Source: Sanghuangporus weigelae (lineage: Eukaryota; Basidiomycota; Agaricomycetes; Hymenochaetales; Hymenochaetaceae). From it: a stretch of 64,000 nucleotides of DNA. The notes below the pieces were generated by a model. The model did no database searches. It saw only the letters and a list, made by a program, of their open reading frames with translations, and had not been told where the DNA came from. How positions within the stretch are numbered: the first letter of the stretch is position 1; every line of letters begins with the position of its first letter. Shown one piece after another: positions 1 to 64,000 of the stretch. Location of the stretch: the NCBI GenBank assembly GCA_033182465.1, contig CP137327.1, positions 1,612,001 to 1,676,000 of the forward strand. The letters run 5' to 3'. A program made the translations under genes and the position numbers.

Positions 1-257
1 AGAGCCAGTAATCAAAGTTGAAGAAGTCAAGGTTAAGATCGAGGAAAATTAGTCAATGTGGCATTACATATCAGCATCTGGTGGGAAAATCAGTTAAGGT
101 TCACGTGGGTGACATGAAGAGTCCAATCATCGATGAATATCTCATTCGTCATTCACCTAGAAGCTTGTCATTTAGTCATCAACTTCTAAGACAAGCCGAA
201 CATCCGAGGTCGGGCCCGTTTGAACACACCGATCCCCGTCCCACCCCCTCGCTATCA
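1..257 (+). other. G1 leader upstream of gag
   Basis: This untranslated leader of G1 matches the leaders of G2 (about 14010-14669) and G3 (about 22750-23382). It includes the end of a short open frame rich in lysine and glutamate (VKIEEVEVKIEED in the G2 copy) that recurs in all three copies. Whether that peptide is made is unknown. Confidence 0.6.
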
Positions 258-1560
258 AGGTGGATTAAACTGATGAGCAACGCCTTGCTCTACCCCAAGT
301 CCGTTGGAGCGAACCAGGGAACTGTTACTAAGGTAAGGTACATAGCAGCCTCTTCAACCTCGAGTGGGACGATGCACAAAAGTTTTGAAAATCGCAAGAC
401 TCGCAGGGCATTTGGTTTCCTTGGACACCAAACCCAAGTGCAAACATAGAGCTATTTGCATGGCAACAGTCCACACACTCGACAGCAACAGAACCATCGA
501 TGTCAAGAGTACCTCTACTAATCGCTCCAAAACCCGAAGTTCCTATACCCACACCCCCTCTTCAACTATCAGTGTCGTTCACAGAACCAAGAGACCCACA
601 ACCACCTATCAGTAGTCAAAGCACAATACCTGAACCAGAAGGGGTTCAATAGTACATCTAGTCGTATCCCTCGAAGTTTAAAACAGACAGCGACAAGATC
701 ATTTTCACCCTCTCGTACCTAAAGGATGGCAAGGCAGCGACATGGGCAGAAAGTTACTTCGAGATGACGCCAAAGGTCGACGGGAATCTAAACATCACAG
801 AATCATGGGTGGATTTCCTGAAACACCTTGACGAATCATTTGCGGATCCTAGCCATCATCACAAGGCATTCCAGAGACTCGAAGAGTTGCACCAAGGCGA
901 AGACGATGCTGACAGATTCTTCAATAAGTTCGACATCTATCGCACGCATGCAGGTCTAACTCAAGAGGCCCACGATAGCTGGTTGATCAATTGTCTCAGG
1001 AAGGCCATGAATCTGAAGGTCGTCGAAGGCGTCATGCGGACTGAGCCCGAACCAACAAAGTATGCAGACTGGAAGGCAAGGGTGATCAAGGTCAATCAAA
1101 CGGAATGACAGATCAGGGATTTGTTTGCTGAACGTCGACGACGGAACCCAATTCAGACAACTCAGAGAGCACCTCCCCTATCACAACCACGACGTCTGAT
1201 ACAACAACAGTTTGCGGGGCCCAACGTTCCAAATCCCCAACCCTTCCATCAAGCAGATCATCGAGATGCGACAGGGGTGACGTACGGCGGAATGGGTCAA
1301 CCCATGGACGTCACCATGAACCAAATGCGAGCTCGACGCGCATGTTATAAGTGTGGCCAAACTGGCCACTTTATCAGAGATTGCCCACGCGGTCATGAGG
1401 CAATCAGGTCCATCATTGCTGCCTTCAAACCAGAAGACAGACTGGCACTCCTCGAAGAGCTTGGAAATGCGAAGGAATTAGACTTTGACAATGTCGACGT
1501 GTGAGCAGTACCAGCTGAGCTGGAAGAGATGGTCAATGGTGAGGGTTTTCAGAATGACCA
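258..1560 (+). pseudogene. G1 gag region (capsid and nucleocapsid)
   Basis: A proline- and serine-rich N-terminal part is followed by a gypsy-type capsid region (about 700-1110). It is recognisable from the run ESWVDFLKHLDESFADP, the charged segment HHHKAFQRLEELHQG, and matches to the G2 and G3 gag regions. A nucleocapsid follows, with the CCHC zinc knuckle CYKCGQTGHFIRDC at 1343-1384. In a living element Gag assembles the particle and packages RNA. This copy is a broken fossil. The region stops at the A1 insertion, which lies just past the end of gag. Confidence 0.88.
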
Positions 1561-1591
1561 GGTGTAAACGTCGGAACGACTGGTCACACAG

Positions 1592-3398
1592 TGTAGCACA
1601 CTGGCCCCTCCTGTGCCAGTACACTCATACTATGACTCCCTCCCACTACAGATACCATATCCCAGTGCCACCTACACCTTAGAGTGTGAGGGCATACTTC
1701 TACTGCACTTGAGACATCATTTGAGCATGTTTCCACCAATTTCAGCACATGTACTGTACTGCGGCGCCCTCCTAAGGCCCAGATCGATCCGCCGATGGCT
1801 CTCCAACACTCAGTCAGGTCTGCCGACGACTCCTACCCAGCACCAGGCACTATAGGACACATCCCTCAGTGACTACAGGCTGCCGATCTTACAATTTACC
1901 GTATATACAGCTTGGCGGCGACTCTAGATGCCTCCGAGTCGGCCCCCCATGGCGCCAATTGATGCAGCGGACATTCAGACATCCTCAGGTACCTTTGCTG
2001 ATGCCTCCTACAGCTTACCAAGCAGTCCCCCATTGCCTAGGGAGCTACATATAGTCATATGTGCTTATATAGCTCATTACGACGTATCTGGCGCTGATCC
2101 AGCAGTCCCCCGCAGCGCTGCCGCTCCAGCCACTCATATTAGTCACCAAGGATCGCCCACACTCTGTATTGAGTGCCACCGAAGTATCGGACACCTCAGG
2201 AACACTGACTGATGCGCCCCTTGTCTCATATACGCGATATTAGCCTCCAATCATCGGCTCCGACGTTTCCCAACTTCCCCGCAATGTGGCGGCCCCCATT
2301 AGACCATGTATGGAAGGTAGGCATGTGGTACGTCAGTGTGCCAAGCCCCCGACTTGCGCCACCGAGCCCAACTCTGCTAGTGCCTGTATTATTGCAGATA
2401 CTCAATATTTCATGCTATTGGATGCCCCCCTCACATTGCCGCTCTCAGATTTCACCTGGGCGCTCTGGCAGCGGCCTTTGGCGACCCAGATGACTCAGGA
2501 GATGTTGTCAGACAGTAGGACATGTCGGCGACAGCAGCAGAGTATATATAGAGCTTATATTAGGTTGGTAGAGAAGAGATGATCATCTTAGAGAGCATGT
2601 ACTAGTCCGAGCGCCGGAGTTCGAGATATCCCTCACTCTGAGTCTCCCCTCATGTACTGAGCCTCCCCCTTGACTATATATTATCCTTGACACCTCCTCT
2701 TGCTTGATTCATCGTTCTACCTGCCTTCGCCACCTCTGATACACCTCGGCTGCTCTGATATTCAGCAAGTGTGTAGAAGCTCGGGATTTAACCCTGAGCT
2801 TCCTCCACCCCTCTTGTACCCCGTCGGCACCCCTCTATCTGACGTCGGTGACCCTTCAGCGACCCAGGCTTCCTATCAGACTCCTCTGCGGCACCCTTTC
2901 CAGCCTTTCACTCCAGTTTATTCTATATATTGATCTTATACGGTCTTTTCCTTTTGTCTATTGCATTTACGCTACTTCGGCGGATTCGTGCAGCCTCCCC
3001 CTCATTCCTGCTTGCCCTATTTGATGTTGGCAGCTATCCAGCGACACAGGCATCATACCAGATGACCCAGCGGCGCCTTCTCCACCCACTTGCTCCAGTT
3101 TATCCCTTATATTCATCTTATATGCTCCTGTAGACTCTGTGTCCGAGTTTTCACCATGTCGGCAGCCTCCTGTGATCCCCCCTTTCGAGCGGCGGCCCCA
3201 TTAGCCTATTCCTTTTGTACTTCGGCATCCCTACACCTCTCCATCACGTCCCTGACAGTCCCTGGCATCTGCTGGGTAGTGGGGATTTAGAGTCTGATAG
3301 CGTCGGCATCCCGTTTTGGGAGGTTTCTTCATACATTCAGCACCCTTAGTAGGACAGACATTGGTAGCGCCTTCAGAGACACACACCTTCCCACTACA
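1592..3398 (+). mobile_element. A1: solo-LTR-like unit of family A inserted in G1
   Basis: A 1807-bp unit with TG...CA ends (TGTAGCACAC...CACTACA), flanked by the 4-bp duplication ACAG (1588-1591 and 3399-3402). Comparison with the uninterrupted site in G3 (near 21250) and the equivalent site in G2 (near 11040) shows exactly where G1 was opened. The unit has a TATATATAG box at about 2543-2551. These are LTR traits, and no gag-pol lies between two copies, so it reads as a solo LTR of an element whose body is not in the window, or as a non-autonomous derivative. Other copies are A2, A3 and A4. Several overlapping GC-rich open frames occur, but they are not kept between copies. Confidence 0.85.
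2542..2551 (+). promoter_or_regulatory. TATA-like box of unit A1
   Basis: GTATATATAG lies about 950 bp into the unit and is kept in A2 (about 47480-47489). Its place, roughly mid-unit, fits a U3/R promoter of a long LTR. The motif is close to its own reverse complement, so strand is taken from the LTR termini. There is no transcript evidence. Confidence 0.45.
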
Positions 3399-3402
3399 AC
3401 AG

Positions 3403-6400
3403 TTAAAGGACTCTTTTCATCACGTTCATTAAAATATAATTGCCCCAATGTACACTACCTAGATGCGACAATACAAGGCAGTTTCAACCTTTGAAAAGTC
3501 CTGTCCAACGTAAACCCAGAAGAGTCAGAAGACGACGATGACTTTGACGTCTATAATGACTTGTTCATCAGAAGAGTGAGTACGCAAGGAGGCGACTCAA
3601 ACATGTTAAGAGCGGATGAGCAGATTCAAACTGCTATAAAAAATGAGGTTGTGACGGATGAACCTTACCATGAGAACATTGTTGCCCAGGCGAACGATAC
3701 TGAGGCAGTATGGAATGTTGTTGGCAGGTGCGCGGCTGAGGTATGGCGCGAGGGTATAGAGGATGCGACATTAGGACAATTCATCAGGCAAAGTGGTGGA
3801 AAGGAACTCGATGCTTTTGTCAGCATCGTACACTCGAAAGTAGCAAATGACGATGAAGTTGATGTCTCAAACCCTCTTTTAGAGGAGGAAAATCTCATTG
3901 ATGCTCATGCACTCATTGACTCGGGATGTACAGGTTCCTGCATCGATGAAGGATTTGTCAGGCGGTATGGTTTTCCCACTCATAAATACATACACCCAAG
4001 ACCGGTCTTCAACGCCGACAGTACAAGTAATGAAGGCGGACTAATCAAGGAATATGTGATCGTACGCATGATCTTTGAGAAGCATGAAGAAGAGATCCAT
4101 CTAGCCATAACGTCGTTAGCGTCAAGCAACATTTTCCTCAGTCACAACTGGTTACAGAGACATAATCCTGAAATCGACTGGAAGGTTGGCAAGATTAACT
4201 TCACTCGCTGTCCTGACAAATGTGCGTTTATGCTGTCAAAGGTGGAAGTAGAGGACGGGTACATAAGGAATGTGAGGGTGGAAGAAGCGGCGAAGTGGCC
4301 GCCTTACCTCAAGGAATATGAGGGTGTCTTTAGCAAGGAATCATTCAAGCAGTTACCAGCTCATCGGATGTGGGACCACGCTATAGACCTGAAACTGGAT
4401 TTCAAGCCAAGCGATTGCAAGGTGTATCCACTGTCGCCGAAGGAACAGGAGGCAATGAAAACGTTCATCAAAGAAAACCTTGCGTCGGGACAAATCAGAC
4501 AATCGAAATCTCCGATGGTGTCACTATTCTTCTTTATCAAGAAGGAAGATGGGAGCTTACAAGTGATCCAAGACTATCAAAAGCTCAACGAGGGAACAGT
4601 CAAGAACAAGTACCCCTTGCCCCTGATCAACGAGCTCATCAATAAGGTCAAGGACGCTAAGTACATCACCAAGCTCGATGTCCGTTGGGGATACTACAAC
4701 ATCCAGATTCGCAAAGGTGATGAGTGGAAAGCGGCGTTCAGGACAAACCTAGGACTATTCGAGCCAACAGTAATGTTCTTTGGACTGTGCAACGTGCCGG
4801 CGACGTTCCAAGGATTCATGAATGACATCTTCTGAGAATTGATCCATGAAGGTATCGTCATCATTTACCTCAATGATATACTCATCTTCTCGGACACGTT
4901 GGAAGAACATCGCAAATATACTAAACAAGTCTTTGAGATCCTCCAACAGAACAAACTTTTCCTGAAGCCACAGAAATGTGAGTTCAAGGTTAGTACAGTC
5001 AAATACCTTGGACACATCATCGGCAACGGCGAAGTGCGTATGGATCCAAAGAAGACAGTTGCAGTCTAAGAATGGCCAATCCCAAAAAATGTTCATGAGT
5101 TACAGCAGTTTCTCGGTCTAGGCAACTGGTTACGCCATTTTGTCAAGGACTATAACTCGGTCATCAAACCGCTAACGTCGCTGACCGGTAAGGTGGAATG
5201 GAAGTGGGGAGAGGAGGAGCAACGAGCATTCGAGGAGTTGAAGAATTGACTGAGTAGTCCCTTGGTGTTGGCCATTCCGAACAATGACAACCCTTTCTGG
5301 GTCAAAGCTGACACATCAGACTATGCAACAGGTGGCGTACTTCTTCAGAAACAAGATGGCAAATGGAAGGTTATCACGTATCGATCGTCAACATTTTTGG
5401 ATGCTAAACAAAATTATGAGATCTACGATAAAGAGATGCTCACTATCGTTCAAGCACTCAAAGAATGGTGACAATACCTTCAAGGAGCAAATAAGCTGTT
5501 CGAAGTCTGGACCGACCATGCAAACCTAACGTATTTTAGGTCTCCTCAGAAACTGAATCGTCAACAAGCGCATTGGAGGCTCAATCTCGCCGAATTCGAC
5601 TTCTCATTAGTGCACAAACCTGGAAAGACATTAGGGAAAGCTGACCTTCTGTCACGACGTGCAGACTACAACAAGGGTGAGCATGACAATAAGGGCGTGA
5701 CGTTCATCAAGGAGGAATGGCTGGTCAGGGGCACAGTGGAGACATCGAGGGACACGCTCATGGTAGCGATCAAGAAGGCGCAGGAGGAGATGGACGAGAA
5801 GGACAGGCTGTTGAACCTAGAGTTCAAGGAGGGCCTGTGGAAGAAGAGAGTAATGACCAAGTTGTCAGGGACAACGATGAAGAAGTTCTGGAACGTCTTC
5901 TTATCAACAAGTGTTAGAGAGGTGGTGATGAGGGAATGCCACAACTCGACATTGGCTGGACATCCAGGAGCGAACAAGACAGTGGCAATGGTAAGCCGAA
6001 GCTTCTGGTGGCCCAACATCTATGTTGATGTCTGGAACTATGTGCGAGGATGTGATCGTTGTCAGCAAATGAAGGCTCTAAGGGTGACGAGGGCAAAGGT
6101 TTTGCACCCTAACAAGGTGCTGGAGGCACCATGGCAGATTGTCATGGTCGACCTGATCAGAGAACTACTGGAGTCAAACAGGTTCAACGCCATATGTGTA
6201 GTGGTCAATTGTTTTAGCAAGCAGATCCACGTAATCCCGACGATGACAAAACTAACGGCAGAGGGAATGGCAAAAATCTATCAAGATCACGTCTTTTGTT
6301 TACATGGACTACCTCAAAAGATCATCCACGACCGAGGTGTACAGTTTGATGCAAAGATGATGAAGGAGCTGTATAAACTTCTCCACATTGAAGGTAACCC

Positions 6401-7294
6401 GTTGACAGCGTACCACCCTCAAACTGACAGCCAAACCGAGTGTGTCAATCAGAAACTCGAACAGTTCCTATGCTTATACATCAACCATTGACAGACGGAT
6501 TGGGCAGATTGGCTAGCACTGGCAGAGTTTGCATACAACAATCGCAAACACTCGGCAACAAAGTTGTCCCCCCCCCCTGTCAATACCGGAACACACCTGA
6601 TGGGTTTCACAAATGTTGAAACGTCTTCGGCAAATCTGTCAGCAGAGGAATTTGCTAAATATGTCAAAGAGGTACACGAACTCACGCAAACGAACCTGGT
6701 CAAAGCCAATGACGACATGAAACACTTCTACGACCGTCACGCAGGCAAAACCGTAGAATACGAGGCTGGCCACAAGGTCTTCCTCAACGGGCGAAACATA
6801 AAGACAATACGCCCGACAAAGAAGATAGACGATAAATGGTTTGGTCCCTTCGAAGTCATTGAGAAGGTTGGTGCAAGTGCATACTGACTCAAACTACCTC
6901 GCACATGGAGACAAGTACACCCTGTCTTCAATGAAGTCTTACTCAAACCAGCTGTCGAACCATTATTCGAATCTCAAAAGAAACCTCCGCCACCACCACC
7001 CATCATTGTCGAAGACGAAGAGGAATACGAGGTTGAAGAAATACTTGACTCACATCTACACTGAGGAAAGCTTCAATTCCTCGTCAAGTGGGTGGGATAT
7101 GACAAAGCAACTTGGCAGCCAGAATTAGACGTTGGGGATAATGCAAAAGACACAGTCAAAGAATTTTATCGAAAACATCCTGGTGCTCCAAGAAAGTTGT
7201 CAATACCTCATCAAAATCTTCGCACAATGCATAAGTCCATGATGTCAGAAGGTTATCATGGTTGGTCGGGACACCCAACCTTGAAGGGGGGGTG
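3403..7294 (+). pseudogene. G1 pol region (PR-RT-RH-IN-chromodomain)
   Basis: In order: a retropepsin with LIDSGCTGSCI (about 3910-3945) and the flap-like HNWLQRHNPEIDW; a reverse transcriptase (about 4430-5070) with KLDVRWGYYNI and the FFGLCN segment; RNase H with the ADTSD/YDKEMLTIVQALK segments (about 5290-5470); an integrase with an HHCC zinc domain (CHNSTLAGHPG...CDRCQQMK) and the catalytic DDE core (about 5930-6560, PQTDSQTE); and a chromodomain-like tail (about 7080-7250). This order (IN after RT-RH) is Ty3/gypsy. The region is a broken fossil. Polypurine tract GAAGGGGGGGTGA sits just before the 3' LTR. Confidence 0.9.
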
Positions 7295-7295
7295 A

Positions 7296-7751
7296 TGTCA
7301 GGACTCAAACATTTTTCTTTTCTTTTCTTATATCATCATTCATTTTATTATTCTTCCTTTACATTACTCATCCATTTTTACTAATCCTGTTCACTCCATC
7401 ATGGCTTACTTAGTCTTTACTCATCCACTATGACTAAATCCATCCCTTCAAACTAAGACACTCACTAATCACACATTCCTTTCATCACATGATTCCTTAA
7501 TAGAGTAGACCCTTCTTAAGTTCAAAGTGTATATAAGTAGCTAGATCGACTCTTTCGTTTCCTTGTCTTTCTATTCTACTTACCTTCACTTCGACATAGG
7601 TATCTACTCCTGTACTCTAGTACTACTAAATAATCTACTTACCTTCACTTTAACATAGCCTGCATTTAGCTTGGCAACTCATGTTTAGCCTGTTGTTTGT
7701 TGTTGTGTTGGCCACCTCAAGATCGACGTCTGTTAGTCTCGCCACCTAACA
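7296..7751 (+). repeat. G1 3' LTR
   Basis: A 456-bp LTR running TGTCAGGACTC...CCACCTAACA. It starts after a polypurine tract at 7283-7292 and ends where minus-strand G2 pol begins. It matches the LTRs of G2 (14670-15121) and G3 (15424-15868, 23383-23826). It holds an imperfect tandem duplication of CTACTTACCTTCACTT (about 7577 and 7631) and a TATATAAG box. Confidence 0.9.
7530..7537 (+). promoter_or_regulatory. TATA box in G1 LTR
   Basis: TATATAAG within the conserved context AAGTGTATATAAGTAGCTAGA. The same context is kept, inverted, in the G2 and G3 LTRs, so it is probably the family's core promoter. Confidence 0.55.
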
Positions 7752-9203
7752 AATGTCAATGGTTTGATGACTGAGCTATAGTCTTTGACAAAACGACGTA
7801 GCCAGTTGCCTAGACCAAGGAACTGCTGTAATTCATGAACGTTCTTTGGGACTGGCCATTCTTGTACTGCAACCATCTTCTTCAGGTCCATACGTACTTC
7901 ACCATTGCTAATGATGTGTCCAAGGTATTTGACTGTACTGACCTTGAACTCACATTTCTGTGGCTTCAGGAAGAGTTTGTTTTATCGAAGGATCTCAAAG
8001 ACTTGTCTAGTTCATTTGAAATGCTCTTCCAATGTATCCAAGAAAATGAGTATTTCGTCAAGGTAAATGATAACGATGCCTTCATGGATCATTTCCCAAA
8101 AGATATCATTCATGAAGCCCTGGAATGTTGTCGGTGCATTGCACAGACCAAAGAACATTACCGTCAGTTTGAATAGCCCCAGGTTTGTCCTGAACACCAC
8201 TTTCCATTCGTCTCCCTCACGGATACGGATATTGTAATATCCCCAACGGACATCAAGCTTGGTGATATACTTAGCGTCCTTGACTTTGTTGATGAGCTCG
8301 TTGATTAGGGGTAAGGGATACTTGTTCTTAACCGTTCCCTCGTTGAGCTTTTGATAGTCTTGGATTGCTCGCAAACTCCCGTCTTCCTTCTTGATAAAGA
8401 AGAACAATGATGCCATAGGAGATTTCGACTGTCTGATGCGTCCTGACACAAGGTTTTCTTCGATAAACTCCTTCATCGCCACTTGTTCCTTAGGCAACAA
8501 TGGATATACCTTGCAATCACTCGGCTTGAAATCCGGTTTCAGGTCGATAGCACAGTCCTACATCCAATGAGCCAGTAGCTGCTCGAATGATTCCTCACTA
8601 AAGACGTCCACATATTCCTCAAGATATGACAGCCACTTTGTTGCTTCATCCATCCACACCTTCCTCACGTACTCATCATCCGCCTCTTCTTTCAACATTG
8701 AAGATGCACATTTGTCAGGACAGTGGGTGAAATTAATCTTGCCAACCTTCCAGTCGATCTCAGGGTTATGTTTCTGTAACCAGTTGTGGCCAAGGAAGAT
8801 GTTACTTGACGCTAACAACATTATGGCTAGCCTGATCTCTTCTTCATGCTTCCCAAAGATCATTTGTATGACTACATACTCCTTAATCAGTCTGCCTTCA
8901 TTGCTTGTAGCATCGGCATTGAAGACTGGTCTCGGGCATACGTATTTCTGAGTTGGAAACCTATACCGCTTGACAAATCTCTCATTGATGCAGGAACCTG
9001 TACAACCTGAGTCAATGAGCGCATGAGCATCAATGAGATTTTCTTCCTCTAAGAGAGGGTTTGAAATGTCAACCTCATCGTCATTCACTACCTTTGGGTG
9101 TACAATGCTAATGAAGGCATTGAGTTCTTTTCCACCACTTCATCTGACGAACTGTCCCAATGTCACATCCTCTATGCCCTCGTGCCATACCTCAGCCACA
9201 CGT
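7752..9203 (-). pseudogene. G2 pol part: retropepsin and reverse transcriptase
   Basis: The minus strand reads the retropepsin segment IDSGCTGSCI and GHNWLQKHNPEIDW (about 8560-9090), then RT with [13 protein letters not shown] and the active-site region IIYLDEILIF (about 8010-8500). It is very similar to the G1 and G3 pol regions. The block ends at high coordinate at the C1 insertion; the upstream part of this frame resumes at 10698. Fossil. Confidence 0.85.
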
Positions 9204-10697
9204 TGTATGATTGATAGGGTGGGTGGACAATCGGACTAGGTCTGTAGGTGCAATCCTAGCAGGCTAGGGCGTTCAATCCTATAGGGAGCAAGCGAGAACG
9301 GATTGGGGTTACCAAAAAAGGAAGGGTGATCCTGAAGACTTCCCTGCGATTGACTGAGGCTCCGGCCTACTCTGTAGGAACCATTGTTGGTCGGAATGCC
9401 TCTGGCTGGAACGGTCGGGGTGAACTATCGGAGGGGTGGATGTGAATAGGCATCTAGGTCCGTACTCGTGTGACCGAGCAACAACAACCTATCTAAAAAG
9501 GGAAGAAAAGGGGGGGAGCGAATATATGTAGGCAAGATGTGATACTTAATGGTCGTCTAGAGAGACCAATCTAGACGTGCTGCGGTGAACCGAGTGAATA
9601 CTTCGGCGACTTGATCACCTCGGAGATGAGTTGATGGAGAAAGAAGACAAGCTGAGTGTATCCGAGTCACTCCCGGGACATCCAGACTAGTCTAGACAAA
9701 GAAGACGAGACACCCAAAATGGGTACTATAACTTTCTATGAATGACAGAGTCGGTCGGGACGGTCTGAGGGGCTTCAGAGCAGAAGATGTGTGCACTGAA
9801 CAGATCTCTGGTATTTGCTATCTGAAAACTACGACATCTGGGCGGGTTTTATAGACTATGTGGGTCTAAAACATGTACAAAATGACTGATCTGGGACTGG
9901 GGGAGGATCGTGACAAGATGTGAGATGGAATGTAATAAAACCGCAACAAGGAGCGTAAAACCGACAAGACAGAAGTCTAGCAGACTACAGGAACTGTGAA
10001 ACAAGATGAAATTATAGCAAGGAGTGTGAAACTGACATGATAAGGGTCAGATGGACTGCAAGGAACTGTGAAATGACATGAAAACTGTCTAGGAAGGGTC
10101 CTCCGAACGCCACACTCAAGTCAGCGAACAAAGCAGACGGAGTGACCAAGCCGATGTACCAATCGGCGAACTCCGATCGGAAGTCCGAACCTTGGAGGCC
10201 ACTTTGGCAAAGTCTGGACAACGGAGTGCACCTTGTGGAACATCTAGGTTGAAGGTACGTGACTGTTTGGTACCTCAAAACAGGTGGGAATGGTCCCTGG
10301 CAATGTGAAATGTTGACAAAAAGGTCTAAGGTCCCCTCAGGAGTCTGGGTCCAGGCCTCAGAGTGCCGATATCCGCTCGAGTAAATAAAGTGGAGGTCGG
10401 CGAGTGGTAGTGTGACAAAGTATGGACAACGAAATATGGCGCAGTATTAGCAGGTCTTCGGGGTCTCGGAATGTGACATATATGCAAAGGAAGGTGAAAT
10501 GGCGTGAACCAAAATATATACGAAGTCTCGGGCATGTCCTAGGGTATGGCGGGGTGCTCGGAAGGATTGGATTGAGTTGTATATACCCTTTGTGACTGTT
10601 GGAGTTGCTTGGACGGCTGATACACTAGTGTGTTGGATACTGGTGAAGTATGTACAATACTCAACCACTGATGCCCAGAATAGTGGTGTGCGCTACA
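9204..10697 (-). mobile_element. C1: solo-LTR-like unit of family C inserted in G2
   Basis: A 1494-bp unit with TG...CA ends (plus-strand reading TGTATGATTG...GCGCTACA), flanked by ACGT (9200-9203) and GCGT (10698-10701). These 4-bp duplications differ by one transition. The uninterrupted site is visible in G3 near 20910. On the minus strand it begins TGTAGCGCAC, as units A do, and has a TATAAAA box at 9847-9853, so minus is taken as sense. It is repeated as C2 (57985-62660), C3 (61052-62496) and an old fragment (54192-56033). No internal coding body is present. Confidence 0.84.
9847..9853 (-). promoter_or_regulatory. TATA box of unit C1
   Basis: TATAAAA on the minus strand in context AGTCTATAAAACCCGCC. 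The same box is kept in C2 (about 58622-58628) and C3 (about 61628-61634). It sets the likely direction of transcription. Confidence 0.55.
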
Positions 10698-11292
10698 GCG
10701 TCTGCCAACAACATTCCACACTGCCTCAGTATTGTTCGCCTGGGCAACAACATTCTCACGGTAAGGCTCTTTTGTCACAACCTTATTTTATATAGCGGTT
10801 TGAATCTGCTCTTCTGCTCTTAACACATTTGAGTCGCCTCCTTGCGCACTTGCTCTTCTGATGAATAAGTCATTATAGACATCGAAGTCATCATTGTCTT
10901 CTGACTCTTCTGGGTTTACGTCAGACAGGATCTCTTGAAGGTTAAAACTGCCTTACATTGTTGCATCTAGGTAGTGTACATTGGGGTGATTATATTTTAA
11001 CGAACACAACGAAAGGAGTCCTTTAACCATGTGACCAGTCATTCCGACGTTTATGCCTGGTCGTCCTGAAAACCTCACCATCGATTATTTCTTCTAGCTC
11101 AGCTGGTACTGCTCACACGTCAACATTGTCAAAGTCTGATTCCTTTACATTGCCGAGCTCTTCGAGGAGTGCCAGTCTGTCTTCTGGTTAGAAGGCAGTG
11201 ATGATGGACCTGATCGTCTCACGACCACATGGGCAATCCCTAATAAAGTGGCCGGTTTGGCCACACTTGTAGCATGCGCGTCGAGCACACGC
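10698..11292 (-). pseudogene. G2 segment between C1 and B1: gag end to pol start
   Basis: The minus strand holds the linker between gag and retropepsin. It matches 20725-21240 of G3 and 3403-3900 of G1, including the acidic run EESEDNKDFDVYNDL seen in the G3 copy. The zinc knuckle of nucleocapsid lies at its high-coordinate end, near the B1 insertion. Fossil. Confidence 0.75.
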
Positions 11293-12773
11293 TGAAACTC
11301 CTGTGGGCGTTCAGATACCGGACAGGGAATATAAAGTTTGAGGGGCTGCCCTAGAATACCTTTGAGTGGTCAGCAGAGAGTTACACCTTTGACCAAAGGT
11401 AAGCGGAAATGAAGGGATAAGAGAATATACGAGGAAAAGGTTGTATGAGGACTGAAGAATGCATGGGAAGCGCTCAAGGAAGGGTCCCGAGGATGGACTT
11501 CTCTCGAGATTGATGGTGGCGGTGCGAAGGCTAAATCGACTCTCTAGCTCTACTGCAAGCTCTGGACTAAAGCTGACAAACACAAGGCACAATAACTAAT
11601 CTAAACTTATGCTACGCTAGTCAAACCACCAACTCGAATGTGACTAATCGACCAGGCTAACACACTGGGAAGCAACAGCAGCCAATTTCACTTGTAGTCT
11701 AAAGTGTCAGAACACAGTGTAACAATTCGAAACGCAATACGATGGACAAGGGACGATAACTGGGCGGATCGAAACGTGATACTAGGGATGGAGGGACTAT
11801 ACGGTGATGGAAAGGGAAGATATGGTGTCCTTTTCCGACGGCAGTGGAGAGGGGAAGGTGTCGCGAGACCAAAGGTACGCGGCACGCAGCACGCTAAGTA
11901 ATGGGGTTACGAGCGAAACCAGCGAAACAGATCGGAACACGCAAGGGGTTTTCGATACGGGTGATAGAGATAAGAGGAGTCCTTTACACAAACACGGCAA
12001 ACTATACAAATGTATAAACAGCTCTGCTGCAAAGAGAGATCACCAATCGACTGCACAGAACACGAAATATCGTATATTAGACTATAGAGACGAGAGAGTC
12101 CACTATGAACAAGTAGAACTCGAAGCTGGGGGACTTCAGATGATCTCAGAACTCCTCCCCCCCACTACGAGAGTCGTGCTATATTTATACTAAACGTCCC
12201 AGACTGAGCCTCCTTTTGGTCAGAGAACATATGGCCATAAGAAAAAAAAGGGGAAACGCATATCACTATCTACAAAGGAGAGGTGCGCATATGAATGGTT
12301 AAAGGACACATAAAACAGAAAGAAACAATACTAAGCATGATTGGAATGAGAGCATAAAGAAATAAAAGGGACGCATATAGAAAGGTGAGGGCATAAGCAA
12401 AACCTTCGGAACCGGGTGTCTTTGAGCGGAACGAGTCGGAACTTGGGAAAAGGACTTGGAAAGGCAAATCTGCAATGTTTTGAATGAGAGAGGGGCTGTG
12501 GACAACGCTGCAGGGTCAAATCTCTTTGTCAGGAGTATGGATCCAAGATCCAGAGACTTGTGATTGATGCATGTAGGATTGTCGCGTGATTCTTCCACCG
12601 TGTCTGATATGATGGCCAATCACGGAATGGTGCACGTGCCATTTAGACTATGGCATTCTTGCTAAGTCCACTCGTTCTAGCGAAACCAGTCGAAACTGGG
12701 TGAAACTAGTTGGAACACCGCGGAACTGGTCATAACGACTTCATATGCTCCCAAGCTTTAGTCTTACTCTTCA
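11293..12773 (-). mobile_element. B1: solo-LTR-like unit of family B inserted in G2 gag
   Basis: A 1481-bp unit with TG...CA ends (plus reading TGAAACTCCT...ACTCTTCA), flanked by ACGC (11289-11292) and GCGC (12774-12777), one transition apart. The intact target can be read in G3 near 21510. A TATAAATA box on the minus strand at 12182-12189 suggests minus is sense. Its sister B2 has a perfect duplication, CCGT. A short tandem array with a 20-bp unit (about 12682-12721) lies near the high-coordinate end. No protein-coding body is recognisable. Confidence 0.84.
12182..12189 (-). promoter_or_regulatory. TATA box of unit B1
   Basis: TATAAATA on the minus strand, followed downstream by GCACGACTCTCGTAGTGG. 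The diverged unit J has TATAAATAGGCGTGCTAC and then GTAGTTGGGAGGG at the same relative place, so box and start region are conserved between two families. Confidence 0.55.
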
Positions 12774-12777
12774 GCGC

Positions 12778-14009
12778 TTAGTTCATGGCAATGTCCATGG
12801 GTTGACCCATTCCTCCATACGTCACTCCTGTCACATCTCGACAATCCGCTTGAAGGAAGGGTTGAGGGTTTGGGACGTAGGGACGTATGAACTGTTGCTG
12901 CATTGGACATTGTTGTTGTGGTGCTGGAATCATCCTTTGAACCATTTGAATTGGATTCCGTCGTCAATGCTCGGCAAACAAATCCCTGATCTGTTGCTCT
13001 GTTTGATTGACCTTGATTGCCCTTGCCTTCCAGTTGGCATACTTTGTTGGCTCTGGTTCTGTTCGCATAACACCTTTGATGGCCTTCGGATTCATGGCCT
13101 TCCTGAGACGACTGATCAACCGGTTATCATGGGCCTCTTGGGTTAGTCCCACATGCATGCAATAGATATCGAACTCATTGAAGAATTTGTCTGTGTCGTT
13201 GTCGCCTTGGTGCAATTCTTCGAGTTTCTGGAAAGCCTTATGATGACGGCTGGGATCTGCAAACGACTCATCAAGGCATTCCAGGAATTTTGCCCATGAC
13301 TCTGTGATGTCCAGATTACCGTCGATTGTTGGTGTTGTTTTAAAGTAACTTTCTGCCCACGTTGCCGCCTTACCCTTCCTTAGGTATGAGAGGGTGAACA
13401 AGATCTTGTCGCTGTCCTTTCTAAATTTTGATGGATATGACTGAATGTATAGACAGATTTCTCATTTGAAGTCGGGGTATTTGTCTCCTCTGTCATACTC
13501 TCATGGCTTAGCCGTTCCGATCTTTTCTGACAACTTTGACATGTTTCCACCTCCTACTCCATTCGTCTGGAGAGCAAGGGCAATTGCAACGCTTAGATCC
13601 TCCATCTGTTTCTGACTGAGCGATATCGTTGTTGGTTCTTTTGGTTCAGGCATCGTGCTTCGACTGCTGATTGGTGGATTCGAGTCTCTTGGTTCAGTAA
13701 ACGATAGTGATCGTTCGAGTGGGGGAGTTGGTGTAGTGGTTGGGGGCTTTGGAGCAACCGGAGCAGGTATTCTTGATGTTGATACCTCCGTTGTTGTTGA
13801 GCGTGCAGACTGTTGTTGTGCGAACAACTCAGTGTTTGCACCCGGATTTGGCACCCAAGGAAACCAAACGCCCTTTGAGTCTTGTGACTTCCAGAACTTT
13901 CACGCGTCATCCCACTCGAGGTCGTAGAGACTGCCGTGTAATCTCCCTTGGTAGCAATTTCCTGTTGCACTCCAACAAACTTAGGATAGGGTGAGGCGTT
14001 GTTCGTCAA
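12778..14009 (-). pseudogene. G2 gag region
   Basis: The minus strand reads an N-terminal segment starting MTNNASPYPKFVGVQQE near 14009, a proline/threonine-rich stretch, then the capsid region (about 12964-13401) with ESWAKFLECLDESFADPS and KLEELHQGDNDTDKFFNEF. The nucleocapsid continues beyond B1. It is closely similar to the G1 and G3 gag. Broken fossil. Confidence 0.85.
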
Positions 14010-14669
14010 TTAGATCCACCTTGATAGCAAGGGGGTGGGACAGGGATTGGTGTGTTCGAACGGGCCCGACCTCGGATGTTCGGCTCATCTTGGAAGTTGA
14101 TGACTAAATAGAAGACTTCCATGTGGATGACAAACGAGATACTTGTTGATAATTGAACTCTTTGAGTTACCCACGTGTACCTCAGCTGATTGCCCCACCA
14201 GATGCTGATTCATAGCGCCACGTTGACTAGTCTTCTTCAATCTTAACCTCAACTTCTTCAATCTTGACTTCTGGCTCTAGACAATGTTGACGTTTGAGCG
14301 CTCTCGGCAATGGTCCTTCGATGTGAGTTAGCACTTGTTTACCTTGCTTACTCAGAGCAGAGATGATGTTGTTTGGGTCGAAGTCGGGGTGGTCACATAC
14401 GTTGTTAAAAGTAGTGATAAAGTGCTTAGTTCATGCACTTCAATGTTCATGGCGTTGATAACAAGTCTGATAACGAGTGGGTGCCAGGGTGATTGGTTGT
14501 TTGTTGAAAATATCAAAACACGTTCAGTGTTTAAAACACTAGACGGGCTAGATAGGGTTGCTTAGATGAATCCGAGATGGGTGCGATCAAGATAATCATC
14601 AATGTAACTCCTTGTGTGGAGCGACGATAGCGAGTGTTTCCACAGGCTAGAGGGTAGGTCTTTCTATTA
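14010..14669 (-). other. G2 leader between 5' LTR and gag
   Basis: A 660-bp leader shared with G3 and, in part, G1. On the minus strand a short open frame includes HPDFDPNN and SKQGKQVLTHIEGPLPRALK and ends EVKIEEVEVKIEED. Similar wording in G3 (HPDFDPND, SKQGKRVLTYIDG) suggests it once had coding or packaging constraint. Function unknown. Confidence 0.5.
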
Positions 14670-15121
14670 TGTTAGGCAGCAAGACTAACAGATGTAGATC
14701 TCGAGGCGGCCAACACAACAACAAACAACTGGCTAATGTAAGTTGCTAGGCTAAATGCATGCTATGTCGAAGTGAAGGTAAGTAGAATTCAGCAAACTAA
14801 TAGTACAAGAGTAGGTACCTATGTCAAAGTGAAGGTAAGTAGAATAGAAAGACAAGGAAACAAAAGAGTCAATCTAGCTACTTATATACACTTTGAATGT
14901 GTGAAAGGTCTACTCTAATAAGGAATCACATGATGAAGGAGTGGAGTGATTAGTGAGCATCTTAGTCGGAAGGAACGGATTTAGTCATAGTGGATGAGTA
15001 AAGATGAATAAGCTATGACAGAACAAATGGAATTAGTAAAAACGGATGAGTAATGTAAGGGAAGAATATTAAAATGAATAATGATGTAAGAAAAGAAAAG
15101 GAAAATGTTTGAGTCCTAACA
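14670..15121 (-). repeat. G2 5' LTR
   Basis: A 452-bp LTR; on the minus strand TGTTAGGACTCAAAC...CTGCCTAACA. It is homologous along its length with the G1 and G3 LTRs. Its partner LTR is not in the window. Confidence 0.9.
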
Positions 15122-15255
15122 GACTGTGTCGCTTTTACAGAAGATTCCATAAGCATTACATAATCAACAAAGTGGATATAAGGAAGAATATAAACAGAAC
15201 AATAAACTACAAAATAGTAAGAGTGTCAGGGATCACACTTCTAACAATAATTCTA
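15122..15255. other. Unassigned 134-bp AT-rich spacer
   Basis: This lies between the G2 5' LTR and the start of D'. I see no gene, promoter or clear repeat in it. It may be the decayed target of both insertions. Confidence 0.4.
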
Positions 15256-15423
15256 TGTTAGGACCAGTGGTTTCAGGCAAGGTGGTTAACTCAAGCCTAT
15301 CAGAGCAAGTCCCTGCTTCCTCCTTCTGACTATGAGTCTTGCAGAGAGTAAGCAAAGGTTAAAGATGTACTATTAAGAAGTGAGTTATAGGCTCAAGCTT
15401 AACTTAACAGTAAAGCAGAGTTT

Positions 15424-15868
15424 TGTTAGGCGGTGAGACTAACAGACATCAATCTCGAGATGGCCAACATAATAACAAACAACAGGCTAAACGCAAGTTG
15501 CCAAGCTAGACGCACGCTATGTTGTAGTGAAGGTAAATAGAATATTCGTTAATACTAGAGTACAAGAGTAGATATATCATAGTGAAGGTAAGTAGAATAG
15601 AAAGACAAGGAAATGAAAGAGTCAATCTAGCTACTTATATACACTTTGAACATGAGAAGGGTCTACTCTATTAAGAAGTCACATGATAAAAGAGTAGAGT
15701 GATTAGTGAGCGTCTTAGTCAGAAAGAATAGATTTAGTCATGGTGAATGAGTAAGGATGAATAAGCCAAGATGGAGCAAATGAGATTAGTAAAAATGGAT
15801 GAGTAATGTAAAAGGAATAATAAAAATGATGATGTAAGAAAAGAAAGGAAAATGTTTGAGTCCTAATA
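15424..15868 (-). repeat. G3 3' LTR
   Basis: A 445-bp copy of the G-family LTR, next to the end of the chromodomain-like pol tail. It is homologous to 23383-23826 and contains the conserved TATATAAG box on the minus strand (about 15633-15640). Confidence 0.9.
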
Positions 15869-18800
15869 TCACCCTCTCTTCAAGGTTGGGCGTCCCGACC
15901 AACTGCGATAACCTTCTGACGTCATGAACTTATACATTGTGCGAAGATTTTGACGAGGTATTGACAACTTTCTTGGAGCACCAGGATGTTTTTGATAAAA
16001 TTCTTTGACTGTGTCTTTTGCATTATCCCCAACGTCCGACCTGAGCTGCCATGTTGCTTTGTCATATCCAACCCACTTGACGAGAAATTGAAGTTTCCCT
16101 CTGTGCAGACGCAAGTTGAGTATTTCTTCAACCTTGTATTCTTCTTCATCTTCAACAATGACGGGTGATGGCGGTGGAGGTTTCCTTTGAGACTCAAATG
16201 ACAGTTTGACAGACAGTTTGAGTAAGACTTCATTAAAGACAGGGTGTACTTGTCTCCATGTGCGAGGTAGTTTGAGTCAATACGCGCTCGCACCAACCTT
16301 CTTGACGACTTCAAAGGGACCAAACCATTTATCATCCATCTTCTTCATTGGACGTATTGTCTTTATGTTTTGTCCGTCAAGGAAAACCTTATTGCTAGCC
16401 TTGTATACCACTGTTTTGCCTGTGTGACGATCGTAGAAGTGTTTCATGTCGTTGTTGGTCTTGACCAGGTTTGTTTGAGCGAGTTTGTGTATCTCCTTGA
16501 CATGTTTAGCGAACTCTTCTGCTGATAGATTTGTTGAAGATGTTCCAATGTTTGTGAACCCCATCAGGTAGACTCCGGTATTGACGAAGAAAGGAGACAA
16601 CTTCATTGCCAAATGCTCACAATTGTTATACACAAACTCTGCCAGTGCTAGCCAGTCTGCCCAATCCGTTTGCCGATGGTTGACGTATAGACGTAGGAAT
16701 TGTTTGAGTTCCTGGTTGACCCACTCAGTTTGGCTGTCAGTTTGAGGATGATATGCTGTTGACGGGTCACCTTCAATGTGGAGGAGTTTATACAGCTCCT
16801 TCATCATCTTCACATTGAACTGTATGCCTTGGTTGTGGATAATCTTTTGAGGTAGTCCATGTAAACAAAAGACGTGATCTTGATAGATCTTTGCCATGCC
16901 TTCTGCTATCAGCTTTGTTGTCATCAGGATTGCGTAGATCTGTTTGCTAAACTGATCGACTACCATGCATATGGTGTTGAACCTATTTGACTCTAGTAGC
17001 TCTCCAATCAGGTCGACCATGACAATCTGCCATGGTGCCTCCAGCACCTCATTAGGGTGCAAAATCTTTGCTCTTGTCACTCTGAGAGCTTTCGTCCACT
17101 GACAATAATCACACTCACGTACGTAATTCCAGATATCGACGTAGATGTTAGGCCACCAGAAGCTTCAGCTTACTATCGCCACCATCTTGTTCGCCCCTGG
17201 ATGTCTGGCCAATGTCAAGTTGTGGCATTCCCTCATCACCGCCTCTCTGATGCTTATTAGTACAAAGACATTCCAGAACTTCTTTGTTGTTGTTGTTGAC
17301 AGCCTAGCCATCACTTCCTTCTTCCACAGGCCATCCTTGAGCTCTAAATTTGACAGTCTGTCCTTCTTATCCATCTTCTCCTGTGTCTCCCTGACTGCTG
17401 CCATGAGCGTGTCCCTTGACATCTTCACTGTACCTCTGACCAACCATTCATCCTTGATGAATGTCACGCCTTTGTTATCATGTTCGCCCTTGTCCTAGTC
17501 TGCTCACCTTGATAACAAATCAGCTTTTCCCAGCATTTTCCCAGGCTTGTGTACCAATGAAAAGTCGAATTTGGTGAGATCAAGTCACCAATGTGCTTGT
17601 CGACAATTCAGCTTTTGCGGAGACCTGAAGTATGTCAAGTTCGCGTGATCAGTTCAAACTTCGAACAACTTGTTGGCCCCTTGGAGGTATTGTCGCCACT
17701 CCTTAAGCACTTGAATGATGGCTAACATTTCCTTGTCATAGATTTTGTAATTTTGTTCAGCGTCTAGGAAAGTCAACGATTGGTACACAATCACCTTCCA
17801 TTTGCCTCCTTGTTTCTGCAAAAGTACACCACCTGCTGCAAAGTCCGATGCGTCAGCTTCAACACGGAAAGGGTCGTCATTATTTGAAATGGCCAACACC
17901 GGGGGACTACTTAGTCAGTCCTTGAACTCATCAAACACTTGTTGTTCCTCCTCTCCCCACTTCCATTCCACCTTACCTGTCAGCGATGTCAATGGTTTGA
18001 CGACTGAACTGTATCCTTGGACAAAGCGGTGCAACTAGTTTCCTAGGCCAAGGAACTGTTGTAGTTCATAAACGTTCTTCAGGACTAGCCATTCCTGTAC
18101 CGCAACCGTCTTCTTTGGGTCCATGCACACTTCTTCGTTGCCGATGATGTGCCCAAGGTATTTGACTATGCTGATCTTGAACTTGCATTTTTGCAGTTTC
18201 AGGAAAAGTTTATTTTGTTGAAGGATTTCGAAGACTCGTCTGATTTGTTCACGATGTTCTTCTATCATATTCAAGAAAATGAGTATATCGTCAAGGTAAA
18301 TGATAACAACACCCTCATGGATCATTTCCTGAAAGATATTGTTCATAAAGCCCTGGAATGTTGCCGTCGCATTGCACAGACCAAAGAACATTACCGTCAG
18401 TTCAAATAGTCCCAGGTTTGTCCTGAACGCTGCTTTCCATTCATCGCCTTTGTGGATCCGGATATTGTAATATCCCCAGTGGACATTGAGCTTGGTGATA
18501 TATTTAGCATCCTTGACTTTGTCGATGAGCTCATTAATTAATGGTAAGGGGTACTTGTTCTTAACTGTTCCCTCATTGAGCTTTCAATAGTCTTGGATCA
18601 CTCGCAAACTCCCGTCTTCCTTCTAAATAAAGAAGAATGGTGATGCCATTGGAGATTTTAACTGCCTGATACATCCTGACACAAGGTTTTCTTCAATGAA
18701 CTCCTTCATCGCCACTTGTTCCTTGGGTGACAATAGATAAACCTTACAGTCACTGGGCTTGAAATCCGGTTTTAGGTCAATAGCGTGGTCCCACGTCTGA

Positions 18801-19243
18801 TGAGCCTGTAACTGCTCGAACAATTCCTCGCTAAAGATGTCCACATACTCCTCTAGGTATAATGGCCACTTCATTGCTTCATCCATCCACACCTTCCTCA
18901 CGTATTCATCATCCACCTCTTCTTTCAACAACGAGGACACACATTCGTCAGGACAGTGGGTGAAGTCAATCTTGCCAACCTTCCAGTTGATCTCGGGATT
19001 ATGTTTCTGTAACCAATCGTGACCGAGGAAGATGCTGCTTGACACTAATGACATCATGGCTAGGCAAATTTCCTCTTCGTGTTTTCCGAAGATCATGCAT
19101 ACCACCATGTATTCCTTAATCAGTCCGTCTTCATTGCTTGTACTGTCGGCATTGAAGACTGGTCTTAGGCGTATGTACTCTGAGTTGGAAAATCATACTA
19201 CTTGACAAATCCTTTGTTGATGTAGGAACCTGTACAACCTGAG
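15869..19243 (-). pseudogene. G3 pol region up to L1
   Basis: Read on the minus strand from high coordinate: a retropepsin end with GHDWLQKHNPEINW (about 18620-19110), RT with KLNV/GYYNI and [10 protein letters not shown] (about 18035-18600), RNase H (about 17650-17900, FAAGGVLLQKQGGKWK), an integrase zinc domain and DDE core (about 16600-17470, PQTDSQTEWVNQELKQF), and the chromodomain-like tail (about 15870-16120, FLVKWVGYDKATWQL). It is colinear with G1. Fossil. Confidence 0.88.
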
Positions 19244-19607
19244 TGAAAGGATCCGTTCAAAAACTCGCATCAGGATCAATGCGATCAGCAGATCCACACG
19301 ATCAGCTTTCCAAACGCGACCGGTAACCAAGCCAGCTATCACGGGCCCAATAGATTGAGCGGCCTAGGCAACAGTAACCCGTTACCACCCGAGCGCCAGA
19401 AGCACCGAAACGGATACGTAATCCCACTATCACTCTAACGCCACCGACCAAGCAACCAGAGCGACCTCGATCAAAAGAAGCGATCAAACTTCTTAGAAGT
19501 CCAGAAGCACAACTACTAAAGCCTAAACACTAAAAGGCTAAAGGCTAATAAGGTTTATAGAGACCTCACTGGCATTTCAGCACTGTCAAGTCTGTGCACG
19601 AGTCTAC

Positions 19608-20198
19608 ATGGTCCTTTATGAAGTATACTACATAGTATGCACGGCAACAGCTGGTACGCGTGACTGTCACATCAAAATCGAGCGACACCTTCAAGATACA
19701 ATGCATTCCAATCCACCAAACCCAATAGTACCCAAGAAACGAGAGGAACTCACGATCACAACTCGGACCCCTCGAACTGCGAACCCGATAACTTGGAGAA
19801 TGATTGGATGGTATAGACCGGAGTTGCACACACCATGTCCAGCATCTACAATACAGGCAAACCTTTATTTACCAAGAGATGCAAACCTGGAGACCAAGCA
19901 GTTGCAACTCCTTATACAACGAAGGATATGGCATTACATTCGGGACATACAATATGAAGGCAAAGCATGGCTAGTCACCAGAACCCAGCAGAACCCACCA
20001 GCAGAGCTCATGCAGTTCATAATATGCCTTGGACCATACTCTACACCAACCCGACATCTTAACACTGACGTGCGAGTTATGCTTACCCTCGCTGGACCTC
20101 GAGGTGAATTCCAAAGAATCACATACCGAGCAGCCTACATTGCTCCAAGAGCAAAGATGCCACTCAATGACGGCAGTGACATCGTTATGGAGTACTGA
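19608..20198 (+). CDS. LTR-encoded protein of unit L1, 196 aa, unknown function
   Basis: Not recognised as any named family. The start is the first ATG of the frame (MVLYEVYYIVCTATAG). It is rich in Arg, Pro and Thr, without a signal peptide, membrane segment or zinc motif. The C-terminus reads RAAYIAPRAKMPLNDGSDIV. It sits in the first two thirds of the LTR-like unit, ahead of a CATAAATAG box. Unit L2 holds the same coding region in broken form with similar residues, so the frame was once kept. The end (MPLNDGSDIVMEY) loosely recalls the end of the D LTR protein (LPISNPDITISPM); that resemblance is weak and only a hint of common origin. Confidence 0.55.
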   Translation: MVLYEVYYIVCTATAGTRDCHIKIERHLQDTMHSNPPNPIVPKKREELTITTRTPRTANPITWRMIGWYRPELHTPCPASTIQANLYLPRDANLETKQLQLLIQRRIWHYIRDIQYEGKAWLVTRTQQNPPAELMQFIICLGPYSTPTRHLNTDVRVMLTLAGPRGEFQRITYRAAYIAPRAKMPLNDGSDIVMEY

Positions 20199-20412
20199 CA
20201 GTGGAGCATTCCACATCGGAGCACCACCTCTATTGTATCAGTCAGCAACTCCACAGAATACTGTCATAGTGGAAACGACCTTACAAAAAATTGGAGCAAA
20301 GTGGAGCAAAGCGTAGCAGGATGACAAGGGAACAGATGTAATGGTGGAGAAAGGTGGAGTAAAGTGGAAACAGGATGAGTAAGAAATAGGACGGAAAATG
20401 GAATATCTGGGA

Positions 20413-20422
20413 GCATAAATAG
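20413..20422 (+). promoter_or_regulatory. TATA-like box of unit L1
   Basis: GCATAAATAG lies downstream of the unit's open frame and about 300 bp before its 3' end. L2 has the matching CTATTTATGC on the plus strand (about 54719-54728). It is consistent with a U3/R border after the ORF. Confidence 0.45.
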
Positions 20423-20724
20423 TTGTAGGATTAGGCCCTCATTTCCCCATCTTTCGATCCTCTTAACACACTGGTGTAAAGCTTGCCCTACAGCGAGCTA
20501 TTACTGTGTGCTTTGTACTATCACACCTCTTGGAAATCCCAATCTGCTTTACTATCACCTCGTATCTGAAAGCATCCATAACTCGGACCGTGACTAGGAA
20601 GGCTAGTAAGGGACCGCGTGGTATAGCCAGACGTGGGTAGATAAGATCACCTCTGCACAACACACTGCTGCTTAGGCAAAAGGATCGAACCGGTGTAACC
20701 CCAGGCCTACCCCCTAACACCGAG

Positions 20725-22792
20725 TCAATGAGTGCGTGAGCGTCAATGAGATTTTCTTCCCCTAAAAGAGGGTTTGAAATGTCAACCTCATTGTCATTTG
20801 CTACCTTTGGGTGTACAATGCTGATGAAAGCATCGAGTTCCTTTCCACCGCTTTGTCTGACGAACTGTCCCAATGTTGCATCCTCTATGCCCTCGCGCCA
20901 TACCTCAGCTGCGCATCTGCCAACAACATCCCACACCACCTCAGTATTGTTTGCCTGGGCAACAATGTTCTCACAGTAAGGTTCTTCCGTCACAACCTCA
21001 TTTTTTATAGTGGTTTGAATCCGCTCCTCTTCCCTTAACACATTTGAGTTGCCTTTTTGCACAATCCTTCCTCTGATGAGTAAGTCATTATAGACATCAA
21101 AGTCTTTATTGTCTTCTGACTCTTCTGAGGTTACATCAGACAGGATCTTTTGAAGGTTAAAACCACCTTGCATTGTTGCATCTAGATAGTGTACATTGGG
21201 GCGATTATATTTTAACAAACGCGACGAGAAGAGTCCTTTAATCCTGTGACCAGTCGTTTCGACATTTACGCCTGGTCATCCTGAAAACCCTCACCATCAA
21301 CTATCTCTTCCAGCTCAGCTGGTACTGCTCGCACATCGACATTGTCAAAGTCTGATTCCTTTACGTTGCTGAGCTCTTTGAGGAGCGCCAGTCTGTCTTC
21401 TGGTTCAAAGGCAGCGATGATGGACCTGATTGCCTCACGACCACATGGGCAATCCCTAATGAAGTGGCCAGTTTGACCACACTTGTAACATGTGCATTGA
21501 GTATGTGCTTGGTTCATGGCGACGTCCATGGGTTGACCCATTCCTTCATATGTCACTCCTGTCGTATCTCAATGATCTGCTTGATAAAAGGGTTGAGGGT
21601 TTGCAACATAGGGACGTGCAAACTGTTGCTGCATTGGACGTCATGGTTGTGGTACTGGAACCGTTCTTTGAGTTGTCTGAACTAGATTTTGTCGTCAATG
21701 CTCAGCAAACAAATCCCTGATCTGTCGCTCCATTTGATCAACCTTGATCGCCCTTACCTTCCAGTCTGCGTACTTCACCGGCTCCAGATCAGTTTGCATG
21801 ACTCCTTCAATGACCTTCGGGTTCATGGCCTTCCTAAGCTGGCTGATCAACCAGCTGTTGTGGGCTTCTTGAGTCAGGCCTGCATGCGTGCGATGGATGT
21901 CAAAATCATTGAAGAATTTGTCGTCATTGTCATCGCCTTGGTATAACTCTTCGAGTTTCTGGAACGCCTTATGGTGACAACTGGGATCTTTGAACGAGTT
22001 GTTGAGGTGCTTCAGGAAGTCTACCCACGTGTCCTTGAAGTCCAGATTACCATTTGCCACTGGTGCTGATTCTACGTAGCTTTTGGCCCATGTCAACATA
22101 TTACCACCCTTTAGGTACAAAAGGGTGAACAGGATTTTGTCGCCGTCTGACTTGAACTTTGACAGATATGACTGGATGTACAGGCGGACTTCTCATTTGA
22201 AGTCGGGGTAAACCTTTCCGCCTGTGTACTGCCATGGTTTGGCCATTCCAATCGACTTCGATGTACTTCTGCTTCCTGCACCATTCTGCTGGAGCGCGAT
22301 TGCAATCACGATGCCTAAGTCCTCCATCTGCTTCTAACTGAGCGACATTGTTGTTTATCCTTCTAGTTTGAGGGTTGTGCTTTGGCTACTAACTGGTGGT
22401 TCTGGGTCTCTTGGTTCCATAAATGACATTGATGGTTGGAGAGGGGGTGCTGGTGTAGTAACCTCGGATTTGGGAGCAACTGGTGAGGGTACTCTTGACA
22501 TTGACACTTCCGTTGTAGTTGAGTGTGTGGACTGTTGCTGTGCAAATAACACAGTGTTTGAGCCTGGATTTGGTGCCCAAGGAAACCAAACGCCATTTGA
22601 GTCTTGCGACTTCCAAAACTTCCTTGCGTCGTCTCACTCGAGGCCGTAGAGATTGGCATATAACTGACCTTGGTAACAGTTGCCTGTTGCACTCCAATGA
22701 GTCTGTGGTAGAGCGAGGCGTTGTTTATCAGTTAGATCCACCTTGATAATGAGGGGGTGAGACAAGGATCAGTGAGTTCAAATGGGCCCGAC
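20725..22792 (-). pseudogene. G3 gag and start of pol
   Basis: On the minus strand: gag N-terminus and proline-rich part (about 22300-22730), capsid (about 21695-22120: WVDFLKHLNNSFKDPS, HKAFQKLEELYQGDDNDDKFFNDF), zinc knuckle CYKCGQTGHFIRDC (about 21456-21497), then the gag-pol linker with EESEDNKDFDVYNDL (about 21090-21150) leading to retropepsin, which is split by L1. Fossil, colinear with G1 and G2. Confidence 0.87.
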
Positions 22793-23382
22793 CTTGGATG
22801 TTTGGCTCATCGTGGAAGCAGAAAACTATGCGGAAAACTCTAACAAATAGAATAATTGCCAAATCAGGTGCAACACAAATCCTGTGCGTTACCCACGTGT
22901 ACGTCAACTGGTTGCTCCACCAGATGCTAATACAGAGTGCCAGGTTGACTAATCCTCTTCAATCTTGACCTCAACTTCTTCTATCTTAATTGCAGGTTCT
23001 TAACAACATTGATGTTTGAGCGTTCTTGACAACAGTCCGTCGATGTAAGTTAGCACTCGTTTGCCTTGCTTACTCAGGGCCAATACAATGTCATTAGGGT
23101 CAAAGTCAGGGTGGTTGTATATGTCATCAAAAGGAGTGATGAAGTGCTTTGTTCGAGCACGTCGATGTTGGTGGGGTTGATAACGAGTCTGATAGCAAGT
23201 GGGTGCCAGGGTGATTGGTGTCTGAGAATATCACAACACATCGGCGTTGAACACCAATGGGCTAGATAGGGGTGCTCGGATGAATCTGGGATAGGTGCAA
23301 TATGGTGATCATTAATGTTACTCCTTGCGTGGAGCAGCGATAGCAAATGTTTCCACGGGCTAGAGAATAAGTCTTTCTATTA
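22793..23382 (-). other. G3 leader between 5' LTR and gag
   Basis: A 590-bp leader homologous to that of G2. It carries short open frames (for example HPDFDPND on the minus strand). Coding status is unknown. Confidence 0.5.
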
Positions 23383-23826
23383 TGTTAGGTGGCGAGACTA
23401 ACAGATGTTGATCTCGAGGTGGCCAATACAACAAGAAATAGCAGGCTAAATGCAAGTTGCCGAGCTAGACACATGCTATTTTGTAGTGAAGGTAAGTAGA
23501 ATATTTGTTAATACTAGAGTACAAGAGTAGATACCTATGTCGTAGTGAAGTAGAATAGAAAGATAAGGAAATGAAAGAGTCAATCTAGCTACTTATATAC
23601 ACTTTGAACGTGAGAAGGGTCTACTCTATTAAGAAGTCACATGATAAAAGAGTAGAGTGATTAGTGAGCGTCTTAGTCGGAAAGAATAGATTTAGTCATG
23701 GTGAATGAGTAAGGATGAATAAGCCAAGATGGAGCGAATGAGATTAGTAAAAATGGATGAGTAATGTAAAAGGAATAATAAAAATGATGATGTAAGAAAA
23801 GAAAGAAAAATGTTCGAGTCCTGACA
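23383..23826 (-). repeat. G3 5' LTR
   Basis: A 444-bp LTR; on the minus strand TGTCAGGACTCGAAC...CCACCTAACA. Next to it lies the duplication AGTTT (23827-23831), shared with the other end of G3. Confidence 0.9.
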
Positions 23827-24727
23827 AGTTTCAATCAATGAGGTACACCTTTAATTAAAGATATAAGATAAATTTGCTAAGGGACAATGCCCTACTCAGC
23901 TGGTTCTTAAATAAAATTTCTGTCTAGCTTACTTAACTACACAATAACTATCAACTACAGCCTTGCTATTGGCTTAGACAATATGTTTCATCTAACACTA
24001 ATTCTTTTCTGTAGTGCTAACACCGAGACTTTTCTCTAGTGTTGAAATACAATATTTCTGTTATATTAGAAAGGTCTGTTAGCTCCTACCACTAATACTC
24101 TGCAAAGGTTTAAGTTTTCTCCCACAACCATCACTCTAATGCTTCTTCTGATCTGCATTATATCACATGTTAATCCTGTCTATCAATTCTTCCTATGGTT
24201 TCTTCTTCTATTTCTAGGCTGGGACCACCTAATGGGTATCAAGTCATCACTTTTAGCACTCTGTTCCTGGACCAAGCTTTTGCCTCTTAATTCTTGATCA
24301 TAGAAGAGACTGTGATATCAGGATTTGAGATAGCAAGCCTTGTCGATCTTTGTCGGTTAATCTTGGTGGCTGTATATACTCAGCCACTCTTTTTAGTGTC
24401 TTACTGCTACTTTAATGTCCAAAGACAGCTAAAGGTAAATTGGCCAATCAACTTTTACTATGGTGTTTCAACACAAGGTCTGAAGATAATGCTAACTGAT
24501 CCAAGCTTGCACACAGACCTTCAATGTATAGATGTCCCTATTACTAAGCCATATGAATACTTTGTGATTGTAAGTGCTTAATCTTTATTCAGTAATAGTT
24601 GATCTGCAGTTTATTTCAAAGGTTTGGGCTTATGTCAAATCTTGACATCAGCTGCCTCTCTTATCATCAACCATTTTACAAAAATTTTGAGGAGCCACTC
24701 TAAAAGAACCCAGCTTTGTTAATATGC

Positions 24728-26341
24728 TGTCAGGCTATAAAATTGCCTCGACATAAACATAAGGAATAGCACAGGATCTGTTGTTATTATTAAATAATAG
24801 CTCTATGAGACATGACATATAAATTCTCGAAACTCAGATTCAGCTCATTCACAAGTGCTCTACCAGTGCGATCAGAAAGGAAAGCAAGAGCATAATGACA
24901 GAAGCCCATACCAGATAAGCATTGGGTGATAGCAATGTGAAACTACTAAGAAGAGCAGCTCCACTCTAGTTGTAACAGTTGTCTCAATTATGATTCTAAT
25001 ACCACATCAGAAGAAATCAACTTGGATATCAATGCCAACACTTACTGTAGCTGTTCAATGGTGATCTGACGAGGCCTACAAATTAACCTCAACACCTTCT
25101 TCATACGATACCACATGTGTGAAAGGTGTGTAAAAGGGCTGCGAGAAGGCATTTTGAGAAGATACAAATCGAGAAGACCACACCGTCACTCATATATAAT
25201 TTATACTGAATTGGTCTAAGTTATACAGGGTCCGACAAGCTTCTTTAAGGTCCCCATTCAGAGATATTCAAATCGCTTATTGACCTGAAGCAGACTGACA
25301 ATGCATACCAGAATTGAGGGTATGAGTCTAGATTTGTACAAGACAATTCAGTCTCCCTATCAACGACTACGTTACAATGAGTCAATGCTTAGGCATATGT
25401 TATGACCAAATCAGGAGGCAGTCTGATCTTCGTTAGGATACCATAAAGAGATATAAGCTTTGGACTTGCAGGATAAGAAGCCGAGACAGAAATCAGATTC
25501 TATATTAAAAAGGCCAAACTTAATTTTCTTATATAAGCAAGTGCATTTGAGTTCTATTTTTAGTTTATTTTCTTGGCCTTACTTTGTAATGCTTAATAAT
25601 GCTTAGTAAGCTCAGCCTATATAAGGTGAGCAAGCGAGTGTGCCAAGAGAGAGAGCAACTTGACCTTTAACCACCACCATCTCTCTCCAGTTTGTTACTT
25701 AGTGTCTTAAGTCTAAGTGTAGTGTTAGTTTTTGTTACTGCTGTACAAATTAGGCAGTAGGTAATAAAGCTAAGGTGTTAACTACTATTACCTCATTACT
25801 GTTCAGAACCCTAGGCTTGCAAGTACACAGAGGTGTTTGTCATTGTTTAACGCAGTGCACTCAAGTCAGGTGCTTGTTTGTACCCACCCTTGCTGAATAT
25901 TAGTGTTGTGGTTTATTTGACATCAGCATATCACTCAGATATGTCATTGCGCAGGTAGCTAGTACTACTTTAGTGTTTGCTGTTAGTACCTGTTAAGAAT
26001 AAGTGCAGTTGCTAGTACTGCGAAGAGCGTTGCTACTAGGACCGATAACGATAAGCGAGGTTGCTAGAACTGCTACTGTGCTACTTCTAGAACCTAGTAC
26101 GTATTAAGTTTGAGTTTAGGACTCTTATCAGCGAATCACACCTATCATACATTGTCACCCCAAAATCATCCATATCGACTTCTATTACTTACCCAACGGC
26201 CAACAATATCATACACAGTCTAAGAATTAGTTGCCCCTAGCTAAACGAACAACAGGGAAGACTACCCGTCTAGATAAATAGACCGGTTGACTCTGTGAGA
26301 GCATTGTAGAATTTATTCACAAGTCCACTCTCAGCATGACA
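24728..26341 (+). repeat. E 5' LTR
   Basis: A 1614-bp unit ending CTCAGCATGACA. Bases 25653-26341 match 52011-52699 nearly perfectly. A TATATAAG box lies at 25618-25625. The start at 24728 is supported by the target duplication in D'; an inner TGTTATGACC at 25398 is a less likely start. There is no gene in this stretch. Confidence 0.75.
25618..25625 (+). promoter_or_regulatory. TATA box of E LTR
   Basis: TATATAAG in CAGCCTATATAAGGTGAGC, about 720 bp before the LTR end. It is a good core-promoter candidate for E. Confidence 0.55.
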
Positions 26342-26468
26342 AAACTTGGTGACCACTACAGGGCAGCTAAATCAAGTTCAATAGGCTGCAAATTATCAGG
26401 TTTAACTTACGTAACAGTCTAATCAACATTGGAAATCAAGTCTATTATATATATTACGCATTGTCAAC
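26342..26468 (+). other. E leader
   Basis: Short leader between LTR end and gag start. ACTTGGTGACCACTACAGGG follows the LTR closely and resembles the place of a primer binding site (TTGGTGACC), but I cannot match it to a given tRNA. Confidence 0.4.
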
Positions 26469-27520
26469 ATGACGACAGAAGATCTTGATACATCGGCACA
26501 TGAAGTGTCACATAATACAACTCACTTAGTGTTGAACATGCCCTTTGCCAACACAAAGTATGCACCCAAGATGTTCACAGGTCATTTCTCAGAAGTTCAG
26601 GACTTTCTAGATCATTATGAGCAGCTCTGCAATAGAGATAATGTTATTGTGGATGCAGATAAATGCAGAATCATCACTCGGTACTGTGCAAGAAAGGTAG
26701 TACAAGTCATCGAAAGCCTGGATCACTTCATTATTCCTAATTGGTCAGAATTAAAAGCAGCGATCTTATGTCTGTATGATGCAAATCTCAATGATAAGTA
26801 TTATACAAAGATTGATCTCAAGGAGTTTATGCTTGAGAGTTGTGAGAAGAAGACTAAGCAGTGGAGGGACTTTACAGAATATACGCACAGGTTTACCACA
26901 ATTGGAGGATGGCTCAAAGGCTATAAGAAGATTACCGAGGATAAGCAAGTAACCTATTACTGGAAAGGAATTGATGCATACACTCGCACAATTCTAGAAG
27001 CAAGGCTTCTTATGAAAGATCCTAAGCATAACATGAGCAAGCCATTTAAGATGCAAGATGTTTGGGAGGTTGCAGAAGTATGGTTAAATGCAGACAGGTT
27101 TGACAGACTTGAGAATGACGATAATCAGGGTAGCTTCAAATTTCTTAGAGCAGCAGATGAAGATAACAAGGAAGATGAAGAAGAGGAAGAACTAGAAGAA
27201 AGGCCGAAGGAGCATACAAGAGACAGAATCAGAGAAACTCAGATGCCTAAGCTAGATTATCCCACTTTGAGCAGGACTAAGATGAAGAAGACCACGCAGG
27301 ATGAAGTTGAAAGCCTAATTGAACAAATGTCAAAGTTATTACTCTCGGATCCAAAGTATGGCCTCCTATATTATAAGACAGTCAAGCTTGATCCATTAGT
27401 AGCTCAAGCTGTACGTCCACCTAATGTTAGCAGAAGTTCAACGTCAAGCATCAACTCAGAACAATCAGGAAATAGGTCACGTGAGAATAATTCAGAGCCC
27501 AGACCAATAAACTGCAATTG
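26469..27520 (+). CDS. E gag-like protein, N-terminal portion up to the D insertion
   Basis: Starts MTTEDLDTSAHEVSHN and reads openly to the D insertion. Residues about 35-215 look like a retrotransposon gag/capsid domain: FTGHFSEVQDFLDHYEQLC, a helical segment with KQWRDFTEYTHRF, then WKGIDAYTRTILEARL. An acidic/lysine stretch (about 230-260) and a Ser/Asn-rich linker follow. The likely role is particle assembly and RNA packaging. Gag proteins of this type with a following retropepsin are common in agaricomycete repeats. The D element has inserted in it. Confidence 0.75.
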
Positions 27521-27768
27521 CTTCGTGTTAGGACCAGTGCTTTTAGACGAGGTGGTCAGTCTAAGCGTACCGGAACAAGTCCCTGCTTATTCCTTCTGAT
27601 GATAATTGATTGGAGATGAAACGAAGGTTATAGATGTACTACTTTAGAAGCGAGCGATAGGCTCAAGCTTGACCTCAGTAGTAGAACAGGGTTTCAATCA
27701 AAGGGTACAGTTTTCGATTGAGAGTACAAAATAATTTTGCTGAGGGACAATGCCCCGCTCAGCTGGCC

Positions 27769-27776
27769 CTTAAATA
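27769..27776 (-). promoter_or_regulatory. TATA-like box of D LTR
   Basis: TATTTAAG on the minus strand, about 350 bp after the end of the U3 ORF and about 240 bp before the LTR end. The same site is in the other LTR (about 38432-38439). It is a candidate core promoter only. Confidence 0.4.
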
Positions 27777-28128
27777 ACCTATTTACTAAATAGTACCGAC
27801 TACCTATTACTACCGACTACAGCCTTGCTATTGGTCTAGACAATATGTTTTCTCTGACACCAGTACTCTACTCTGGTGCCAACACCGATACTTTCCTCTA
27901 GTGTTGAATCACAATACTTCTACCATATTAGGAGGGTTTGTTTGAGTCCTACTACCCCGATGCTTCGAGAAGCTTCTTCCGTGCTTCCTCCGATCTGCAA
28001 TCGTTATCACATGTTAATCTCTCCTTATCTTTACCCCGCGATCCTTCTCCGTTCCCAGACGGGTTCCCATGATAGTTGCCAAGCTATCGCTTCTCTGGCG
28101 CTCCGTTCCCAGGCCGAGCTTCTGCCGC

Positions 28129-29040
28129 TTAATCCTCGATCATGGGGGAGATAGTGATATCAGGGTTAGAGATCGGCAGAGCTTGCCGATCTTCTCCCGG
28201 CGCATGAGTGTACTCCGCTCCACTCCTTCTGTGCCTCGCCGCGACTTCGATGTCCGATAGTTGTAGTCCTGGGCCCGTGGTTAGCCGCAGCCTCTGTCCA
28301 AAGTGCTCGCGGCCATTCCACTCGTCAACTGTAATTACCCCTGGCTCTGACGCTCGCCAAGCCTGCATCAAGCGTTCTATCGCTTCTTCCGTAAGATGTT
28401 CAATGTCCGAAGGTGGCCGCTTGTAAACTGGCCAATCCACTTCCACTGCCGTGTGACTGCACAAGGTCTGGTGCCGATGCTGATTGATCCAAGCTCGCAC
28501 GCCGACCTTCAATGCATAGACATCCCTATCGCTAAGCCATATGGATACCTCATGGTCGTATGCGCTCATTCCGCGGTTCGGTAATGGTTGGTCTTCTGTT
28601 CGTTCCGAGGGTCCGGGCTTATGCCGAATCTTGACATCGGCTGCTTCCCTTGACACTAACCGTTCCATGAAGTTCTTCATGAGCCATTCCGCAAGTACCC
28701 AGCTTCGTTGGTAGGCCAAGTAACAATTGGCGCACACCAAGCTCTCGTGTACAAATCTTCTAGTTGCACCACGCCGATAATGTCTTCGTTGCAGGAGTTC
28801 CGTATACCTTGCGACATTCCTTTCTTCCATCGCCGCCAGACTGCGTTCCGGCGGTGGAGTATGTCCAATGTGCATATTAGTTAGTCCTAAATGCAAATCA
28901 TTAGAGTCCTCCGTGTCTTCTCCAGACGATCCGTGGTTTGCTACTCTTGAGTCGCCACCACTGTTCTGCCGTAGTAGCCTTTCGAAATAGTCTTGATTTG
29001 GCATCGCAACTCGGTGTGTAAAACTTAGCCCACGCCGCAT
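28129..29040 (-). CDS. LTR-encoded U3 protein of D, 303 aa (3' LTR copy)
   Basis: Not a recognised family. The ATG lies 24 bases inside the LTR (MRRGLSFTHRVAMPNQDYF); a second in-frame ATG follows 12 codons on. Residues 30-60 are Ser/Gly/Asp rich; about 85-130 is a basic and hydrophobic segment with CANCYLAYQRSW (Cys-x2-Cys, no second pair); the rest is mixed alpha/beta-like, ending LPISNPDITISPM. No signal peptide or membrane segment. Same strand as gag and pol and ahead of the TATA-like box, a placement like the U3 ORF of mouse mammary tumour virus, though no sequence similarity is claimed. Homologous remains persist in the old LTRs D' and D''. Confidence 0.65.
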   Translation of the reverse strand: MRRGLSFTHRVAMPNQDYFERLLRQNSGGDSRVANHGSSGEDTEDSNDLHLGLTNMHIGHTPPPERSLAAMEERNVARYTELLQRRHYRRGATRRFVHESLVCANCYLAYQRSWVLAEWLMKNFMERLVSREAADVKIRHKPGPSERTEDQPLPNRGMSAYDHEVSIWLSDRDVYALKVGVRAWINQHRHQTLCSHTAVEVDWPVYKRPPSDIEHLTEEAIERLMQAWRASEPGVITVDEWNGREHFGQRLRLTTGPGLQLSDIEVAARHRRSGAEYTHAPGEDRQALPISNPDITISPMIED

Positions 29041-29064
29041 TAGATAACCACAATTTTCGTAACA

Positions 29065-29302
29065 TTCCTCCTCCTAAGATCCACTTCGGACTGCAAGGAG
29101 ATTGTGGATCCAATTAATTGTGGTAGCCATAATCTTGCTGTTTCGTTTGGTTCCCTACCGGGCCTCGATTCCGTGTCGGCCTCCAACATACTAGCTGCTT
29201 CCTAACAGGCTAGGATATAGTTAATGGATATATCATATCCTTCCAGCATCAATTTCTGACGCTAGGGATAGTTTAACGACGTGTCCGGGTCGAGCTTCTT
29301 CT
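29065..29302 (-). other. D 3' untranslated segment with polypurine tract
   Basis: 238 bp between the pol stop and the 3' LTR. The AGGAGGAGGAA tract directly abuts the LTR and would prime plus-strand synthesis. Nothing else is recognised. Confidence 0.6.
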
Positions 29303-32300
29303 CTAAGCCTCACTGACCTCGCTATCCGTCGAGTCAGCCTGATACCAATCGTTATAGGAGAGTCCTTCCTCTAGTCCTTCCATCCTATTGTATTTTCGTA
29401 TAGGTAAAGCGTTTGCTCGGGTGAATGGCCGTTTAGCAGCTCTCCAATGATGCTTGTGCCATTCTGGATAGGCAAAATCTCGTTGCTTTATACCTGTCTT
29501 GTTGTCGTATTTCCTTCGTTGTCTAGTTCTCTGCAGCACCTTTCTTCCATAAAGCGTGCTCAGGTAATAATCGTCCGCTCTGCGTACATCCAGAAGTCTC
29601 TGCGCCAAAGCGACAATTCCTGCAACCTTCTTTCTAAAGGGAAGGTTCACGGCGTCCGGCCAACCGTTCCTTTCGTGATACTCTCGCAATTTTTCGGGGG
29701 CGTTGCGTAGCCCTTCTACAGGTTCCCAGGTATTTTCCTCTTCTGGGTAGCCGAGCCATTTAACCTGGTATTCCCATGTGTTGTGCCGTTTCCTCATGTC
29801 CCGAATTACTTCTACTTCGTATTCGGCTTCTCCAGCAATGACTTCTGGTGGTGGTCTTGTTCGTTGTGTCGGATCTTTTCGTTCTCGATAGGGAATTAAT
29901 AGTCCTGCGTAAAACACCGGGTGGATCCTCATTTCCTTTGGAAGGTCCAGCTCGTAGTTGACTGGCCCATGCTTCGCGACGATCTTGTAAGGTCCAATAT
30001 TTCGGTCACCTAATTTCCTAGTAGGGACTAATAGTGTTAGATTTCGGCCATCTAACATGACCTTATCTCCGATCTCGAATTCCGGCATCGGGCCTCGGTG
30101 TTTATCTGCAAACTTCTTCATTGCGTCTCGTGCCTTAGTAAGTGCTTCCAACGCTTCTTGTTGATGCTTCATCCGCATTGCCACATAGTCTTGAGTACCT
30201 TGGATCGGAAGCTTAAATCCTACTTCCGGCTGAAACCCATAAACCATTTCAAACGGTGACTTCCCAGTACTTGAGTGACTTCGACTGTTATAGGCAAATT
30301 CCGCCATAGGAAGATGTTTGTCCCAATCATCCTGTTGCAGACTGGAATAGCATCTTAGCAGCTGTTCCATTTCCTGGTTCACTCGTTCCGTTTGTCCGTC
30401 TGTTTGTGGATGATATGCCGTACTAAGCTTCGTTTCGATTCCAAGGGCCTGGTTCACTTGTTCGGTAAATCGGCTTGCAAACTGCGGTCCCCTGTCGCTA
30501 ATTACTGTTTTTGGAGTTCCAACCTTGCTGTAGACATGTTTGATCATCATGTCAGCAGTGGTTTTCGAGTTTGCATTTACAGTGGTAGGTATAAATGTTC
30601 CCATTTTTGAGAACCGATCTACCACCACTAGTATTGCATTGTTTCCTTTGCTCGTAGTTGGAAGTCCGGTGACGTAGTCCATAGTAATTTCTTCATAGGG
30701 CCGATTCATTACTGGCAGCGGTTGTAAAGGCGGTTGCGTCTTTCCTCGTCTCGCCTTCGTCCGTTGGCACGTATCGCAAGTGCGCACATATTCTTCGACC
30801 CATTCCCTCATCTTTGGCCACCATACTCTTCGTTCCAGTTTCGTGATAGTCTTGTCTATCCCCGGGTGTCCTGCTGCTGGAGCGTCATGGCACTGTCGTA
30901 CTAATTCTCGTTTAATTTCATCAACTGGTGGGATTACCATTTTTCCATCCCTCCACCAGTATCCTTCTTCGAAAGTCCCGATTTCTTGCTCCTTGGACTT
31001 TTCGTATCCTGCTCGAATCTTTTCTCCCAGTTCCGAACCTCCTGTAATTTCAAACACCCGTATAGTGCGCACGGGCAGTTCTTGGTTCCGGAACAGCTCT
31101 GGGGGAAGTAGGACTTGTTCTGGTACATCTTCAACGCCTTGTTCGTAGTCAGGCCGTCGTGACAGTGCATCCGCTCTTGAATTCTTGGTTCCTGGTCGAT
31201 ACTCGATTCTGAATCGAAATCTGCTGAGAAAAGTAGCCCATCTCGCCTGGCGTCCACTGAGTTTTCTAGCTCCCATGAAATACCGGAGGTTTGCCTGATC
31301 ACTAATTACCCGAATTTCATGTTTAGCTCCTTCCAAGTGGTGTCGCCAATTGCTCAAAGCTTTGACAATTGCCAGCAATTCCTTGTCCATTACTGGGTAG
31401 TTGTTCTCGGCGTCTCGATAGGTATTCGACCAATATCCAATAGGATGCAAAATTCCATCGTCACTTTCTTGCGAGAGCACTGCTCCCATCGCAAAGTTAG
31501 ATGCATCTGTTTCCAGTACAAATTGTTTCTCGTGATCGGGTCGTACAAGCATAGGTGCAGATGTGAAGGCTTCCTTCAACTTGACGAAGCCTTCTCGTTG
31601 ACGATCTCCCCAAGTAAATGTCTTCTTGCCAGACATGAGTTCCGTTAGCGGCCTAGCGATCTTGGCGAAGCCTTCGATAAATTTTCGGTAGAAGTTCGCA
31701 AAACCAATGAACTTTCGAATGTCTCGCTTGCTTGACAAATCTGGCCATTCTTGAACTGCTTTTACCTTGTAGGGATCCATCTGCATGCCCGATTGGTTAA
31801 CAACAAATCCTAGATAGTCGAGCTCCTGTTTGGCAAAGTAGCACTTCTCTGGCTTGCAAAAGAAGTCTGCTTTCCTTAACCTGCGCAATACTTCTGCTAG
31901 CAGGTCCCAGTGTTCCTGTTTCGTTTCCGCATAGATAATAATGTCATCTAGATAAATGAGTATGCCCTGCCCAATCATGTCCTGAAAGAGCTCGTTCATT
32001 GCACGTTGGAATACCGCAGGTGCATTCATTAGTCCAAACTGCATTACCAGCGGCTGGTAAACCCCCATGTGAGTTCTGAAGGCGGCATACTTTTCATGCC
32101 CTGGATGGATTCGCACATTGTTATACCCGCTTCGTAAATCCAGTGTAGAAAACCATTTCGCATGAGCCAAATCGTCCGGTAGCATATGTAATAGAGGCAT
32201 TGGCTGGTGATCCGGTATGACCACCGCATTCAATCCTCTGTAGTCGATTACGATACGATACTCCGGTTTGCCATCCTTTCCTAGTGTTTTCTTGGCTATA

Positions 32301-34456
32301 ACGAATACTGGTGCACAAGTGCTTGCTTTTTCGTTGGCAGGGACGTTGTTCCCTACAACACGAATCCATCCTTTCTTCAGGTCATCGTGAATCCATTCTT
32401 CTACCGCTCGTTTCTCGGCAGGAGCGAGTGGATATACTGGTCCGGGTTTGGGTAGCTCTGCATTGGGTAGCAGTTCTATCTTCATATCCCATTGGCTCGA
32501 GTTAGGTAGCCGTCTAGCAGCATCCTTGTCAAACCTATCCCGGAAATCCCAGATTTCTTTTGGAAGAATATCTTCGAGAGTTTGTGTTCCTGCATGGTCT
32601 GCCATCCTTTCGTCGAGTGCTTTCTCCTGAGCATACTTTTGAGCTATGCTGTTGTATTTGAGGAGTCGTTCTCTTCGTGATGCGACTTGTCGCTGCTCTA
32701 GTCGGCGAATCCAGGTAGAAGGCTTGGGTAGCGCTTCTAATCGAGAGCCGTCCTCCACCCACATCGAAGTGGTGGGCTTATGCGATCCTAGGTTACCCTT
32801 GAACACCGTTTCGGATCCAGCTTTTCTCTCTAGCACTTTTCCTTTCACCCTTTCGTGCGGCTGCTTAACCGAGTCAACAGGCGGAAGCCATTGGCAACTC
32901 TTTTGCCCCTGCGAGAGCCTCTGCTCCATCGCGGCATATCTAATTGACCTGCTACCTTTACCGTTTGTTTTCCCTGTCGGAGCAGGGCCCTGCATTTTGG
33001 CTTCTCGCCATGGTCTTCGCGGGCGCACTTGAGCTCCCAAAGCCAGCCTACTTGATGCTTGCGGCGTACTGTCTTTGGCTCTGTGCCGGAATGGGACTAC
33101 CCTCCCTTTGGGGTGGACCATTTCTCCAGGCCTTAGTCTACCCTTGAACGACGTCTCGGGCCTGGTCGCTCCCTTTTCTCTCGAAGTGGGAGATCTCGCT
33201 AGGTGGCCGAACCTAGTGCGCTGCAGAGCATTAGTTCTCTGAGGCTCCCGACCCCGCATACTCCTGCTAGTACGCTTGTTTCGTGTGGTGAAACTAACCG
33301 ACTGCTTCTGCACTGCCAGGGTTGAGTCATTTTCTCCCTCGTGCATGGATGGAGGAGTCCACTCCACCCTAATACTCCTTATTACAGGGTTCGAATCGGT
33401 ACCACTTCCCCCACTGCGTTGTCTTCGAACTCGTAGCGGATCAGAGGCATAGTGCCCTGGCTTTCCTGCCTTTGGTGGCACGCTCGGCCTCTTTCCTTTC
33501 TTCGTATCCGATCCTTCTGAGTCGACAGACATTTGCCCTTGAATCTCGGCTTGCACTCTTGTTTGTGCTTCGTGTGTCGTGGTTGAAGTTTCCTCTTGTC
33601 GTGCGGCATTCTTCTTGATCTCCTGCAGCTGTAAATGCGCTCCGTACATGCTTCCATACCATTGGTAGAGCATTTCTGAGTCGGACCCTTTGTCTATGTC
33701 CCTCATCATCGCATTATACACTGCTTGATCTGCCTCTTCTAGGGAGTTAAAATCGAAAAATTCCCTACGGTCAAGGGTTATCCTGTGTATGTCATCCTTC
33801 GTATAGAATTGCCATTTTCCGACTTCCTTGTGGAGGACGGATTTGGATTCTGGATGCATGTCGCTTAGAAACACTATTGGTGGTTCGATTTCGGTTTTCT
33901 CCATTGGTACTCCTTCTGGTGGTAGATTCGCGGGTTCCTCGACTTCTTCCTCACTTTCGGTGTAGTGTCCTGAATCCATATCGCTGTGGTAGTAGACCCT
34001 AGTTTCCCATTCTTCTTCCCGTTCGTCTTCTGCGTCCCTTCCCCAGTTCTGGGGAGCGTATTTGGGAACCTTTCGCCATCGTTTGCGCTTCCTGGTTCGT
34101 CTCGAGGCAATAGTTAATTCGATCATACGCAGACGTGCCGTACCATTGAAGTTAACTTCTTTGCTTCCTTTGCTGAGCGTTCCTTTGGTCCAATCGATGG
34201 TTGGCTTATACTGTTCAAGCCAATCATTCCCTATGAGAAACTTGTCTTCATGAGTGTCTACCACGGCGATGTCCATTAAACCTCTAGTAATCCCTGTATC
34301 CACTATTGCTCGAACATTCCGAGTCCATCCACCATGATTAATCGATCCATCGGCATTCCGGATGGTATAGTTACCTTCCGCCGGCACTGTTTTTAGTCCT
34401 AGGCTCTGTACCACCGTTGGACTAATAGTAGTGATTGCGGATCCGGAGTCAATCAT
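29303..34456 (-). CDS. pol: D pol polyprotein (PR-RT-RH-IN-chromodomain), 1717 aa
   Basis: The open frame begins at the retropepsin active site (MIDSGSAITT), so the true product probably starts upstream by fusion or read-through from gag. Rough residues: retropepsin 1-90; a long basic, low-complexity linker 100-620; RT about 680-880 with the YLDDIIIY catalytic box near 833; RNase H about 950-1080 (ETDASNFAMGAVL); integrase zinc domain about 1185-1235 (CHDAPAAGHPG, CDTCQR) and DDE core with MDYVTG, SDRGPQF and PQTDGQTERVNQE (about 1258-1355); chromodomain about 1545-1600 (YQVKWLGYPEEENTWEP). It copies RNA to DNA and integrates it; chromodomains target silent chromatin. Domain order is Ty3/gypsy chromovirus. 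The linker is unusually long. Confidence 0.95.
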   Translation of the reverse strand: MIDSGSAITTISPTVVQSLGLKTVPAEGNYTIRNADGSINHGGWTRNVRAIVDTGITRGLMDIAVVDTHEDKFLIGNDWLEQYKPTIDWTKGTLSKGSKEVNFNGTARLRMIELTIASRRTRKRKRWRKVPKYAPQNWGRDAEDEREEEWETRVYYHSDMDSGHYTESEEEVEEPANLPPEGVPMEKTEIEPPIVFLSDMHPESKSVLHKEVGKWQFYTKDDIHRITLDRREFFDFNSLEEADQAVYNAMMRDIDKGSDSEMLYQWYGSMYGAHLQLQEIKKNAARQEETSTTTHEAQTRVQAEIQGQMSVDSEGSDTKKGKRPSVPPKAGKPGHYASDPLRVRRQRSGGSGTDSNPVIRSIRVEWTPPSMHEGENDSTLAVQKQSVSFTTRNKRTSRSMRGREPQRTNALQRTRFGHLARSPTSREKGATRPETSFKGRLRPGEMVHPKGRVVPFRHRAKDSTPQASSRLALGAQVRPRRPWREAKMQGPAPTGKTNGKGSRSIRYAAMEQRLSQGQKSCQWLPPVDSVKQPHERVKGKVLERKAGSETVFKGNLGSHKPTTSMWVEDGSRLEALPKPSTWIRRLEQRQVASRRERLLKYNSIAQKYAQEKALDERMADHAGTQTLEDILPKEIWDFRDRFDKDAARRLPNSSQWDMKIELLPNAELPKPGPVYPLAPAEKRAVEEWIHDDLKKGWIRVVGNNVPANEKASTCAPVFVIAKKTLGKDGKPEYRIVIDYRGLNAVVIPDHQPMPLLHMLPDDLAHAKWFSTLDLRSGYNNVRIHPGHEKYAAFRTHMGVYQPLVMQFGLMNAPAVFQRAMNELFQDMIGQGILIYLDDIIIYAETKQEHWDLLAEVLRRLRKADFFCKPEKCYFAKQELDYLGFVVNQSGMQMDPYKVKAVQEWPDLSSKRDIRKFIGFANFYRKFIEGFAKIARPLTELMSGKKTFTWGDRQREGFVKLKEAFTSAPMLVRPDHEKQFVLETDASNFAMGAVLSQESDDGILHPIGYWSNTYRDAENNYPVMDKELLAIVKALSNWRHHLEGAKHEIRVISDQANLRYFMGARKLSGRQARWATFLSRFRFRIEYRPGTKNSRADALSRRPDYEQGVEDVPEQVLLPPELFRNQELPVRTIRVFEITGGSELGEKIRAGYEKSKEQEIGTFEEGYWWRDGKMVIPPVDEIKRELVRQCHDAPAAGHPGIDKTITKLERRVWWPKMREWVEEYVRTCDTCQRTKARRGKTQPPLQPLPVMNRPYEEITMDYVTGLPTTSKGNNAILVVVDRFSKMGTFIPTTVNANSKTTADMMIKHVYSKVGTPKTVISDRGPQFASRFTEQVNQALGIETKLSTAYHPQTDGQTERVNQEMEQLLRCYSSLQQDDWDKHLPMAEFAYNSRSHSSTGKSPFEMVYGFQPEVGFKLPIQGTQDYVAMRMKHQQEALEALTKARDAMKKFADKHRGPMPEFEIGDKVMLDGRNLTLLVPTRKLGDRNIGPYKIVAKHGPVNYELDLPKEMRIHPVFYAGLLIPYRERKDPTQRTRPPPEVIAGEAEYEVEVIRDMRKRHNTWEYQVKWLGYPEEENTWEPVEGLRNAPEKLREYHERNGWPDAVNLPFRKKVAGIVALAQRLLDVRRADDYYLSTLYGRKVLQRTRQRRKYDNKTGIKQRDFAYPEWHKHHWRAAKRPFTRANALPIRKYNRMEGLEEGLSYNDWYQADSTDSEVSEA

Positions 34457-34596
34457 AGCCGAGAGATTAACCTTTCTCTGTCCCTGAATGACGTCAATGG
34501 GTATAGTGGGATGGTTGGAATTTGGTCTAGCAATAGTCCATCGGCGCTTTACTTCCTTTGAGCCCTCGTCAGTACCCGATGGTGACTGACTGCTCT

Positions 34597-35625
34597 TTAA
34601 AAATCCTCCTCGGAATCCTCCTCGAGGGTGTGCGAAGCCCGTTCCTTCCGCCTTGGTAACTTCGCCCGTTTGTCCAGTAATTCTTCCATTTCGGAATCGC
34701 TATCAATCCCAACTTCCCGGCGTTTTAGGAAGCGGCCAGTCTTGCCAGATCGTTTCTTTTGCACCCGTCTCTTGTAGTTGGTTCGGTGTCCACGGCTTCC
34801 CTGTTGTTCTCGCCCTACATTGTTGCAGTCCCGTGCAAAATGACCTGTTTTGCCGCATACCCAGCATGCCCCGGAATTTTCCCCTCGGGACCCCCTAGTA
34901 AAGCGCCTAGACATATCAATGTCCATAGGCTCACCCTGAAACTCAGCTGGATGACGAGCTTCAGGGGGCACCGGCGTGTACGATACCGCCTGCCCGTCTT
35001 TAAACATAGGGGTATACTTCTTATTACTGCCAATTACTTTGGCTGCTATTAGACTGTCCTCCAGATTTTTCGCGTTATCCTGCCATTGGGTCAGGTCCCA
35101 ATTAGGGTGTTCCGTATTTGTAAGGAGTGCCTTTAGGATGGTCTGGTTCAGTCCACGTTTGAACTCGTAAACCAGTGCTTGTCCATTGTAATGCTTTGGT
35201 AGTCTCATCCTGATGTCGTTGAAGGCCCTACTATACAGCTTTACCCGCGCCCGTTCCTGATAAATCGTTCGTATGTTTCGCTCGGCCTCTTCCTCTAGTC
35301 CGAAAATGCCATTGTGGTTGAGCGCTAATTCGTTCCATAGATCTGTCTCGGTGTCCCATCCACCCTTTTGGTCAATAATCCAATTATTCGTGACCGGTTC
35401 TTGCTTCCAGGTGGAGACTAATCGATTCCTATTCACAGCCCATTTGCCGTTAACCCAAGTCTGAGCTTGTCCTCGTAAACATTCCAAAATGATCTTAACC
35501 CGTTTTTCTGGATTGTCGGGATGTTTCTCGTTCAACCGACTGATCATTTGATTCTGAAAGTTTTCAAGCGACTCATAGGGGTTTCCCTTAAACAAAGGGT
35601 ACTTCATGATATCTTTGTTAGACAT
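34597..35625 (-). CDS. gag: D Gag, 342 aa
   Basis: Starts MSNKDIMKYPLFKGNPYE. The capsid-like part spans residues about 10-200 with FQNQMISRLNEKHPDN and ECLRGQAQTWVNGKW, typical of gypsy gag. One CCHC knuckle, CWVCGKTGHFARDC, is at about 254-267, followed by a strongly basic stretch (YKRRVQKKRSGKTGRFLKRR) and an acidic C-terminus (LEEDSEEDF). It would form the particle shell and bind RNA. It lies 140 bp upstream of the pol frame on the same strand, consistent with a frameshift, read-through or spliced route to Gag-Pol. Confidence 0.92.
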   Translation of the reverse strand: MSNKDIMKYPLFKGNPYESLENFQNQMISRLNEKHPDNPEKRVKIILECLRGQAQTWVNGKWAVNRNRLVSTWKQEPVTNNWIIDQKGGWDTETDLWNELALNHNGIFGLEEEAERNIRTIYQERARVKLYSRAFNDIRMRLPKHYNGQALVYEFKRGLNQTILKALLTNTEHPNWDLTQWQDNAKNLEDSLIAAKVIGSNKKYTPMFKDGQAVSYTPVPPEARHPAEFQGEPMDIDMSRRFTRGSRGENSGACWVCGKTGHFARDCNNVGREQQGSRGHRTNYKRRVQKKRSGKTGRFLKRREVGIDSDSEMEELLDKRAKLPRRKERASHTLEEDSEEDF

Positions 35626-35827
35626 ATTGATCTAGACGAATGCAACCAAAAATTTGTGAGTATCACTCTCATTCAGCGCATTTAATAATACATGGTTAAG
35701 TAGTTAACTATCCAGCGAGTTCCACCTCCGCTTTCCAGCTAACCACCTTACCCTTCCTGCCCGGTCGGTTCTTGGGCGTCTTCCTTACCTTGGCGAGCTC
35801 TCCGCTCCGAGCCAAGGCCTATCTCCT
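35626..35827 (-). other. Spacer between D extra ORF and gag
   Basis: About 200 bp with no recognisable domain. It may contain the translation or splice signals for gag, but I see none I can defend. Confidence 0.35.
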
Positions 35828-37621
35828 TTATTCCCGAGCTTCAACTCTCTCCTTGCCACTCTCATGCTCTTCGCTTTCCTCTTCCGTTTCCCAGTCGTCG
35901 TTATTCGATGTGAGATAATCGTAGTCGCTTGTATACGGAAATATACCAATATCGGGACCTCGTACCCAAACCACCCGTGTCATGTTCGCTACCCCCTGCA
36001 CCGGTTCTCCCACTACCACTGTGGTAGACTCCGGCCGTGGAGGGCAGCTACTAGGACGCAAGATAGGATCATAAATGAATTCTGATTCTGGGGAATACTC
36101 ACTCGCTGCCTGAAGCCTTTCCTCCCTTTCCCCAATTGTCTGGGCGCTAGGGGTTGGAGTTCCAGGTGGCGAGTTTTCGTGAGGGCCTTGGAGTCCATTC
36201 CGTTCGAAACGATATCCGTTTGCCCCAAGTCGTTGGGGGCGAACCTCGACTAACACTCCTTCTTCGTTCCACATCAGCTCAGGAAATGCTTCTCCTCCGA
36301 GCCCTGGGTTTCGCCAGCCATCTCCCGTAGGCCACGGTCGATTTTCCGTGGGTATTACCTCCCTCAGCAGCTCTTCGGCTTGCTGGTCAAGGTCTTCTGT
36401 CTGGCTGGCGGTGGAAACATAGTCCTCGAGTTCCTCACCATCGAGCTGGGCGACGACTGACTGTTCTTCCAGTACTTCCTCTTGTTCTAGCGTTTGCGGG
36501 GGTCCTGTTTCGGTTTGATCGTTTGCCTGGCGTTGTCCTGCATCTTGGAGATATTCGTCGATCAACTGTGCAATACGTGGCCTGCCTTCTCCCTGTATTG
36601 GAATGAGAGGTGGTGGCATGTCGTCGGAGTCAGCTGTTAAGGTTGCGAAGCGACTAAACAGCTGTCCTCTCCCGGCGAGTGGTGATTCTGGGGAAACCCT
36701 TCCTTCACGTCTTGCTTCTCGCATTCGGTAGGACTGCCTAGACCGGATTGTTTGCTGGATTCGACGAATACCTTCGGTAATGGAGTAGTGGCTCGCGGTT
36801 TCTTCTTCGGTGTTGCTGATTCGCGCTCGGGTAGCTTCGACTTGCTCGATCAGATAGGCGACCTGCGTATGAAGCTGCAGGAAGTCTACACCACAGAGTC
36901 GGACGATCTCTTGTTGGGCATTGACGAGTTGTTGAGTCATGGCTGATTGACTGCCATTAGCCGTCGCCGTTATTGCACCAAGAAGTCGTCCTTGCAAAAG
37001 TCCAAAGGCGAAGTTCAGCCTTGTGTCCTGCATCGTGGTGACTCGATCTGTCTGCTCGTTGATCGTCGTTACCATTCCCTCTAGGGTGTGTTCGAGGGTG
37101 TGGTGTAGGAATTCTCCCAGAGTCTGTCCTTCTACTGTGATGTGTTCGGAAAATTCTGAACCCATGTCATAGAGTCGAGAGACAGTAGCGGTGAGAGTTC
37201 GCATGGACCGATCAAGGCTTGTAAGTCGGAGATCGAGGCTGATGATGGAATTCCGTAGTCGGGCGAGAGCTTCGTCAGCATTCCCGTTAGTGCCGACCAT
37301 TCGATCCAGGCGTCCATGTAGACCGTCGAGTCGTTCTCGGATGCGGTCCAAAACGGATTCCAGGTGTTCTCCAGCTCCGTGCTGAGGTATCGCCAGTCGT
37401 TGAGCGTAGAGTAAAACTCTCCGACCGGTTTGACGGAGTGAGGACATTCCTTGGATGATTTCCCGTTCCAGCCAGACCCGTACCGTTGCAAGGCCGTGAA
37501 GTACGCCTCCTCTACCTCCGCATTGTTGAGTAAGGACGTATACCAGGGAAGAAAACCAGAGGACGCTTGATGCAATCCAGAAACTAGTCCAACAAGCTTG
37601 CCACAGTTCCATCGGTGACAT
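35828..37621 (-). CDS. D extra protein upstream of gag, 597 aa, membrane segment and coiled coils
   Basis: Not a recognised gag, pol or envelope domain. It starts MSPMELWQACW. Residues about 7-30 are a hydrophobic, Trp-rich segment (WTSFWIASSVLWFSSLVYVL), a possible signal anchor. Residues about 75-300 show heptad-like hydrophobic spacing typical of coiled coils (ESVLDRIRERLDGLHGRLDRM; SLDLRLTSLDRSMRTLTATV). The last half is Pro/Glu/Ser rich and ends in an acidic tail. The position before gag is unlike a classical env, which follows pol. Possible roles are a membrane-linked accessory or particle scaffold. Another open frame overlaps its start. Confidence 0.6.
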   Translation of the reverse strand: MSPMELWQACWTSFWIASSVLWFSSLVYVLTQQCGGRGGVLHGLATVRVWLEREIIQGMSSLRQTGRRVLLYAQRLAIPQHGAGEHLESVLDRIRERLDGLHGRLDRMVGTNGNADEALARLRNSIISLDLRLTSLDRSMRTLTATVSRLYDMGSEFSEHITVEGQTLGEFLHHTLEHTLEGMVTTINEQTDRVTTMQDTRLNFAFGLLQGRLLGAITATANGSQSAMTQQLVNAQQEIVRLCGVDFLQLHTQVAYLIEQVEATRARISNTEEETASHYSITEGIRRIQQTIRSRQSYRMREARREGRVSPESPLAGRGQLFSRFATLTADSDDMPPPLIPIQGEGRPRIAQLIDEYLQDAGQRQANDQTETGPPQTLEQEEVLEEQSVVAQLDGEELEDYVSTASQTEDLDQQAEELLREVIPTENRPWPTGDGWRNPGLGGEAFPELMWNEEGVLVEVRPQRLGANGYRFERNGLQGPHENSPPGTPTPSAQTIGEREERLQAASEYSPESEFIYDPILRPSSCPPRPESTTVVVGEPVQGVANMTRVVWVRGPDIGIFPYTSDYDYLTSNNDDWETEEESEEHESGKERVEARE

Positions 37622-38058
37622 AGTTGTTTCGCGAATGAGTAGTTGCCTCGGTAGACCAGTGCTAGTACTTGGTGTAGGAAGTGTCCGTGTTCCAAGAGGG
37701 TGTATTCGAAAGCTTTATACTGTTGGGTGAGAGCGTACAATTCCTTTTCCTCAGGTGTTTGTCCTCGCAGTACTTCCCAATTGACTCTACTGCCGTCTAG
37801 CAGTTTGTCTACCTGCTGACACAGGAATCTTCTCCCAACCCCTTCTTGTTGGGCGGCGGCAAATTGAAGCTCCAGGGCGGATAGTATAACCGACCTGTAG
37901 GGTTCTGGTATAGGGGTTGTTAAATCCTTCTTACCTCGATAGAAGTTAAGCGTGCGAAAGGCGACAGTTAACTCTTCTTCGAAGCTTCGAAGGGCTTGAA
38001 CGAATCCCTTGTGTACTTGATAAGCCTGCTTGAGCTGTTGTCGCCACGCTGGCGTGTG
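37132..38058 (-). CDS. Second open frame overlapping the D extra ORF
   Basis: An open frame of about 300 codons in a different phase, running from near the 5' LTR and overlapping the start of the 597-aa ORF. It has no obvious early ATG. It contains helical, charged text such as WRQQLKQAYQVHKGFVQALR, QFAAAQQEGVGRRF and LYALTQQYKAFEYTLLEHGHF, which looks coding. It may be an upstream exon or leader product of the extra gene if the family uses splicing. I do not propose how the frames connect. Confidence 0.5.
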   Translation of the reverse strand, partial: HTPAWRQQLKQAYQVHKGFVQALRSFEEELTVAFRTLNFYRGKKDLTTPIPEPYRSVILSALELQFAAAQQEGVGRRFLCQQVDKLLDGSRVNWEVLRGQTPEEKELYALTQQYKAFEYTLLEHGHFLHQVLALVYRGNYSFAKQLCHRWNCGKLVGLVSGLHQASSGFLPWYTSLLNNAEVEEAYFTALQRYGSGWNGKSSKECPHSVKPVGEFYSTLNDWRYLSTELENTWNPFWTASENDSTVYMDAWIEWSALTGMLTKLSPDYGIPSSASISDLQALIGPCELSPLLSLDSMTWVQNFPNTSQ

Positions 38059-38188
38059 TCAGTCTCAATGTGTCACAGGCACAAGAAGAGAACCCTCCTG
38101 AGGCAGAGCAATACTTACTGATCGTTAGTGGGTATTTGCACTACGAAACAGCAAGATTGGTTACCCCAAGATTGGAGCAAAATTATAA
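38059..38188 (-). other. D leader next to 5' LTR
   Basis: 130 bp following the 5' LTR on the minus strand, beginning TTATAATTTTGCTCCAATCT. No canonical TGG-starting primer binding site is visible, so the priming mode of D is unclear. A GTAAGT-like donor motif occurs in it. Confidence 0.4.
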
Positions 38189-39727
38189 TGTTAGGACCAG
38201 TGCTTTTAGACGAGGTGGTCAGTCTAAGCGTACCGGAACAAGTCCCTGCTTATTCCTTCTGATGATAATTGATTGGAGATGAAACGAAGGTTATAGATGT
38301 ACTACTTTAGAAGCGAGCGATAGGCTCAAGCTTGACCTCAGTAGTAGAACAGGGTTTCAATCAAAGGGTACAGTTTTCGATTGAGAGTACAAAATAATTT
38401 TGCTGAGGGACAATGCCCCGCTCAGCTGGCCCTTAAATAACCTATTTACTAAATAGTACCGACTACCTATTACTACCGACTACAGCCTTGCTATTGGTCT
38501 AGACAATATGTTTTCTCTGACACCAGTACTCTACTCTGGTGCCAACACCGATACTTTCCTCTAGTGTTGAATCACAATACTTCTACCATATTAGGAGGGT
38601 TTGTTTGAGTCCTACTACCCCGATGCTTCGAGAAGCTTCTTCCGTGCTTCCTCCGATCTGCAATCGTTATCACATGTTAATCTCTCCTTATCTTTACCCC
38701 GCGATCCTTCTCCGTTCCCAGACGGGTTCCCATGATAGTTGCCAAGCTATCGCTTCTCTGGCGCTCCGTTCCCAGGCCGAGCTTCTGCCGCTTAATCCTC
38801 GATCATGGGGGAGATAGTGATATCAGGGTTAGAGATCGGCAGAGCTTGCCGATCTTCTCCCGGCGCATGAGTGTACTCCGCTCCACTCCTTCTGTGCCTC
38901 GCCGCGACTTCGATGTCCGATAGTTGTAGTCCTGGGCCCGTGGTTAGCCGCAGCCTCTGTCCAAAGTGCTCGCGGCCATTCCACTCGTCAACTGTAATTA
39001 CCCCTGGCTCTGACGCTCGCCAAGCCTGCATCAAGCGTTCTATCGCTTCTTCCGTAAGATGTTCAATGTCCGAAGGTGGCCGCTTGTAAACTGGCCAATC
39101 CACTTCCACTGCCGTGTGACTGCACAAGGTCTGGTGCCGATGCTGATTGATCCAAGCTCGCACGCCGACCTTCAATGCATAGACATCCCTATCGCTAAGC
39201 CATATGGATACCTCATGGTCGTATGCGCTCATTCCGCAGTTCGGTAATGGTTGGTCTTCTGTTCGTTCCGAGGGTCCGGGCTTATGCCGAATCTTGACAT
39301 CGGCTGCTTCCCTTGACACTAACCGTTCCGTGAAGTTCTTCATGAGCCATTCCGCAAGTACCCAGCTTCGTTGGTAGGCCAAGTAACAATTGGCGCACAC
39401 CAAGCTCTCGTGTACAAATCTTCTAGTTGCACCACGCCGATAATGTCTTCGTTGCAGGAGTTCCGTATACCTTGCGACATTCCTTTCTTCCATCGCCGCC
39501 AGACTGCGTTCCGGCGGTGGAGTATGTCCAATGTGCATATTAGTTAGTCCTAAATGCAAATCATTAGAGTCCTCCGTGTCTTCTCCAGACGATCCGTAGT
39601 TTGCTACTCTTGAGTCGCCACCACTGTTCTGCCGTAGTAGCCTTTCGAAATAGTCTTGATTTGGCATCGCAACTCGGTGTGTAAAACTTAGCCCACGCCG
39701 CATTAGATAACCACAATTTTCGTAACA
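38189..39727 (-). repeat. D 5' LTR
   Basis: 1539 bp, same length as the 3' LTR and differing at about three sites by eye. It is flanked outside by CTTCG (39728-39732), the 5-bp target duplication. Confidence 0.95.
38792..39703 (-). CDS. LTR-encoded U3 protein of D, 303 aa (5' LTR copy)
   Basis: Same 303-codon frame as in the 3' LTR, open over its full length, differing by three residues. The three nucleotide differences I see between the LTRs all fall in this frame and all change an amino acid. That is too few to infer selection. A transcript of the 5' copy would have to start upstream of its own LTR; the 3' copy could be carried as the last gene of the genomic RNA. Confidence 0.6.
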   Translation of the reverse strand: MRRGLSFTHRVAMPNQDYFERLLRQNSGGDSRVANYGSSGEDTEDSNDLHLGLTNMHIGHTPPPERSLAAMEERNVARYTELLQRRHYRRGATRRFVHESLVCANCYLAYQRSWVLAEWLMKNFTERLVSREAADVKIRHKPGPSERTEDQPLPNCGMSAYDHEVSIWLSDRDVYALKVGVRAWINQHRHQTLCSHTAVEVDWPVYKRPPSDIEHLTEEAIERLMQAWRASEPGVITVDEWNGREHFGQRLRLTTGPGLQLSDIEVAARHRRSGAEYTHAPGEDRQALPISNPDITISPMIED

Positions 39728-39732
39728 CTTCG

Positions 39733-42017
39733 GATGTGGTCAGAGTGGACACGGAATGAGAAATTGCCCTGACATTAAGGAATTGCTTAGTCAAGGAGTG
39801 ATCAAGTATAATCATACAGGAAGGCTGCAGATAAATGACGGCTCATCAATCAGTAGAAATTTTGATGAGCCTATCATACAGGCAGTAAAGCGTCAACAGC
39901 CTTCAGCTAAGAAGATTAATTTTATTACCTGTGAAGAACCAGAGGAATCAGATGGCATGCAAGAGGCTCTGTATATTTATCCTAAAGAAGAATTTTCTGG
40001 CTTTCAAGTGATACGGTCTCAGAAGGGAATTACTTCAAGACATAATGGAATTGTGAATGAACCAAGACAGAAACTGACTAGGTCACCCAGGAGTAGACCT
40101 CAAACAAAGACATCAGATGAAACACCACAGCTGCCTGTGGTCAAGGAAATAAGTAGTCCATCTATCATTCAGCCCACCATGCAAGATGTAATTATGCAGG
40201 ATCATCAACTTATCCAGAAAGTAGATCCATGTAGAAGTATACCACAGCCAAAGGATAGGCCTGATAGTAAAGGAGAAAAGAATTTATCTGCACATCACTT
40301 TCCAAGACAGTCAGAAATATCTTCTAATGTCAACCTGCATGTAGTGGCAGATAGGATTCTAGCACAAGACCAACTTATTTCAACCTGCGAGCTATTAGAA
40401 GCATCACCAGGATTGGCACGTATCATATCAGACAAGCTTCAGTATAAGAGTGTTAAGCCAAATGCTGAGACAGTGATGGAAACAGAAGTCGAGGAAAACA
40501 CATCACAAGCATATTGGACAAAGCCTTTTATCTCAAAGACACATGGACACTTGATTCAACTCACTGTCAGTTTTAGTGGGCATGATGTCAAAGCAATTTT
40601 AGATACAGGATCACAGATGAATGTCTGTCATGCGAGGCTTGTGAAACTAGCTCAGATGTCAATAGACAGAACCTAGCGCATGAATATGAATGACGCTAAT
40701 AGAGGGCAAGGATCCTTAGAAGGTATGCTTTCAGGAGTCAGAATTGATATAGGCAACATTGCAACAACAGGCAATGTATATGTTGGAAGTCAAGTCTCAT
40801 TTGACCTACTGCTTGGAAGACCATGGCAGCGAGGAAATTTAATTTCCATTGACGAGTGTCCAGATGGAACTTATCTGCAGTTCAAGGATTCAGATGACCC
40901 AACGCGATCAAAGACCAGATATGAGCTGCTAGTCATCCCAGATGGAAGCAATGAGGTGTGGGATTATGATCCTGCAACATGGTTTGCTGTTCAGCCAGAT
41001 GTGGATGATCATGATGATTATCAGAAGAAGTTTAGGCAGTTTATTAAGGATTGTGAGCAGGCAATAGCAGACAGGCTGGAAGAAGAAGAAAAAGGAGAAG
41101 TTTATGCATCATTTGGAAGTCCAGTGACATCAACTGAATGCATTGTTAAAGGAATGGGAGATTGAAAAGCGAGGCACCTCGATACCAGTGGAATTGACGC
41201 TTATTGAGCAGAGCCCTTCAAAGTCAGAAAACGCCCATAGTGAACCAGTTCCAAAGCCAGTAATTTACTTTGAGCGTAAAAGAATGCATGGTTCAGGAGA
41301 GACTGATAGCCTAGACTCAATGCCAGAGCTCAGAGTCATCTCTGAGTTGGAGTCAGAACCAAATGGACCAGTTGACTGTTATCTGAGAGACGACGGAAAC
41401 TGGAAGTACGACATGACAGGAGGAATTGAGAAAGCCCATTCAGAGATACAGCTTTATGAGGAAGTCCTGAAGCCCAAGGAGAGGCTTGGCTTGCTTTCAA
41501 GAAAAGAGGCTTCGGTGATTCAAAGGATCAGGGCAAAGTATTTTAGAAGTGACAGCCACAATGAAGCTAGAGCAAAGCCAGCTCAGCAACTAATAACCAG
41601 ATACTGGCAGGATGGTGCAGGAAATGATTCTAAGGACTTAGGAGAGTCATCCAGTAAGAGAAGGAGTCAATTGGACCAAGAGTCTATTGGCGAAAAATTT
41701 ATAGGTACATTACATCCTATTTATGAGGACCCAAAGATGATGAATGCAAAAGTTTCCCCTTTTGCCACCCCAGATGTGGAAATTGGAAGTACCCAACAGC
41801 CTTATCAAGATGATATTATTATCAGGGCTGACAGTTCAGTGGTTAAAAACTTACAGGGTGTGCAAAATCGAAATTGAGATGATTCTAACATTTCTAGAAA
41901 TCGCAATAACTCGACAAAACATAGGACGATCGGTACAGTTAAGGTACCATTCGAAAGCTCTCGCCAGTATGAACCAAAAGAGTCCTCAGCAGATGAAATC
42001 GAACGTGTTCTGACGAA
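39733..42017 (+). pseudogene. E segment: gag end, linker and retropepsin
   Basis: Continues E beyond D. An Asn/Glu/Ser-rich linker (about 39760-40480) leads to a retropepsin domain (about 40520-41000) with AILDTGSQMNVCHARLVKLA and later DLLLGRPWQ, the typical active site and C-terminal ILG-like motif. An acidic, low-complexity region follows (to about 41880) with no RT similarity. The arrangement gag, retropepsin and an unknown tail recalls fungal gag-protease proteins (DUF4100-like, from memory). Fossil, with few breaks. Confidence 0.72.
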
Positions 42018-42022
42018 TCTAC

Positions 42023-42145
42023 TGTTAGAATCCAAATCAACAAAGTCCCGATCTAGGAACATTCTAGGCATGTGTCTCGGAAAAGTACTGTCTTGGTTTG
42101 TCATACAATCGTCATTTGATTTAATTATTTCATGTTTTCGTTATG
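42023..42145 (+). repeat. F partial 5' LTR
   Basis: TGTTAGAATCC... matches the first 123 bp of the 3' LTR (50868 onward). The sequence after it does not match the LTR. Confidence 0.8.
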
Positions 42146-42209
42146 AGCCTTGGCTTTCACTGTGCTTGAGATCCGCTCTGTATAGCCAAGACGAATTAGG
42201 TTTTCAAAA

Positions 42210-43380
42210 AATGACGACTACCAACCAATATGCATACAATTTGCTTACCAGTGCTGTACCGAAGCTAGAGTCTTCGGGGGAAAACTGGGCCATATTTTCG
42301 TACCGATTCGAAGATGCTGTGTGTGTCAAACGCGTCTGGGGCCATTTCAATGGCACTTCTATTCGTCCTGGACCTGCTGCAGCGACTGCACCTTCAGGAA
42401 CGCAACTGGGGCCTCAGCAATGGCCCCCTGTGGGAACTGGGAGCGCGCTTGGCACATCGCAATCCACAGGTACTTCATCCTTAACCCCAGCTACGCCCCA
42501 AGCTCGTTGAGCAACGAGATCCCAGACCCAGACAGCAGCAGCAGCAGCAACAGCTGCTCCAGCTACTCAGACGCAACCGCAAGCGACTGGAACTGTACCT
42601 CCAGCTCAAATGCCCTTGCCACCTTCTGCACCACCTACGCTGACGCCTCCTACTGCTGAAGAAAAGAAGGCTCAGCAAGATTGGGACAATAACGAAGCTT
42701 TGTCCCAATACTTACTTTCGCAAAGAATTCCCGATTCAACTTTGATGCGTGTTTGCCAATTCCCTACTGTTGCGCAACGATGGACCGCAATTGCCATTGA
42801 GTACACAGACAAGTCTATGTATGCTCAAACGTCCCTTAAAGCCGAATTCCTTGAGTCGAAATGTCCTAAAGGATCAAATGTCAAAAATTTCTTGTCAGAT
42901 CTTCGTTCAAAATGAGAAACACTCACCCAGTCTGGTGTAATTGTTTCTGATGATGATTTTCGCTCTACAATCATCTCTAGCTTGCCAGGACACCTAGCCA
43001 AATTTGCATCAGCGCAAATAACATCAGCTGAACTTACTACTAGGAACACCGCTGCTATGTTTGGTTTACAGCTGCCTCCTGGTGCCCTCCAAGCAATGTG
43101 AACTGTCAATCCTGACGTCCTGATCCATATTGTTTCTGACGAATCTGAAAGAGAAGCCAAGGAACGTGAAAAACGAACTACGAACCGTGATCAGAAGCAG
43201 AACATGAACAGCAAAGTCAAAAATGAAGCACTTACTGTTCAGAGCCATCCCAGAGATACACGAACTTGCTACAATTGTAATAGGACTGGCCACATCGCAA
43301 AGTACTGCCACTTGCCTTGCAAAGACAGAAATTGTCAGAATGGTTCGAATAATCAAAACAAACTAAGGAACTCACCAAAG
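42210..43380 (+). pseudogene. F gag region
   Basis: Begins MTTTNQYAYNLLTSAVPKLE, a copia-type gag start (KLESSGENWAIFSYRFEDAV, compare the common LxGxNYxxW theme). A Gln/Ala/Pro-rich insert with a CAG-repeat tract (about 42531-42556) follows, then a UBN2-like helical core (about 42660-43090: ALSQYLLSQRIPDSTLMRVC, YAQTSLKAEFLESKCP) and one CCHC knuckle CYNCNRTGHIAKYC (about 43264-43305). It would form the particle and bind RNA. Fossil. Confidence 0.8.
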
Positions 43381-46255
43381 GAGAAAGAATCAAAAGATTC
43401 CTCGAGAGATGCTGCAAATGCAGTCGTAAACTCCAATTCAGAATCGGATTGGGCATGCTTTGCCCAGGATCGTGGGGAGAAACATGAAAGCGAGCCTGAT
43501 GAGGCTGTCGACTTACGCAGGCACATTACATGTGCACCTGGCTTCGAAGATTGGCTTGATGAGCCACATGAGTACTGTGGAGGAAAGCAAGAGATCAGTA
43601 TAGTAACCGAGTTAGCGAGCAGAGTATCAGACGCACCTGATTTTGCTGGAGAACCTGAGGAGCGCAAGGTTATCCTTAATTCTGGAGCTACGAAACACTT
43701 GTCACTGTACAAAGAAGACTTTGTTGAGCTTCGTCCCATCGAACCAAAGCCCTTCAAAACACTCAATAACCCGATCCATGCTGTTAGGATCGGAACTCTC
43801 GTTGTCGACATGCTGAATGGGCATGCCGCAACAAGATTGAACATAGAAAATGTTCATTACACACCTGGTTCTCCTTACACGCTTCTGTCTACTGGTTCTT
43901 TTGACCGCTCTGGATTCACCTACTCTGGTGGAAATGGTACATGCACACTTTCCGATTCATCTGGACATTGTATTGCCTTGCTAAAACTTGCAAAGAATGG
44001 CCTCTACAAGTTTACTCTTCAGCCGATAAAGAATCAAAAAAACAAAGTTTTGCTTACCAATGATAAAATGTCGGTAAAGACTCTCCATGCCAGATTAGGG
44101 CATATTTCACCTGTCACTGCTGTGCAAATGGTGAAGGAAGGTGTAATTCTAGAAGTGAAACTTGATGATTCTTCTCCCTGGCTGGCCTTCTGCGAATCTT
44201 GCATTTATGGCTGTTCCACTCGAAAGGAAATTTCGAAGTCTAGAGCTGGCAAACTTGCAAAGAAATTTGGAGATGAGATCCATTCCGATCTCTGGGGGCC
44301 CGCACCTGTTCAGTTGATAGGCGGAAAACAATACTACGTTACCTTTACTGATGATTCGACGCGGTACTCCGCGATTTTCATCCTCCGGTCCAAATCCCAA
44401 ACCCTCAATGCATACAAAACCTTCGCAAACTGGTGTCTTACTCAGCATGGAGTTAAAATCAAATGCTCTCATTCTGACCGGGGCGGCGAATTCACTGGAA
44501 AGCAATTCATTGACTTTTTGAATTCCCAAGGAACAGAACAGAAACTTACTACGCATGACACTCCAGAACACAACGGCATTGCTGAACATTTAAACAGGAC
44601 CATTGGAGAAAGAGTTCGATCAATGCTACACGCAAGTAGCCTGCCAAAGAATTTATGGGCCAAATGCGTAAAGCATGCTACCTGGTTAAAAAACAGAACA
44701 TCAACAAAAACTTTGGACGGAATTACCCCACATGAAGCACTTACTGGTATGAAGCCGAACCTATCTGGGCTTCATGAATGGGGCTCCAAATGCTGGGTAC
44801 ACGACAATACCAAGTCCAAGTTAGATAGACGCGCTCGCGAAGGTCGCTGGCTCGGTTACGACACCACTTCGAATAGCTCCCGGGTCTACTGGCCTGAGAT
44901 CAAATCTGTGTCAGTCGAAAGAAGTGTCTATTTTTCACCAGAATCCACCGAATTGGATTGTTTTGAGGGGGAGAATGATCAATTGTCATCAACATTAAGC
45001 AAATCGCGAAATTTTGAATTGAATGACACTCACCAAGACAAAACGCCCCCAATTCAGCCAAAAGATATCTTCCAGCGCGAAAAACGAGTCAGAAAGCCAT
45101 CTGCCTATGTAAGGTGGGTCATGGCTGGAGGTGGTGAGCTTCCAAGAGCGATGCGAACGAATGCTGCAGCAGTAGCTGCGGATGTGACCAACGAAAGGGA
45201 GGACGACTTCAATGACGAATACGCCCTTGCCGCAGTGATGGATCTTGAGGATCCAGTGGAACCAAGGACAATTCAAGAGGCTAGGGGTCTACCAGAATGG
45301 CCCCTATGGGAGAACACTATAAAAGAGGAGCTGGGAGCTTTAGAAGCCGCTGAGACGTGGGAGAAGGGACACGCACCTAAAGGAGCCAATATTGTTGGCT
45401 CCAAATGGGTTTCCAAGGTGAAGAAGGATTCATCTGGCAAGCCTGTACACTACAAAGCGAGGCTAGTTGCACAAGGGTTCAGCCAAGTACCAGGAGTTGA
45501 TTTCTTTGAGACGTATGCACCTGTCGCGAAACTATCTACCGTCCGAACGATTCTCACGATGGCCGCCCAATTCGACATGGAAATTGAATAAATCGACGTC
45601 AAAAGTGCTTACCTGAATGGAGAATTTGAAGATAGGGAGCGAATTTACATGAGGCCGCCTCCAGGATATAGGACGGAGAAGACAATGGTGTACATGTTGA
45701 AGAAACCAATTTACGGCCTAAAGCAGTCCGGCCATAAATGGTACCAAAAAGTCACGTGGATTCTTGTCGATCAACTTGATTTCAAATGCAGCGATCTGGA
45801 CCTCGGAGCTTTCTATCATAGGGATGGTGATGATCTTATCGTGATCGTCATCCACGTAGATGATTTCACGATCGCCGCTGATCAACACAGTCAAATTTTG
45901 GAATTCAAATCTCGCCTTCGCACTTTCGTAGAAATCTCAGACTTGGGCGAATTAAACTGGCTACTGGGCATCAAAATAAATCGAAATTGTCTTCATGGAA
46001 CTATCAGTCTTTCTCAACATTCTTATATCGAATCTATACTCTGAAGATTCAATTTTGACCAGCTCAAAACTGTCAATAGTCCCATGGATCCGAATATTCG
46101 ACTCAGTACTGCTCAGACGCCTTCCACTTCGGAAGAACTTGGTTTAATGCACAATGTACCTTATAGGGAGTGCATTGGATCACTTATGTATGCCGCTCTG
46201 GCCACTAGACCGGATATTGCCTTTGCAGTTACTTTGCTTTCGAAAATTTCTATTA
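43381..46255 (+). pseudogene. F pol region: retropepsin, integrase, reverse transcriptase
   Basis: In order: an acidic linker, a copia retropepsin region (about 43670-43900, HLSLYKEDF, HYTPGSPYTLLS), an integrase zinc domain (HARLGHISPV, CESCIYG) and catalytic core (about 44270-44690: IHSDLWGPAP, HSDRGGEFTGKQF, HNGIAEHLNRTIGERV), the copia RT2 domain (about 45270-46050: KWVSKVKKDSSGKPVHYKAR, VAKLSTVRTIL, IVIHVDDFTIA) and the beginning of the RNase H connection, where MITE1 sits. Typical Ty1/copia. Fossil. Confidence 0.88.
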
Positions 46256-46529
46256 CTGCCTTTTTCATATGTATTGTCACTCACGACTTCTGTGATTTTT
46301 GTCACACAGAACACCTCAAAATATAAAAATCACCATATCTCACTCAATTCTTGACCGTTGAAACTCCCCTGTGCGTTCTAATACCGGACAGGGAATATAA
46401 AGTTCGAGGGGCTGCCCTAGAATACCTTTGAGTAGTTAGCAGAGAGATACACCTAGACCAAAGGCCAGTGGAAATGAAGGGATAATGGAATATACGAGAG
46501 AAGGGTTGTATGAGGGCTGAGGAACGCGT

Positions 46530-48294
46530 TGTAGCGCACTGGCTCCTCCTGTGCCAGTACACTCATACTATGGCTCCCTCTTACTGCAGATACCATATCC
46601 CAGCACTGCCGACACCTGAGAGTGTGAGGGCACACTCCTATTGCACTCGGGACATCATTTGAGCACGTATCTATTGATTCCAGCACACGTACTGTACTGC
46701 GGCGCCCTCCTATGACCCAAATCGATCCGCCGATGGCTCCCCGACACTCAGACAGGTCCGCCGACAGCTCCTACCCAGCACCAGGCACTATAGGACACAT
46801 CCCTCAGTGACTACGTGCCGCCGATCTTATGATTTACCATACGTACAGCCGTGCGGCGACTCTGGATGCCTCCGAGTCGGCCCCCCTTGGCGCCGATCAA
46901 TGCGGCGGACACTCAGACATCCTCAGGTACCCTCGCCGACGCCTCCTACAGCTTACCAAGCAGTCCCCCATTGTCTAGGGAGCTATATATTGTCATATGT
47001 GCTTACATGCCTCATTACGATGTATCTGCCACCAGTCCGGCAGTCCCCCACAGCACTGCCGCTCCGGCCACTCATATTAGTCACTAGGGATCGCCCACAC
47101 TCTGTATTGAGTGCCGCCGATGCATCGGACACCTCAGGGACATCGGCTGATGCGCCCTTTGTCTCATATACGCGATATCAGCCTCCGATCATCGGTTCCG
47201 AGGTTTCCCGACTTCCCCCTGACGCGGCGGCCCCCATTAGACCATGTATGGAAGGTAGGCATGTGGTACATCGGCGTGCCAAGCCACCGACTCGCGCCGC
47301 CAAGCCCAACTCCGCTGGCGCCCGTATTATTGCAGATACTCGATATTCCATGCTATTGGACGCCCCCCTCACGTTGCCGCTCTCAGATTTCACCTGGGCG
47401 CTCCGGCAGCGGCCCTTGGCAACCCAGATGACTCAGGAGATGTTGTCAGACAGTAGGATGTGTCGGCGACAGCAGTAGAGTATATATAGAGCTTATACTA
47501 GCTTGTAGATGAAAGGATTCCAAGCCTAGCAAGGATTCCAAGAGCATGTACCAGACCGAGCGCCAGAGTTCGAGATATCCCTCACTCTGAGTCTCCCCTC
47601 ATGTACTGAGCCTCCCCCTTGACTATATACTATCCTTGACATCTCCTCTTGTTTGACTCCACATTCTACTTGCCTTCGCCGCCTCTGGTACGCCTCTGCC
47701 GCTCTGACGTTCAGTGATCCGGCGCCCCTCTATTCGACGTCGGCGACCCTTCGGCGACCCAGGCATCTCATCAGACTCCCCTTCTGCGTCCTTTCCAGCC
47801 TTTCACTCCAGTTTATCCCATATATTGATCTTATACGGTCTTTTCCTTTCATCTATCGTGTTTACGCTACTGCGGCGGATTCCTGCGGCCTCCCCCTCAG
47901 TCCGGCACCCCTCTATTCGACGTCGGCGGCCATCCGACGACCCAGGCATCCTATCAGACGACCCAGCGGCGCCTTCTCCAGCCACTCACTCCATTTTATC
48001 CTTTATATTCATCTTATACGCTTCATACCTTCCTGTGGCCGAGTTTATACCACGTCGGCAGCCTCTTGTGATCCCCCCTTTTGAGCGGCGGCCCTATTAT
48101 TCTATTCCCTTTATCCAGCGGCATCCTTAGACCCATCCATTACGTCTCCGACGGTTCCTGGCACCTGCCGGGTAGTAGGTCTTTGAGAGTCTGATAGCGT
48201 CGGCATCCCATTTTTGGAGGTTCCTTCATACATTCAGCACCCTTAGTAGGACGGACATCTGTAGCACCTTCAGATACGACACCGCCGACCGACA
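46530..48294 (+). mobile_element. A2: solo-LTR-like unit of family A in B2
   Basis: 1765 bp, TGTAGCGCACTGG...CCGACCGACA, with a perfect 4-bp duplication GCGT (46526-46529, 48295-48298). The uninterrupted target is visible in B1 near 11470. It has the same TATATATAG box as A1 (about 47480-47489). A GC-rich open frame of 223 codons (46807-47478) is present but is not kept in A1, A3 or A4, so I do not call it a gene. Confidence 0.87.
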
Positions 48295-49520
48295 GCGTGG
48301 GACGCGCTCGAGGAAGGATTCCGAGGATGGGCTTCTCCCGAGATTGATGGTGGCGGTGCAAAGGCTAAATCGACTCTCCGGCTCAACTGCGAGCTCTGGA
48401 CTAAAGCCGACTTACACAAGGCACGAGAACTAATCTAACTAAGGCTACGCTAGTCGAACCACCAACTCGAATGTGACTAATCGACCGTGCTAACTCACTG
48501 GGAAGCAACGGCAGCCGATCTCACTCGGAGTCTGAAGTGTCGGAACGCGGCGTAACGATTCGAAACGCGATATAAAGGACGGGGACGGTAACTGAGCGAC
48601 CTTAACGTGATACAAGAGACGGAGGGACTTTACGGTGATGGAAAGGGATAATATGGTGTCCTTTTCCGACGACAGTGGAGAGGGGAAGGTGTTACGAGAC
48701 CGAAAGCACGCGACACGCTAAGTAACTGGGTTACGAGCGAAACCAGCGAAACTGATCGGAACACGCAATGAAGTTTTGATCTGGATGACAGAGACAGGAT
48801 GGGTCCTTTATACGAACCAGGCGAACTATACGAACGTACGAACGGCTCTGCTGCGAAGAGAGGTCACCGATCGACTGTACAGAACACGAAATATCGTATA
48901 TTATGCTTTAGAGACGAGAGAGTTTTCTACGAACAAGAAGGACTCGAAGCTGGGGGACTAGAGACGGTGTGAGAACTCTCCCTCTCCACTACGAGAGTCG
49001 TGCTGAATTTATACTAAGCGTCCAAACTGAGCCTCCCATCGGTCAGAAAACATAAGCCATAAGAAAAAGGGGAACGCATATCACTTATCCACCATGGAGA
49101 GGGGCGCATATGAATGGTTAAGGGACACATAAAACAGAAAGAAACAATACTAAGCATGGTCGGAATGAGAGCATAAAGAAATAAACGGGACGTATATAGA
49201 AAGGTGAGATCATAAGCGAAGCCCTCGGAACCGGGTGTCTTTGAGCGGAACGAGTCGGAACTTGGGGAAAAGACTTGGAAAGACCTCGGCTAGCCTTACA
49301 GAGCAAATCTGCGACGTTTTGAATGGGAGAGGGACTGTGGACGACGCTGCAGGGTCAAATCTCTTTGTCAGGAGTACAGATCCGGGATCCGGAGACTTGT
49401 GATTGACGCGTGTAGGATCGTCGCGTGATTCTTCCGCCGTGTCTTATATGATGGCCGATCACGGAACGGTGCACGTGCCATTTAGACTATGGCGTTCTTG
49501 CTAAGTCCCCTCGCTCCAGC

Positions 49521-49580
49521 GAAACCAGTCGGAACCGGGCGAAACCAGTCGGAACCGGGCGAAACCAGTCGGAATACCGC
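49521..49580. repeat. 20-bp minisatellite in B2
   Basis: Three tandem units of GAAACCAGTCGGAACCGGGC, the last imperfect. The matching place in B1 (12682-12721) has two decayed units, so unit number varies between copies. Confidence 0.85.
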
Positions 49581-50295
49581 GGAACTGGTCGTAGCGACTT
49601 CGTACGCTCCCAAGCTTTAGTCTTACTCTTCACCGTTCTGCATGATCTAAGTTTCTAAATTCATAGTTTTAAAATATGTTTCAAACCCTAACAAGGATGA
49701 AGAGAAATGAGCAAAGAATGAGTGAGATATGTCGTAAAAGGTCAATTTTAGACACTTCCTTCATGTGCAGTTTTTCCTGCCCTCAGACTGGGTGCTACAA
49801 CAACCTAGACTGCACCAAAGTGATGCTATTGGTATAATATGAATTTACAGACATCAGATTTCCTAAGAATAAATTTATTTTGAGGTCTGGGTGTCCTTGA
49901 GAAAAGGTAGGTTTGAGCTCAGCCCAGACATGCATCAAACCAGCAGATGCAACACAGAATAGAGCTCAAAGTCAGCCTGTAAACTTAAAATAAAATAATC
50001 ATATCATTTTGGACTTGCTTATAAGACTTTAGAAGCAGGGATGAGGGTAGGAAAAACTGCACATGAAAGATGTGTCTAAAATTGACCTTTTACGACATAT
50101 CTCACTCATTCTTTGCTCATTTCTCTTCATCCTTGTTAGATTTTGAAACATATTTTAAAACTATGAGTTTTGCAACTTAGATTATGCAAAACAGTCAAGA
50201 ATTGAGTGAGATATGGTGATTTTTATATTTTGAGGTGTTCTGTCTGACAAAAATCACAGAAGTCGCGAGTGACAATACATATGAAAAAGGCAGTA

Positions 50296-50867
50296 AACCT
50301 GGATTGACTCACTGGGAAGCCGTTAGGCATGTATTCACCTATTTGAAAGGTACTAAAGACCTTTGGTTGACGTACGGAGGAGTGGACTATGAAGAACTGA
50401 AGGGATTTACTGATGCTGATGGCAGCATCCAGGAGGACCGATGTGCAATTTCGGGAAATGCCTTTTTGATTAACGGAGGCGCTGTTTCATGGTATTCAAA
50501 AACTCAGGAGCTTGTTTCTCTTTCTACTATGGAATCCGAATACATCGCAGCCGTTCATGCTGCAAAAAAGCGATTTGGCTCAAACAACTTATCACTCAAA
50601 TTTTCGAAACATTGCCAGAACCTACAACAATCTATTCGGACAATAAATCAGCTATCTATCTTACTCAAAATTGCCAATTCCGTGCCAGAACAAAACATAT
50701 TGACGTTCGCTACCATTTTCTATGCTGGGCTTGCGAAAACGGCAAAGTCAAACTTATTTTTTGTCCTACTGAAGATATGACAGCCGACATTCTTACAAAA
50801 CCCCTACCCGGATTCAAAGTCAAACATTTTGCATTCGAACTCGGACTACGTATGATTTGAGGGGGAG
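50296..50867 (+). pseudogene. F RNase H region and polypurine tract
   Basis: Downstream of MITE1 the copia RNase H is recognisable: GLTHWEAVRHVFTYLKGT, GFTDADGSIQEDRCAISG, LSTMESEYIAAVHAAK and a later HIDVRYHF. It removes template RNA in an active element. A polypurine tract (GAGGGGGAG) closes the region directly before the 3' LTR. Fossil. Confidence 0.85.
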
Positions 50868-51155
50868 TGTTGGAATCCAAATTGACGAAGTCCTGATCTA
50901 GGAACATTCTAGGCATGTGTCTCGAAAAACTACTGTCTTGGTTCGTCATACAATCATCATTTGATTTAATTATTTCATGTTTTCGTTATGTTTCTGTTAC
51001 TCCTCTATGATGTATTATATTCCAATCTTCGTCTTGCGTCTGCATTATCTAAAACATAGAAAGCCTATAAATATGTAGTTTATTTCTATGTATTTCTTTA
51101 GTTCTCAAATCTAATAGCTGTGTGCTCGAATACTTTGTTTGCTCCTCTGCTCAGA
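50868..51155 (+). repeat. F 3' LTR
   Basis: About 288 bp beginning TGTTGGAATCC, with a TATAAATA box at 51066-51073. The end was set by the TCTAC duplication; the last bases do not read as CA, so the end may be a few bases off. Confidence 0.75.
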
Positions 51156-51160
51156 TCTAC

Positions 51161-52010
51161 AGCAAAAATGACGGAATAGGAGAAGGTCAAAGCGAAAAAT
51201 GAGGGTAGCGGATGCACTAGTGGACCAAATGGTCTCACAAAGGACTCTTTCGGATAGCGGGGAGCGAGACAAATCCAATGGAACTATAATCAGGGCAAAC
51301 GGACAAGAATTGATTAAGAAACAGCAGAGTTTCGATTCTCGGAAATCTTCGATTTTGCAACCAGGACAGTACGTGAGCCTAGGTGACAGTAAGCAGACAT
51401 GGCGATTCCGCAGGAACACAACAGAGTTTCGGGCTGAAACTTTGTACGTACGTTTCCTGAAGTCGGCCAATGTCAGTGATGTAACAAGCCCGCAAATTGA
51501 TAAGGAAATGAGTGAGATGTCGTCCAAATACAGTAATCAGAGTTTGAGAAACACTCACTGCCGCCGAAATATTGCTTCCACTAATAAACACTATAAGTGT
51601 TATACACCGCTCGAAAGCCACCGTCGGACTGATTCTAATGAGCCTAAGATCGCCGAGATTGAAGAAGAAGTGACGGAGTTACGAGCTTTGCAAAATAGAC
51701 TGGCACATGATGAGGTGGCATATGCAGAACCAAATAGAGAGCCCCTGAACCATTGTCCGACCTATTCAATGGAAGGGGAGAACTTGTCAGCTCAAGAAAG
51801 GAAGTTATCAGACGAAATACACAGCTGGGAAGGCCAAGAATGGCCTGATATGGCTCTGCAGCATCAATTGCCCCTCAACACCAAAACTGACCCTTCTTCC
51901 ATAAAAATCGGACCATCAGAGAGCATGGAAGGCTCAATTAGACATTACAGAATATATTCAGAGCAGCCTGTGAATGTAGAGGTGAAAATAGAGGCAAGAG
52001 ACAGTGAAAA
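51161..52010 (+). CDS. E segment downstream of F, unrecognised open frame
   Basis: An open frame from about 51199 continues into the partial 3' LTR of E. It is Glu/Ser/Asn rich with a possible short coiled coil (EIEEEVTELRALQNRLAHDE). There are no RT, RNase H or integrase motifs. The basic text QPGQYVSLGDSKQTWRFRRN stands out but I cannot place it. It is probably part of the E polyprotein; function unknown. Confidence 0.45.
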
Positions 52011-52699
52011 GAGCAACTTGACCTTTAACCACCACCATCTCTCTCCAGTTTGTTACTTAGTGTCTTAAGTCTAAGTGTAGTGTTAGTTTTTGTTACTGCT
52101 GTACAAATTAGGCAGTAGGTAATAAAGCTAAGGTGTTAACTACTATTACCTCATTACTGTTCAGAACCCTAGGCTTGCAAGTACACAGAGGTGTTTGTCA
52201 TTGTTTAACGCAGTGCACTCAAGTCAGGTGCTTGTTTGTACCCACCCTTGCTGAATATTAGTGTTGTGGTTTATTTGACATCAGCATATCACTCAGATAT
52301 GTCATTGCGCAGGTAGCTAGTACTACTTTAGTGTTTGCTGTTAGTACCTGTTAAGAATAAGTGCAGTTGCTAGTACTGCAAAGAGCGTTGCTACTAGGAC
52401 CGATAACGATAAGCGAGGTTGCTAGAACTGCTACTGTGCTACTTCTAGAACCTAGTACGTATTAAGTTTGAGTTTAGGACTCTTATCAGCGAATCACACC
52501 TATCATACATTGTCACCCCAAAATCATCCATATCGACTTCTATTACTTACCCAACGGCCAACAATATCATACGCAGTCTAAGAATTAGTTGCCCCTAGCT
52601 AAACGAACAACAGGGAAGACTACCCGTCTAGATAAATAGACCGGTTGACTCTGTGAGAGCACTGTAGAATTTATTCACAAGTCCACTCTCAGCACGACA
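52011..52699 (+). repeat. E partial 3' LTR
   Basis: 689 bp matching 25653-26341 of the 5' LTR with four differences and no indel. It ends CACGACA, followed by ACGC of the target duplication in D'. Confidence 0.88.
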
Positions 52700-52882
52700 A
52701 CGCCATGTAGCAATTAGCACACACCAAGTTCTTATGAACTATTCTTCTAGTTATGTCTTATCAAAAATGCCTTTGCTGCAGGAGTTTTGTATATCTTGTG
52801 ACATTGTGATCCTCCATTGTTGCAAGGCTTTGTATAAGTGAAGGAGTATGACCAATGTACATATTAGTTAACCTTACAGCTA

Positions 52883-53955
52883 GTTGCAAAATTGTTGGCA
52901 ATCACGTGATTTTACCACTTTTCTCGCCATAAGACCCTCAAAACACAGATAAAATCATATCTCACCCAAATCTCAACATTTTCACATCATCTAAGTTGCT
53001 AAATTCATCTTTTCGAAAGCAATTTTGTATAGGAAGAATGAATGAGAAAATAGAGCAAAACATGACCCCAAAATGGCGAAAATATTGTTTTTTGCCTCTT
53101 CCTTGCATGTGCATTTTTTTCTGTGATCCCTGCTGGTCCAGCACCTCCTCAAAGCTATCCAGAATGATAATATGATTATAAAATGAATTTACAGACTGAG
53201 TTTGAGTTGAATTGTGTACCAGAATGTGCTGCTTTGAGCCATGCCTGAATCACTCAAAACTCATCATTTCCCCCTAGCCTCCCAGGCTCCAGGAAAAATT
53301 CTTACATGCCAGATTCATGCATGTAAATTCATTTTAGATATAATAGACTAGGTTTGTGTACTAGCTAAGGCCTCAGCATCCACTGGTGAGCTGGGCTGAA
53401 CAAGTGATTCTGGTTGTATGCATCATTTTAGACAGCATCTTCCCAGCTCACCAGTGGATGCTGAGGACCTAGCTAGCACATAAACCTAGTCTATTATATC
53501 CAAAATGAATTTACATGCATGAATCTGGCATGTAAGAATTTTTCCTGGAGCCTGGGAGGCTAGGGGGAAATGATGAGTTTTGAGTGATTCAGGCATGGCT
53601 CAAAGCAGCACATTCTGGTACACAATTCAACTCAAACTCAGTCTGTAAATTCATTTTATAATCATATTATCATTCTGGATAGATTTGGGGAGGTGCTGGA
53701 CTAGTAGGGATCACAGAAAAAAAATGCACATGCATGTAAGAGGCAAAAAACGATATTTTCGCCATTTTGGGGTCATTTTTTGCTTTATTTTCTCGATTGT
53801 TTTTCCTAAATGAAATCCCTTTCAAAAAGATGAGTTTAACAACTTAGATAATGTGAAACGGTTGAGATTTGGGTGAGATATGATTTTATCTGTGTTTTGA
53901 GGCTCTCATGGCGAGAAAAGTGGTGAAATCACGTGATTGCCAACAATTTTGCAAC
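52883..53955. mobile_element. MITE2: 1.07-kb near-perfect palindromic MITE in D'
   Basis: Starts GTTGCAAAATTGTTGGCAAT and ends with the inverse, flanked by TA (52881-52882, 53956-53957). The arms are about 510 bp each (52883-53395 and 53445-53955) around a spacer of about 50 bp, so nearly the whole element can fold back. No transposase. It shares with MITE1 the order of motifs: ATATCTCACYCAA, ATCTAAGTTGCTAAATTCAT, a CTTCCTTGCATGTGCA-like motif and GAATTTACAGAC. The arms stay highly alike, which suggests recent origin or arm-to-arm correction. Confidence 0.9.
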
Positions 53956-54191
53956 TAGCTATAACTGTAAATTGTTCAGGTTCTTCCTTTTGTTTTGATG
54001 TTTTTTTTTTCTGAATTGCTACTTGATATTTCCTCCACTGTCTCTCTAGGCATAAACTATAGTACTGGGCAAGAATTACCAACACTGTTCTGTTTCTAGA
54101 GCCTTTTGTAATAAGCCTAATTTGGCATTATTTACTGGTGGGTAAAGTTTACTACTCCATGCTGCACACAATAACTACAATTTTTATAATA

Positions 54192-56033
54192 GAAATCAAT
54201 AAGAACGGATCAAAAGGACTGTTAGGAATTGTAAAACAACATGAAAACTGGTCAGGAAGGATCCTCCAAATGATACACTCATTCTAATAAGTGAGGTGGA
54301 TGAAATATTCAAGCAGATGTACCAATCAGCAAATGTCAATTGAGAGTCTGAGCTTTGGGGCCACCTTGATACTGTCTATGGAATGGAGCACACTACGTGG
54401 GAGGTCTTAGGAGGAAGGTACATGTTAGGGAGTAGGCCCGGGGTTACACCGGTTCGATCCTTTTGCCTAAGCAGCGGTGTGTTGTGCAGAGGTGACCTTA
54501 TCTACCCACGTCTGGCTGTACCACGCGGTCCCTTACTAGCCTTCTAAGTCGCGGTCCAAGTTAGGGATGCTTTCAGATACGAGGTGATAGTAAAGCAGAT
54601 TGGGATTTCCAAGAGGCGTGATAGTACAAAGCACATAGTAATAGCTGGCTATAGGGCAAGCTTTACACCAGTGTGTTAAGAGGATCGAAAGATGGGGAAA
54701 TGAGGGCCTAATCCTACAACTATTTATGCTCCCAGATATTCCATTTTCCGTCCTATTCCTTACTCATCCTGTTTCCACTTTACTCCACTTTTCTCCACCT
54801 TTCTCCACCATTACATCTGTTCCTTTGTCATCCTGCTGCGCTTTGCTCCACTTTGCTCCAATCTTTGTAAGGTCGTCTCCACTATGACAGAATTCTGTGG
54901 AGTTGCTGACTGAGACAAAGAGGTGGTGTTCCGATGTGAAATGCTCCCCTGTCAGTACTCCATAACGATGTCATTGCCGTCATTGAGTGGCATCTTTGCT
55001 CTTGGAGCGATGTAGGCTGCTCGGTATGTGATTCTTCGGAATTCATCTCGAGGTCCAGCGAGGGTAAGCATAACTCGCACGTCCGTGTTAAGGTGTCGGG
55101 TCGGTGTAGAGTATGGTCCAAGGCATATCATGAACTGCATAAGCTCTGCTGGCGGGTTCTGCTGGGTTCTGGTGACTAGCCATGCTTTGCCTTCATATCG
55201 TATGTCTCAAATGTAATGCCATATCCTTCGTTGTATAAGGAGTTGTAATTGCTTGGTCTCCAGGTTCGCATCTCTCGGTAAATAAAGGTTTGCCTGTATC
55301 ATAGATGCTGGACATGGTGTGTGCAACTCTGGTCTATACCATCCAATCATTCTCCAAGTTATCGGGTTCGCAATTCGAGGGGTCCGAGTTGTGATTGTGA
55401 GTTCCTCTCGTTTCTTGGGTACTATTGGGTTTGGTGGATTGGAATGCATTGTATCTTGAAGGTGTCGCTCGGTTTCGATGTGACAGTCACGCATACCAAC
55501 TGTTGCCGTGTATACTATGTAGTATATTTCATAAAGGACCATGTAAACTCATGCACAGACTTGACAGTGCTGAAATGCCAGTGAGGTCTCCATAAACCTT
55601 ATTAGCCTTTAGCCTTTTAGCGTTTAGGCTTTAGTAGTTGTGCTTCTGGACTTCTAAGAAGTTTGATCACTTCTTTTGATCGAGGTTGCTCTGGTTGCTT
55701 GGTCGGCGGCGTTAGAGTGGTAGTCCGTGGTAATAGGCAGTCGGCGGTGTTAGCTGTTAGCGGGATTACGTATCTGCTTTGGTGCTTCTAGTGCTCGGGT
55801 GGTAACGGGTTACTGTTGCCTAGGCCGTTCAATCGCTTGGGCCTGTGATAGCTGGTTTGGTTACTGGTCGCGTTTGGAAAGCTGATCGTGTGGATCTGCT
55901 GATCGCGTCGATCCTGATGCGAGATTTTGAGCGGATCCTTTCAGTACATGACTGCTCATTAGGCTCAAATGATTTAGAGTAGTCCCTAGCTATGTAAAAT
56001 GTCAACTAACAGATTTAGGTCCCTTTAAGAAGT
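54192..56033 (-). repeat. Old fragment of unit C split by L2
   Basis: 54192-54417 and 55949-56033 align with consecutive parts of C1 (near 10040-10330), for example ACAACATGAAAACTGGTCAGGAAGGATCCTCC shortened to its core GAAAACTGGTCAGGAAGG. It is heavily decayed toward A/T. It was the target for L2 and borders D' on one side and D'' on the other. Confidence 0.7.
54423..55943 (-). mobile_element. L2: second LTR-like unit of family L
   Basis: 1521 bp; plus reading TGTTAGGGAGTAGG...GGATCCTTTCA, the reverse of L1. It has a perfect 5-bp duplication GTACA (54418-54422, 55944-55948). It is similar to L1 along its whole length. The region matching the L1 open frame lies at about 54950-55542 on the minus strand and is broken here. 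Solo LTR; the body of the parent element is not in the window. Confidence 0.86.
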
Positions 56034-56688
56034 TGTTATGAAAATTGTGGTCATCTAATGCAGCACAAGCTAAGACATTTTATACACTGAATTATGCAGC
56101 CAAATCAGGACTATTTCAAAAGACTGCTAAGGCAGAACAGTGGAAGCAATTCTAGAGTGGCAAACTATGGATCAATGGATGAAGACAGGGAGAACCCTAA
56201 TGATTTGCAATTAAGATTATCTAATATGCATATTAGACATACTCCTCTGCCAGAACACAGTCTGACAACTATGGATGATAGAAATGTTGCAAGATGTACG
56301 AAGCTTTTGTAATAAAGGCATTATCAATGTGATGTGACTAGGAGATTTGTACACAAGAACTTGGTATGCACCAATTGTTACTTAGTCTACCAACAAAGCT
56401 GGGTACTCTTGGAATGACTTATGAAGAATTTTATAGAACAATTAGTGACAAGGGAGGCAGACAATGTCAAGATTCAGTATAAGTCTGAACCTTCAGAATG
56501 GACAGAAGACTAACCATTACTAAACTATAGAATGAGTACATACAACTTCAAGGTATCTATCTGGCTTAGCAATAGGGATGTCTATGCACTAAAGGTTGGT
56601 GTGCAAGCTTAGATCAATCAGCATTGGCTCTGGACCTTGTGCAGTCACACAGTAGTAGAAGTGGATTGGCCAGTTTACCTTTGGCCGC
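56034..56688 (+). mobile_element. D'': old D-family LTR fragment, plus orientation
   Basis: Starts TGTTATGAAAATTGTGG and follows the 5' half of the D LTR, including the U3 ORF start (56094 onward, MQPNQDYFKRLLRQNSGSNS against MPNQDYFERLLRQNSGGDS in D). It is strongly A/T-decayed and broken. It is cut by the A3 insertion after the CCGC (56685-56688); the rest would lie beyond the window. Confidence 0.82.
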
Positions 56689-57820
56689 TGTAGCGCACTG
56701 GCCCCTCCTGTGCCAGTACACTCATACTATGGTTCTGTCTGACTGCAGATACCATATCCTAGTGCCGCATACACTTTAGAGTGTGAGGGCATACTTCTAC
56801 TGCACTCAAGACACTATTTGAGCATGTTTCCATCAATTCCAGCACATGTACTGTACTGCGGTGCCCTCCTAAGGCCCAGATCGATTTGCCAATGGCTCTC
56901 CGACACTCAGACAAGTCTGCCGATGACTCTTACCCAGCACCAGGCACTATAGGACACATCCCTCAGTGACTACAGGCTGCCAATCTTATGATTTACTATG
57001 CATACAGCCTTATGGCAACTCTAGATGCCTTTGAGTTGGCCCCCCATGGTGCCGATTGATGTGGCAGACACTCAGACATCCTCAGGTACTCTCGCCAATG
57101 CCTCCTACAGCTTACCAAGCAGTCCCCCATTGCCTAGGGAGCTATATATTGTCGTATGTGCTTATATGCCTCATTATGACGTATCTGCCACCAGTCCGGC
57201 AGTCCCCTGTAGCACTGCCGCTCTGGCCACTCATATTAGTTACTAAGGATCGCCCACACTCTGTATTAAGTGCCGCCGATGCATCGGACACCTCAGGGAC
57301 ACTGACTGATATGCTCTTTATCTCATATACACAATATTAGCCTCTGATCATTGGCTCTGATGTTTCCTGACTTCCCCCTGATGCGGTGAAACTCCTGTGA
57401 ATGGTCTGGTAGCATAGGAGTGTCATAGTTTGAATTGGGGCTGTTCTGTAAGTCAAGACAAGGAGACTAGAAGAGGGTGACCTTGGACGAAAGATAAAGG
57501 GGTTCTGAAGAGATGAGATGTGTTCCAGAGTCAATCTGGAAGGAAGGGGTGAGTTGAGACTTGGAAGGCTGCTGATGTATGCGAGGGTGGAGATTTGGAA
57601 AAGGGGAGAAGTGAAGAAGCAAACAGGAGAAGTCAAAGCAAGGGGGATTGGCAGTGGTGATACAAAGGCTAATGGCTTCCTCCAGGTAATCTAATAGCGG
57701 ATTCGAACCCTGGGGACGGTGAGATGATGAGATGAAGCTTAGAGAGTGATACTCTAAGCAAAGAGTGATACGATAATGATCCTATGCAAGGATCCGATAC
57801 GAACAAGATTTGAGGTGTTA

Positions 57821-57880
57821 TGATGCAAAACAAAGTGTTACAATGCAAAACAAAGCAATACGATGCGGAACAAAGCAATA
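57821..57880. repeat. 20-bp tandem repeat in J
   Basis: Three units of the type CAATGCAAAACAAAGCAATA with a few changes. Nothing else of note in the stretch. Confidence 0.8.
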
Positions 57881-59073
57881 TGCTGAAGGCTCAGATGAGA
57901 TTGAGCGTAGCGAGTGCAGAGATAATAGAGAAGTGTTTCTAGTGGCAACACCAGTCGAACTGATCATACGGGACTTGGGTGCAATGTATGATCAATATTG
58001 TAGGTGGACAATCGGACTAGGTCTGTAGGTGCGATCCTAGCAGGCTAGGGCATTCAATCCTATAGGGAGCGAGCGAGAACGAATTGGGGTAACCAAACAA
58101 GGAAGGGTGATCTGGAGGACTTCCCTAAAGTAGACTGAGACTCTGGTCTACTCTGTGAGAACAGTGATCGGTCAGAATGGGTCCCGCCGGAATGGTCGGG
58201 GTGAACTGTTGGCAGGATGTGATGTGAATGAGCATCTAGGTCTATGCTCCTGTAACTGAGCAACTGGAATCTATCTAAAAGGGAAAAGGGGGAGCAGATA
58301 CACATAGGCAAGATGTAGTACTTAATGATTGTCTAGGCAGACCAATCCAGAGGTGCTGCGGTAAGCCGAGTGAATACTTCGGCGACTTGATCACCTCAGA
58401 GATGAGTCAATGGAGATGGAAGACAAGCTGAGAGTATCCAAGTCACTCCCGGGACGTCCGGACTAGTCTAAACAAGGAAGACAAGACACCCAATGTGGGT
58501 ACTGTGAGCTTCTATGAGTGACAGAGTCAGTCGGGACAGTCTGAGAGGCCTTGGAACAGAAGATGTGTGCGCTGAACAGATCTCTGGTATTTGCTATCTG
58601 AAAACTACAACATCTGGGTGGGTTTTATAGACTATATGGGCCCAAAAACATGTACAAAATGACTGATCTGGGTCTGAGGGAGGATCATGACAAGACGTGA
58701 GGTGAAACGCACAATGAAACCATAAAAAGGGGCATGAAACCGACGAGACAGAAGTCTAGTAGACTACGGGAAACTGTGAAACCGGATGAAATCATAGCAA
58801 GGAGTGTGAAACTGACGCGGTAAGGGTCAGGTGGACTGCAAGGAACTGTGAAACAAAGTGAAAACTGTCCAGGAAGGGTCCTCTGAGCGGTGCACTCAAG
58901 TCCGCAAACAAACTGGATGGAGTGATCAAGCGGATGTACTAATCGGTGAACTCCGATTGGAAGTCTGAACTTCGGAGGCCACTTTGGCAATGTCCGAACA
59001 ATGGAGCACACCTTGTGGAACATCTAGGGTGAAGGTACACAACCGATTGGTACCTCAAAACAGGTCGGAGCGA

Positions 59074-60788
59074 TGTAGACTATCAGACCCTCTTAAGCAG
59101 CAGTGAAGGCGGCTGCGTTCGACCACAGGGAGGCGTTGGCGATGTCAAAGATCAGAGAGGTAAGAAAGGGTGCAACTCGCGGCTAGGCCTCCTAGACAGC
59201 TCGATGCCGTAGCGAACAATTTGACCTGGAAGCACTGCCACCGATTGGAATGGACGTTCGGTCATGGGGGAGAGCTCAATCGTAAAGACTGGAACACGGT
59301 TGATGTATGGAGGGGCGCCGCTGATAGCGCACGGGACGGATGCGCCAACAATCACTAAGAGATTGGTGTCATCGTCGATCTCCACGATGAGAGCTCGGTC
59401 GGCAATTGAGTGTAAGATCTCGGCATTGTGGATAAGTAATAGAGCGATGGCGTCGACGGGTTGTGCAGGCGTTGGCGACCACCAGGGGAGTGATGTCCTC
59501 GCCGATCACTAAGAGGAGAACTCAGTCGGCAATCACTTGTATGGTCTTGGCGTCGTGGATAAGTAGTAGAGCTACGGCGTTGTCAGGTTGCAAACATCCG
59601 TGATCACCAGAAGAGCGACAGTGTCGCCGATTGTCAAGAGGGCGATGGCGTTGCCGACTCTCAGGACCCGGGTTAACCCTGCTGATCTCCTGCACAGTGG
59701 CAGGGAAGCACGTGACCCTAATATTACCTAAATAAGAGCGGAGTCTTGGATCGGCGCGTGATCCTCGGCGGAGGCGATAGGGAGCAAAGCGACTAACAGA
59801 GAAGAGAGGAGTGCACTTGCATCTATTCTGGACTTCTATTGGACACTACATACATAAGGTCTATATATACTGGGGAATACTGGTGACGAGTGTAACAGAG
59901 GTGGCGACGGTAACGGCGCATCACAGGCGCGCGATCGGTGCGGGCTCAAAGATCGGGGTGCGCCGCTAAGCTGCCAAGACACGGGCGCGCGCCGATTGGG
60001 TTGGCAGTGATTGGTGTGGCACATCACATCATCGGGCATGCTCGGATCGCTAAGTGGTCGCACCATACAAATATGAAATGTCAGGGGAGTCAATAATACT
60101 AAAGTGGGGAATACGCTAGTGGCCGCCGCGTCCGACACCAGACTCAGTGTGCAAAGTGGCATAGTATGAACATAAAACATGGTACCTTGGACCTTGTAAA
60201 ACCTCCAGCCGACGTCAGGTAAACCAATTGATGGGAGCCGACGAACATTCGAGTGGCTGTACGGTTCGATATACTTCCTCCGCTGTAGCGGATACATCTG
60301 CCGCAACGTTCCAGGCGCCTGCATATTAGAAGACGCAGCTGGCCAAGTGCATTCGGTTTGGAAAGTCTGGAGGATCTGGGTACCTTGTCTATGATGCCAA
60401 GATGGTTTGGGGAGGCCGCCCAGAGATGCGAAGCGGCGACGCCAGGCACACGGAAAGAGGCAACTGAAGACGTGACGGTACATCGGCAGTGCGGAGCAGC
60501 AGCGGTCCGACAGATGTCACCAGTCTGCTTGAACTGATGCCTGAAGTAACTTCATTTTCCTTGATTGTCTGGAGGCTTGCCTGAGGGTGCCTGGTTCGAG
60601 AGAGGCTGAACCCGCTTTCGAATGAGGGGAGTCGGTGGCCCTATTGGTCAAGCGGCGACTTGAGGAGCGGCGATCGGATAGTCATAAGGAGCGGCGGAGG
60701 TGTAGCGGTCGCCACACGATGGTATACTGTACAGAGTACTGAGGGGCCTGTACCGATGTACCGGTACAGGCAGGTGCGGCGCACTACA
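59074..60788 (-). mobile_element. K: solo-LTR-like unit in C2
   Basis: 1715 bp, plus reading TGTAGACTATC...GCGCACTACA, flanked by GCGA (59070-59073) and GTGA (60789-60792), one transition apart. On the minus strand it begins TGTAGTGCGC, close to the TGTAGCGCAC of A and C. It is the only copy in the window. Imperfect internal repeats of 80-110 bp occur at about 59370-59690. Open frames on the minus strand (59152-59385 and 59836-60483) are noted, but without copies for comparison I cannot say they are coding. Confidence 0.78.
59370..59690. repeat. Degenerate internal repeats in K
   Basis: Recurring text such as GTGGATAAGTAGTAGAGC, GATCACTAAGAGG and GAGCGAYGGCGT appears three to four times with drift. 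It may be a decayed coding or spacer repeat. Confidence 0.5.
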
Positions 60789-61051
60789 GTGATCCCTGGT
60801 GGTGTGAAACGTTGATGAGAAGATCTAGGGCCTTGTCAGGAGTCTGGGTCCAGGCTTTGGAGTGCCGATATCCATTTGGATGACTAAAGTGGTGGTTGGT
60901 GAATGGTAGTGTGACAAAGTATGGACAAATGAGATATGGCGTGACGCCTGTGGTGCAGTATTAGCGGGTCTTCGGGGTCTTGGAAGGTGACATATGTGCA
61001 AGGGAAGGTGGAATGGCGTGAACTGAAATATGTACAAAGTCTCGGGTGCGT

Positions 61052-62496
61052 TGTATGATCAATAGGGTGGGTGGACGATCGGACTAGGTCTGTAGGTGCG
61101 ATCCTAGCAGACTAGGGCATTCAATCCTATAGGGAGTGAGCGAGAACGAATCGGGGAAACCAAACAAAGAAGGGTGATCCAGAAGACTCCCCTGAGATAG
61201 ACCGAGACTCCGGCCTACTCTGTGGGAACCGTGGATAGTCGGGATACCTCCGGCCGGAATGGCCGGTGTGAACAATCTAAAAAGGGAAGAAAAGGGGGAG
61301 TGAATACACGTAGGCAAGATGTGATACTCAATGGTTGTCTAGGGAGACCAATCCGGATGTGCTGCAGTGAACCAAGTGAATACTTCGGCGACTTGATCAC
61401 CTTGGAGATGAGTCGACGAAGAAAGAAGACAAGCTGAGAGTATCCGAGTCACCCCTGGGACGTCCGGACTAGTCTAGACAAGGAAGACGAGACACTCAAG
61501 GCAGGTACTGCGGCTTTCTATGAATGACAGGGACGGTTGGGACGGTCTGAGAGGCTTTGAAATAGAGGATGTGTGCACTGAACAGATCTCTGGTATTCGC
61601 TATCTAAAAACTACGACATCTGGACAGGTTTTATAGACTATGGGGGTCCAAAACATGTACAAAACGACTGATCTGGGACTGGGGTAGGATCATGACAAGA
61701 CGTGAGGTGAAACGCACAATGAAACCACAACAGGGAGCATGAAACCGACGAGACAGAAGTCTGGTGAACTACAGGAAACTGTGAAACAAGATAAAATCAT
61801 AACAAGGAGTGTGAAACTGATGCGATAAGGGTCAGACGGACTGCAAGGAACTGTGAAACAACATGAAAACTGTCCAGGAAGGGTCCTCTGAACCACGCAT
61901 CCAAGTCGGTGAACAAACCGGACGGAGTGATCGAACGAATGTACTAATCGGCGAACTCCAGTTGGAAGTCTGAACCTCGGAGGCCACTTTGGGAAAGTCC
62001 GAACAATGGAGCGCACCTTGTGGAACGTCTAGGATGAAGGTATGCGACCTTTGGGTACCTCGAAACAGGTTGGAACGGTCCCTGGCAGTGTGAAACGCTG
62101 ATAAAAAGGCCTAGGGTCCCTTCAGGAGTCTGGGCCCAGGCTTCGGAGTGCCGATATCCACTCGGGTGACTGAGGCGGAGGTCGGTGAGTGGTAGTGTGA
62201 CAAAGTATGGACAACGAAATATGGCGTGGCGCCTATCGCGCAGTATTAGCGGGTCTTCGGGGTCTCAGAATGTGACATATGTGCAAAGGAAAGTGAAATG
62301 GTGTGAGCCAAGATATGTACAAAGTCTCGGGTGCGTCCTAAGGTATGGCGGAGCACTCGGAAGGATCAAATCGAGTTGTATACACCCTTTGTGACTGTTG
62401 GAGTCACTCGGGCAGCTGATACACCAGTGTGTTAGACATTGGTGAAGTATGTACAATACTCGACCGCTGATGCCCAGAATAGCGGTGTGCACTACA
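61052..62496 (-). mobile_element. C3: family C unit inserted in C2
   Basis: 1445 bp, TGTATGATCA...GTGCACTACA, flanked by GCGT (61048-61051) and GTGT (62497-62500), one transition apart. A C unit inside a C unit; its own equivalent site (near 62330, CGGGTGCGTCCTAAGG) shows the unbroken target. Confidence 0.86.
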
Positions 62497-62853
62497 GTGT
62501 CCTAAGATATGGTGAAGCACTCAGAAGGATCGAATTGAGTTGTATATACTCCTCACGACTGTTGGAGTTGCTTGGGCAGCTGATGCACCACTGTGTTGGA
62601 CACTGGTGAAGTATGTACAATACTTGTCTGCTGACACATAGAATAGCGGTGTGCGCTACAGTGACTGCAGGGCAGAGGATGCAAGACGTATGGCACAGAA
62701 CTATTGTATATTCTAAGGAGACAAGAGAGTCAAGTGAGTACAGAGTGAGTCGAGTAGAACTGCAACTGTAGCTAGCTGAAGAGACCAAGCTGGACTGGAA
62801 CTGGGCTTCTAGTCTGTACTGAACTGCCCTCCCAACTACACAAGTAGCACGCC

Positions 62854-62861
62854 TATTTATA
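62854..62861 (-). promoter_or_regulatory. TATA box of unit J
   Basis: TATAAATA on the minus strand, followed by GGCGTGCTACTTGTGTAGTTGGGAGGG. The B1 context is closely comparable (TATAAATATAGCACGACTCTCGTAGTGG). Confidence 0.55.
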
Positions 62862-62895
62862 ACATCGTCTGCACCTGATCCTTTGAAGCATCAGG

Positions 62896-63023
62896 GAGCA
62901 TAACAAAGAGAAATCAGAAGGCATATCACAAGGGTAAGCATGGAAACAAATGGCGAGGTGAGCATAACAAGGAGAAATTGGAAGGCATATCGCAAGGGTA
63001 AGCATGAAGAACAAATGGTGAAC
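62896..63023. repeat. 64-bp tandem duplication in J
   Basis: Two head-to-tail units, each starting GAGCATAACAA and containing AAGGCATATC and AAGGGTAAGCATG. It lies downstream of the TATA box in plus coordinates, so in the U3 side of the minus-sense LTR, where enhancer duplications often occur. Confidence 0.8.
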
Positions 63024-63517
63024 TGAGTATATTGGGTGGGCATAAGGGTCGTAGAGCATAAAACAAAATATCGAGCGCACGTAAAGAGCGCAACATGTTG
63101 GATTGGTCGAGAGACGTCAGGGATTGGCTCCGAGTCCTATGGTCCAGCTCTTTGATTTGGCAAGTGATAGGACGAGTTGGCCAAGCTGTCCTCTGTAGGG
63201 CTGATCGGTCAGCTCAAACATCGGAAGCAAGCCCTCATTGGATTCTCGAGTACCACATGCATGTCCCCACTTACAAATTGATTGAGGGTAGTTTGAGTAG
63301 CCGTTTCCACTTTCAAATGAGTTGATCCGCATAGGATCTCGCTGTTACGATGTGGAACCCAGTGGAACACGTATCACGTGCCCAAATCTGGACTTAGCAT
63401 GTCAGAACTCTCTTCAGTGACAGCCTCCATTAGACCATGTATGGAAGGTAGGCATATGGTACATTGGCATGCCAAGCTGCTGACTTGTGCCATCAAGCCC
63501 AACTCCATGGCACCCGT

Positions 63518-64000
63518 TGTAGCGCACTGGCTCCTCCTGTGCCAGTACACTCATACTATGGCTCCCTCTTACTGCAGATACCATATCCCAGCACTGCCGA
63601 CACCTGAGAGTGTGAGGGCACACTCCTATTACACTCGGGACATCATTTGAGCACGTATCCATTGATTCCAGCACATGTACTGTACTGCGGCGCCCTCCTA
63701 TGACCCAAATTGATCCGCCGATGGCTCCCCGACACTCAGACAGGTCCGCCGACAGCTCCTACCCAGCACCAGGCACTATAGGACACATCCCTCAGTGACT
63801 ACGTGCCGCCGATCTTATGATTTACCATACGTACAGCCGTGCGGCGACTCTGGATGCCTCCGAGTCGGCCCCCCTTGGCGCTGATCAATGCGGCGGACAC
63901 TCAGACATCCTCAGGTACCCTCGCCGACGCCTCCTACAGCTTACCAAGCAGTCCCCCATTGTCTAGGGAGCTATATATTGTCATATGTGCTTACATGCCT
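63518..64000 (+). mobile_element. A4: family A unit in A3, runs off the window
   Basis: Starts TGTAGCGCACTGGCTCC after CCGT (63514-63517) and follows A2 closely to the window end (over 480 bp, few differences). The right end and second target copy are not visible. Confidence 0.83.

What the first reader, a model, noticed from the sequence alone, without database searches (positions are those of the whole stretch)
38792..39703. A 303-codon ORF inside the U3 of both LTRs of a young chromovirus
Both D LTRs hold the same full-length open frame, in the sense of gag-pol and ahead of the TATA-like box. LTRs of Ty3/gypsy elements are normally non-coding; U3 genes are known mainly from some retroviruses. 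The protein matches no family I recognise. This is the best candidate here for an undescribed feature: an accessory or self-regulating protein that is copied with each LTR, so solo LTRs would keep it too.
Basis: partly seen in the sequence, partly recalled or inferred. Interest (0 to 1): 0.78.

Follow-up and report, generated by a model that had tools for sequence, protein, structure and literature searches.

The report
Protein gene inside retrotransposon LTRs
A fungal jumping element carries what looks like a real, selectively maintained protein gene inside the repeats at its two ends, which are normally non-coding, and a second, unrelated-looking repeat family in the same genome carries a distant relative of that gene in the same place.

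Summary
A chromodomain Ty3/gypsy element lies on the minus strand (LTRs 27526-29064 and 38189-39727; 1539 bp; TSD CGAAG). Each LTR carries the same sense open frame ahead of a TATA-like box. The likely start is Met13 (291 codons): Met1 is not conserved.

Sixty young full-length LTRs from this genome were examined. None has a stop or indel in the frame; six independent indels lie outside it. Relative to silent changes, replacement changes are depleted about 2.3-fold, and no nonsense change is seen (about 4 expected). Depletion is strongest in variants shared by several insertions and weaker in private ones, so selection seems to act while the element is mobile. Against nine more distant copies dN/dS is 0.17-0.31; wrong frames give 0.73-2.36.

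A second LTR family (1502 bp, no DNA similarity) carries a ~22% identical protein at the same place, also constrained. Homologues, one of them multi-copy, occur in Sanghuangporus.

Best reading: a U3-encoded accessory protein, probably zinc-binding, expressed from the 3' LTR by splicing, laid out like MMTV sag but not recognisably related. Expression and molecular function are inferred. The paper searches made here, which saw capped listings, showed no comparable gene in an LTR retrotransposon.

The parts
38189..39727 (-). 5' LTR, 1539 bp, TGTTACG...CTAACA
27526..29064 (-). 3' LTR, 1539 bp; differs from the 5' LTR at 3 sites, all replacement changes in the ORF
38792..39667 (-). U3 gene, 5' LTR copy, from Met13 (291 codons + stop); the open frame extends to 39703
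28129..29004 (-). U3 gene, 3' LTR copy, from Met13; the copy that can be part of the element's own transcript
38432..38440 (-). TATA-like box TTATTTAAG of the 5' LTR (LTR nt 1288), downstream of the gene
27769..27777 (-). the same box in the 3' LTR
   Evidence: position carried over from the 5' LTR
38113..38118 (-). candidate splice donor GTAAGT, 70 nt after the 5' LTR; present in 16 of 16 5'-LTR copies examined
   Evidence: use not shown
29091..29102 (-). candidate splice acceptor ATCTCCTTGCAG, 26 nt before the 3' LTR and 86 nt before Met13; CTCCTTGCAG present in 17 of 17 3'-LTR copies that the script picked, one of them from a diverged sister element, and in L046, which it had left out
   Evidence: use not shown
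29065..29075 (-). polypurine tract AGGAGGAGGAA next to the 3' LTR
39728..39732 (-). target-site duplication CGAAG, 5' side
27521..27525 (-). target-site duplication CGAAG, 3' side
29303..34456 (-). pol, 1717 codons: protease, RT, RNase H, integrase, chromodomain
34597..35625 (-). gag, 342 codons, with CCHC zinc knuckle
35828..37621 (-). extra 597-codon ORF between 5' LTR and gag, no family above cut-off
56034..56687 (+). relic of a diverged LTR of the same kind, carrying a decayed U3 gene (68% identical over residues 7-209)
24411..24727 (-). older relic of a U3 gene (56-62% identical)
52701..52934 (-). older relic of a U3 gene (56% identical)

Best explanation
Each LTR contains a genuine protein-coding gene of the retrotransposon. 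Because U3 is copied from the 3' end of the genomic RNA to both ends of the new DNA, the gene is duplicated at every insertion. The 5' copy lies upstream of the element's own promoter. The 3' copy lies inside the genomic transcript and is most likely expressed from a spliced RNA that joins a donor in the leader to an acceptor just before the 3' LTR (inferred). The product is a soluble ~33-kDa protein, probably zinc-binding (conserved CxxC and HxxxC), that acts as an accessory factor for the element's own propagation. The most likely role is a regulator that binds the element's RNA or DNA: activation, RNA export or anti-silencing. Shown by sequence: the frame, selection on it as a protein, its homologue in a second LTR family and in other fungi. 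Inferred: expression, the splicing route, zinc binding and the regulatory role.
For: Frame intact: 60 of 60 young full-length LTRs have no premature stop; 6 of 6 independent indels lie outside the frame. Replacement changes depleted: without the outlier L063 (59 copies), codons 13-303 show 52 replacement: 53 silent: 0 nonsense against 69.7: 31.2: 4.1 in permutations matched for base and CpG context (P(S) 0.0002, the floor of the test; P(X) 0.014); with L063, 65: 79: 0 against 95.6: 42.6: 5.9. Timing, without L063: the ratio is 0.26 for variants shared by 3 or more insertions, 0.31 for 2 or more, 0.35 for those in both LTRs of one insertion (P 0.02), 0.59 private to a solo LTR (P 0.07), 0.69 other single (P 0.28); differences between the two LTRs of one insertion are 4 replacement, 0 silent, 7 non-coding in 13 pairs, 3 of the 4 from the window's own element. 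Against nine more distant copies (L063 is one of them) omega is 0.17-0.31; pairs among those nine give 0.13-0.55; shifted frames give 0.73-2.36 in 5 copies tested. Second LTR family: 1502 bp, perfect TSDs in 3 of 3 copies examined, ORF at LTR nt 57, TATAAAAG at nt 1292, no DNA similarity, protein ~22% identical with best E 5e-8 and 2e-7 in reciprocal genome searches, hhalign E 1.8e-5; uncorrected omega 0.13-0.48 in 15 of 15 pairs. Sanghuangporus homologues at 65-73% identity, clusters of 26, 8 and 1 members. Splice signals.
Against: No transcript or protein evidence was available. Variants private to solo LTRs show only a trend (0.59, P 0.07), as expected if selection ends at insertion but not a positive test; the post-insertion sample is small (11 differences). 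A 54-codon upstream frame begins at the LTR junction and would precede Met13 on the proposed spliced RNA. The splice sites are consensus matches in young, similar copies. The structure model is unusable (pLDDT 41.5) and no known fold or family was found, so the regulatory role rests on conserved Cys/His residues and analogy. The hhalign probability for the two families is only 78%. Six of seven full-length copies of the second family carry stops.
Confidence: 0.72

Rival explanations
1. The protein is real, but its mRNA starts at a promoter near the end of pol, inside U3, or in flanking host DNA, rather than coming from a spliced genomic RNA. A start in or just before U3 would also let solo LTRs express it.
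For: The gene lies directly at the LTR edge; TATA-like stretches between pol and the 3' LTR are kept in a sister element; a start inside the LTR would avoid the upstream frame at the junction. MMTV sag has several promoters, one of them in U3 (PMC4667437, PMC3026287 and PMC9412291, passages read).
Against: A GTAAGT donor and a pyrimidine-rich CAG acceptor are both in the right places.
Confidence: 0.3
2. It is a self-limiting protein that restrains copy number, working like p22 of Ty1 (recalled), and solo LTRs add dosage.
For: The gene is intact in all 27 solo LTRs with TSDs, so dosage could rise with copy number.
Against: Constraint is strongest in lineages that went on to copy themselves, which favours a protein that helps the element. 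Unlike p22, the protein shows no similarity to the element's own gag (E up to 1e-3).
Confidence: 0.12
3. The host keeps the gene for its own benefit (co-option in solo LTRs), as suggested for endogenous sag copies (PMC3026287, passage).
For: Many solo LTRs keep an intact frame.
Against: The copies are young; private changes in solo LTRs are less constrained than shared ones; differences between paired LTRs are 4 replacement: 0 silent. No intact single-copy relative outside the LTR families was recognised in the own-genome searches, though short fragments were not all examined.
Confidence: 0.05
4. It is an envelope-like third protein at the retroviral env position.
For: Location after pol, in sense.
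Against: No transmembrane stretch: highest 19-residue Kyte-Doolittle mean 0.53; it is in the LTR, not between pol and the LTR.
Confidence: 0.03
5. The frame is a chance or relic open frame kept only because the copies are young.
For: The copies are 95-99% identical.
Against:: stop, indel and dN/dS tests, and a constrained homologue in an LTR with no DNA similarity.
Confidence: 0.01

Closest known systems
MMTV sag (superantigen gene in the U3 of a betaretrovirus LTR; PMC4667437, PMC3026287 and PMC9412291, passages read)
   Same: Sense gene in U3 that goes with an unusually long LTR (~1.3 kb in MMTV, 1.5 kb here); copied to both LTRs; candidate leader donor and acceptor just upstream of the 3' LTR frame, the arrangement described for one sag mRNA.
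   Different: No Sag family among the Pfam matches, which were only weak and below cut-off; fungal Ty3/gypsy chromovirus, no env recognised; an adaptive-immune function is not expected in a fungus.
Additional ORFs (aORFs) of plant and fungal LTR retrotransposons, e.g. Grande gene23, RIRE2, Retand, Boty (review PMC7264820, parts 1 and 2 of 3 read)
   Same: Extra, conserved, non-gag-pol protein of unknown function kept in a family's copies.
   Different: Those described in the parts read lie in the internal region, many in antisense; here the gene is inside the LTR, in sense, present twice per element and kept in solo LTRs.
ORF3s of bdelloid rotifer LTR retrotransposons (PMC5408684, abstract and passages read)
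   Same: Additional genes beyond gag and pol, reported there to be expressed typically from spliced messages.
   Different: Recognisable enzymes, env or transmembrane proteins; the phrase 'within the LTR' does not occur in that text.
ORF0 of rice Retrosat2 (PMC3485330, passages read)
   Same: Resembles in position the second extra ORF of this element (597 codons, between 5' LTR and gag).
   Different: Upstream of gag-pol, not described as LTR-encoded in the passages read; not the gene discussed here.

Membership tests
Ty3/gypsy chromovirus (the element) | protease-RT-RNase H-integrase order with a chromodomain at the integrase C-terminus | tested here: met
   gag-asp_proteas, RVT_1, RT_RNaseH, Integrase_H2C2, rve, SH3_Tf2-1, Chromo in this order
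Ty3/gypsy chromovirus (the element) | LTRs TG...CA, 5-bp TSD, polypurine tract | tested here: met
   TSD matches in 13 of 13 pairs recognised by spacing
Ty3/gypsy chromovirus (the element) | primer-binding site or self-priming | not tested
   no search of tRNA 3' ends was made
MMTV sag-like U3 gene (works like) | sense gene within U3, ahead of the LTR promoter | tested here: met
   gene at LTR nt 61-936, TATA-like box at nt 1288; the transcription start itself is inferred
MMTV sag-like U3 gene (works like) | expressed from a spliced RNA with an acceptor just upstream of the 3' LTR frame | tested here: inconclusive
   conserved candidate sites, no RNA data
MMTV Sag protein family | sequence homology to Sag | tested here: not met
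   no Sag family among the matches listed (E up to 1 for the window protein, 0.5 for the homologues); that Pfam holds a Sag model is recalled
Envelope-like aORF | transmembrane segment | tested here: not met
   highest 19-residue mean 0.53
Internal aORF of LTR retrotransposons | located in the internal region between the LTRs | tested here: not met
   entirely within the LTR
Ty1 p22-type self-restriction factor | derived from the element's own gag | tested here: not met
   gag and the U3 protein do not match each other's places in the window at E 1e-3; the definition is recalled

The most novel reading that the evidence does not exclude
Fungal chromoviruses of the Hymenochaetales, and perhaps beyond, are 'complex retrotransposons'. 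They have carried an LTR-encoded regulatory gene for so long that two LTR families without detectable DNA similarity still share the protein at the same position. This would be a parallel invention, outside retroviruses, of the U3 accessory gene and its spliced expression.
Probability: 0.5. Interest if true: 0.85.

Novelty: new variant of a known kind. Interest (0 to 1): 0.72.

Why it matters
LTRs are generally treated as non-coding control regions and are masked in genome annotation. A gene under selection inside LTRs means that each insertion delivers two copies, that solo LTRs are gene copies rather than mere promoters, and that such proteins can go unrecognised (in NCBI the homologues are plain 'hypothetical proteins'). 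It also offers a system outside animals in which to ask why a mobile element would place a regulator in U3, where coding and promoter functions share one repeat and each gene copy passes through the RNA's 3' end.

Tried and rejected
The profile's one PDB match was a designed scaffold at E 0.0056, read as chance. Pfam's sub-threshold matches (DUF7419, DUF1570; FeoC, YdjM and DUF5319 for the second family) are below their cut-offs and were dropped. Protein database: 3 of 3 searches used; they gave only three Sanghuangporus proteins, and nothing for the second family.

Outlier: L063 (95.8% identical, differences crowded in the ORF half) supplied 40 of 110 solo-private changes, so the variant tests were repeated without it. 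Depletion remained overall but became weaker for solo-private changes (0.37 with L063, 0.59 without). The pairwise dN/dS was not repeated without it; there L063 is one of the nine copies. Seven of those nine copies contain stop codons, which were skipped. An autonomous copy of the second LTR family was sought: 14 LTR ends, none clearly paired; the one candidate spacing (C11, 7.4 kb) holds a 34% pol match on the opposite strand. The choice of copies by an ORF search could hide broken frames, so LTRs were also sought by their non-coding end. The tool scored 40 of 92 candidates. By my own comparison, 36 of the 40 adjoin a full open frame, 2 are taken as far ends of LTRs split by later insertions (L028, L051; inference) and 2 adjoin partial frames in truncated LTRs. 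No frame broken by a point change was seen among the 40; the other 52 were not scored.

Literature: 10 of 10 searches used. Seven were on LTR-encoded or extra ORFs: I saw listings of 20 of 1,715 papers, 5 of 5 (25), 15 of 328 (47), 3 of 3 (48), 20 of 132 (51), 9 of 9 (68) and 2 of 2 (82). Passages were then read in PMC4031123, PMC11302176, PMC8282616, PMC11117352 and PMC9412291. The nearest exception is PMC4031123, where gene-finder ORFs in a plant clone had LTR homologues; no conserved LTR gene is claimed in the passages seen. Searches were on Sanghuangporus genomes and on MMTV. The library holds only open-licence papers, and repeat libraries such as Repbase could not be searched.

Full report
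WHAT IS THERE. The two frames are at the stated coordinates but on the minus strand, the strand of gag and pol. The element runs from 39727 down to 27526: 5' LTR, a 597-codon ORF, gag, pol with chromodomain, polypurine tract, 3' LTR. Both LTRs are 1539 bp, begin TGTTACG, end CTAACA, and are flanked by CGAAG. They differ at 3 sites, so the insertion is young. The frame occupies LTR nt 25-936 and the TATA-like box TTATTTAAG starts at nt 1288. The frame is therefore in U3, upstream of the presumed promoter in the 5' LTR and inside the genomic RNA in the 3' LTR.

THE LIKELY START. Among the 60 young LTRs Met1 is ATG in 28 and ATA in 27, while Met13 is ATG in all 60; over the 69 copies that reach the LTR start Met1 is ATG in 34 and Met13 in 66. 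Codons 1-12 carry 9 replacement and 2 silent variants; codons 101-205 carry 15 and 30. The annotated Sanghuangporus proteins begin at or next to the equivalent of Met13. The gene is taken as 291 codons, LTR nt 61-936.

COPIES IN THE GENOME. The window lies in an unnamed 33.87-Mb genome of 13 contigs. The protein has 109 matches there, a lower bound by the tool's statement. All 63 full-length matches at 94% identity or more are free of stops; among five further full-length matches at 74-89%, four contain stops. Of 79 loci then fetched, 60 hold complete LTRs at 95% DNA identity or more. Of these 60, 27 are solo LTRs with identical 5-bp TSDs, 16 are 5' LTRs, 16 are 3' LTRs and 1 is solo without a TSD; 13 of 13 pairs recognised by spacing share a TSD. 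None of the 60 has a premature stop. Six independent indels all lie outside the frame; if indels fell evenly the chance is about 0.006.

SELECTION. Variants among the young LTRs were compared with a permutation that moves each change to a site with the same base and CpG context. With all 60 copies and codons 1-303 there are 74 replacement, 81 silent and 0 nonsense changes against 103, 45.7 and 6.3 expected. For codons 13-303, dropping the outlier L063 (59 copies left), there are 52, 53 and 0 against 69.7, 31.2 and 4.1 (P 0.0002 for silent excess, 0.014 for lack of nonsense). The ratio (observed N/S over expected N/S) is 0.26 for variants in 3 or more insertions, 0.31 in 2 or more, 0.35 for those in both LTRs of one insertion, which should predate it (P 0.02), 0.59 for variants private to a solo LTR (P 0.07) and 0.69 for other single copies (P 0.28). 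Differences between the two LTRs of one element, which arose after insertion, are 4 replacement, 0 silent and 7 non-coding over 13 pairs; 3 of the 4 are in the window's own element. So the protein seems to be selected while the element is mobile, and constraint appears to fade once a copy sits in the genome. Against nine more distant copies (L063 included) dN/dS is 0.17, 0.23, 0.31, 0.27, 0.20, 0.19, 0.30, 0.17 and 0.17; pairs among them give 0.13-0.55; the two wrong frames gave 0.73 to 2.36 in five copies tested. Seven of the nine contain stop codons, which were skipped.

A SECOND LTR FAMILY. The protein search also found weak matches of about 22% identity in ~250-codon frames. They belong to another LTR: 1502 bp, TGTTAGAAATT...GATTCTAACA, with perfect 5-bp duplications in 3 of 3 copies examined (CATGC, GAGTG, CCTAT), a frame starting at LTR nt 57 and TATAAAAG at nt 1292. 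The two LTRs share no DNA similarity beyond chance words, but the proteins share CxxC, an H...P block, PNxG..Y.H and HxxxC in order, with best E 2e-7 and 5e-8 in reciprocal searches of the genome and hhalign E 1.8e-5, probability 78%. Six of its seven full-length copies have stops. In the six copies compared, five have stops: six stops at five codons, all C-to-T changes (CGA to TGA or CAA to TAA); uncorrected pairwise omega is 0.13-0.48 in 15 of 15 pairs, with 13 replacement and 17 silent variants shared by copies and 45 and 35 private. This family is old and decaying but seems once to have been constrained in the same way. Among 14 LTR ends no clear full-length element was found.

ELSEWHERE. 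A search of 5.8 billion proteins found only three homologues: S. sanghuang (67%, a cluster of 26 members) and two of S. vaninii (65%, 8 members; 73% over half the length, 1 member); a 7-sequence profile found no more. The method needs shared 5-residue words, so distant relatives may be missed. Sanghuangporus is in the Hymenochaetaceae. That the host of this window belongs to the same order is inference. The member count fits a repeat, but whether those genes lie in LTRs could not be checked.

HOW IT PROBABLY WORKS. The 3' LTR copy lies in the genomic RNA. A GTAAGT donor 70 nt after the 5' LTR is present in 16 of 16 5'-LTR copies, and CTCCTTGCAG 26 nt before the 3' LTR in 17 of 17 3'-LTR copies picked by the script, including a diverged sister element in which the surrounding stretch is almost unchanged, and in L046, which the script had left out. 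Splicing between them would place Met13 after 86 nt of the second exon. A 54-codon upstream frame beginning at the LTR junction precedes Met13 on such an RNA, which would need leaky scanning or a start inside U3; this counts against the simple form of the model. In MMTV one sag mRNA starts in the 5' LTR, uses the env splice donor and an acceptor just upstream of the 3' LTR frame (PMC3026287, passage), and sag lies mostly in U3 (PMC4667437, passage). The protein has no transmembrane stretch. Conserved Cys103, Cys106, His190 and Cys194 suggest a bound metal. A role as a regulator of the element's RNA or chromatin state is my best guess, not a result.

COMPARISON. It is laid out like a U3 accessory gene of a complex retrovirus but is not recognisable as a Sag homologue. 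It is an extra ORF of an LTR retrotransposon, but those described in the parts of PMC7264820 that I read lie between the LTRs. Within the open-licence library, seven searches on LTR-encoded or extra ORFs (three of them seen as capped listings) showed no LTR retrotransposon with a conserved protein gene inside its LTR; gene-finder ORFs with LTR homologues are mentioned in PMC4031123 (passage). This does not show that none has been published.

LIMITS. There is no expression evidence, no usable fold, and the selection tests rest on one genome. Copy counts are lower bounds by the tool's own statement. Of 20 stretches asked for, only 9, shortened, were obtained.

CHECK. On re-checking, the facts mended were: wording on weak Pfam matches, the Met1/Met13 counts, the place of L063 among the nine copies, the capped listings of the literature searches and the coordinates of one nested LTR.

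Noticed in passing
window 35828-37621 (-): A second extra ORF of the same element, 597 codons between the 5' LTR and gag, with no family match above cut-off, acidic (pI 4.75) and with a hydrophobic N-terminal stretch. The genome has 19 matches, 16 of them full-length at 97% or more and 15 of those 16 without stops.
   Followed up: partly
window 35626-35660 (-): A pyrimidine-rich acceptor-like site (TTTTTGGTTGCATTCGTCTAG) lies directly before the gag ATG, so gag may be expressed from a spliced RNA that skips the 597-codon ORF.
   Followed up: no
L063 (C1:1175007-1178915): A solo LTR whose non-coding part is nearly identical to the window LTR (K 0.015) while its ORF has dS 0.18; it looks like a mosaic between subfamilies.
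   Followed up: partly
L074-L079: Stops in the second LTR family's frame are all C-to-T changes, five of six of them CGA to TGA, as expected of methylated CpG decay after insertion.
   Followed up: no
L026/L028 and L032/L027 (C1:1693384-1696952 and C1:1731951-1734524): Two head-to-head LTR arrangements on contig C1. L026 and L032 share the flank AGCAC, so they may be the two ends of one element split by a ~28-kb later insertion.
   Followed up: no
window 26469-27599 and 39756-40676 (+): Opposite-strand ORFs abut both ends of the element, the latter with weak aspartyl-protease matches; the element may have inserted into another mobile element. A Copia pol lies at 43204-45591.
   Followed up: partly
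G000 C13:97173-98674: A solo LTR of the second family sits inside an older LTR of the first family, in antisense and within its U3 gene.
   Followed up: yes
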